A stretch of DNA of 37,505 nt, taken from Bacteroidales bacterium. Lineage in GTDB: Bacteria; Bacteroidota; Bacteroidia; Bacteroidales; F082. Below the pieces are notes generated by a model, which had not been told where the DNA came from, searched no databases, and saw only the letters and a program-made list of their open reading frames with translations. The stretch covers positions 1 through 37,505 of the forward strand of contig JAEETH010000030.1 in the NCBI GenBank assembly GCA_016290215.1, read 5' to 3'. Shown here piece after piece: positions 1-37,505 of this stretch (position 1 is the first letter of the stretch; each line of letters starts with the position of its first letter). A program made the position numbers and the translations under genes.

Positions 1-15
1 CTAGTTTTTGGCATA

Positions 16-58
16 AAAAAAGCAATTAGATGAAAACGTTTTCATCTAACTGCTTTTT
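16..58. terminator. Bidirectional intrinsic terminator
   Basis: A perfect 24-nt palindrome (26-49, centre at 37/38) is extended by AGCA/TGCT and by an A-run on the left and a T-run on the right. Transcripts arriving from either side would form a long stem followed by uridines. It is the first good terminator downstream of mutS2, about 145 nt past its stop codon, and could also end a gene lying to the left of the window. Confidence 0.75.
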
Positions 59-141
59 ATTGCTTTTATGCGTCTTATTGTCAGTGATTTACATTATATC
101 TCACCAACCATTTTTGTCTATTATACCGTAAAGTCTACGGT

Positions 142-204
142 TCGTAAACGCTACAAGCCGCCGCCTGAAAATAACAGCAAAACTCCATTCCCGAAGGGAA
201 TCTC
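142..204. repeat. 132-bp palindromic element, copy 1 (right half only)
   Basis: This holds the right half of the element found complete at 2634-2786, 3879-4010 and 4858-4989: the CGTAAAC...ACAAGCCGCCGC core (GCCGCCGC at 157-164), a short spacer, then the terminal hairpin arm at 184-204 (TCC, ATTCCC, GAA, GGGAAT, CTC). The matching left half (GCGGCGG and the left terminal hairpin) is absent. A separate small hairpin, ACCGTA/TACGGT at 125-141, stands in its place. The last base pair of the element overlaps the mutS2 stop codon (203-205). Confidence 0.7.
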
Positions 205-2593
205 ATTTGAAATACACTCGAGTAATCCCCGTTCCACCCGTTTCCAACGAGGCATCGCAGAAACGCTCTATCTCTCGAATATGGCTGAGTTTCTCGCGGA
301 TGAGCTTGCGCAGGATGCCGTTGCCCTTACCGTGCAGGATACTCACCTCTTTGATGCTGAGTAATTTGGCTTCGTCAAGGTATTTGTCGACGATATCCAA
401 GGCTTCTTCGGCGCGTTTGCCGCGTACATCTAATGTCAGGTCGAAGTGCTCGGCTTTCTCGCTGAGGTCGGCGGCAATGCCTTTTTGCCAGTTGCGTTGT
501 GTCTTGCGGGCTTCGGCACGACTCACCTTGCGGAGCTTGTCGGGGCTGGTGCGCAGGCGGATGCTGTCGAAGAGGATGGTGGCGTCGGTGTCGCTGATGG
601 CTAAGATTTCACCTACCACCTGCATGTCGTCGATGCAGGCGGTGTCGCCCACCTTCAACACTACCTCAGTTTCTTCCTTCTTTTTCTGCTCAGCCACTTC
701 CTTGGCTTTTTGGGCTATCTCTTCCTTGGTCTTCTCCAAGTTCTGGCGGATTTCCTTGGTCTTGGTCTTCTCAGCCTGTGCCTCCTTGATTTCCTTGATG
801 GTGCGCTCGATTTGGCTGTTGGCTTTCTGGATCAATTCCTGGGCTTCGGCTGCAGCTTCGCGGAGATATTGCTTTTTCTTGCTCTCCAATTCGGAAAGCA
901 GGCCTTTGTATTTGTCTACCACTTCGGTCAGTAGTTGGTCGGCGATGCGCAACTCTTGCTCTTTCTTATGGATGGCTTTCTTGTCAACTTCAAGTTGCTG
1001 TAGTTGTTTCTCGAATTTGAGGTGCTGGTCGCCTGTGATGTTGGCTGCGTCGTCCAAGATTTGTCTTGGGAAGCCGATTTTCTTCGCAATCTCAAAGGCG
1101 AACGACGAGCCAGGCTTGCCCGTCAGCATGATGTACATGGGTTGCATGAAGCGTGTGTCGAACAGCATGGCACCATTGATGATGCCCTCGTGGTTGTCGG
1201 CCAAAAGCTTCAGGTTGGCGTAGTGCGTAGTGACCATGCCGAAGGCTTGTTTCTTGTTGAGCTCCAATAGGATAGCTTCGGCGATGGCACCGCCCAGTTG
1301 TGGCTCGGTGCCTGTACCAAACTCGTCGATGAGGAACAAGGTTTTTTCGTCGGCTTGTTCCAACAAAGCCTTCATATTAATAAGGTGTGAGCTGTAGGTG
1401 GAAAGGTCGTCCAAAATGGACTGCTCGTCGCCAATGTCGATGAAGAGGTTTTCGAACAAGCCACATTGTGAGTCGACGCGCATGGGTGGCATGAGGCCGC
1501 ATTGCAGCATATATTGCAGCAGGCCTGTGGTCTTCAGGCAGACCGACTTGCCGCCCGCGTTCGGGCCACTGATGACTAAGATGCGTTCCTTTTCATTGAG
1601 TTGTAAATCCAACGGGACGACTTGCTTGCCTTGGGCTTTCAACTTGCGCTCGAGCAGGGGATGGCGTGCCTGTTGCCAGTTAATATAAGGTGTGTCTTTG
1701 ATTTCGGGTTTCACTCCGCCAATTTCATTGGCTAACAAGGCCTTGGCACGGATGAAGTCAAGTTCGCCTAAGAGGTGCCAAGCCTTGCGCAACTCGGAGA
1801 GGTAAGGACGTAGTAGTCGCGTGAAAGCCAGCAAGATGCGATGAATTTCACGCCGTTCGGCATATTCCAGTTCTTTGATTTCGTTGGAGGTGTCGAAAAT
1901 CTCGGCAGGCTCGATGTAGACGGTCTGGCCCGTGGCCGACTCGTCGTGGATGAAACCACGGATGGCGCGTTTGTCGCCAGCCTTCACGGGAATAACTAAG
2001 CGCCCGTCGCGCACGGTGAGTTCCGCTTTCGCGTCGACCCAGCCAGCGGTCTTGGCGTCGCCCATGATTTGTCGGATGCGTTTCTCGATGCCGCCTTGCT
2101 TGCGGCGGATGCTCTGACGAATCTCGAGCAACTCGGTGGAGGCGTTGTCAGGAATTTCGCCTTTGTCGTCGACGAGTCGGTTGACCTCAGTGAAGATGCT
2201 CCGTTCGATGAAGATGTCTTCAATCAGTGACTTAAGTCGGGGTGTGGTATCGGCACTTTCGGAGTGGCCGTAGCGCAGGATGGCCTCCACGACATTCAGC
2301 GATGGTTTCAGTGCAAAAAGGTCCTCGACGTTGAGGCAGGTGCCGTCAATCTGGATGCGATGGAAGGCTTCGCGCAGGTCGTGGAAATCGCGCATGGGGA
2401 AGGGCACGCCGGTCTGCAAGAGTCCGATGAACTCTTCGGTCTGCTCTAAGCTTTTGAGGATGTTGGTTTTGTCGGTCGAGAAAGCCATGGCATCCACATG
2501 CTCCAATCCCATCTGGCTGATGCAGTGGTCGGAGAGCATCTGGCGGATGCTGGCGAAGCCGATTTTTTGTTCGTAGTTATTGGGATAGATCAC
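203..2593 (-). CDS. mutS2: Endonuclease MutS2 (Smr domain)
   Basis: A 796-residue MutS2 family protein. In this family a MutS-like clamp/lever region and an ABC-type ATPase are joined to a C-terminal Smr nuclease domain; it acts on branched DNA (recombination control) and, in Firmicutes, on collided ribosomes. Visible: Walker A SGPNAGGKS (342-350); Walker B LFLIDEFGTGTE with D423/E424; a long charged coiled-coil stretch (about 530-650); the Smr motifs LDVRG (about 720) and HGKGNG near the end. Length is normal, so the gene looks intact. The start is supported by a TAnnTTTG box 22 nt upstream. The TGA stop overlaps the outer end of repeat copy 1. No mutS1-type mismatch-recognition domain is present, which fits MutS2 rather than MutS. 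Confidence 0.97.
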   Translation of the reverse strand: MIYPNNYEQKIGFASIRQMLSDHCISQMGLEHVDAMAFSTDKTNILKSLEQTEEFIGLLQTGVPFPMRDFHDLREAFHRIQIDGTCLNVEDLFALKPSLNVVEAILRYGHSESADTTPRLKSLIEDIFIERSIFTEVNRLVDDKGEIPDNASTELLEIRQSIRRKQGGIEKRIRQIMGDAKTAGWVDAKAELTVRDGRLVIPVKAGDKRAIRGFIHDESATGQTVYIEPAEIFDTSNEIKELEYAERREIHRILLAFTRLLRPYLSELRKAWHLLGELDFIRAKALLANEIGGVKPEIKDTPYINWQQARHPLLERKLKAQGKQVVPLDLQLNEKERILVISGPNAGGKSVCLKTTGLLQYMLQCGLMPPMRVDSQCGLFENLFIDIGDEQSILDDLSTYSSHLINMKALLEQADEKTLFLIDEFGTGTEPQLGGAIAEAILLELNKKQAFGMVTTHYANLKLLADNHEGIINGAMLFDTRFMQPMYIMLTGKPGSSFAFEIAKKIGFPRQILDDAANITGDQHLKFEKQLQQLEVDKKAIHKKEQELRIADQLLTEVVDKYKGLLSELESKKKQYLREAAAEAQELIQKANSQIERTIKEIKEAQAEKTKTKEIRQNLEKTKEEIAQKAKEVAEQKKKEETEVVLKVGDTACIDDMQVVGEILAISDTDATILFDSIRLRTSPDKLRKVSRAEARKTQRNWQKGIAADLSEKAEHFDLTLDVRGKRAEEALDIVDKYLDEAKLLSIKEVSILHGKGNGILRKLIREKLSHIREIERFCDASLETGGTGITRVYFK

Positions 2594-2614
2594 TGATTGA
2601 GGGTTTTAGGGCTG

Positions 2615-2622
2615 CAAAGGTA
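2615..2622 (-). promoter_or_regulatory. mutS2 promoter -7 box
   Basis: Read on the minus strand this is TACCTTTG, a match to the Bacteroidota -7 consensus TAnnTTTG, 22 nt before the mutS2 start. The same leader type (TACCTTTGC...CCTAAAACC) precedes the S41 protease gene at 28391. Confidence 0.65.
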
Positions 2623-2633
2623 CATATTTTTAG

Positions 2634-2786
2634 GAGATTCCCTGCGGGAAATCGAAGATTCGACAAAGTCAATGGAGAAATTCACTATTTAACAAGCGGC
2701 GGCGTGTAAAGCTTACAAACCGTAAACTGCTACAAGCCGCCGCTGTTCAATTAATAGCGATATTCCATTCCCCGAAGGGGAATCTC
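2634..2786. repeat. 132-bp palindromic element, copy 2 (153 nt)
   Basis: Terminal arms GAGATTCCC...GGGAA (2634-2654) and TCC-ATTCCCC-GAA-GGGGAAT-CTC (2764-2786) are inverted copies of each other, and each is itself a small hairpin. Inside lies a second inverted pair, GCGGCGGC (2696-2703) and GCCGCCGC (2736-2743). The copy is about 21 nt longer than copies 3 and 4, with the extra bases in the left half. It lies between the 5' end of mutS2 and the 3' end of the lipoprotein gene, ending 6 nt before the latter's stop codon. Confidence 0.8.
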
Positions 2787-2792
2787 AAGCTC

Positions 2793-3776
2793 TTACAAAC
2801 TCAATTCATACATATACCCGTGGTATTGCAATGAACCGTCGAGAAGAGGCCAGAAGAACTCGCTGTCATGCTCGACATTCTTCAGCTTCAGGTTCTCCAT
2901 TGTGACGGTCTTGGTGCCATCGTCGTTGGTGACGACCTTCAAGGTGCCTTCTTTGGCGATATAGCCCGTTTGGGGCTGGAAGGTCCAGAAGTCACCATCG
3001 AGGGCCACGTGCACGCAAGGGAATCTGGGAACCCAAGGCGTGCCGATGTAACCGAGGCTATATTCGCCATCGATGAGTTGGCCGCCCAAGTAGCTGACGA
3101 TAAAGAAACGCTTGCGGTTAGCCGACATGAAGAGCATCGACTTGACATCGAGACCCAAAGAACTCAGACCACTAAGTTGGGTGAGACCAGCCAGTCCAAT
3201 GGGGCTTTCGATGTTCTTGATTTTGAATTTGTTGTTGGCATCGAAGGTGTAAGGACCCAAGGGACCAGTGAAGTTGAGAGCCAAATGAATGGTTTGACCT
3301 TCTTCGTTGGCGCCCATGCATTGTGACAAAACGACATGGTAGGAACCGTCGCTGTTTTGTACGACAGCCAACTCACCGTTCATCCAATAATAGGTGTCGC
3401 CATAGAACACAGTGTCGGCACCCATGATGAAAGGCAGCTCGCCGAGGTTGAAATCGTGGAAGCCAACCACGGTAGGGACGGGGTCTTTCGAGTTGTTGCT
3501 CATCGTGTAGGTGCCAGGAGTGATGTTGCCGTTAAAGACGATGGCGATGCCTTCGTTGTCGGAGGCCGTCATCTCCTTGGAGGCGAGGACGATGGCGTTT
3601 TTCTGACCGTAAGTGACTGCTTTGGCGGTGACGATGTCGGAGGTTTTGTTGTCGACGGTCATCTCACCGGATGGCACTTCGGGAGTCACATTGCTGTTTC
3701 CGTTGTCTTTGTTGCAACTGGTGCTGAAGAGGGCCAAGCCGCAGAGAAGCACCAAACTGAAAAAAACTTTCTTCAT
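2793..3776 (-). CDS. Hypothetical lipoprotein
   Basis: A 327-residue protein of unrecognised family. The ATG at 3776 is preferred to longer in-frame starts because it begins directly with a lipoprotein signal: Lys-Lys, a hydrophobic stretch and a lipobox ending FSTSC with Cys21, followed by a short acidic/Asn-rich linker (NKDNGNSN). It is therefore expected on the periplasmic or outer face of the outer membrane. The remainder looks like a beta-rich secreted domain with many Gly/Asn turns and alternating hydrophobic residues; no catalytic motif is visible. It is bounded on both sides by copies of the 132-bp repeat. It lies in the same direction as mutS2 and the repressor but with gaps of ~200 nt, so it is probably a separate transcript. 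Confidence 0.8.
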   Translation of the reverse strand: MKKVFFSLVLLCGLALFSTSCNKDNGNSNVTPEVPSGEMTVDNKTSDIVTAKAVTYGQKNAIVLASKEMTASDNEGIAIVFNGNITPGTYTMSNNSKDPVPTVVGFHDFNLGELPFIMGADTVFYGDTYYWMNGELAVVQNSDGSYHVVLSQCMGANEEGQTIHLALNFTGPLGPYTFDANNKFKIKNIESPIGLAGLTQLSGLSSLGLDVKSMLFMSANRKRFFIVSYLGGQLIDGEYSLGYIGTPWVPRFPCVHVALDGDFWTFQPQTGYIAKEGTLKVVTNDDGTKTVTMENLKLKNVEHDSEFFWPLLDGSLQYHGYMYELSL

Positions 3777-3878
3777 GACAATTCTGATTTTTGATGATTT
3801 TATGATTGCAATAAAAAATAATACTGCAAAAATTGTGCCGAATGGTGAACGCAGAATTGTGTCAGACTGATTTTTTGG

Positions 3879-4010
3879 GAGATTCCCTGTGGGAATGGAA
3901 TACCATTGTCTATTATGTTCAAGGCGGCGGTAACAGGATTCTACGCATCGTAAACACCACAAGCCGCCGCAATTTAAAAACTAAGGCCCCTCCATTCCCG
4001 CAGGGAATCT
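3879..4010. repeat. 132-bp palindromic element, copy 3
   Basis: Complete copy. The left hairpin arm (3879-3899, GAGATTCCC-TGT-GGGAAT-GGA) and right arm (3991-4010, TCC-ATTCCC-GCA-GGGAAT-CT) are mutually inverted. The inner pair GGCGGCGG and GCCGCCGC is also present, with the conserved CGTAAAC...ACAAGCCGCC core. The right end abuts the TAA stop codon of the repressor gene (4011-4013) with no spacer. Confidence 0.82.
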
Positions 4011-4820
4011 TTATAGATTCAGCCTCAGCTGTATCTCCTCCACCTGCCGTTTCAGCTCCTGCACGGTTTGCATCAGCTCTGCCTCGCGGAAATGGTTTTC
4101 GCGTTGCTCGGGTAGCTCCGCGCTGATGTAATGTACGAATTTCCATACCTCTTTAATATTGGCGGCGGGCAGGTCATAAGGTTGGTAAAGCGGATTGAGT
4201 GAACTCAGCGTGAGTTTGCTCTCGTGTTCGATTTTGTTATCCACGATTTTGAAGACGATGCCGTCGTCCTGCGTAAGCACGATGTAAGGCTGGCCGCTGC
4301 GGATGTAGGTCCAGTCGACAACGTACTCACCCGTGACATAAGAGCCGTCGGGGATGGGCAGCATCGAGTCGCCGCTGATTTGGAAGGTGCGGTACTTGCG
4401 GTCGTGCGAGAGGAAGGGCATGGTGAAGGTCGGCAACACCTTAATATACTCAGGGTCGGCGAAGCCCGTGGCGTAGCCCGCTTTAGCTTTTTCGGTGACT
4501 AGCTCGATGTTTTCGTCGTTGTCGTTGTTGACCGTGGTGGCCAACACGCGCAGGTTGCTGCCTTTCAGATGCACGTCGTAGCCGCGCTCCAGTTGCAGCA
4601 GTTGGCTCGGACTAATCGTGCTCAAATCGACTTTCACCAAAGTGTCGATGGCGATGCCGAAATATTTGGAGAAAGCGACCAAGGCGTCAAGGTTAGGTTC
4701 GGAGACGCCGTTTTCGTAGCCGCTCAGCGTGGAGCGCTTCATGTTTAGGGCAAAAGCAATGTCATCCTGAGTACGACCACGATGTTTGCGTAGGAATTTG
4801 ATGTTGGTGTTGAAGTACAT
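4011..4820 (-). CDS. XRE-S24 self-cleaving repressor (LexA/CI-like)
   Basis: A 269-residue regulator. Residues ~6-62 form an XRE helix-turn-helix (TQDDIAFALNMKRSTLSGYE). A linker leads to an S24/LexA-type autoprotease domain. The Ala-Gly scissile pair is at 114-115 (KAGYATG), the nucleophile Ser152 is in SGDSM and the general base Lys191 is in IVFK. Spacings of 38 and 39 residues are close to those of LexA (35 and 37, from memory). The last ~30 residues are a charged amphipathic helix (EAELMQTVQELKRQ), probably a coiled coil. It is divergent from dinB, whose upstream region carries an operator shared with dnaE, so the natural inference is that this protein represses both and is inactivated by cleavage on DNA damage. 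It is not a classical LexA, since the DNA-binding domain is XRE, not the winged helix of LexA. Confidence 0.9.
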   Translation of the reverse strand: MYFNTNIKFLRKHRGRTQDDIAFALNMKRSTLSGYENGVSEPNLDALVAFSKYFGIAIDTLVKVDLSTISPSQLLQLERGYDVHLKGSNLRVLATTVNNDNDENIELVTEKAKAGYATGFADPEYIKVLPTFTMPFLSHDRKYRTFQISGDSMLPIPDGSYVTGEYVVDWTYIRSGQPYIVLTQDDGIVFKIVDNKIEHESKLTLSSLNPLYQPYDLPAANIKEVWKFVHYISAELPEQRENHFREAELMQTVQELKRQVEEIQLRLNL

Positions 4821-4821
4821 A

Positions 4822-4860
4822 TTGTTGAAGTGTTGGTTGTTGAATTGTTTAATTGTTGAG
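4822..4860. promoter_or_regulatory. Three phased TTGTTGAA repeats upstream of the repressor start
   Basis: TTGTTGAA occurs at 4822-4829 and 4837-4844, and TTGTTGAG at 4853-4860, a 15-16 nt period. All lie within 40 nt of the repressor ATG, so they would be in the leader or core promoter of that gene. This could be an autoregulatory or translational site, or a simple sequence expansion. It does not resemble the dinB/dnaE operator. Confidence 0.35.
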
Positions 4861-4989
4861 ATTCCCCGAAGGGGAATGGAGTGCTACGTTTGGCTTGAAA
4901 AGCGGCGGCAGAAAACACCTTCCAATATTTGAACATCACAAGCCGCCGCATTATAGCTCTAACAGACTTCCATTCCCGAAGGGAATCTC
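4858..4989. repeat. 132-bp palindromic element, copy 4
   Basis: Complete copy, equal in length to copy 3. Left arm 4858-4880 (GAGATTCCCC-GAA-GGGGAATGGA), inner GCGGCGGC (4902-4909) and GCCGCCGC (4942-4949), right arm 4969-4989 (TCC-ATTCCC-GAA-GGGAAT-CTC). Unlike copies 1-3 it is not at a gene's 3' end: it occupies most of the 365-nt divergent spacer between the repressor and dinB. Base changes in one arm are often matched in the other, for example CCCC/GGGG within the left hairpin against CCC/GGG in the right. Confidence 0.82.
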
Positions 4990-5066
4990 CCTACAAATCT
5001 CATTTACCTTGAATTCGAGGCATTTGGAGAAATTTTTCTATTTTTTGAACCATATTAGAATAAAAT

Positions 5067-5108
5067 GATTAAATTTACGGCGAAATATTTGATTAAAAAC
5101 TCATCAAA
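5067..5108. promoter_or_regulatory. Damage-regulon operator upstream of dinB
   Basis: This 42-nt block matches 7711-7752 upstream of dnaE at 40 of 42 positions. It contains an inverted repeat TTTGATTA-aaaac-TCATCAAA (5088-5108), symmetric as TTTGAT-N9-ATCAAA, plus a further GATTA half-site exactly 24 bp upstream (5067) and an ACGGCGAAAT middle. It lies 78 nt before the dinB start. A near-consensus -7 box (TATTTTTTG, 5039-5047) lies upstream, so binding here could block elongation or initiation. The obvious candidate ligand is the adjacent XRE-S24 repressor. Confidence 0.7.
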
Positions 5109-5167
5109 AGTACAACTTTTTTGGAACATGCAAGCATTTTGGGCAAAAAATAGAAAAAAATAAAGGT

Positions 5168-5186
5168 TACTGAGTTTATCGAAGTA
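5168..5186. repeat. Small REP-like hairpin over the dinB start
   Basis: TACT-GAGTTTATCGA-AGTA has the same layout as the palindrome at 23462-23484 (CCCT-GAGCCTGTCGA-AGGG): the middle is similar (GAG..T.TCGA) and the stem bases differ but remain complementary. The final A is the first base of the dinB ATG, so folding would occlude the start codon. Chance resemblance cannot be excluded for so short a sequence. Confidence 0.3.
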
Positions 5187-6322
5187 TGGAAAGGACGATT
5201 TTGCATTTGGATTTGGACACGTTTTTCGTGTCGGTGGAACGGCTGGTGAACCCTTCGCTGGAAGGCAAGCCTGTCATCGTGGGCGGCATGTCGGATAGGG
5301 GAGTGGTGTCGACTTGCAGTTATGAGGCACGAAAGTTTGGTGTACATTCGGCCATGCCCATGCGTATGGCGCGACAGCTGTGCTCGCAGGCCGTCTTCAT
5401 CCGTGGCGACATGGAACTCTATAGCCGCTATTCCCGCCTCGTGACCGACATTATCGCTGACAGTGCGCCAGTCTATGAAAAAATGTCGATCGACGAACAC
5501 TACCTCGACCTGACGGGCATGGACCGCTTCCACAACTGTCAATTATGGTCGCATGAGCTGCGGCAACGCATCATCAAGGAGTCGGGGTTGCCGATTTCGT
5601 TCGGGCTTTCGGAAAACAAGACCGTCGCGAAGATTGCCACGGGGCAGGCCAAGCCCAACGGCGAGTTGGAAGTGCCTACACCTTATATTAATACATTCCT
5701 CGACCCGCTGTCGGTACAGAAAATCCCGATGGTGGGGGAGAAAACCTACCATTTGCTTCGCTCGATGGGTGTGGAGAAAATCGGCACCCTGCGCCGACTG
5801 CCACCGCTCGCAATGGAACGCGCCATGGGCAAGCACGGCCTCGACATCTGGAAAAAGGCCAACGGACAAGACAGCACGCCCGTGTGCCCTTACCAAGAGC
5901 GGAAGTCCATCAGCAAGGAAAGGACGTTTGAACAAGACACCATCGATGTGACGACCATCAAGCAATGCCTGGCGCGGATGGTGGAGAGCCTTGGCTTCGA
6001 CCTGCGCTCGCAAGGCAAGCTGACGGGCTGCGTGACGGTGAAAATCCGCTACTCCAACTTCGACACGCACGACATGCAACAGCGCATCCCTTACACCGCC
6101 TTCGACCATGTGTTGCGCGAAACGGTGAACGGCATCTTCGACCGCCTCTACAACCGAAGGATGATGATACGGCTCGTCGGCGTGCGCTTCAGCGAATTGG
6201 TCAGCGGTGCGCCGCAATTGGCCTTGTTTGACGACAACATGGAACTGACGAACCTCTATGCTGCGATGGACAAAATCAAAATGCGGTTCGGGGAAGAAAT
6301 CATACACAGGGCGGCGGGGTGA
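5186..6322 (+). CDS. dinB: DNA polymerase IV (Y-family, DinB)
   Basis: A 378-residue Y-family translesion polymerase. Motifs: metal-binding D9 and D11 in HLDLDTFF, the SIDEHYLDL motif with D103/E104, a helix-hairpin-helix region (VGEKTYHLLRSMGV, about 193-206) and the little-finger domain (about 240-340). A clamp-binding QLALF motif is at 344-348, which implies recruitment by the beta sliding clamp. It synthesises past damaged bases with low fidelity. The repressor is divergent upstream, and the operator shared with dnaE indicates damage-dependent expression. The start is the first ATG of the conserved N-terminus. No frameshift or truncation is apparent. Confidence 0.96.
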   Translation: MERTILHLDLDTFFVSVERLVNPSLEGKPVIVGGMSDRGVVSTCSYEARKFGVHSAMPMRMARQLCSQAVFIRGDMELYSRYSRLVTDIIADSAPVYEKMSIDEHYLDLTGMDRFHNCQLWSHELRQRIIKESGLPISFGLSENKTVAKIATGQAKPNGELEVPTPYINTFLDPLSVQKIPMVGEKTYHLLRSMGVEKIGTLRRLPPLAMERAMGKHGLDIWKKANGQDSTPVCPYQERKSISKERTFEQDTIDVTTIKQCLARMVESLGFDLRSQGKLTGCVTVKIRYSNFDTHDMQQRIPYTAFDHVLRETVNGIFDRLYNRRMMIRLVGVRFSELVSGAPQLALFDDNMELTNLYAAMDKIKMRFGEEIIHRAAG

Positions 6323-6405
6323 TATTTTTTTGTTTTATTAAATAGAAATTTATAAATCTGCAATGTTTTTTAAGTTTGAATTTAATAAATTTGTTATGGC
6401 GATAA

Positions 6406-6881
6406 CAAGACAATAACCGTGTCTATTTCCATCCTTGTCGCCGACGTATCCTCGTAACCTACGACGAGGAAGGCACTCTGACCGACCAATACGGCAATAA
6501 TCGACTAATTCACCTGTTGAAGATTCTGATGGAAAAGATGAAATAATAATTGCTTCTAGAATAAATGATGGTATGTCTACTCCTGTGGGTATATTCATTT
6601 ATAGGATAAAAGACGGGAAATCATGGAGTTTAAAAGCCCCCCAAACATGGGGTGATATGAAAGTACAACTTGTAAACAATCATGTTAAAGTTGAGCCTAA
6701 TCATTTTGGTTTTACTTATGATTGGGTTTTTGAGAATGATGAATTTGTTGATCGCGGTGAATATTGAACAAAGGAACTGCTCAACGGGCGCGCCGCGAAA
6801 GGTGAGCTGATTGAATACATGGCTGGAATCCCAATGCCATTTATCGCACGATTTGACGAAAAAAAGTTGCGCAAATTGTAA
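6406..6881 (+). pseudogene. Decayed gene remnants between dinB and higBA
   Basis: No intact gene is visible in the ~600 nt from 6323 to 6920. Two coding-like pieces remain. Piece A (6406-6546, 46 codons) contains RILVTYDEEGTLTDQYG and ends at TAA. Piece B (6501-6767, another frame) contains IFIYRIKDGKSWSLKAP and DWVFENDEFVDRGEY and ends at TGA. The same frame continues after that TGA for 37 more codons (6768-6881; ELLNGRAAKGELIEYMAGIP...LRKL) to a TAA. This pattern fits a gene broken by a frameshift and a premature stop. The family is not recognised. The AT-rich composition of 6500-6770 contrasts with dinB and suggests foreign origin. Confidence 0.5.
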
Positions 6882-6897
6882 ACTTTTCGTATTTTTG
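6867..6897 (+). promoter_or_regulatory. higBA promoter
   Basis: A TTG at 6867-6869 (-33 element) and TATTTTTG at 6890-6897 (match to TAnnTTTG) are separated by 20 nt, the Bacteroidota spacing. The box ends 23 nt before the toxin start codon. Confidence 0.65.
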
Positions 6898-6920
6898 CGG
6901 CATCGAAGAGAAACAAGGAC

Positions 6921-7250
6921 ATGAAAATTGATGTAAGATACCTGCCGGAAGCCGCTGAATTCATGCTTTCAATCGACAAAGCAGCCGCCAAGAAACTGAC
7001 TTACAATGTCGGTAAGGTTTGCTGTGGCATCAAAGATGTGGACATTTTCAAGAAACTTGAAAACACTAATATATGGGAGTTCCGAGCATTGAATAATGGT
7101 AACTACTATCGGTTACTGTCGTTTTGGGACACACGCACCGAGACCTTGATTGTGGCCACACACGGTATTGTGAAGAAAACGCAGAAGACCCCGAAGAAAG
7201 AAATTGAGAAGGCAGAAGCCATTAGAAAGAATTACTTTGACAATAATTAA
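6921..7250 (+). CDS. higB: HigB/Gp49-like toxin (RelE superfamily)
   Basis: A 109-residue basic protein of the phage-derived Gp49-like/HigB toxin family, predicted to be a ribosome-dependent mRNA interferase. Seen: N-terminal helices rich in Lys/Ala, the core IWEFRALNNGNYYRLLSFW with the conserved Arg of this fold, the following LIVATHGIVKKTQKTPKKE segment typical of the family, and a Lys-rich C-terminal helix. Toxin precedes antitoxin with a 12-nt gap, the HigBA order. It has its own promoter. The pair sits between two genes of the mutagenesis cassette, in the same direction, which suggests insertion into a formerly compact dinB-dnaE unit. Confidence 0.88.
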   Translation: MKIDVRYLPEAAEFMLSIDKAAAKKLTYNVGKVCCGIKDVDIFKKLENTNIWEFRALNNGNYYRLLSFWDTRTETLIVATHGIVKKTQKTPKKEIEKAEAIRKNYFDNN

Positions 7251-7262
7251 AAACAAAACGAT

Positions 7263-7595
7263 ATGGAAAAAGGAAAGAAGTTTTATACCCAGGAAGAAAT
7301 ACTGGACGAACTCATTGGCAAAGTGGGAACACCCGAGCGCGACGAGTTTGAAGCGAAACTCAAGAAAGAAGTGGACGAGTATTTCATTGGCGAGGCTATC
7401 AAGGAAACCCGCAAGAAACAGGGGCTGACCCAAGAGGAGCTTGGCGAGCGGATGGGCGTGAAGAAGTCGCAAGTGTCGCGCCTTGAGAGCGGAAAGAGCA
7501 TTACCTACTCAACGATAGTGCGGGCATTTCGCGCTTTGGGAGCACAAACGGCCAGCCTCGACCTCGGCTCACTCGGTCGGGTGGCACTTTGGTAG
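7263..7595 (+). CDS. higA: HigA-like XRE antitoxin
   Basis: A 110-residue partner of HigB. An N-terminal ~50-residue acidic helical region (the likely toxin-binding part) is followed by an XRE helix-turn-helix at about 54-90 (GLTQEELGERMGVKKSQVSRLESGKS) and a short C-terminal tail. In this family the protein neutralises the toxin and represses its own operon. The ATG is 12 nt after the toxin stop. A strong terminator follows at 7627. Confidence 0.9.
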   Translation: MEKGKKFYTQEEILDELIGKVGTPERDEFEAKLKKEVDEYFIGEAIKETRKKQGLTQEELGERMGVKKSQVSRLESGKSITYSTIVRAFRALGAQTASLDLGSLGRVALW

Positions 7596-7626
7596 GCCGC
7601 TGCCATCGTCACAAGAAGAACTAACC

Positions 7627-7673
7627 AACCATCTTTGCTTTTCCATTTGAAAGAATGGGAAGCAAGGATGGTT
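7627..7673 (+). terminator. Terminator after higBA
   Basis: AACCATC-tTTGCTT-tt-CCATT-loop-AATGG-ga-AGCAA-gGATGGTT forms a long stem with small internal bulges, followed by TATTTTA. It ends the higBA transcript, so dnaE must use its own promoter downstream. Confidence 0.75.
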
Positions 7674-7707
7674 TATTTTATGCTCGAGCCGCTTCCATTC
7701 CAAAAAC

Positions 7708-7752
7708 TTTGATTAAATTTACGGCGAAATTTTTGATTAAAAACTAATCAAA
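7708..7752. promoter_or_regulatory. Damage-regulon operator upstream of dnaE
   Basis: The block at 7711-7752 matches the dinB operator at 40/42 positions. Here the inverted repeat is perfect: TTTGATTA (7732-7739), aaaac, TAATCAAA (7745-7752). A direct copy of TTTGATTA is at 7708-7715, 24 bp away. It ends only 6 nt before the dnaE start codon, so a bound repressor would cover the promoter/start region. TAGTTTTG at 7754-7761 matches a -7 box but overlaps the start codon; the real transcription start needs mapping. Confidence 0.72.
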
Positions 7753-7758
7753 GTAGTT

Positions 7759-10674
7759 TTGTTAATCGCCGTTCATTCATATAACAGCCTGTGCTACGGC
7801 ACGATGCCGATTGCGGACTTGGTCACGAAGGCCGCCGCGATGGGCTATGTCGTCTTGCCTTTGACCGACATCAACACGACGATGGGCGTGGCCGATTTCG
7901 TGGTGGAATGTCAGCGGAAGGGTGTGCGGCCCGTCGTGGGCGTGGAGGTGCGCAACGGCAACGAACTGCTCTATGTGGCTTTGGCCAAAAACAAAGCAGG
8001 CTTCGCAGAATTGAACCGCTTCTTGACCCATCACAACCTCACTAAACAGCTTTTCCCCGAAATCGCACCGGATTGGGAACAGGTTTTCGTGATTTATCCT
8101 TTCGGGAAACGAAAACAGAACTTGTTGAAAAATAACGAATTTCTTGGCGTGCGTTTCTCCCAACTGACCAAACTGTACAACTGCGAATCCTTCAAGAAGT
8201 TGGTCGCCATGCAACCCGTGACCTTTGCCGAAGCCAACGATTTCCAATTGCACCAATGCATGCGCGCCATCGACGAAAATGTGCTGATTTCGCGCTTGGA
8301 GCCAGCCGCTTGTGCCACTCCCGACGAGATTCTCTTGCCCGCCGAAAGGCTGAAAACCACTTTTGTGCTTTATCCGCAACTTATTGAAAATGCGGAGCGT
8401 ATCTTGGACGAGTGCGAAATCAACTTGGACAACAGCGTGAAAAACAAGCGCACCTTCACGGGCAATGTCTATGACGACCGCGAGCTGCTGCGCAAGCTGG
8501 CTTTCGACGGCATGATGTACCGTTACGGCGCAGCCAACAAGACCGCTTATCGCCGCATCGAGAAGGAGTTGGACATCATCGAGCGGATGGGCTTTTGCGC
8601 CTATTTCCTCATCGCCTGGGAGATTGTGAAGTTCGCCATGTCGCAAGGCTTCTATCATGTCGGACGCGGCAGCGGAGCCAATAGCGTGGTGGCTTATTGT
8701 CTGAAAATCACCGATGTAGACCCGATTGAGTTGGACTTGTATTTCGAGCGTTTTCTCAACCCCAAGCGCAGCAGCCCGCCCGACTTCGACCTTGATTTCT
8801 CATGGAAGGATAGGGACATCGTCATCAAGCACATTTTCGATAAATATGGCCCTGAACATGTGGCTTTGCTTGGCGCGACGGTCACCTTCCAAAGCAACTC
8901 GCTTTGCCGTGAGTTAGGCAAGGTGTTCGGCTTGCCCAAGGGCGAAATCGACCTGATGGAGCGCAACCCCGAGGCTTTCGCCCGACAGAGCGAAATTGGG
9001 CGTCAGATTCTAACCATTGCTGAACGCCTCCGCGACTTCCCGCGCCAGCGTTCTATCCATGCTGGTGGCGTGCTGATTACGGAAGAACCCATCACCAACT
9101 TTGCCGCCCTCGACTTGCCGCCCAAGGGTTTCCCAACCACGCAATACGATATGTATTCAGCCGAGAAATTAGGTTTTGAGAAAATCGACATCCTCAGTCA
9201 GCGGGGTATCGCCCATATTCGAGATGCGGTGGAAATGGTGGAACGTGGCCGTGGTTTGCACATTGACATTCACCAGATTAACGCGTTGAAACAAGATGAA
9301 CTGATTCGTCGCCAGCTGCTCAAGGCAGAGACTTGTGGCTGTTTTTACATCGAGAGTCCAGCCATGCGCGGGCTGCTGCGAAAGTTACGTTGCAGCGACT
9401 ACAAAACCTTGGTCGCGGCCAGTTCCATCATTCGTCCGGGTGTGGCCAAGTCGGGGATGATGCGCGAATACATCAACCGTTTCCATCATCCTGAAACTGT
9501 GGATTATAAGCATCCGTTACTGAAAGAACTTTTGGCTGAAACCTATGGCGTGATGATTTATCAGGAGGATGTGCTCAAAGTGGGGCATTATTTTGCAGGT
9601 TTGGACTTGGCCGAGGCCGATGTGCTACGCCGCATGATGGGTCACAAGATGCGCGACAAGTCGGAATTTGAGGAGGTTACCAAACGCTTTTTCGACAACA
9701 GCAAAGCCAAGGGCTATCCTGATGCCTTGGTGAGCGAACTTTGGCGGCAGATCGAGTCGTTTTCGGGCTATTCTTTCTCCAAGGCACACTCGGCCTCATA
9801 CGCGGTGGAAAGTTACCAGAGCCTCTATCTGAAAAGCCATTATCCGCTTGAGTTTCAGGTAGCTGTGATTAACAACTTCGGCGGCTTCTATCAAACTTGG
9901 TTCTATTTCAACGAGGCGCGGCGCATGGGTGCAAAAATCCATCTGCCTTGCGTCAATCGTAGCGATTACCTCACCACCTTGAACGGTCGCACGATTTTCA
10001 TGGGGTTTGTGCATTTGCAGGGGTTGGAGCAGGCTTTTGTGGAACAGTTCCTCGCTGAACGAGAAGCCCGAGGGCCTTTCAAGAGCCTCGAAGACTTCAT
10101 TGCCAGAGTGCCATTCAAGATTGAGCAACTTGTTTTGCTCATTCGTGGTGGTGCGTTCGGCTTCACTCGAAAGCCCAAGGCCGAATTGCTGTGGCTGGCA
10201 CATTTGAGCAAAAGTGATGGTAAAAAGGAACAAGTTGACACCTTGTTCCAACTTGAAAACCAACATTTTGAGTTTCCCAATTTCACGGTCAATGTCTTGC
10301 AAAACGCCTACGATGAAGTTGAGTTGTATGGTTTCCCTGTCTCACTCACTTGGTTTGATATGCTGAAGACCAAATTCCGTGGCGAACTGATGGCTTGCCA
10401 GATGCTGAACTTCGTTGGACAACGCTATAGGATGCTCGGCAAATTGGTGACGGTGAAGTATGTTCGCACTTGCAAAGGCGATACGATGGCTCTTGCCACC
10501 TTCGTTGACGTTACAGGTGAAGCATTTGATACAGTGCATTTTCCACAAGTATTGAAGGCGTGGCCGTTTCAGGGTGACGGGGTTTATCTGCTTCTCGGTA
10601 AAGTAACAGAGGAGTTTGGACAGCCGTCGCTGGAGGTCGAGAAAATGGATAGGCTTGGGTATAAGACCCTATAA
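7759..10674 (+). CDS. DNA polymerase III alpha, error-prone DnaE2/ImuC type
   Basis: A 971-residue C-family polymerase, clearly shorter than replicative DnaE (about 1160 or more), as expected for the second, mutagenic alpha subunit. The order is N-terminal PHP domain (HSYNSLCYG, LTDINTTMG), palm with catalytic Asp344/Asp346 in PDFDLDF and Asp477 in FEKIDIL, fingers, a helix-hairpin-helix region, and a C-terminal OB fold (LGKLVTVKYV onward). The PHP motif that normally reads LTDH has Ile in place of His, so PHP-based proofreading is probably lost. The start is TTG: the only earlier in-frame codons before a stop at 7738 include no ATG or GTG, and the PHP motif begins at residue 6. The shared operator links it to dinB. 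Confidence 0.93.
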   Translation: MLIAVHSYNSLCYGTMPIADLVTKAAAMGYVVLPLTDINTTMGVADFVVECQRKGVRPVVGVEVRNGNELLYVALAKNKAGFAELNRFLTHHNLTKQLFPEIAPDWEQVFVIYPFGKRKQNLLKNNEFLGVRFSQLTKLYNCESFKKLVAMQPVTFAEANDFQLHQCMRAIDENVLISRLEPAACATPDEILLPAERLKTTFVLYPQLIENAERILDECEINLDNSVKNKRTFTGNVYDDRELLRKLAFDGMMYRYGAANKTAYRRIEKELDIIERMGFCAYFLIAWEIVKFAMSQGFYHVGRGSGANSVVAYCLKITDVDPIELDLYFERFLNPKRSSPPDFDLDFSWKDRDIVIKHIFDKYGPEHVALLGATVTFQSNSLCRELGKVFGLPKGEIDLMERNPEAFARQSEIGRQILTIAERLRDFPRQRSIHAGGVLITEEPITNFAALDLPPKGFPTTQYDMYSAEKLGFEKIDILSQRGIAHIRDAVEMVERGRGLHIDIHQINALKQDELIRRQLLKAETCGCFYIESPAMRGLLRKLRCSDYKTLVAASSIIRPGVAKSGMMREYINRFHHPETVDYKHPLLKELLAETYGVMIYQEDVLKVGHYFAGLDLAEADVLRRMMGHKMRDKSEFEEVTKRFFDNSKAKGYPDALVSELWRQIESFSGYSFSKAHSASYAVESYQSLYLKSHYPLEFQVAVINNFGGFYQTWFYFNEARRMGAKIHLPCVNRSDYLTTLNGRTIFMGFVHLQGLEQAFVEQFLAEREARGPFKSLEDFIARVPFKIEQLVLLIRGGAFGFTRKPKAELLWLAHLSKSDGKKEQVDTLFQLENQHFEFPNFTVNVLQNAYDEVELYGFPVSLTWFDMLKTKFRGELMACQMLNFVGQRYRMLGKLVTVKYVRTCKGDTMALATFVDVTGEAFDTVHFPQVLKAWPFQGDGVYLLLGKVTEEFGQPSLEVEKMDRLGYKTL

Positions 10675-10740
10675 TAGGTCGGCAAAATAGTTTTTTCTGC
10701 AATAGATTGAAAATGCAAGCGATAAATTCCCAATGTTTTG

Positions 10741-10748
10741 TATTTTTG
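10741..10748 (+). promoter_or_regulatory. -7 box of the TonB receptor operon
   Basis: TATTTTTG, a match to TAnnTTTG, 21 nt upstream of the ATG at 10770. This distance supports that start over an in-frame ATG at 10707, which lies upstream of the box. Confidence 0.6.
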
Positions 10749-10769
10749 CACAAATTTATTCCATTGAAA

Positions 10770-13115
10770 ATGCATCGAAAACTACTTCTATCAATTGTAT
10801 GTCTTTTTGGGTTGACATTCAGTGTGTTTGCACAGCAAAAAGGACAAGTCACGGGTGTCGTGAAAGACGCTGAGACCAACGAAACCTTGATTGGCGTTTC
10901 CATTTACGAAGAACGGTTGCAATTGGGTACCACGACCGATGAGAAAGGCCACTATACCTTGGACTTGCCTTTGGGCGACCACACGCTGCGTGTTTCTTAT
11001 GTCGGTTACACCACAATCAACAAAAAGGTGAATGTGACCACAAAGCCTCAGACCCTCAATATGAAATTGCATCCCGAGTCGGAGCGACTTTCTGAAGTGG
11101 AAATCACCAGCGAGCGCAAGGACCGCAACGTGACGGCCATGGCGATGAGTGTGCAAACCCTTGACATGATTACCATCAAGAAGATTCCCGCGCTGATGGG
11201 CGAAGTGGATGTTATCAAGAGCATCACGCTGTTGCCAGGTGTGGTGTCGGCATCGGAAGGTTCGTCGGGTTTCAGCGTGCGCGGTGGTTCCACCGACAAC
11301 AACCTCATACTTTTGGATGGTGCCCCGATTTACAATGCATCACATTTCCTCGGTTTCTTCTCAGTCTTCAATAATGACGTGGTGAAAGACGCCACATTAT
11401 ACAAAGGTGATATCCCCGCCAACTTTGGTGGCCGCCTTTCTTCGGTACTCGATGTGACAGTGAAGGACGAAATGCCTAAACGCTTTGGCATTCAAGGTGG
11501 TATTGGTTTGGTGACGAGCCATCTGATGCTTGAAACGCCGCTCTTCGACCATAAGACTTCAGTGCTGCTGGCAGGCCGTAGGACCTATGCGGGTCTCGTT
11601 TTGCCTTTCCTTGGCGAAGACTTGAATAAGTCAAAGATTAACTTCTATGATGTGAATGCTAAGATAACGCAGTCGCTTGGCAAGAACGACCGCCTTTTCC
11701 TTTCGTTCTACAACGGCCACGACCAGTTCTCCATGCAACAAATGATAGGCATGGGTTACGGCAATACCAGTGCCACATTGCGTTGGAGTCACATCTTCTC
11801 CGATCGCTTAACCTCCAACCTTTCTCTGATTGGGTCGAGATACCGCTATGATATTGATGTCAATTATAGTCCCTACGACTTTTCTATTAAGGCGGGTACC
11901 GACGCGCTCAGTCTCAACTACGACTTCTTTATGCATTGGAACGAACGTCATGTTTCGAAATTTGGCTTGACAACAGGCATCCAATCTTATTTGCAAGGTG
12001 AGGTTGAAGATAGGGGCGGGGCTTTGTCGCAATACCTTCAGATTGACCAATCGAAGTCGGTGGCGCGCAAGGGATTGGAGCATGGTTTGTATTTCACGCA
12101 TGATTATACCCCTACGCCGCGTCTTACTTTCCGTGCTGGCATGAGGTTGTCGTGTTTCCAAAATATTGGTGCTGAGGAGTTTTATGCCATTGATCCTATT
12201 CTGTATAATGTCAGTGATACGCTTCATTATGGCAAAGGCGAGGTGTTCAACACCGAAATCAATCCCGAACCCCGAGTGGCGGCCATGTATCAGGTGGATG
12301 AGCATTCGTCGGTTAAAGCCTCTTATTCGCGTACAGTACAGTATGCCCAAGTGGCTTCATCGGCAACGGGTGGCCTGCCGTTTGATGTTTGGTTCCCCGT
12401 CAGCCCCAACGTGAAGCCTCAGAAGTGCGACCAGTTTGCACTCGGCTATTTCCGCAATTTCCTCAATGATGCGATTGAAACTTCGGTGGAAGTGTATTAC
12501 AAGAATATGAAGAATGTCATTGACTTTAAGGACAATGCCATTACCTATGCTAACTTGTCGCTTGATGCTGAGTTGCGGACAGGAAAAGGTCGCTCATTTG
12601 GCGTCGAGCTTTTGGTGAGGAAGAGTGTTGGAAAGTTCACGGGATGGATTTCCTACACCTATTCACGTTCGTTCCGTACCATTAATGAAATCAGCCATAA
12701 TAAGGAATACCGTTCGCCCTACGACCGCCCGCATAATTTCGTTATCGTTGCGAACTATGATATTTCGCCTCGTATCAGTGTGGCTGCTAATTGGATATAC
12801 AATACTGGCCAACCCGTTACTTTCCCGAGTGGTCAATATACCATTAATGGCTTGACCTATGCCGTGTATAATGGCTACCGCAATCAGAGCCGTTATCCAG
12901 ACTATCATCGCCTCGACCTTTCGTTTACCTGCAAGTTGGGCAAATTAGATAATAGGAGGTGGCAGCACGAAATCAACGTTTCGGTGTATAACGCATACGC
13001 TCGTCACAACACTTGGGCCATTACCTTTGACCAAGACAAGAATGGTGCGATGGTAACTAAAAACATGTATCTGTTCTCAGCCGTACCTTCCATCTCCTAT
13101 AACTTCAAATACTGA
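10770..13115 (+). CDS. TonB-dependent receptor with carboxypeptidase-like N-domain
   Basis: A 781-residue outer-membrane transporter. A signal peptide (MHRKLLLSIVCLFGLTFSVFA) is followed by a carboxypeptidase-regulatory-like Ig fold (about 25-105: GVVKDAETNETLIGVSI...GTTTDEKGHYTLDLPLG...VSYVGY). The plug domain follows (about 115-230: LLPGVVSASEGSSGFSVRGGS, NLILLDGAPIYN, GRLSSVLDV), then a 22-strand-type barrel ending SISYNFKY. It imports a ligand using TonB/ExbBD energy; the substrate cannot be read from the sequence. The stop overlaps the next start (TGATG), so it is translationally coupled to a DUF4249 lipoprotein, a recurrent pairing in Bacteroidota. The gene looks intact. Confidence 0.95.
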   Translation: MHRKLLLSIVCLFGLTFSVFAQQKGQVTGVVKDAETNETLIGVSIYEERLQLGTTTDEKGHYTLDLPLGDHTLRVSYVGYTTINKKVNVTTKPQTLNMKLHPESERLSEVEITSERKDRNVTAMAMSVQTLDMITIKKIPALMGEVDVIKSITLLPGVVSASEGSSGFSVRGGSTDNNLILLDGAPIYNASHFLGFFSVFNNDVVKDATLYKGDIPANFGGRLSSVLDVTVKDEMPKRFGIQGGIGLVTSHLMLETPLFDHKTSVLLAGRRTYAGLVLPFLGEDLNKSKINFYDVNAKITQSLGKNDRLFLSFYNGHDQFSMQQMIGMGYGNTSATLRWSHIFSDRLTSNLSLIGSRYRYDIDVNYSPYDFSIKAGTDALSLNYDFFMHWNERHVSKFGLTTGIQSYLQGEVEDRGGALSQYLQIDQSKSVARKGLEHGLYFTHDYTPTPRLTFRAGMRLSCFQNIGAEEFYAIDPILYNVSDTLHYGKGEVFNTEINPEPRVAAMYQVDEHSSVKASYSRTVQYAQVASSATGGLPFDVWFPVSPNVKPQKCDQFALGYFRNFLNDAIETSVEVYYKNMKNVIDFKDNAITYANLSLDAELRTGKGRSFGVELLVRKSVGKFTGWISYTYSRSFRTINEISHNKEYRSPYDRPHNFVIVANYDISPRISVAANWIYNTGQPVTFPSGQYTINGLTYAVYNGYRNQSRYPDYHRLDLSFTCKLGKLDNRRWQHEINVSVYNAYARHNTWAITFDQDKNGAMVTKNMYLFSAVPSISYNFKY

Positions 13116-14020
13116 TGACTATGAAGAGAGTTGTTGGAATATTGTTGGTCAGTCTTTCCTTGTTGATGGCGACTTCGTGTACCGAAGAAATTATCATCGA
13201 CGTGGAAGATGGCGATCGCATGATAGGAGTTTCAGCAGTACTTACTGATGAGCTGAAGAGCCATGAGGTTGTCCTAAGCTATACGGACGATTTCTACAAC
13301 AATAATGAGGGAATCCGCATGGTGACGGGTGCCACCGTATATGTCACTGATGGCATCGACACGGTTTACTATGCCGAAGAACCTACAAAACCAGGGCATT
13401 ATTTTACAGCTCCTTTCGCTGGCAGAAAGAAGACATTATATCGTTTGTGCATCACCGCTCCCGATATTGAAGGCGAAATGGTGGATCTTTTTGCTGAGAG
13501 TTTTCTACCTGATAATGTGGACCAAATCGATAGTTTGGTGATGAAGCCATTCAATGGGGGTGAGGATACCGTCCCCACTGTATTCTTTGGCGACACCATC
13601 GAATTTCTTTATCCTTATTTCCAAAGCCTGTCGGATTCCACCATCGTTTATATGCCGATGATCTCGAGAAACGATACCTTGTTGACCGACACCTTGAATC
13701 AGCGTATGGTCATCCCAATGGCTGGTTATGCGGGCTTTTATGTGAATGGCCTCGAAATGCAAATGGCTAACAAGGAGATTCCCATATATTATCAGAGAAA
13801 GTCCGAGCTGAGAAATGGCGATGTGTTTCGAGCCGACTTGTATAGCATACAGTTGGATTACATCTTTTTTTACTATAGTCTGATGTTGTCGAATGGAAGT
13901 AATCCTATGTTGGGAGCACCTGCCAATGTGTCGACCAACATCCAGCCTTCGGGTTTGGGCGTGGGATGGTTCATGACGGCTTCCGTCGTTTCGGCAGAGA
14001 CCGTATTTGATGACAGATAA
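13115..14020 (+). CDS. DUF4249 lipoprotein, copy 1
   Basis: A 301-residue lipoprotein of the DUF4249 family. The signal ends in LMATSC (Cys22), followed directly by TEEIIIDVEDG, the typical acidic beta strand at the start of this family. The pattern HEVVLSYTDDFY, GATVYVTDG, TVYYAEEPTKPGHY and AGRKKTLYRL is shared with the next gene. It is presumably an outer-membrane accessory to the TonB receptor, in the way SusD-type proteins serve SusC, but function is not established. The ATG overlaps the receptor's TGA; a second ATG two codons later is an alternative start. Confidence 0.88.
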   Translation: MTMKRVVGILLVSLSLLMATSCTEEIIIDVEDGDRMIGVSAVLTDELKSHEVVLSYTDDFYNNNEGIRMVTGATVYVTDGIDTVYYAEEPTKPGHYFTAPFAGRKKTLYRLCITAPDIEGEMVDLFAESFLPDNVDQIDSLVMKPFNGGEDTVPTVFFGDTIEFLYPYFQSLSDSTIVYMPMISRNDTLLTDTLNQRMVIPMAGYAGFYVNGLEMQMANKEIPIYYQRKSELRNGDVFRADLYSIQLDYIFFYYSLMLSNGSNPMLGAPANVSTNIQPSGLGVGWFMTASVVSAETVFDDR

Positions 14021-14046
14021 TGAAGTTCGTATAAAATCAATAGGTT

Positions 14047-14967
14047 ATGAATATACTAAAAAGTCTTTTTCGTTCGTTGCCGTTCCTTTGTTTCATGCCG
14101 ATATGTGCTTGTACTGAGGAAGTGGTTTTGGATATGCCCGAAGGCGAGAAAAGGCCTGTCGTTGAAGGCTATTTGACTAATGAGGTTAAACGCCATGAGG
14201 TGATTCTCAGCTATTCGGCACCTTGCTATTCTAGCGAAAGGGAGATGATACCGGGTGCAGTGGTGTATGCGGTTGGTGGTGGTGACACCATCTATTATTA
14301 TGAACAACCAGATAAACCAGGTCATTACTTGACCGATTCGGTGGCAGGCCGCAAAAGTCGAAGGTATCACCTTGAGGTGCGTGTGGCAGAAAATACCATG
14401 TATAGCTCTCCTCTTCGCATGTATGCCGAAACGTATATGCCCAACAATGCAGCAGGTATCGATTCAGTAGGATTATTGCCCTTGCTGAATAAGGAAGGTA
14501 TCCCTTTCGTTGACGAGAAGGCTGCTGTTTGTGTTTGCCCGTATTTTCAGACACTTTCGAATCCTGATATTGTCTATAATGTGGAATTGTATCTGAATGG
14601 ATCCCGGTTCAGAAATAGACCATCGAAGTTATTACAGCTTTTCCAGATGCAAGGCTATGCTGGCTATTATTTCAACGGCCCCGAGATGTTGAAAGACAAT
14701 GCTCCGATTCCTGTTGGCATCATGAACAAATCCTATTTACATGAAGGTGATGTGGTAAAGGTTAAGCTGTATAGCATTTCGAAAGATTATTTATACTATT
14801 TGATGGGACAAAAGCTGGCTGTCGGTGTTAATCCTATCATGGGTGCCTTCCCTGCTATTACAACGAACATATTTTCAAATTGCATTGCCATCGGTTGGTT
14901 TGCGACCACATCGATGATTGAGGGTGAGTGCGTTTACCATGAGTCTATGTTCGAATCTGAAGAATGA
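14047..14967 (+). CDS. DUF4249 lipoprotein, copy 2
   Basis: A 306-residue paralogue of the preceding gene, 26 nt downstream. The signal peptide ends around CAC; Cys22 aligns with the lipidated Cys of copy 1 (both are followed by TEE). Shared landmarks: HEVILSYSAP, GAVVYAVGGGDTIYYYEQPDKPGHYL, AGRKSRRYHL, AGYYFNG and a C-terminal GWFATTS. The two copies have clearly diverged, so the duplication is old. It is the last gene of the receptor operon, with a terminator 22 nt after its stop. Confidence 0.87.
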   Translation: MNILKSLFRSLPFLCFMPICACTEEVVLDMPEGEKRPVVEGYLTNEVKRHEVILSYSAPCYSSEREMIPGAVVYAVGGGDTIYYYEQPDKPGHYLTDSVAGRKSRRYHLEVRVAENTMYSSPLRMYAETYMPNNAAGIDSVGLLPLLNKEGIPFVDEKAAVCVCPYFQTLSNPDIVYNVELYLNGSRFRNRPSKLLQLFQMQGYAGYYFNGPEMLKDNAPIPVGIMNKSYLHEGDVVKVKLYSISKDYLYYLMGQKLAVGVNPIMGAFPAITTNIFSNCIAIGWFATTSMIEGECVYHESMFESEE

Positions 14968-14988
14968 AGTGTTATCATAGCGTAAACG

Positions 14989-15026
14989 AAAAGGCGACCC
15001 CATCTTGTTGACGGGGCCGCCTTTTT
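14989..15026. terminator. Bidirectional terminator between convergent operons
   Basis: AAAA, GGCG-a-CCCC, an 11-nt loop, GGGG-c-CGCC, TTTTT. It serves the DUF4249 operon on the plus strand and the Rgp-like protease gene (stop at 15047) on the minus strand. Confidence 0.85.
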
Positions 15027-15046
15027 CTTGAATAGATAGGGCCGTG

Positions 15047-18000
15047 TTATCTCACGACTACTTTTTCCATGTGGACTTGTGTGCCATTGGTGAGGCGGAT
15101 GAAGTAAATGCCCTTGGTTAGGCCTTCGATGCTGATTTGCTCAGAACCTTGTGCTTTACCAGTGACCACCATTTGTCCCATTCCATTGAACATTTCATAG
15201 GTAAACTCACTGTTGCCACCTTCGATGTAAAGGATGTTGCTGGCAGGATTGGGATAGAGTGAGAAGTGGTCGACGTTTTCTTCAATGACGGTGAGGTTGA
15301 CGATGACGCACTCGGGAATTGAAGAGCCATCAGCATATTCTGCAACGACACAATAGGTGTAATTGACACTCAGTGAAGTCTCTTCCGAATAAGTAGGTTC
15401 GGTGGTCTGGCCGATTTCGATGCCATTGCGCTGGATGGTGTAGGCGATGGCGCCTTCCGGAGCATCCCAAGTCAGAACGACTACGGAACCATCAACATCG
15501 GCCACGAGGTTCTCGACAGGGGCAAAGTTCGTGATGGGAGTGTCGCCACCGGTGCAGTTGCAGTCAAATTCATGCAACACGCCACCTCCTGACAAGCTAC
15601 CTGATGTATAAATGGTCTCACCTGATTCGTATTTTACCGTGAATGAGCATTCGTATGAGTATTGACCAGTAATCCAGGTCAGGACGACATGGACGCCATT
15701 GCCAATTTCTATGGTTTGCGTTTCTTGTTGATTGGGTTGGACACCACTTTCGGGAGCATCTAAATAGAGTTCCAAATCAGGTGAACCATCGCTGAACGAG
15801 AGTTTAAGTATGTTGCCATTCCAGCCGTCACCCCAGCTGTCATGCATCTCAACGATGACAGCGCATGAGTTTTTCAACACGATGCTGCCTTCAGCCGTCA
15901 AGTCGCCGTCAGCTTGCATGGTAAAGCCAATGGTGATTTGCTCCGTTGTCGGGCATTCGGCATCGATGGTGATTTGGAACGGGCAAGAGGCAATGCCTTC
16001 TGGGTCGATGGTGCCAATTTCATAACTCTCGTTGAGGATATGCACGTATGGGTTGTCGCAGGTGATGTTGGCAATGGCATTGGTGGCCATGTAGTGACCG
16101 TTGTTTTGGAATTTGGCAACCATGGTCAAGGATTCACTGGGAACAAAGCTTCCAGCCCAGTCGGTTCCAACATAGTTGAGGTTGGCTTGTCCAGCCGTGA
16201 CAAAGGTCTTTCCCGTCCAAGAGTGTGAGTTGTCGGCCATGGTGACGTCGATTTGGAATCGGGTACCGTCCTCAACGCCTTGTGAAACGATGAAACTAAA
16301 GGCATTTTCGAGGGTGATGGTTTCATCGGCACCCAATACATCGAATGTGGCGGTGCTTTGGGTGAAGTTCAGGCTTTCATTGGCGCATGACACGGTGACG
16401 TTGACAGGACCATTGGTGGGGTCAACACCCACATTCTTGAAGGTCATGCTCATGTCAGTTTCCACATTGACGGGAGCGAAGTTAGGAACGCTATTGGTCA
16501 AAGTGATGTAAGGACCTTCAGCAGGAAGGACCTCTAACGGCAGGATTTCAGTGACTTTGTTGTAGCCCATCACTGTCAGAGTGGCGGTACCCACATTACT
16601 CAATGGGGCAAAGTGTAAGGTGCAAGTGCCGTCCAAAATATAGCCGGAGCTAATCACTTCGCCGTCCATCATCATCGTGGCAATGCCGAAAGCGGTGTTT
16701 TCGGCGTCCACTTCCATTTCGGTCATGCCTAACATCAAAGCTGAGGGTGAGCAAGTGACATTCATCGGGACAGGATTGTCGGTGCGGACCATCACCGTTG
16801 GGTCGCCGAAGAGAATCCAAGTGTCGTGAGTGTCGTATCCTTGGGAACCACTCATGTCGATGACATACAGGTTGCCGTTCACCGATGCGCCACCTAAGGT
16901 ATGGTTGTATTTGTCGTTGTTGTGCCATTCGGTCAGGATGTTGACCATCTCGTCTTGACCGTACATAGGCGGAATCCAAGGCTGGTTCATCCAGGAGAAC
17001 ATTCCGCCAATAGCGCCAGTGGGGACACCGGTCGAGTTATTGCTGGCACGCATCCAAGCCTCAGCGAAACATTCACCATTTGCACCGCCATAGTTGAATT
17101 TACCCGTCAAACAAGCCACTGACCAGTTGATGGGCCACATGTAGTCGTTTGTCAAAGCGTTGACATGGCTGTTGCTGTAATTGGCGACACCCCAGCTGGT
17201 CTCGGAGCCATGGTTGCAGTAGTTGATGATGCTCACGCCTGCGTTGATGGCAGCGCTGATGCTTGAAGCGCTGGCAGAACCACCACCGTGAAGCTCAGTG
17301 ACATGTTCATAGGTGTAGTGCTCCAGTGTGTCGCGGATGAGGTCGATGTGTTGGTAGTCATCTTCACCGTAATGTCCAGAACCGGCGCCGATAGCACCGA
17401 TGCCAAGGCCTTTGTTGACCCAAGTAAGGTTTTCTGGCATGTCGCGCTCATAGTAAAGCACCTTGTTGACTTGGTTGGCCAAATGGGCATTGTTTTGCAC
17501 TGAGAAACGGCCAATGATTACTTCCTCATAATGGTCGGTGCCTTCAACTCGGCCAAACCAGTTGTCGGAATATTCGGAGCTATAACCAGAAGTGAAGGGG
17601 TGCGGGGTGATGTGTTCATAGTCACCAACAAACAATACAAATTGGAGGTTGTGGGCCGGGTCGTTATAGATGTTAGTGATGTAGTTCTTGATAGCGTTTT
17701 GCTCGTTACCGCCAACTTCGCTTACGCTGACTATTGTGGTGGGACGTCCTGACTGGTTTTTCCAGTCGACGAATTCTTGCATGCCATCCATAAACTGGTC
17801 GGCGCAAATGACCAACATCTCGCCACGGTCATTAACAAAGTTGTACTTGCTGGCGTTTTCACCGAAGTTGATGAAACGGCGGCTATAGGCCTGTCTCATT
17901 TCGGGATCCAACTTGCCAGAACGCTTGCGGTTGAGTTTCGGGTTCTCGCCGTTGTCGCTCACCTTGCGCATGGCAATGGTCATGTTGTGGTAAACACGAA

Positions 18001-18556
18001 GCGTCTTGGTCGTCGGGTTGTAGGTGAAAGGCTTCACCATGATGTTTTGGCCACGGAAGTCACGAAGGATGTAAGGAGCATCCAATGAGGCTTGTGCTTC
18101 AGGATAGAAAGCATCCTGGCTGTACATGGGGCCGTAGGTGTAAGGCACGTTTTTCGGGTCGACTTGACGGCTGAGGTTGCCTTTTGAAGGGGCAATCTCA
18201 ACGTTCTGGTAGTCCGTGAACTCGCTCTTGAGGATGCTGACTTCCATTTCAGCCAAATCACCGATGATGGCCGGGACAGGGAACTGAGGAAGGTCGGGAG
18301 CACCGGCTGTGAGCATCGGGGCCATCTTGGGAACGGACACGATTTGCTGTGTACCGTTCGGAGTGCTAACACTGGTCAAATAGAAACCACCTATCGAGAA
18401 GTCGACAACGACTTGCTTTTCGCTGCTCGAAATCAAGGTGACTTCAGGACCTGCGGGTTCCGCATTCACGGAACTCTTGCTGATACTAGTCCATTGTTGG
18501 GCAAATGTCATGGTTGACAAAGCCGCAAATAGGAGGGAAAAAAGTAGTTTTTTCAT
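15047..18556 (-). CDS. Arg-gingipain-like C25 protease with T9SS domain
   Basis: A 1169-residue secreted cysteine protease closely resembling RgpA/RgpB of Porphyromonas gingivalis. Order: signal peptide (1-19), prosegment (to about 227, ending in AYSRR), C25 catalytic domain (about 245-600), Ig-like/CARDB repeats, a DSWGDGWNGN domain with cysteines, an FN3 domain (about 1010-1090) and a type A T9SS sorting domain (SLYPNPASN...EKVVVR). Catalytic His449 is in NHGSETSWG and Cys482 in SVACLTG; the 33-residue gap equals that of RgpB (H211/C244, from memory). Asp400 in EDDYQH aligns with RgpB Asp163, the S1 residue for arginine. Conserved MYGQDEM and LFGDPTVMVR segments follow. The sorting domain excludes PorU. 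Arg specificity is inference. Confidence 0.93.
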   Translation of the reverse strand: MKKLLFSLLFAALSTMTFAQQWTSISKSSVNAEPAGPEVTLISSSEKQVVVDFSIGGFYLTSVSTPNGTQQIVSVPKMAPMLTAGAPDLPQFPVPAIIGDLAEMEVSILKSEFTDYQNVEIAPSKGNLSRQVDPKNVPYTYGPMYSQDAFYPEAQASLDAPYILRDFRGQNIMVKPFTYNPTTKTLRVYHNMTIAMRKVSDNGENPKLNRKRSGKLDPEMRQAYSRRFINFGENASKYNFVNDRGEMLVICADQFMDGMQEFVDWKNQSGRPTTIVSVSEVGGNEQNAIKNYITNIYNDPAHNLQFVLFVGDYEHITPHPFTSGYSSEYSDNWFGRVEGTDHYEEVIIGRFSVQNNAHLANQVNKVLYYERDMPENLTWVNKGLGIGAIGAGSGHYGEDDYQHIDLIRDTLEHYTYEHVTELHGGGSASASSISAAINAGVSIINYCNHGSETSWGVANYSNSHVNALTNDYMWPINWSVACLTGKFNYGGANGECFAEAWMRASNNSTGVPTGAIGGMFSWMNQPWIPPMYGQDEMVNILTEWHNNDKYNHTLGGASVNGNLYVIDMSGSQGYDTHDTWILFGDPTVMVRTDNPVPMNVTCSPSALMLGMTEMEVDAENTAFGIATMMMDGEVISSGYILDGTCTLHFAPLSNVGTATLTVMGYNKVTEILPLEVLPAEGPYITLTNSVPNFAPVNVETDMSMTFKNVGVDPTNGPVNVTVSCANESLNFTQSTATFDVLGADETITLENAFSFIVSQGVEDGTRFQIDVTMADNSHSWTGKTFVTAGQANLNYVGTDWAGSFVPSESLTMVAKFQNNGHYMATNAIANITCDNPYVHILNESYEIGTIDPEGIASCPFQITIDAECPTTEQITIGFTMQADGDLTAEGSIVLKNSCAVIVEMHDSWGDGWNGNILKLSFSDGSPDLELYLDAPESGVQPNQQETQTIEIGNGVHVVLTWITGQYSYECSFTVKYESGETIYTSGSLSGGGVLHEFDCNCTGGDTPITNFAPVENLVADVDGSVVVLTWDAPEGAIAYTIQRNGIEIGQTTEPTYSEETSLSVNYTYCVVAEYADGSSIPECVIVNLTVIEENVDHFSLYPNPASNILYIEGGNSEFTYEMFNGMGQMVVTGKAQGSEQISIEGLTKGIYFIRLTNGTQVHMEKVVVR

Positions 18557-18597
18557 GTGTTATGAATTAAAAATTAATGAAAACCATTGAAAGAGTG

Positions 18598-18605
18598 CAA
18601 AGATA
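18598..18605 (-). promoter_or_regulatory. -7 box of the Arg-gingipain-like gene
   Basis: TATCTTTG on the minus strand (match to TAnnTTTG), 41 nt before the ATG. The leader between them is AT-rich. Confidence 0.6.
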
Positions 18606-18674
18606 CGAATCTTTTTTCTTGTGGAACGCTTTTTGGTTGAGAAATATTATCAACTCTAAATGTTTATTTTTGTG

Positions 18675-18682
18675 TACTTTTG
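18675..18682 (+). promoter_or_regulatory. -7 box of the TerB-DnaJ gene
   Basis: TACTTTTG, 23 nt before the ATG at 18706. A second match, TATTTTTG, lies 9 nt upstream (18666-18673). The region is divergent with the protease promoter at 18598. Confidence 0.55.
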
Positions 18683-18705
18683 CCGACTGAAAAAATAGAA
18701 CTGTT

Positions 18706-19440
18706 ATGGGATTTTTCTTGAAACTTTTTCTTACGGGATTGGGCTGGGCATTTGGCGGCCCCTTAGGCGGCATCATAGGTTATGCCATCGGCGCACTTTT
18801 TTCTGGTAATGGACCGCGCGTGATTCGTTCGGAAGTGACGGATACTTTTGGAAATACAGAGGAAAAGCGTGATTTCAACGTGACATTGTTGGTGCTTTCC
18901 GCTGCCGTGATGAAGGCCGACGGCAACGTGAAACGCTCGGAACTCGATTATGTGAAACGCTTTTTCTTGCAAAACTTTGGGCAAAATCGCGCTGAGAGTT
19001 ATATCAAGATGCTGCGCGAGATTTTGGAGAAGGACTATAATCTTTACGAAGTCAGTCAGCAGGTGGGTCGTTACATGGATTATTCCTCCCGCCTTCAACT
19101 GCTCCATTATCTTTTCGGCATTGCCAATGCTGATGGTGCGATTTCGCAAGAGGAACTGGGCGTCGTCAACACGATTTCCGATTATATGGGCATCACTAAC
19201 AGCGATTTCCTATCGGTGAAGGCTATGTTTATTAAGGAAACCGACAGCGCCTATAAGATTCTTGGTATTGATGCATCAGCTTCCGACGAGGAAGTGAAGA
19301 GAGCCTACCGCGAGATGGCGAAGAAAAACCATCCGGATTTGGTCAGCAACCTTGGCGAGGAGGTAAGGCAAGCGGCTGAGAAAAAGTTCCAAGAAGTCAA
19401 CGCTGCTTACGAGGCCATCAAGAAACAACGCGGATTATGA
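18706..19440 (+). CDS. TerB/DnaJ co-chaperone (DjlA-like)
   Basis: A 244-residue protein. A hydrophobic Gly-rich N-terminus (about 1-33, [20 protein letters not shown]) probably inserts in the membrane. A TerB-like helical domain follows (about 55-165: [20 protein letters not shown] and [15 protein letters not shown], paired acidic motifs). The C-terminal J domain (about 182-241) has the HPD motif at 209-211. J domains stimulate DnaK ATPase; the layout is that of DjlA. It is encoded on the opposite strand within the gingipain locus, with its own promoter and a shared terminator. Whether it serves protease export is unknown. Confidence 0.92.
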
Positions 19441-19447
19441 TTGTTTC

Positions 19448-19527
19448 TCACGCAGAATTCGCTGAAAACGCAGAAATTAATAGCTGTATCATGCGACTTT
19501 TCATATAGTTCAGCGTATTCTGCGTGA
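19448..19527. repeat. Long inverted repeat, CGCAGA/CGCTGA type
   Basis: The 19-nt arms TCACGCAGAATTCGCTGAA (19448-19466) and TTCAGCGTATTCTGCGTGA (19509-19527) pair with one mismatch around a 42-nt loop containing a second CGCAGAA. It lies directly after the DnaJ gene stop and 6 nt before a terminator. Sequences of repeated CGCAGA/CGCTGA type are, from memory, common intergenic repeats in Bacteroidota. Confidence 0.6.
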
Positions 19528-19532
19528 TAAAA

Positions 19533-19559
19533 AAAGGTCGCCCGATGTGGACGACCTTT
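19533..19559. terminator. Bidirectional terminator between DnaJ gene and Kgp-like gene A
   Basis: AAAGGTCG-c-CC-gatgt-GG-a-CGACCTTT with an A-run before it and a T-rich tail after it. It ends both the rightward DnaJ transcript and the leftward protease transcript (stop at 19582). Confidence 0.8.
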
Positions 19560-19581
19560 CTTATTGCATTTCTGCGAGTGG

Positions 19582-22500
19582 TTATTCAACCACGACTTTT
19601 TCGATGCGCACTTGCGTGCCAGAGGTGAGGCGCAGGAAATAGACTCCCTTGGCCATGCTGCTGACGCTGATTTGGGTGTTGCCCGTGGCTTTGCCTTCGG
19701 CAACCTTCTGTCCCATGCCGTTGAACATCTCATAGCTGTATTCGGCATCGCCTCCGTTGACAAACAGAGTGTTGTTGACGGGGTTAGGATAGATGGCGAA
19801 TTCGACTTCGTTTTCGTTGATGTCGTCGAAGAACTCGATAAGGACGCACGAAGGAACTGAGAGGTTGCTGCTCATTTCTGCGACGACGCAGTAGGTGTAA
19901 ACCATCTCGGTGGAAACCATGTCGGTGTAGGTGTGTTCAGTGGTTTGGCCGATTTTAACGCCGTTACGATAGACATGGAAGACCAACTCGTCATTCGTGG
20001 TCGTATTCCAGTGGAGAGTGACCTCGTTGCCATTCACTTCGCCAGTAAGATCGGTTACAGGATCCACACTGGTTGATGAACCACCGCCGCAGTTGCAGTC
20101 GAACTGGTATGACCATGAAGCGCTGAGGTTGCTGGCTTGGGTGATGACGGTGCCGTCTTCGTAAGAAACGGTGAATGAGCATTCGTAGGCGTAACTGCCA
20201 TTGACCCAGCTCAAGGTAACGTGAACATTAATTCCGATTTCGAGGATGTATTCAGCGGCGTTGCCGTTTTCGATGGTCAGGTCTTGAGTGGGCGAGCCGT
20301 CGTCAAAAGCAACACGGAGCTTGTTGCCATTCCAACCGTCGCCCCATGAGTCGACGAGCGAGAACACAACGTTACAAGTGTTCTTGAGGTTGGCGCTGCC
20401 TTCGGCATTGAGGTTGCCGTCGGCATTCAAGGTAAAGGTCAGAGGCAGTTGCTCTGTGCTGGGGCAGGAGGCGTCGATGGTGACATCGAACACGCAGGTG
20501 GCGATGCCGTTAGGCTCGATGGTGCCTACCTGGTAGGTGTCGTTTACGAAGCTGACATTTTGGCTCGTAGAGGCAATGGTGGCGATGGCGTTGGTGGCCA
20601 TGTAGTGACCAGTATTCTTGAATGTAGCGGTGACGGTGACGGTTTCACCAGGAGTGTAGCCGCCCGCTTGGGCATCGACAAATTCTAAGATGGCTTCACC
20701 CGCAGTGATGTAGGCTTTACCTTCCCAAGTGTCGCTACCGCAAACACAAGTAACGTTGATGGTGAATCTGGTGCCGTCGGCCACGCCTTGGGCGATACGA
20801 TAGCTGAAGCCGTTCAAGGTAACGGTGGCATCAGCGGCAAGAGCTCCAAATTGGTTGCTGCCGCTAATGATGGTGAGGTTCGGGTTTTCGCAGCTCAGCG
20901 TGACATTGGTGGTGCCAGTGGTGGCCTGTGTACCAACGTTCTTGAAGGTGATGCTGAGGTTGGCTTCGTCGCCGACATGGGCGTTTTCAGGAGTATAGCT
21001 GTCAACAGAAACGTAAGCACCTTCCATGGCAGCAGCGGGGATGGTTGCAATATAAGGTTGACGTTGCGGATGCGTCACCACAATCTTAACTTCACCGCCA
21101 GAAGTGATGGGGGTAATCGGGATGTCGGCCACGCCTTCTTCTCCGATTTCACCAGCGCCGTAGAGGACGCCGTCCTTCGAAATGCCAACGTATGAACCTG
21201 GGTCGGCTGTGATAGTGTAAGAGTCAAGTCCGATGGGCATGACAGCCATGTGTGAAACGGTGTTCGCGATAGGATTGGTGTGGTAGGGGCAAACGGAACC
21301 GTCGCCGAGGACATGGTAGGCCTCCCAGTAATATTGGTCGGTTGCAGTGCTACTGCTTTGATAACCATTGGCGTGAGCGTATGCCACAGCGACGTTACCT
21401 ATAAACGGAATGGCTGAAATGCTGTTGAACTCATCAGTGAAGGTGGCGTCGTAAACACCCATCGTCGTGTTCTCGTAAAGAGGCATCTGGTTCATGGTGT
21501 TAGTGGCACCAACGCCAAAGTAGTAGTCTTCATACCAGTAGGTTTCAACGGGTGAACCGATGTAGGCGTAAGCGCCCTTCTTTTGGGCGATAATCATGGC
21601 TTCGCCCAAGCTCTTGCTTGAATAGCCCCAGTTGGCGGCCAAGCAGCAGTTACCCATGGCCAGGAAGTATTTGTTAAGGTTGGTCAACGAATTGACGTTG
21701 CTGGCAGAGAAGTTGGGGTCGGACCATTCGGTGTCGCCACCGTGGGCGGTGTAGTTCACAAAACCGACGCCCGTGCTCAAATGTTGATAGCAGCCCGTGT
21801 AAGGCTGTTGTAAGTAGCTATACACATTGTCGAAGCCGTGTTCAGCATTGTAATAGTAGTTTGTGGCATATTGAATGGTAGGCTTGCCGATTCTCGGATT
21901 CCAAGTGCCGTCCCAACCTGCAATGAGGAGCACATTGTTCAAGTAGCTCGGATCGGGCATGGTGTATTGCTCATACATCATGGATTTTTCAATGACATTT
22001 TGGAATTCCTGGACGGTTTCGCAGGTGAAACGGCTGTGGAACATATCCGGGAAGTAATCGCTGGCACCACCTGCCACGGCGTAGTAATAAAGGTCGGTCA
22101 CTTTATTGGTTGCTGCGCCCATTTGTGATTGGGGAACTCTGTTGTTGTCACCGACGATGATAAGGAAGGTAGGAGTTTGTCCTTCAGCCAGGCCTTGGTT
22201 GTATTTGTCGACGATGAAGCTCTTGATGGCAGCGGCGCTTGTGCCAATCTCATCTGTGTAGTTGACATCCATGTAGAAACCTTTTTCGGTCTTCCAGGTA
22301 AGCCAAGGCTCCATGGCTTCTTCAAACATACGGTTGGCAATGACCAAAACCTTGACAGGAACGGCCCAGAGGTCGGGGTGCTCGTCGTAAGTATCGGAAA
22401 TTGCTTTCTCGTTGAACAAGGTCGAATAAACCGTTTTGAAATAAGGGCTGTAGGTGTTCACCAAGGTCTTTTCAGTCAGGGCGAGGTCGGCACCTTTGAA

Positions 22501-23100
22501 CGACACTTCCAATTCAATGTTGTTGTAAACGCGGATGGTGTTTGCTGCGGCATTGTATCTCAAGGTGTTGAGTTGCAGTGCTCCGAGCTGGACGCCACGC
22601 ATGGTTCCCAAAACTGAAACCTCGGCAATCGGACGGTCCTCGTTGTAGCCTCTTGCTGAATAGGCAGCTTCGTTATAGGCAAACTTGGGATTGTTGTCGC
22701 TCTTGCTCACCGAAGGTTGATGAGGATAGAGTTTTGCAATGCCGTAGTCAGCAAGATTGTATTCTTCAACGGTGTAGTGCTTGACGGTCACCACGGGGGT
22801 GGCACCGAAAGGAACGGCGATAAGCTTGCGGGTAACAAGCACCTCGGGCTCGCCAATGTTGCCAGCGGCGATGGAGTTGCCCATGTTAAGGATGGAGAAA
22901 ACACCCTTTTCGGTGTTCATCTCTTGGCTTTCAATGGAGCTGTAAGAGAAAGATGCAGAGAAACCGTCGAGCGTGACGTTCTTGCATTCTTGTGTTGCCT
23001 TGGCAGCGTTCAAGTCGATACGGCCTTGGGCCATCGCATGTGTGCCAAATAGCAGTCCTGCAAAGAGGAGTACTAAGGTAAATAAAGCGTTTCTTTTCAT
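19582..23100 (-). CDS. Lys-gingipain-like C25 protease A with T9SS domain
   Basis: A 1172-residue homologue of Kgp from P. gingivalis. Signal peptide (1-24, AMAQ), prosegment to about 232, catalytic domain (about 245-640), then the same C-terminal series as its neighbours: two Ig/CARDB-like repeats (NTGHYMATNAIA), the DSWGDGWNGN domain ending FDCNC, FN3, and a T9SS sorting domain (AIYPNPVNN...EKVVVE). Catalytic Asp397 (AGWD), His453 (YTAHGGDTEW) and Cys486 (MGNCC) keep the exact spacing of the Kgp triad; Asp525 in YWYEDYY corresponds to the Kgp S1 Asp516 that selects lysine (numbering from memory). YWEAYHVLGDGSV is also Kgp-like. The prosegment junction is Lys (NEKAISDTYD), where protease B has Arg. 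Confidence 0.93.
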   Translation of the reverse strand: MKRNALFTLVLLFAGLLFGTHAMAQGRIDLNAAKATQECKNVTLDGFSASFSYSSIESQEMNTEKGVFSILNMGNSIAAGNIGEPEVLVTRKLIAVPFGATPVVTVKHYTVEEYNLADYGIAKLYPHQPSVSKSDNNPKFAYNEAAYSARGYNEDRPIAEVSVLGTMRGVQLGALQLNTLRYNAAANTIRVYNNIELEVSFKGADLALTEKTLVNTYSPYFKTVYSTLFNEKAISDTYDEHPDLWAVPVKVLVIANRMFEEAMEPWLTWKTEKGFYMDVNYTDEIGTSAAAIKSFIVDKYNQGLAEGQTPTFLIIVGDNNRVPQSQMGAATNKVTDLYYYAVAGGASDYFPDMFHSRFTCETVQEFQNVIEKSMMYEQYTMPDPSYLNNVLLIAGWDGTWNPRIGKPTIQYATNYYYNAEHGFDNVYSYLQQPYTGCYQHLSTGVGFVNYTAHGGDTEWSDPNFSASNVNSLTNLNKYFLAMGNCCLAANWGYSSKSLGEAMIIAQKKGAYAYIGSPVETYWYEDYYFGVGATNTMNQMPLYENTTMGVYDATFTDEFNSISAIPFIGNVAVAYAHANGYQSSSTATDQYYWEAYHVLGDGSVCPYHTNPIANTVSHMAVMPIGLDSYTITADPGSYVGISKDGVLYGAGEIGEEGVADIPITPITSGGEVKIVVTHPQRQPYIATIPAAAMEGAYVSVDSYTPENAHVGDEANLSITFKNVGTQATTGTTNVTLSCENPNLTIISGSNQFGALAADATVTLNGFSYRIAQGVADGTRFTINVTCVCGSDTWEGKAYITAGEAILEFVDAQAGGYTPGETVTVTATFKNTGHYMATNAIATIASTSQNVSFVNDTYQVGTIEPNGIATCVFDVTIDASCPSTEQLPLTFTLNADGNLNAEGSANLKNTCNVVFSLVDSWGDGWNGNKLRVAFDDGSPTQDLTIENGNAAEYILEIGINVHVTLSWVNGSYAYECSFTVSYEDGTVITQASNLSASWSYQFDCNCGGGSSTSVDPVTDLTGEVNGNEVTLHWNTTTNDELVFHVYRNGVKIGQTTEHTYTDMVSTEMVYTYCVVAEMSSNLSVPSCVLIEFFDDINENEVEFAIYPNPVNNTLFVNGGDAEYSYEMFNGMGQKVAEGKATGNTQISVSSMAKGVYFLRLTSGTQVRIEKVVVE

Positions 23101-23158
23101 TTGAATGAAATTTGTTATTGAAATTATTGTTGGATTATTTCCATAATTAATGGAGCGG

Positions 23159-23166
23159 CAAAAATA
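23159..23166 (-). promoter_or_regulatory. -7 box of Kgp-like gene A
   Basis: TATTTTTG on the minus strand, 58 nt before the ATG. It shows that gene A has its own promoter, independent of the S41/Kgp-like B unit upstream. Confidence 0.6.
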
Positions 23167-23241
23167 GGGAATTTTTCCGAAAAATACAGGCTATTAATCG
23201 GAAAAATGTTCCACAAAAAGAAGAAAAATACGTGACGAAGT

Positions 23242-26200
23242 TTATTCGACAACGACTTTGACCACTCGTGCTTGCATTCCTGACGTAATGTGCAGGAAAT
23301 AAATGCCTTTGGCTATGCCTTCAACATGGATTTGCGCCATACCATGGGCACCGCCTTTGGCCACCGCCTGACCAACATTATTAAATAGGATAAAGTTGAA
23401 ATCAGTGTCTTCGATAATGACATTCAGTGAGTTGGACGTGGGGTTGGGATAGACCGCAAAGGTCCCTGAGCCTGTCGAAGGGACGTTTTCTTCCAAGCCG
23501 TCAAAGAATTCCATATTCACGCATTCGGGGTAAGAGATACCTTCATCATATTTGGCAACCACGCAGTAAGTGTATGTCATCTCCGTACCGACTTCGTCAG
23601 TGAAAGTGGTTTCGGTGGTCTCGCCTAATTGGATTCCGTTCCGATAGACGATGAAGCCGATGGGATTGGATGCAGTTTCCCAGTCGAGGATGATATGGTA
23701 GCCTTCAACGGTGGCAGTCAAGTTCTCAACGGGGCTGAAGTTGCTGGTGCTGAATTGACAGTCGCAATCAAATTCGTAGAGCAGCCCTTCTTGCGGGTTT
23801 TGGCCATGTTGGTAAATGATGTCGCCATTCTCGTAGCGCACCACGAAACTCACTTCTCCATCCCATTCGCCTACAGTCCACAAAAGGCTAACATGCACAT
23901 GGTTTCCAACTTCGATGGCGAAAGAGGCGTAGTTGCCGCTCTCGATGAATAGGCGTTCGGAAGGTGTGCCATCGTCAAAGGTGACGTCTAAGTAGGCGTT
24001 GTTCCAGCCGTCGCCGTAGGTGTCGCTGAGTTCAAAGATGACGTTGCAGGCGTTACGCAACCTGCCGTTGCCTTCGGCGGTAAGGCCATTGTCGGCGTTG
24101 AGTGTGAAGTTGAGCGGAAGGATTTCCGACTCAGGACAGTCAGGGCTAATGATGACATTGAACACGCAAACAGCCTCGCCTTCAGGGTCGATGGTGCCGA
24201 TTTCAACGGTTTCGCTCTCAAAGGTGATGTATTCGCTTATGCTGGCGATGTTTGCCATGGCGTTGGTGGCACGATAATGACCTTTATTAATAAAATGGGC
24301 CACGACGCTCACGGTTTCGCCAGGGACGAATCCTCCATCCCATTCCATGCTTTCATATTGTAGTTTGGCTTCCCATGCCGTCAGCACGGTTTTGCCTTCC
24401 CAAACGTTGTCACCACAAGTAGCAGTGCTATGGAGGGTGAACACGGCGCGGTCGTCCACACCCTCGGCGATGCTGTAGCTGAAGTTGTTGATGGTGACGC
24501 TTTCCTCGGGTGCGAGGCTCTCGAAGGTGGCCGTGCCGTTGAGGATGGTGAGTTCGGGTGCGTCGCAAGTCAAGGTGACGGTCGTCGTGCCGCCAATAGC
24601 TTCGGTGCCGATGTTCTTGAAGGTGATGCTCAACGGATTCTCTTCACCAACATGCGGGTTGTGGGGCGTGTAGCTGTCGATGGCGATGAAGGGTCCTTCG
24701 AGGACGGCGGCAGGGATGTTGGCAATGTATGGAATCTTGTCGAGGCCAGTGACGCAAATGGTCACCTCGCCGCTCGTATTAACGGGTTCCAAATCAAGGT
24801 TGATGACGCCGCTCTCATCGACGAGGCCTGCGCCGTGAAGCTCGCCGTCTTTGCTGACGGCCACATACGAGCCAGGCAAGGCACTGATTTCAAAGCTGTT
24901 TGCTCCGATGGGGAAATCATCGTCGTGACTGACCACGTTTTCAGTTGGTTGTACGCGGAAAGGCATGATGGAACCATCGCCAAGGGTGTGGTAAGCTTGC
25001 CAATAGTAAGTGTTGACGGCCTCACCGGGATTATGGGCATAACACACGGCAAGGTTGCCGATAAAAGGCAGAGATGCAACGGTGTTGAACCCATTGTTGT
25101 CCCAAACAGCATCGTAAACGCCCATCGATGACTCCTCGTATGTGGGCATTTGCCCGAAAATGTTGGTGGCTCCGACGGCAAAATAGTAGTCTTCATACCA
25201 GTAAGTGCTAGGGCAGGAGCCGATGTAGGCATATGCGGCGGCTTGGTTGGTGCGAATCATGGCTTCACCGAAACAGGTACTGTTGATGCCCCAGTCGGCG
25301 GCGCTGCAGCAGTTGCCTATTGCGAGGAAAGGCTTGCCGAAGTTGGTCAAATTGGGGATGTCGTTGTTGTCGAGGTTAGGCTCGCCCCAACCTTGGTTGT
25401 AGCCGTGAGCGGTATAGTTTGCAAAACCGACGCCCGTGTTGAGGCTGGCGTAGGCGTCTTCGTAGGGCCGACCAAGGAAGTAGTTTACCTCGTTGTAGCC
25501 ATGCTCGGCGTTATAGTAGTAGTTCATGCCGTATTGGATGGTCGGTACACCGATGTAGTCGCACCAATAATCATCCCAGCCAGCCACGAGAAGTACATTG
25601 TTTAAATAGGACGGGTCGGGAAACTCGTAGCGTTCGTATAGCAGGCTCTTGGCGATGATGTTTTGCATCTGTTCAACGGTTTCGGCACACATTCGGCTGT
25701 GGTAAATGTCAGGGAAATCGTCGTTGTCAACGCTCATGTAATACAAGTCGGTGACGCACTCGGTTTCGCTGCCGATGGCACTGGCTTCCACTTGGTTCTT
25801 GTCGCCGAAAATGATGACAAAAGTAGGAGCGTCTTGCGCATACTTGCCTTGGATGAAACTGCGGATGGCCGAGGCAGTGTTGCCGATTTGGTCGGTATAG
25901 TTCACGTCCATGTAGAAACCTTTGGTGGTTTTCCACGCAATCCATTCCTGCATCGACTCCTCAAATATGCGGTCGGCGATGACGAGCATCTTCACAGGGG
26001 CTTGCCACAGGTCGGGGTGCTGGTCGTACACGTCGTCACGCCAGTTGAACATCTGCTTGTAAATGGGGGCAAAATAGGGGCTGAAGGTGCGGGCGAACTC
26101 GTTGTAGGCTGCGGTCTTGTCGTATTCGTTGTAGTTGACTTTCAGCTCGATGTCGTTATAAACCACGATGCTGCCTTTGGCAGGATTGTAAGCCACTGGG

Positions 26201-26736
26201 TTCACGGTCAGCGAGCCGATTTGGATGCCACGCATCGTGCCGAGAATCTCGAAATCCACAAGGTTACGGGCACTATAGTCCTTGCTGGCGTAGGCTTTTT
26301 CGTTATAGGCAAACTTGATGTCCTCGGGCTTTTGGTCTTTCCTGACCGATGGCTGTTGAGGCATGAGTCGGTTGATATTGAAATCGCTCAACTTATATTC
26401 GGTTGTTGTGTAGCTGACGACTTCCGCAGTGACGTTTTGGGCACCGTATGGAACGGCTATCAGCTGGTGCGCAGCAGGAAGTGAAGGCTCGCCGATGTTG
26501 CCAGAAGGATAGGTGTCTTCCATGACGATGCTGGAAAACGTACCTTTTTCAGTTTGTACTTCTTTAGAAATCAGATTATTGAAAGAGAAATTAGCCGTAA
26601 AGCCGTTGTCATTCACGTTGACGCATTGCTGTACGGAAGCGGTCTTCCCGAAATCAATGCGCCCTTGGGCAAAGGCTTGTGTACCGATGAGCAAAACAAT
26701 AGCTGCTATGAGTAAACTCGTCCTTGTCATTTTCAT
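23242..26736 (-). CDS. Lys-gingipain-like C25 protease B with T9SS domain
   Basis: A 1164-residue paralogue of protease A, with signal peptide, prosegment, Kgp-type catalytic domain, Ig repeats, a DTYGDGWNN variant of the DSWGDGWN domain, FN3 and sorting domain (AVYPNPTSN...KVVVE). Catalytic residues fall at Asp388, His444 and Cys477 with S1 Asp516, the same numbers I recall for P. gingivalis Kgp, which implies a prosegment of matching length. The prosegment ends NWR233 followed by DDVYDQHPDLW, resembling the Kgp activation site (Arg, then DVYTDHGDLY). After the catalytic His, the SET of Kgp is replaced by YNQ. A PSTGSG insertion encoded by a palindrome sits before the sorting domain. It is 27 nt after the S41 gene and probably co-transcribed with it. 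Confidence 0.93.
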   Translation of the reverse strand: MKMTRTSLLIAAIVLLIGTQAFAQGRIDFGKTASVQQCVNVNDNGFTANFSFNNLISKEVQTEKGTFSSIVMEDTYPSGNIGEPSLPAAHQLIAVPYGAQNVTAEVVSYTTTEYKLSDFNINRLMPQQPSVRKDQKPEDIKFAYNEKAYASKDYSARNLVDFEILGTMRGIQIGSLTVNPVAYNPAKGSIVVYNDIELKVNYNEYDKTAAYNEFARTFSPYFAPIYKQMFNWRDDVYDQHPDLWQAPVKMLVIADRIFEESMQEWIAWKTTKGFYMDVNYTDQIGNTASAIRSFIQGKYAQDAPTFVIIFGDKNQVEASAIGSETECVTDLYYMSVDNDDFPDIYHSRMCAETVEQMQNIIAKSLLYERYEFPDPSYLNNVLLVAGWDDYWCDYIGVPTIQYGMNYYYNAEHGYNEVNYFLGRPYEDAYASLNTGVGFANYTAHGYNQGWGEPNLDNNDIPNLTNFGKPFLAIGNCCSAADWGINSTCFGEAMIRTNQAAAYAYIGSCPSTYWYEDYYFAVGATNIFGQMPTYEESSMGVYDAVWDNNGFNTVASLPFIGNLAVCYAHNPGEAVNTYYWQAYHTLGDGSIMPFRVQPTENVVSHDDDFPIGANSFEISALPGSYVAVSKDGELHGAGLVDESGVINLDLEPVNTSGEVTICVTGLDKIPYIANIPAAVLEGPFIAIDSYTPHNPHVGEENPLSITFKNIGTEAIGGTTTVTLTCDAPELTILNGTATFESLAPEESVTINNFSYSIAEGVDDRAVFTLHSTATCGDNVWEGKTVLTAWEAKLQYESMEWDGGFVPGETVSVVAHFINKGHYRATNAMANIASISEYITFESETVEIGTIDPEGEAVCVFNVIISPDCPESEILPLNFTLNADNGLTAEGNGRLRNACNVIFELSDTYGDGWNNAYLDVTFDDGTPSERLFIESGNYASFAIEVGNHVHVSLLWTVGEWDGEVSFVVRYENGDIIYQHGQNPQEGLLYEFDCDCQFSTSNFSPVENLTATVEGYHIILDWETASNPIGFIVYRNGIQLGETTETTFTDEVGTEMTYTYCVVAKYDEGISYPECVNMEFFDGLEENVPSTGSGTFAVYPNPTSNSLNVIIEDTDFNFILFNNVGQAVAKGGAHGMAQIHVEGIAKGIYFLHITSGMQARVVKVVVE
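23462..23484. repeat. REP-like palindrome inside protease B coding sequence
   Basis: GTCCCT and AGGGAC flank an 11-nt centre (GAGCCTGTCGA). The CCCTTCGACAGGCTCAGGG type of sequence is, from memory, a very widespread small repeat in bacterial genomes. Here it encodes VPSTGSG in the linker before the sorting domain. Protease A (ENEVEFAIYPNP) and the Rgp-like protein (ENVDHFSLYPNP) lack it and are five residues shorter at this point, so it looks like a 15-nt in-frame insertion. Confidence 0.55.
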
Positions 26737-26763
26737 GGAATCGAATTTTATGATTTGTTGTAA

Positions 26764-28365
26764 TTATTTGTTGCTCAATATTTTGTTGAAAGCTTTGTTG
26801 TCGTTGAGGATTTCGATTGCTTTCTGAACCCCAGGGTCGGATGAAGCCATCACCTGGTAGTATTGTTGTGTCTCCCAAACATTGCGTGCTATCAAGGCTT
26901 TGATCTGCAAAAGCAAGAACTTTTCTGAACGATTGAATTGCTCGTCATTCCATTCCACCTTGGCGTCTTCAGCGGCTTTTTTCAGCCCATTAACGAGGTC
27001 CTGACCGACAACGAAATCCTTGTTATAGTTATCGAAATCGCCATATTGGGCCTTGATTTCGTCACGATGTTTGAGGGCGTAATCGGTGGTGAAGCGGTTC
27101 AAGGCACCTTTGCGGACGAGGTTGGTGTAGAGCTTGCTATTGTAGGCCGTGTCGACAGGAATGAAGAGGTCGGGCATGATGCCACCACCGCCGTAAACGG
27201 TGCGACCGCCGTCGGTCTTAAACTTCAGCGAGTCGGGGAAGTGGATGCTGTCGGCATGGTAGTATTCGCCATGTTTGAGGCGTTTTTCCATCTCCTTGGC
27301 ATAGTCTTCGGCACCCTTTTCGTAAGGCCGTTGGATGCAACGTCCCGAAGGCGTGTGGTAGCGCGAGGTGGTCAGGCGGATTTGTGCGCCGTCGGGCAGG
27401 TTGAAAGGTCTTTGAACCAGACCTTTGCCAAAGGAACGGCGACCGATGACGACACCTCGGTCGTGGTCTTGGATGGCACCTGAAAGAATCTCACTGGCCG
27501 AGGCTGAGCCTTCATCGATGAGGACGACGAGTTTGCCCGTGGTGTAAAGCCCCGCAGCAGTGCTTCTCCATTCCTGACGGGGTGAGTGGATGCCTTCGGT
27601 GAAGACGATGAGCTTGCCTTCGTCGATGAATTGATCCACCAATTCGATGGCGGTGTTAAGGTAGCCGCCCGTGTTGCCGCGCAGGTCGAAGATGAGCGAC
27701 TCCATGCCTTGGCTTTGCAGCTTGGCGAAGGCTTCCTTGAACTCTTGTGTCGATTCTTGTGCGAAACGGTCGAGTTTGATATAGCCGATATGGTTGTCGA
27801 GCATATAAGAAGCGTTGATGCTGTTCAACGGAATCTTGTCGCGGGTGATTTCAAAGTCAATAAGTTCAGGGTCACTGCCGCGCTTCACGCCCACGGTGAC
27901 CTTGGTGCCTTTCTTGCCGCGCAAGCGTTTCTGCACATATTCATTGTCGATTTTTTTGCCGAAGGCATCTTCGCCATCGATTTTGATGATCTGGTCACCG
28001 GTCATGATGCCGACCTTCTCGGAGGGGCCTCCCGCCGTGGGGCTGATGACGGTGATGGTGTCGCGGATGAGCTGGTAGGTCACGCCGATGCCCTCGAAGC
28101 TACCCACGAGGGGCTCGTTGGCCTTCTCCACGTCCTTTTTGGAAATGTAGGCCGAGTGCGGGTCGAGTTCTTTCAGTGCCGCGATGATGGCGTCTTCCGT
28201 CACCTTGTCTATATTGGCCGTGTCGACGTAAAAGTTCTCGATGAGATAAAGCGTCGTAGCCAGTTTTTGGGAGTTCATCTGCCCTTTTGATTGGGGCTGT
28301 TGGGCTGTTGCCGCCATTGCAATGAAACAGGCAATAGCCAAAAAAAACAATTTCAGTGATTTCAT
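26764..28365 (-). CDS. S41 C-terminal processing protease (CtpA/Prc-like)
   Basis: A 533-residue periplasmic serine protease. Signal peptide (to about residue 22, ATAQQ), helical N-terminal region, PDZ domain (about 85-175: GIGVTYQLIRD...GIMTGDQIIKIDGEDAFG), S41 catalytic core (about 190-360) and a C-terminal helical extension. Ser289 in GSASASE and Lys314 in SFGKG form the dyad, with the 25-residue spacing of Prc. It usually trims C-termini of periplasmic proteins. It is first in an operon with Kgp-like protease B (27-nt gap), which may be casual or may reflect a shared role in secreted protein turnover. Its start is supported by a TACCTTTG box 25 nt upstream. Confidence 0.95.
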   Translation of the reverse strand: MKSLKLFFLAIACFIAMAATAQQPQSKGQMNSQKLATTLYLIENFYVDTANIDKVTEDAIIAALKELDPHSAYISKKDVEKANEPLVGSFEGIGVTYQLIRDTITVISPTAGGPSEKVGIMTGDQIIKIDGEDAFGKKIDNEYVQKRLRGKKGTKVTVGVKRGSDPELIDFEITRDKIPLNSINASYMLDNHIGYIKLDRFAQESTQEFKEAFAKLQSQGMESLIFDLRGNTGGYLNTAIELVDQFIDEGKLIVFTEGIHSPRQEWRSTAAGLYTTGKLVVLIDEGSASASEILSGAIQDHDRGVVIGRRSFGKGLVQRPFNLPDGAQIRLTTSRYHTPSGRCIQRPYEKGAEDYAKEMEKRLKHGEYYHADSIHFPDSLKFKTDGGRTVYGGGGIMPDLFIPVDTAYNSKLYTNLVRKGALNRFTTDYALKHRDEIKAQYGDFDNYNKDFVVGQDLVNGLKKAAEDAKVEWNDEQFNRSEKFLLLQIKALIARNVWETQQYYQVMASSDPGVQKAIEILNDNKAFNKILSNK

Positions 28366-28390
28366 AGGTCAAAATGGGGTTTTAGGGGCG

Positions 28391-28398
28391 CAAAGGTA
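28391..28398 (-). promoter_or_regulatory. -7 box of the S41/Kgp-like B operon
   Basis: TACCTTTG on the minus strand, 25 nt before the S41 start, with a leader (CGCCCCTAAAACCC) much like that of mutS2. Confidence 0.65.
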
Positions 28399-28439
28399 GT
28401 GTTTTTTCGGGAAAAGGCGGACAATTTGATGAAAATGAC

Positions 28440-28447
28440 TATATTTG
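28440..28447 (+). promoter_or_regulatory. -7 box of the small membrane protein gene
   Basis: TATATTTG (match to TAnnTTTG), 23 nt before the ATG at 28471. A 14-codon open frame begins at 28452 and ends at 28496, overlapping the main start; it could be a leader peptide or chance. Confidence 0.55.
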
Positions 28448-28470
28448 CGCAATGAAAACAAAGAGTGACT

Positions 28471-28896
28471 ATGCTGTTGGAACGGATGACATATAATTAT
28501 GATAAAATGCAACGCAACCAAAAATATGGCAAATGGTTGAGGCATAGTCGTGTAGGCCCGGGAGGGGTAGTTGGTTTTTCTATTGGAATGTGGGCGATTG
28601 ACATTACAATACCTCTTATTTTCGTTGCGAGTAGCAATGAATGGACTTTTGATGTGGTAAAATGGATTTTAATTTTATGTTTCGCATTCGTTGTTTCGGG
28701 ATTTATCATTGGGATTATTCTTGATTACAAACTGGATCATAACAAGTTGAAGAAAGGCTCAAGCAAGCTGTCCGATAAGGAAATTAGAAAAATAAACTTT
28801 TATTTTGTAATCATGCCATTTATTATAGGATTGTTGGAAACTTTAGGTTTGATTATATACGCTATCATTTGTGGTATTCAACGAAATGCTATCTGA
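28471..28896 (+). CDS. Hypothetical small membrane protein
   Basis: A 141-residue protein of unrecognised family. Three hydrophobic spans are visible: about 30-52 (GGVVGFSIGMWAIDITIPLIF), about 62-84 (WILILCFAFVVSGFIIGIIL) and about 110-132 (FVIMPFIIGLLETLGLIIYA). A basic, Tyr/Asn-rich N-terminus and a Lys-rich loop (DHNKLKKGSSKLSDKEIRK) lie between them. The start is ATG 23 nt after the -7 box; a GTG two codons upstream is possible. The gene is markedly more AT-rich than the proteases to its left, suggesting later acquisition. It stands alone on its strand. Confidence 0.65.
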   Translation: MLLERMTYNYDKMQRNQKYGKWLRHSRVGPGGVVGFSIGMWAIDITIPLIFVASSNEWTFDVVKWILILCFAFVVSGFIIGIILDYKLDHNKLKKGSSKLSDKEIRKINFYFVIMPFIIGLLETLGLIIYAIICGIQRNAI

Positions 28897-28950
28897 ATCT
28901 CGGGTTCAGGCAGATTTGCAATTCGTCGTTTAAAAAGAAAAGATTTATGT

Positions 28951-29052
28951 TCAGATACCGTCAGCAATGGTATAAATGGTTGTGTCGTTGTTGGCAGACT
29001 CTTGGGCTTGAGCGGAAACCATAGCAAACGCACAAGCCAAGGCTATCATCAT
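28951..29052 (-). CDS. 33-residue secreted micro-ORF or gene remnant
   Basis: MMIALACAFAMVSAQAQ is a good signal peptide; it is followed by only 16 residues (ESANNDTTIYTIADGI) and TGA. In-frame IKT codons just upstream suggest the original start may have been nearby. It begins 35 nt after the tsaC stop on the same strand. Either this is a tiny exported peptide or the 5' end of a lost secreted-protein gene; the abrupt stop favours a remnant. The rest of 28897-29087 shows nothing further. Confidence 0.35.
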   Translation of the reverse strand: MMIALACAFAMVSAQAQESANNDTTIYTIADGI

Positions 29053-29087
29053 TGTTTTTATATGTTTCAAGGCATCGCTTTATTGGG

Positions 29088-29660
29088 TTATTGCCTCAAA
29101 ATCTCAAAAGTGTTGTCCTCGTTGAGCTTGATGATAGTCGAGCTTTTGGGCTTGCAGAAGCTGTCGTGGTAGAGCTGCACCACATAATCGACCGAGTTCT
29201 TGATTTCATCGCAGATGTCGCTGAAAATCATCGATGAAGGTTGCCCGGTTAGGTTAGCCGAGGTAGAGGTAATGGGTTTGCCGAGGCGACGGATGACTAC
29301 CTTGCAGAAGTCGTTGTCAACCACGCGGATGCAGATGCTCTTGTCGTCGGAAACGGCCTTGGCCAAGTTCTTGCTTTCGGGATAGATGATGCTCAGCGGA
29401 CTTTTGGCGCCCTTGATGAGGTCGTAGGCGATGGCAGGTACGTTAACCACGTAATCCTGGAGCCTTTCTACCGAATCGACGAGGATGATGAGGCTCTTGT
29501 TGAGCGGCCTCTGCTTGACGGCGTACACGCGCAGGCAGGCCTTGTTGTTGGTGGCGTCGCAGCCCACTCCCCAAATGGTGTCGGTGGGGTAGAGGATGGT
29601 CTTTCCAGCCTTTAGCATGGCTACGGTGCGTTCTACTTCTTGTTCAAATGATTCTTCCAT
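29088..29660 (-). CDS. tsaC: Threonylcarbamoyl-AMP synthase (Sua5/YrdC/TsaC)
   Basis: A 190-residue YrdC-fold enzyme that makes threonylcarbamoyl-AMP from threonine, bicarbonate and ATP for the t6A37 modification of ANN-decoding tRNAs. Seen: TILYPTDTIWGVGCDA at about 20-35, the KQRPLNK substrate-binding motif at about 49-55, and TSTSANLTGQPS at about 131-142. Length is that of the short TsaC form without the Sua5 C-terminal domain. The ATG is the first in the conserved frame. Confidence 0.94.
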   Translation of the reverse strand: MEESFEQEVERTVAMLKAGKTILYPTDTIWGVGCDATNNKACLRVYAVKQRPLNKSLIILVDSVERLQDYVVNVPAIAYDLIKGAKSPLSIIYPESKNLAKAVSDDKSICIRVVDNDFCKVVIRRLGKPITSTSANLTGQPSSMIFSDICDEIKNSVDYVVQLYHDSFCKPKSSTIIKLNEDNTFEILRQ

Positions 29661-29682
29661 TTTTTTTCTTTACTATGACTTG

Positions 29683-29740
29683 TGACCATGACTATGACCT
29701 GACTCACGGTCGAAGTGGTCATGGTCATAGTCATTGGTCA
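29683..29740. repeat. Inverted repeat between tsaC and the glycosyltransferase
   Basis: TGACCATGACTATGACC (29683-29699) pairs with GGTCATAGTCATTGGTCA (29723-29740) with a single bulged T. The arms are made of repeated CATGAC/TATGAC units, and another GGTCAT precedes the right arm. It lies 4 nt after the glycosyltransferase stop on its transcript, so it may act as an RNA stabiliser or terminator-like stem, but there is no U-tract. Confidence 0.5.
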
Positions 29741-29743
29741 TTG

Positions 29744-30502
29744 TTACTTGTCTTTTATTTTACTTCTCAATAAATTATACTTGTGCCTATTGGCTTGCGT
29801 CATCACGCGGCAGATGCTGAAGCCTGTCTTGCCGTAGAGGAAGCCGCCTTTTATAATATAGGTGCGGATAAAGTTGATGCTCGGGCTGAAGATCCATGGC
29901 AGGATGCCCGTCTTTTTGCCGCGTTCGTAATATGATTGAGCGCCCAGCTCGGCGAAATGGAACTGTTGTTTCCGAAAAGCCTCAGGCGTGTCCCAGGAAT
30001 AATGCAGCAGGTCGCCGCTCAACAGGGTTTTCTTCGACGTTTCCTTGAAGTTCAGCCATTCGTGGATGATGCCTTCCCACTCGGCGAAGCCGCGCCGCCA
30101 GATGCGTATCTTGGTCTCGGGATAAAGGCCGCAGCCTTTGACCCACCGGCCACAGTAGTTGTTTAGACGGTTCATGGCAAAGACCTCGTTCTCGGCGATT
30201 TCCTTGTCTTTCAGTACTTTGATAGACTTTTTCAGTTCGTCGGAGAGGGCTTCGTCGGCGTCGATGCTGAAGATGAGGTCGCAGGTGGCGAGGTCGTCGG
30301 CGAGGTTTTTCTGGTCGGAGTAGCCGAGCCAGTCTTGGGTGAAGAACTTCGCGCCATAGCGGTCGCAGATGGCCTCGGTCGCATCGGTGGAATGCGAGTC
30401 AACGACGATGATCTCGTCGGCAATATCCTTAATGGAGTCAAGGCATTGCGCGATTTTCTGCTCCTCGTTGAAGGTGATGATGACGACCGAAATGCTGTTC
30501 AT
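29744..30502 (-). CDS. Family 2 glycosyltransferase (WaaE/KdtX-like)
   Basis: A 252-residue GT-A glycosyltransferase. Seen: N-terminal SVVIITFNEEQKIAQCLDSI, the nucleotide-binding DSHSTDAT (about 36-43), the metal-binding SIDADEAL (about 79-86), and the acceptor-side motif IRIWRRGFAEWEGIIHEWL with an LLHYSW segment, typical of the GT2 group adding sugars to LPS core. The start at 30502 is chosen because the family begins MNSISVVIITFN and a -7 box lies 16 nt upstream; the in-frame extension upstream is not protein-like. Confidence 0.9.
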   Translation of the reverse strand: MNSISVVIITFNEEQKIAQCLDSIKDIADEIIVVDSHSTDATEAICDRYGAKFFTQDWLGYSDQKNLADDLATCDLIFSIDADEALSDELKKSIKVLKDKEIAENEVFAMNRLNNYCGRWVKGCGLYPETKIRIWRRGFAEWEGIIHEWLNFKETSKKTLLSGDLLHYSWDTPEAFRKQQFHFAELGAQSYYERGKKTGILPWIFSPSINFIRTYIIKGGFLYGKTGFSICRVMTQANRHKYNLLRSKIKDK

Positions 30503-30518
30503 GGACGCAAATTTTGCG

Positions 30519-30526
30519 CAAAAGTA
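30519..30526 (-). promoter_or_regulatory. -7 box of the glycosyltransferase gene
   Basis: TACTTTTG on the minus strand, 16 nt before the ATG at 30502. Confidence 0.55.
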
Positions 30527-30591
30527 ATGTTTTCTTCGGTTATGGGGATTTGCTTCGCAAAGAAATCTGTAGAAAATCACAACAAAACTCC

Positions 30592-30599
30592 TATCTTTG
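30592..30599 (+). promoter_or_regulatory. -7 box of the orphan gene at 30659
   Basis: TATCTTTG, 20 nt before an ATG at 30620 and 59 nt before the ATG at 30659, so it does not by itself settle the start. Confidence 0.5.
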
Positions 30600-30658
30600 T
30601 GCCTTTATAAGAGTAATCGATGAACATCGGATTCTTTGCCGTAAAATGTAGTATAATT

Positions 30659-31114
30659 ATGGAATTGAAAATAAGTGTAATTGACAGTAGCATTTCTTGG
30701 GAGAAAAGCGTATCAAAAAGGCAAGCGATACAAGAAGTGTCGGAGGCGGCAAACAATTTGGTCGCATCAAATGATTATGGTGAATCTATTGAAAAGATGC
30801 TTGTTGGACTTATCGTTGTTGAACCTGTATATGATGATTTTTCTAAACCTCGTCGGCCTCGATATACGGAGCACAAGGAAACAATGGCTTTTGGGTCCAT
30901 TCCGATCGTCAGCCATAAGACATTGGAAATAGAAATCAAATTGAATTATGAGAAGGTGTTGGCGGCAAAAGACGAGGAATTAAAAAGAATAGTTGCTTCA
31001 GAGGTTCTCAATACCTTTCAGAATTTGAAAGTGCCAAAAAAAGTGACTGATTTTGACAAAGACCGTTTTATGGCTGATATAGACGGGTTATTTCGTCAGA
31101 TGTTTTTGAAATGA
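30659..31114 (+). CDS. Hypothetical cytosolic protein
   Basis: A 151-residue protein, or 164 if started at 30620, of unrecognised family. No signal peptide or membrane span. It appears as an alpha/beta protein with an N-terminal strand (MELKISVIDSSISW), a helix, a central strand-rich region (HKETMAFGSIPIV, TLEIEIKLNYEKVL) and a C-terminal helix ending LFRQMFLK. The layout recalls small immunity-type proteins, but that is only an impression. It is AT-rich and stands alone between a glycosyltransferase and a toxin-antitoxin pair, so it may be accessory DNA. Confidence 0.6.
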   Translation: MELKISVIDSSISWEKSVSKRQAIQEVSEAANNLVASNDYGESIEKMLVGLIVVEPVYDDFSKPRRPRYTEHKETMAFGSIPIVSHKTLEIEIKLNYEKVLAAKDEELKRIVASEVLNTFQNLKVPKKVTDFDKDRFMADIDGLFRQMFLK

Positions 31115-31171
31115 AAATGTATCTATAGATGAAGAAGTCGGAGAGGTAAGAAAGATTTGGAGATTTTTTCT

Positions 31172-31179
31172 TACTTTTG
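31172..31179 (+). promoter_or_regulatory. -7 box of the RelB/YafQ-type operon
   Basis: TACTTTTG, 25 nt before the antitoxin ATG at 31205. Confidence 0.6.
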
Positions 31180-31204
31180 CAGCATAAACACAAAAGTGAA
31201 CAAT

Positions 31205-31408
31205 ATGACAACAATAACGTTAAGCTATAATGAGCGCAACAAGACAGCACAGGCTGTCGTCAAGTTTATAGAGAGTCTTGGAATTTTCAAGATTCTGAAG
31301 GACGACGAGCCTAATGCAACAACAATAAAGGCTATTGAGGAGGTAAAGTCTGGGAAAACCTATAAGGCATCGAACTTGCAGGATATGTTGAACTATCTCA
31401 GAAACTGA
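31205..31408 (+). CDS. Putative antitoxin of a YafQ-type module
   Basis: A 67-residue protein. N-terminal MTTITLSYNERNKTAQAVVKFIESLG looks like a short strand and helix for dimerisation and DNA binding; the C-terminal part (NATTIKAIEEVKSGKTYKASNLQDMLNYL) resembles the toxin-wrapping tail of RelB/DinJ-like antitoxins. The start at 31205 follows the -7 box at the usual distance. It is 3 nt from the toxin gene, as expected for a coupled module with antitoxin first. Confidence 0.78.
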   Translation: MTTITLSYNERNKTAQAVVKFIESLGIFKILKDDEPNATTIKAIEEVKSGKTYKASNLQDMLNYLRN

Positions 31409-31411
31409 CCC

Positions 31412-31684
31412 ATGTACAACCTCGAATCGTCAACCCAATTCAAGAAGGACTACAAGGCACTCTCTGCTTCTGACACAAAACTTCTAGAGACAGCTTTAGG
31501 TATTCTTGCAACAACTGGCACATTGCCATACGATCCGTATCTGACACATCCGCTTAAAGGCAAGTACAAGGATAATTTGGAAGCCCATCTTCGCCCCGAT
31601 ATGCTTCTGATTTGGTTTGAAAAAAGCGGTGACACCATCAAACTTGTCCGTGTAGGGTCACATTCCAAGCTTTTCAAGAAGTGA
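31412..31684 (+). CDS. yafQ: YafQ-family mRNA interferase toxin
   Basis: A 90-residue RelE-superfamily toxin, YafQ branch. Seen: N-terminal STQFKKDYKAL, the substrate loop HPLKGKYKDNLEAHLRPDMLLIWF, and the C-terminal LVRVGSHSKLF. The last His/Phe pair (HSKLF) and the upstream His residues correspond to the catalytic set of YafQ. It would cut mRNA on translating ribosomes. This is a second toxin-antitoxin system in the window, unrelated in layout to higBA (antitoxin first here, toxin first there). Confidence 0.9.
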   Translation: MYNLESSTQFKKDYKALSASDTKLLETALGILATTGTLPYDPYLTHPLKGKYKDNLEAHLRPDMLLIWFEKSGDTIKLVRVGSHSKLFKK

Positions 31685-31715
31685 GGCTTTTTTGCAATAC
31701 ATATTTGAGCCCTAA

Positions 31716-33788
31716 ATGAATATCGGAATCCCAATATGGATGTTGGCTTTATCGCTGTTGGCTGGTCTGGCGGCGGCTACAGTGTTGTATTTCCGGAACA
31801 AGAAACAACACTATGGCAAAGCATTGAATGTCATTTTGTTTGCTCTACGAACACTGATAGTGGGCTTGGTGGTTTTGCTGCTCTTTAATCCGTTGATTAG
31901 ACAGAAATTCAGTTCGGTGGAGACACCTACAATCATCCTTGCCCATGACAATTCTTCGTCCGTCATCCTTTGCAAGGATTCGGCGTTTTACAAAAAGGAT
32001 TATCAGACCCAATTTGAGCAGTTTAGGAAAGACTTGAACGCTGATTTTCAAGTCGATGAATATCTTTTCGGTGAGGAAGTCCGTGATTTTGAGCAACTCG
32101 ATTTCTCCGACCAACTGACGGACTTGTCGTCTCTCATAAAGACCTTGGACAGAAGATATTACAAGCGTAATGTGGGTGCGGTGCTGCTCTTTTCCGATGG
32201 CATCTACAACCGCGGTTTCGAGCCGGAGTTGGTAGCGGAGAACTTCCCGTTCCCCATCCATACGGTCGTTTTGGGCGACTCGATTTCCTATCCCGACCTC
32301 GCCATCCGCAATGTGCATTATAATAAGGTGGTGTCGCTCGGCGCGACATTCCCCATTCGTGTGACCGTCGCCGCTCGCGACTTGGCCGGCCGCAAGGCCC
32401 AACTGACCCTCAAGGAAAGCGGTCGCCTTATCGAGAAGCGCGACATCGAGATTCCCTCCAATCGCTTCTCCAAGGAAATCGACTTCATGCTCGACGCCAC
32501 CAAGAAAGGCGTGATGGCCATCGACATCGAGGTGAGCGGCATCGACGAGGAGGAACAACTGCTGAATAATGTGCGGCATATCTATGTCGAAGTACTTGAC
32601 CAGAAATATAAGCTGCTTTGTGTGGCTGCCTCGCCGCATCCCGACTTGGGTGCCTTGCGCAGCGTGCTCAACGACAATTATGAGGTGGATTTCTGTTTCG
32701 GAAAGGAGACCTTGCCCGAGTTTAGCAACTATGACTTGGTCATCCTGCATCAGGTGCCCTCTGCACGTATGGATTTCAATGCTTTGAAGGTACAATTAGA
32801 CAAGAACGTGAAGTTGCCCGTCTTCTTCATCATCGGCAATGACACCGACCGCGATATGTTAAGCAAGTTGCAGAATGTCTTTGTCTTGCATTCTGGTGCA
32901 ACCAACACCCTGATGGATGTCAAGGCGCACCAAAACACGGCCTTCTCGACCTTCACCTTTGACTCGAAGTCGGAGCAACTCATCGCAAAATATCCACCTT
33001 TGGCCTTGCCACATCTGGAAATCAATACATTGAAATCGCACGACGACTTGCTTTTGCAGGAAGTGATGGGCATCAAGTCGGGGTTGCCACTGTTGAGCTT
33101 TGCCAGCGATGGGCGCAAGATGGCTTTCCTGTTTGGCACCAACATCTGGCGTTGGAGGCTGTATGAGTATTACCAGAACAAGAACCACGATGTGTTCGAC
33201 GAGATGTTCTCCAAGTCGCTGAAGTACCTGCTGTTGTCGGCCAACGACGGCTCGGCCATCTATGCCAAGGAGACCTACTACAGCAACGAGCCTGTCATCA
33301 TCACCGCCGAGTTGCGCAACCCGAACAACGAGTTGGTGACCGACCCCGACATGACCATTCAAATCGAGAATAAATTGACGGGCGAGACTTACGACTACAC
33401 CTTCTCGAAACGCGATCACGACTATGAGCTGAACGCTGGCCTTCTTCCCGAAGGCCTTTATACCTTTAAGGTGCAAGCGCAGATGGGCGAGCGCCTAATC
33501 AATGTGAACGGCACCTTTAGTGTAGTGGCCATCGGCATTGAGGCACAACAGCTTACCGCTGACATTGACCGTATGCGCACCATCGCTCGCCTGACCAACG
33601 GAAACTGCTATACCGCCCGCGAGTTGCAGCAACTTTTTGCCGACTTGCACAATGATTCGCGCATCACCTCCGTTGAACACCATGAGAGCCGTTTCGAAGA
33701 CTTGATTCACTCCAAGTGGATCTTCTTCGTCCTCATCGGCTTGGCCGCGATAGAGTGGTTCCTGCGGAAGATGTTTGGCAGTTATTAA
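31716..33788 (+). CDS. Membrane-anchored VWA-domain protein
   Basis: A 690-residue inner-membrane protein. Two N-terminal transmembrane helices (about 7-25 and 38-59) are followed by a von Willebrand A-like domain with a MIDAS-type DNSSS (78-82) and LLFSDGIYNRG (about 157-167). Ig-like regions follow, then a class I amidotransferase-like alpha/beta region (about 290-390), a further beta region, and a C-terminal transmembrane helix (about 668-684). Bacteroidota encode similar proteins of unknown function, often near MoxR/VWA genes; no such partner is visible here. It starts 31 nt after the YafQ stop but is probably separately expressed. Confidence 0.82.
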   Translation: MNIGIPIWMLALSLLAGLAAATVLYFRNKKQHYGKALNVILFALRTLIVGLVVLLLFNPLIRQKFSSVETPTIILAHDNSSSVILCKDSAFYKKDYQTQFEQFRKDLNADFQVDEYLFGEEVRDFEQLDFSDQLTDLSSLIKTLDRRYYKRNVGAVLLFSDGIYNRGFEPELVAENFPFPIHTVVLGDSISYPDLAIRNVHYNKVVSLGATFPIRVTVAARDLAGRKAQLTLKESGRLIEKRDIEIPSNRFSKEIDFMLDATKKGVMAIDIEVSGIDEEEQLLNNVRHIYVEVLDQKYKLLCVAASPHPDLGALRSVLNDNYEVDFCFGKETLPEFSNYDLVILHQVPSARMDFNALKVQLDKNVKLPVFFIIGNDTDRDMLSKLQNVFVLHSGATNTLMDVKAHQNTAFSTFTFDSKSEQLIAKYPPLALPHLEINTLKSHDDLLLQEVMGIKSGLPLLSFASDGRKMAFLFGTNIWRWRLYEYYQNKNHDVFDEMFSKSLKYLLLSANDGSAIYAKETYYSNEPVIITAELRNPNNELVTDPDMTIQIENKLTGETYDYTFSKRDHDYELNAGLLPEGLYTFKVQAQMGERLINVNGTFSVVAIGIEAQQLTADIDRMRTIARLTNGNCYTARELQQLFADLHNDSRITSVEHHESRFEDLIHSKWIFFVLIGLAAIEWFLRKMFGSY

Positions 33789-33888
33789 AATGCTGAATTA
33801 TGAATGCTGAATGCTGAATTAGGAATTTTGAAATTAGAAATCATGAAATCTTGAAATTTTAAATCTTTGAATCTTAAATCTTTAAATA
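33789..33888. repeat. Low-complexity direct repeats upstream of slyD
   Basis: About 100 nt built of two short motifs: GAATGCT/GCTGAATT repeated four times, then variants of GAAATCTTGAAAT and AAATCTTTGAATCTT. It lies just before the slyD start and contains no clean TAnnTTTG box. Such slipped-strand arrays vary rapidly between strains. Confidence 0.6.
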
Positions 33889-33898
33889 CAAATACACT

Positions 33899-34438
33899 AT
33901 GAAAATCCAAGATCAAGCTGTCGTCACAATGACCTACGTCCTGCGTGAGAACGACGAAAACGGTCCCATCCTTCAGGAGACCACGAAAGAGAACCCCTTT
34001 GTTGCCATCTTTGGCATGCATCAGTTATTGCCCAAGTTCGAGGAGAACCTCATGGGCAAGGAGCCTGGCGACCATTATGCCTTCCACCTGACCCCCGAAG
34101 AGGGTTACGGCGAGCGCGATGAGGCATACGTGATGGACCTCGATAAGAACATGTTCATGCAGAACAATGTGCTGATGGACATGGTGAAAGTCGGCGCTCA
34201 GCTGATGATGCAGACCTCAGACGGTCGCCCGATTGCCGGTATCGTCCGCGAGATTGGCGACAATCACGTGAAGATGGACTTCAACCACGACATGGCGGGC
34301 AAGCACCTCCATTTCTCTGGCGAGATCCTCGATGTGCGCGAGTCCACCGATGAAGACTTCGGCGCAGGCGGCTGTGCCGGTTGCGGCGGCGACTGCGGTG
34401 AAGGCGGTTGCGAGGGTTGTGGCGGCGGTTGCAACTGA
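33899..34438 (+). CDS. slyD: SlyD-type FKBP peptidyl-prolyl isomerase
   Basis: A 179-residue cytosolic prolyl isomerase and chaperone. The FKBP halves are visible (N-terminal VVTMTYVLREND; FGMHQLLPKFEENLMGKEPGD; LTPEEGYGERD), with the IF chaperone insert between (about 75-125), then NHDMAGKHLHFSGEILDVRE. The C-terminal tail (about 154-179) is Gly/Cys-rich with six Cys in GGC, AGC, GGDC, GGC, EGC and GGGC spacing; in SlyD such a tail binds Ni or other metals. A strong hairpin terminator follows. Confidence 0.93.
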   Translation: MKIQDQAVVTMTYVLRENDENGPILQETTKENPFVAIFGMHQLLPKFEENLMGKEPGDHYAFHLTPEEGYGERDEAYVMDLDKNMFMQNNVLMDMVKVGAQLMMQTSDGRPIAGIVREIGDNHVKMDFNHDMAGKHLHFSGEILDVRESTDEDFGAGGCAGCGGDCGEGGCEGCGGGCN

Positions 34439-34455
34439 TTTTAATATGCTGTTTG

Positions 34456-34485
34456 TAGAGACGTGCTATGGCGCGTCTCTACAAT
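34456..34485. terminator. slyD terminator made of a GTAGAGACG-type palindrome
   Basis: TGTAGAGACGTGC, loop TATG, GCGCGTCTCTACA: 13 pairs with one G-U, followed by ATGTTTTTG. The sequence belongs to a palindrome type (GTAGAGACG...CGTCTCTAC) that, from memory, recurs in Bacteroidota and cyanobacterial genomes, so it may be a mobile hairpin used as a terminator. Confidence 0.7.
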
Positions 34486-34494
34486 GTTTTTGAC

Positions 34495-34546
34495 AAAACT
34501 CTGGGGAAAATCATATTATCTGTGGTTTTTCCATAGAGTTTTGTTG
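34495..34546. repeat. Inverted repeat, hairpin 2 after slyD
   Basis: Perfect arms ACAAAACTCT (34495-34504) and AGAGTTTTGT (34537-34546), with an inner GGAAAA/TTTTCC pair. It begins 9 nt after the slyD terminator hairpin. Confidence 0.55.
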
Positions 34547-34606
34547 ATATCTTGTGTAATGGAGGGAATGTTTTCCTCAAAAATTGCGCAACTTATTGAA
34601 ATATTT

Positions 34607-34644
34607 TCTGCGCAAATGATGCTTTTTGATGCCATTTGCGCAGA
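34607..34644. repeat. Inverted repeat, hairpin 3 after slyD
   Basis: Perfect 12-nt arms TCTGCGCAAATG (34607-34618) and CATTTGCGCAGA (34633-34644) around a 14-nt loop. On the minus strand it lies 29 nt past the end of the ATPase remnant and may be its former terminator. Confidence 0.55.
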
Positions 34645-34673
34645 TTATCTTTTGATTTTCTGCGGAAAATTCA

Positions 34674-34892
34674 TCACTCAAATAGTTCATCCAAAACCAC
34701 CTCGCACTGAACACCTCCACTGTGTGCATTTTGCTTTACGCCTTCAGTAGTCACAAAGGTGAGTAAAAGCGTTTTTTTAGTGCCGGTTTCTTGAACGAAA
34801 GTCGTCAGTCTGTCGTTGAGTGTATCTTCATAGGCTTGGTCTATCTCGTATTTCCCTTTGGAATACTTCATTTCGCAGATGTTGATGGTGTT
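34674..34892 (-). pseudogene. C-terminal remnant of a Bacteroidales AAA ATPase
   Basis: Reading from 34892, NTINICEMKYSKGKYEID...ETGTKKTLLLTFVTTEG...VQCEVVLDELFE is the characteristic end of a large family of Bacteroidales ATP-binding proteins (AAA domain plus PD-(D/E)XK-like C-terminal nuclease fold; the CEMKYSKGKYEID and FVTTEG stretches are its last conserved blocks). A TAA at 34893-34895 stops the frame immediately upstream, and no ATPase domain remains. The gene has lost well over 80% of its length. An ATG at 34871 allows a 65-residue product, but function is unlikely. Confidence 0.7.
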
Positions 34893-34936
34893 TTAATTCT
34901 ATCCTTTGACAGCTTTCTACTTGATGTATAGGATTG

Positions 34937-35031
34937 AAAAAAACAAACGGGCTTCTCCGACAAAGGGTGAAGCCCGATTTGAAACCTTTTATAGTGCAAT
35001 GCATAGTGACAAAGACTATACCGGCACTTTG
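34937..35031 (-). ncRNA. Possible ~95-nt small RNA
   Basis: A minus-strand -7 box (TACTTTTG, 35038-35045) is followed after about 90 nt by a strong terminator hairpin (34948-34976) and a T-rich tail (TTTGTTTTTTT). No plausible protein lies between. Internal complementarity TATAGT...ACTATA adds a second stem. It would be divergent from the rod RNA transcribed to the right. No expression evidence is available, and a clear -33 element is lacking. Confidence 0.4.
34948..34976 (-). terminator. Terminator CGGGCTTC/GAAGCCCG (left copy)
   Basis: CGGGCTTC (34948-34955) pairs with GAAGCCCG (34969-34976). Only the minus strand has a following T-run, so it acts on leftward transcripts. Stem and most of the loop resemble the hairpin at 35942-35980. 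Confidence 0.7.
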
Positions 35032-35037
35032 GCAGTG

Positions 35038-35045
35038 CAAAAGTA
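35038..35045 (-). promoter_or_regulatory. -7 box of the possible small RNA
   Basis: TACTTTTG read on the minus strand. An adjacent small hairpin GCACT-ttggc-AGTGC (35024-35038) would be at the 5' end of the transcript. Confidence 0.45.
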
Positions 35046-35061
35046 CAAAGTTTTTCTTTTC

Positions 35062-35093
35062 TTGCAGATTTAAATTCCTTTTCTTTATATTTG
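35062..35093 (+). promoter_or_regulatory. Promoter of the rod RNA / small secreted protein region
   Basis: TTG at 35062-35064 and TATATTTG at 35086-35093 with a 21-nt spacer, one of the best promoter matches in the window. Transcription would start near 35100, about 135 nt before the rod structure and 430 nt before the next gene. Confidence 0.65.
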
Positions 35094-35234
35094 CACCGTC
35101 ATTCGATGAGTATAGGATGAAAAAACATTGAAGAGAATGTAATTTGAATACAAAAATTGACAATTAACTGATTATAAATCAAAACATTAGCCTATGAGAT
35201 AACGCTTTAAGCGATATGCACATCATAGAATAGG

Positions 35235-35414
35235 AAAAAGCGGAGTAGCTTAGCTGGTTGTTCTGAAACTTGGACACTTTCAAACAATTTCCCAGAGTAA
35301 AGCAACGATGCTCCCGCCAAGTGGCGTGGGCTTTGCTCGTTGTAATTGGGAGATTGTAGGTAGTCCAAGACCTCAGAACAACCAATGAAGGCGAAAAAGT
35401 GCCACGCTTTTTTT
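35235..35414 (+). ncRNA. Long rod-shaped structured RNA, 6S-like candidate
   Basis: Nested pairings form one long rod: AAAAAGCG (35235-35242) with CGCTTTTT (35405-35412); after a large open bubble, TGGTTGTTCTGA (35255-35266) with TCAGAACAACCA (35373-35384), 12 perfect pairs; TTGGAC (35270) with GTCCAA (35363); CAATTTCCCA (35285) with TGGGAGATTG (35347), one G-U; GCAACGA (35302) with TCGTTGT (35337); apical CGCC-AAGT-GGCG (35315-35326). A T7 run ends it at 35414. A closing stem, a central bubble, an apical rod and ~180 nt of length are the plan of 6S RNA, which binds RNA polymerase. The Bacteroidales-1 RNA class is a related idea. The nearest promoter is ~140 nt upstream, so it could instead be a structured 5' leader. 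Confidence 0.6.
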
Positions 35415-35530
35415 GTGTGCGTAAATTGGTTAAGGTACTGGCGGAGAATCCTGAAAAGCCATAATAGAGTAGGGAAAACAAAATCATCAACAAAACTGCG
35501 GGCGACAGGATAAAAACTGCCAAAATTGAA

Positions 35531-35935
35531 ATGAAAAAATTGTTTTTAATATTGGTTGCTGCGATTACAATCTTTTTGGGCTCATCGTTCAAACCCAATG
35601 CAATGTCTCAACAAACCCTGTCCAGTGCTACACCTCAGCAAGAACAATGTTATAGGGTGAAAGTGACGTATGATATAATTTATGAATTGAGGACTGAAAG
35701 ATGGGGCGGAAGTGTGATACAATCTAAAACTGTGAAATCTGGTGAAACTTATATAACACCACAATGCGCTGACAGCGAATCTGAAGCAAGGGATCAAGCG
35801 GTAAGTGAATGTTATAATGCTTGTAATAATGGAGAAGGCAAATATGTCAAAGAAGCAAGTAATGGTAATGGTTTCATATTCGAAGTAAGACGGGTAACAA
35901 GAACCGATATTATTGGAACTTGCGGAAATTGTTAA
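35531..35935 (+). CDS. Small secreted Cys-containing protein
   Basis: A 134-residue protein of unrecognised family. Signal peptide MKKLFLILVAAITIFLGSSFKPNA, then a mature part with six Cys (QCYRVKV, PQCADSES, SECYNACNN, GTCGNC), probably disulfide-linked in the periplasm or outside. The order CYRVKVTYDIIYELRTERWGG and FIFEVRRVTRTDIIG suggests a small beta-rich fold around a helix (ESEARDQAVSECYNAC). It is AT-rich. It lies 117 nt after the U-tract of the rod RNA and ends at a strong terminator, so it may be read from the same promoter by read-through. Confidence 0.7.
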   Translation: MKKLFLILVAAITIFLGSSFKPNAMSQQTLSSATPQQEQCYRVKVTYDIIYELRTERWGGSVIQSKTVKSGETYITPQCADSESEARDQAVSECYNACNNGEGKYVKEASNGNGFIFEVRRVTRTDIIGTCGNC

Positions 35936-35941
35936 TAATGT

Positions 35942-35980
35942 AGAAACGGGCTTCACCAACAAAAGATGAAGCCCGTTTCT
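35942..35980. terminator. Bidirectional terminator between the small secreted protein gene and valS
   Basis: AGAAACGGGCTTC (35942-35954) and GAAGCCCGTTTCT (35968-35980), a perfect 13-bp stem followed by GTTTTG. The loop (ACCAACAAAAGAT) is close to that of the hairpin at 34948-34976 (TCCGACAAAGGGT). Confidence 0.85.
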
Positions 35981-35991
35981 GTTTTGAAAAC

Positions 35992-37505
<1,514 letters not shown>

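What the first reader, a model, noticed from the sequence alone, without database searches (positions are those of the whole stretch)
15047..26736. Arg- and Lys-gingipain homologues together in one T9SS protease locus
One Rgp-like and two Kgp-like C25 proteases lie within 12 kb. Catalytic spacing is exact: His449-Cys482 in the Rgp-like protein (33 residues, as in RgpB); Asp397/His453/Cys486 and Asp388/His444/Cys477 in the two Kgp-like ones. The S1 acidic residues that give Arg or Lys preference in P. gingivalis are also kept (Asp400; Asp525; Asp516). A paired trypsin-like Arg/Lys system outside typical Porphyromonas would be notable, especially if the host is a gut or environmental commensal. 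Residue numbers of the reference enzymes are from memory.
Basis: partly seen in the sequence, partly recalled or inferred. Interest (0 to 1): 0.85.

Follow-up and report, generated by a model that had tools for sequence, protein, structure and literature searches.

The report
Paired Arg- and Lys-gingipain relatives, gut Bacteroidales
A bacterium related to herbivore-gut species carries, close together, relatives of the two gum-disease proteases that cut after arginine and after lysine, and each inactive precursor carries the very residue its protease should cut, a built-in label that also points to sister proteases predicted to cut after acidic residues.

Summary
Three complete C25 zymogens lie at 15047-26736: one Rgp-like, two Kgp-like. 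Each has propeptide, catalytic, Ig-like and T9SS-sorting domains; catalytic and S1 residues are as stated. The genome has a T9SS.

They are not isolated. The genome has 23 C25 matches: 4 Rgp-like, 8 Kgp-like, 2 PorU, 9 others. Both types occur in 60 of 60 sampled genomes of the genus and widely in the order. Of 49 neighbouring pairs found in the order sample, all 49 share a strand and in 46 the Kgp-like gene comes first.

Specificity has a second readout. The propeptide residue that plugs S1 in proRgpB (Arg126) is Arg in 75 of 75 Rgp-class and Lys in 129 of 131 Kgp-class proteins, 2 gaps. A third clade, with Arg replacing the Thr near the catalytic His and Asn replacing Kgp Asp516, has Asp/Glu there in 59 of 66: a predicted acidic-P1 gingipain. 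A fourth has Leu/Ile/Val/Tyr. Nothing was assayed. The window proteins are new members of a known kind; the sister clades and the gene pairing are the new part.

The parts
15047..18556 (-). Rgp-like C25 protease zymogen, 1169 aa
19582..23100 (-). Kgp-like C25 protease zymogen 1 (K1), 1172 aa
23242..26736 (-). Kgp-like C25 protease zymogen 2 (K2), 1164 aa; 53% identical to K1
17966..18451 (-). Propeptide_C25 of the Rgp-like protein (aa 36-197)
18167..18169 (-). Arg130, aligned with index 107 of the RgpB prodomain chain 4ief_A; this is Arg126 in precursor numbering (offset inferred), the propeptide residue that fills S1
   Evidence: role of Arg126 from PMC4357240 passages
22702..22704 (-). Lys133 of K1, aligned with index 115 of the Kgp prodomain chain 5mun_A (Lys129 in precursor numbering, recalled)
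26338..26340 (-). Lys133 of K2, same position
16787..17818 (-). Peptidase_C25 domain, Rgp-like (His449, Cys482)
17357..17359 (-). Asp400 = RgpB Asp163, S1 acid
21295..22347 (-). Peptidase_C25 domain, K1 (Asp397, His453, Cys486)
21526..21528 (-). Asp525 = Kgp Asp516, S1 acid
24964..25989 (-). Peptidase_C25 domain, K2 (Asp388, His444, Cys477)
25189..25191 (-). Asp516 of K2 = Kgp Asp516, S1 acid
15053..15259 (-). T9SS type A C-terminal sorting domain, Rgp-like
19588..19794 (-). T9SS type A C-terminal sorting domain, K1
23248..23454 (-). T9SS type A C-terminal sorting domain, K2
26764..28365 (-). S41 C-terminal processing peptidase with PDZ domain, same strand, 27 bases upstream of K2; functional link not tested

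Best explanation
The locus encodes three secreted C25 protease zymogens of the gingipain type: one arginine-specific and two lysine-specific. Shown here by sequence: domain order, catalytic His/Cys, S1 acids, propeptide plug residue, sorting domain and a T9SS in the genome. Inferred: each precursor goes through the Sec system and then the T9SS. On the way it is held inactive by its propeptide, whose loop puts the protease's own preferred residue (Arg130, or Lys133 in both Kgp-like proteins) into S1. PorU removes the sorting domain; cleavage at the plug residue and later loss of the propeptide release the active enzyme at the cell surface or outside. Together the enzymes cut extracellular protein after Arg and Lys, as trypsin does, most likely to feed the cell on dietary, microbial or host protein in a gut. 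The same self-label marks two sister clades in this genome, predicted to cut after Asp/Glu (7 genes) and, less surely, after large hydrophobic residues (2 genes).
Against: No activity, expression or secretion was measured. S1 geometry was not inspected. The position aligned with Kgp Asp388 (third catalytic residue) is a gap in the alignment, and Ile389 lies opposite RgpB residue 152, so no acid is seen there in the window Rgp-like protein. Each class is one clade, so the plug/S1 match rests on few evolutionary events. Second-site processing at the propeptide/catalytic junction gave no clean signal. The gut role is inference from the named relatives' sources only.
Confidence: 0.88

Rival explanations
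1. The proteins have the gingipain fold but a broader or different P1 preference, the S1 acids being kept for structural reasons.
For: Evidence is sequence only; distance to RgpB is large (36% identity in the structural alignment).
Against: The plug residue in the propeptide, a separate domain, is Arg or Lys just as the S1 acid predicts in every row of the two classes that has a residue there, while its neighbours vary.
Confidence: 0.08
2. They are housekeeping C25 proteins (PorU-type sortases) rather than cargo proteases.
For: PorU is also C25; the Rgp-like protein matches the PorU model weakly (37.8 bits).
Against: The PorU model's cut-off is 420 bits, and the genome's two PorU genes score 1170 and 1023 bits elsewhere, on C90.
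Confidence: 0.01
3. The two sister clades are not differently specific: the Asp/Glu and Leu/Ile/Val residues at the plug position are chance features of their propeptides.
For: Each clade is one origin; 7 of 66 third-clade members lack Asp/Glu at the column; by entropy the column is only 36th of 207 in the third clade and 85th of 190 in the hydrophobic one.
Against: In the third clade the column is the most acidic of 207 propeptide columns (0.89, next 0.68), and the S1 changes go the same way: Arg for Thr two before the catalytic His, Asn for Asp516 and Ser for Trp513, each in 66 of 66.
Confidence: 0.2

Closest known systems
Gingipain R (RgpB/RgpA), Porphyromonas gingivalis, MEROPS C25
   Same: Propeptide with Arg at the S1 plug position, C25 fold, His/Cys spacing, Asp163, Ig-like domain, T9SS sorting domain
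   Different: Host is another Bacteroidales, probably from a gut; encoded with Kgp-like genes; no acid seen at the position of the third catalytic residue in the window protein; activity untested
Gingipain K (Kgp), P. gingivalis
   Same: Equivalents of Asp388, His444, Cys477, Thr442, Asn475, Trp513 and Asp516; propeptide with Lys plug; Ig-like and sorting domains
   Different: No hemagglutinin/adhesin domain was listed for the window proteins at E<=0.001; two copies in tandem upstream of an Rgp-like gene; P. gingivalis rgp and kgp genes are separate (recalled)
PorU, T9SS sortase (C25)
   Same: C25 fold
   Different: Sorts cargo; the Rgp-like protein scores far under its model and the Kgp-like ones are not listed
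Legumain and caspases (clan CD, Asn/Asp at P1)
   Same: Clan CD fold and, for caspases, acid P1 (table in PMC4357240)
   Different: Other families; scanned members of the predicted acidic-P1 clade (3 of 7 in this genome) have C25 propeptide, C25 domain and T9SS sorting domain

Membership tests
Gingipain R type | C25 catalytic domain with His/Cys 33 apart | tested here: met
   His449/Cys482; PF01364 177.7 bits
Gingipain R type | S1 Asp at RgpB 163 and Trp at 284 | tested here: met
   Printed alignment to 1cvr; Asp in 74 of 75 class rows, 1 gap; Trp in 73 of 75, 2 gaps
Gingipain R type | Propeptide with Arg at the S1 plug position | tested here: met
   Arg130 in the aligned position; its insertion into S1 was not seen directly
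Gingipain R type | Glu152, third catalytic residue (recalled) | tested here: inconclusive
   Ile389 opposite residue 152; gap at the Kgp-388 column, where 2 of 4 own-genome Rgp-like proteins have Glu; region poorly aligned
Gingipain R type | Strict Arg cleavage | not testable with these tools
   needs assay
Gingipain K type | Asp388, His444, Cys477 and S1 Thr442, Asp516 | tested here: met
Gingipain K type | Propeptide with Lys at the plug position | tested here: met
   Lys133 in both
Gingipain K type | Hemagglutinin/adhesin domains of Kgp | tested here: not met
   None listed in the Pfam scan at E<=0.001
Gingipain K type | Strict Lys cleavage | not testable with these tools
   needs assay
T9SS cargo | C-terminal sorting domain | tested here: met
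   PF18962 and TIGR04183 in all three
T9SS cargo | T9SS genes in the genome | tested here: met
   PorU x2, Sov, PorP/K/L/M/N
PorU sortase | NF033707 above cut-off | tested here: not met
   37.8 bits against 420 for the Rgp-like protein; not listed for the other two

The most novel reading that the evidence does not exclude
C25 zymogens carry a written label of their own P1 specificity: the residue 7 positions after an anchoring proline in the propeptide. Read across Bacteroidales it shows that gingipains are one part of a larger set with at least four specificities (Arg, Lys, Asp/Glu, and large hydrophobic) which single gut bacteria hold together as an extracellular digestive kit. The acidic-P1 gingipain, with the S1 charge reversed by Arg two residues before the catalytic His and Asn in place of Asp516, would be an undescribed protease specificity in this family.
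Probability: 0.7. Interest if true: 0.78.

Novelty: new variant of a known kind. Interest (0 to 1): 0.6.

Why it matters
Passages of papers seen here treat gingipain genes as confined, within Porphyromonas, to P. gingivalis and its nearest kin (PMC4700951, PMC10394638, PMC8861167). Finding both types, often next to each other and mostly in one gene order, in many other Bacteroidales families recasts them as a common digestive pair of the order rather than an invention of a gum pathogen, and reopens how P. gingivalis came by them. The propeptide label gives a cheap rule for predicting P1 specificity from sequence across C25 enzymes, and the acidic-P1 prediction can be tested with one recombinant protein and a few chromogenic peptides.

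Tried and rejected

A first count of gene neighbours measured pairs with the Rgp-like gene first over too long a distance and so showed none; the recount with true gaps finds 3 such pairs, all three in one family code (f102), and replaces it.

Rows dropped before counts: own-genome duplicate loci L001-L008 and L076-L087 were left out, 32 PorU and 6 duplicates removed, leaving 303. That set is made of search hits and hand-picked mid-scoring places, not a random sample; 1 Rgp-class and 2 Kgp-class rows lack the catalytic His column.

Not in print: claims rest on searches in an open-licence library only. The structural papers on the RgpB and Kgp zymogens were not read; the id of one was tried and is not held.

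Full report

Secretion. The genome has two PorU genes side by side (1170 and 1023 bits), Sov/SprA, and PorP, PorK, PorL, PorM and PorN in one cluster.

The rest of the genome. PF01364 gives 23 matches. By phmmer scores and alignment of the catalytic domains they fall into 4 Rgp-like, 8 Kgp-like, 7 of a third class (T), 2 of a fourth (F) and 2 PorU. Rgp- and Kgp-like genes share three regions: this window, C39 (L069) and C48 (L065). Five of the nine T and F proteins were scanned; all five carry Propeptide_C25, Peptidase_C25 and Por_Secre_tail.

Distribution. In 60 sampled genomes of the genus, this one included, Kgp-like matches occur in 60 of 60, Rgp-like in 60 of 60 and T-like in 55 of 60, all at E<=1e-60. 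In an even sample of 393 genomes of the order: Kgp-like query 186 (E<=1e-60), Rgp-like query 165 (E<=1e-40), T profile 103 (E<=1e-60); F profile 71 of 344. A query may also pick up neighbouring C25 classes at these cut-offs, so the order counts are upper bounds for strict class membership. One scan of named genomes gave 55 loci, nearly all filed as Bacteroidales: 19 titles name a ruminant or horse host or gut site, 14 more bear RUG names (rumen genomes, recalled), and two Candidatus Limimorpha species are among them; others include an Odoribacter sp., a Prevotellaceae MAG and a Zixiibacteriota MAG. I infer a herbivore-gut host for the window; its own record is not named.

Gene order. Of the loci, 54 hold a C25 gene. 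In 29 of these 54, and in the window, the next C25 gene after a Kgp-like gene on the same strand is Rgp-like, 2 to 125 bases on in 23 of the 29; one locus (L059) has Rgp before Kgp, one (L054) reads K-R-K, 4 have only Kgp-like genes in tandem, and 20 show a single Kgp-like gene, some on stretches that end there (e.g. L026, L053). From 150 Kgp-query and 137 Rgp-query matches that I copied, 67 genomes have both. 49 pairs in 44 of these genomes lie under 6 kb apart; all 49 share a strand, and the Kgp-like gene comes first in 46 (41 genomes) and the Rgp-like gene in 3 (G137, G237, G384, one family code) (which corrects). The pair is thus a widespread, operon-like arrangement with a strong but not absolute order. 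In P. gingivalis the genes are apart (recalled).

The propeptide label. In proRgpB an inhibitory loop puts Arg126 into S1, where it binds Asp163, and the first processing cleavage is at Arg126 (PMC4357240, passages seen). In one search Arg130 of the Rgp-like protein aligns with index 107 of the prodomain chain 4ief_A, which is Arg126 if that chain begins with five extra residues before residue 25 (inferred). In one search Lys133 of K1 aligns with index 115 of 5mun_A, the Kgp equivalent (Lys129, recalled). I collected 303 non-PorU C25 proteins, classed them by catalytic-domain HMM alone, and aligned propeptide plus catalytic domain. At the plug column: Rgp class Arg 75 of 75; Kgp class Lys 129 of 131, 2 gaps; T class Asp 46 and Glu 13 of 66, the other 7 being Ala 2, Val 2, Asn, Ile, Gly; F class Leu 15, Ile 7, Val 7, Tyr 2 of 31. 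Counting residues from a conserved proline instead, the 7th after it is Arg 73 of 73, Lys 125 of 125, Asp/Glu 58 of 65, and Leu/Ile/Val/Tyr 31 of 31 where the proline is present; 2, 6, 1 and 0 rows lack it. In non-redundant sets the column is invariant in 44 Rgp-class and 61 Kgp-class rows while most neighbours vary. In T it is the most acidic of 207 propeptide columns (0.89, next 0.68), though by entropy only the 36th; in F it is unremarkable (85th of 190). Of the 7 T exceptions, 6 have an Asp or Glu within two residues further on; L074_379, an own-genome protein, has none.

S1 in the classes. Kgp Thr442 (two before the catalytic His) and Asp516 contact the P1 lysine amine (PMC6426963, passages). 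The Asp516 column is Asp in 129 of 131 Kgp-class rows (2 gaps) but Asn in 66 of 66 T rows, where the Thr442 position is Arg in 66 of 66 and the Trp513 column is Ser in 66 of 66. The Asp163 column is Asp in 74 of 75 Rgp-class rows (1 gap). His and Cys are kept in all 66 T and all 31 F rows. So in T the S1 wall loses its acid and gains a base, as the acidic plug predicts. A tree of 67 catalytic domains has each of the four classes as one side of a branch with SH-aLRT 98 to 100; plug states need 5 changes on it, 3 being the least possible. The agreement is therefore between four clades, not between hundreds of independent events.

Mechanism and limits. Shown: sequence features, class distribution, gene order, fold. 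Inferred: export, latency, self-processing, Arg/Lys and Asp/Glu cleavage, nutritional role. Not done: any assay; any look into the pocket. The model of a T protein from an IMG/VR contig (L298) is of middling quality and supports the gingipain fold only.

Literature. Seen as passages: PMC4357240, PMC6426963, PMC4700951 (gingipain genes unique to P. gulae and P. gingivalis among the porphyromonads compared, Kgp only in P. gingivalis), PMC10394638 (Lys-gingipains only in P. gingivalis within the genus), PMC8861167 (gingipain homologues absent in P. asaccharolytica and P. uenonis), PMC6275135 (C25 domains called gingipains in an uncultured oral Bacteroidetes genome, an earlier report outside Porphyromonas), PMC5445135 (PG0410 listed as a hypothetical gingipain-like C25), PMC13271334 (gingipains described as Arg- or Lys-specific). 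Seen in listing only: PMC13366090 (proRgpB inhibitory loop). In the listings I found no account of acidic-P1 C25 peptidases or of the plug residue used as a family-wide specificity label; most subscription papers are not in that library.

Verdict. Observation confirmed; interpretation partly supported. The window proteins are new members of a known kind. The recurrent Kgp-Rgp pair and the predicted further specificities are the new variant.

Noticed in passing
L067, L068, L074 (own genome C39, C22): Seven T-class C25 proteases, four of them on one 16 kb contig (C22), with Arg two before the catalytic His and, in 6 of 7, Asp/Glu at the propeptide plug position.
   Followed up: yes
L073, L075 (own genome C112, C115): Two F-class C25 proteases with Tyr at the plug position, where the 29 others sampled have Leu, Ile or Val.
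   Followed up: partly
L064 (own genome C90): Two PorU sortase genes in tandem, both well above the equivalog cut-off; similar close pairs of high-scoring C25 matches appear in many genomes of the genus.
   Followed up: no
L298 (IMGVR_UViG_3300028797_004779): A T-class protease on a contig filed as viral; from the neighbouring ORFs printed (not searched against families) it may be a misfiled or flanking bacterial contig.
   Followed up: partly
window 15047-18556: No acid is seen at the position of the third catalytic residue in the Rgp-like protein, while 2 of 4 Rgp-like proteins of the genome have Glu there.
   Followed up: partly
L065, L070, L071, L072: Five own-genome Kgp-like proteins are much longer (1687 to 2248 aa) than the window ones; their extra C-terminal parts were not examined.
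   Followed up: no
window 10707-14967: A TonB-dependent receptor followed by two DUF4249 genes on the other strand, reading towards the protease cluster.
   Followed up: no
K1 and K2 junction; Kgp-like proteins of the own genome: The propeptide/catalytic junction often reads N-x-Arg, which an Rgp-like partner could cut, but this is not kept across the order.
   Followed up: partly
L062: A Kgp-class C25 protein on a contig filed as Candidatus Zixiibacteriota, outside Bacteroidota (253 bits).
   Followed up: no
G137, G237, G384 (family code f102): Three genomes of one family have the reversed order, Rgp-like gene before Kgp-like gene.
   Followed up: no
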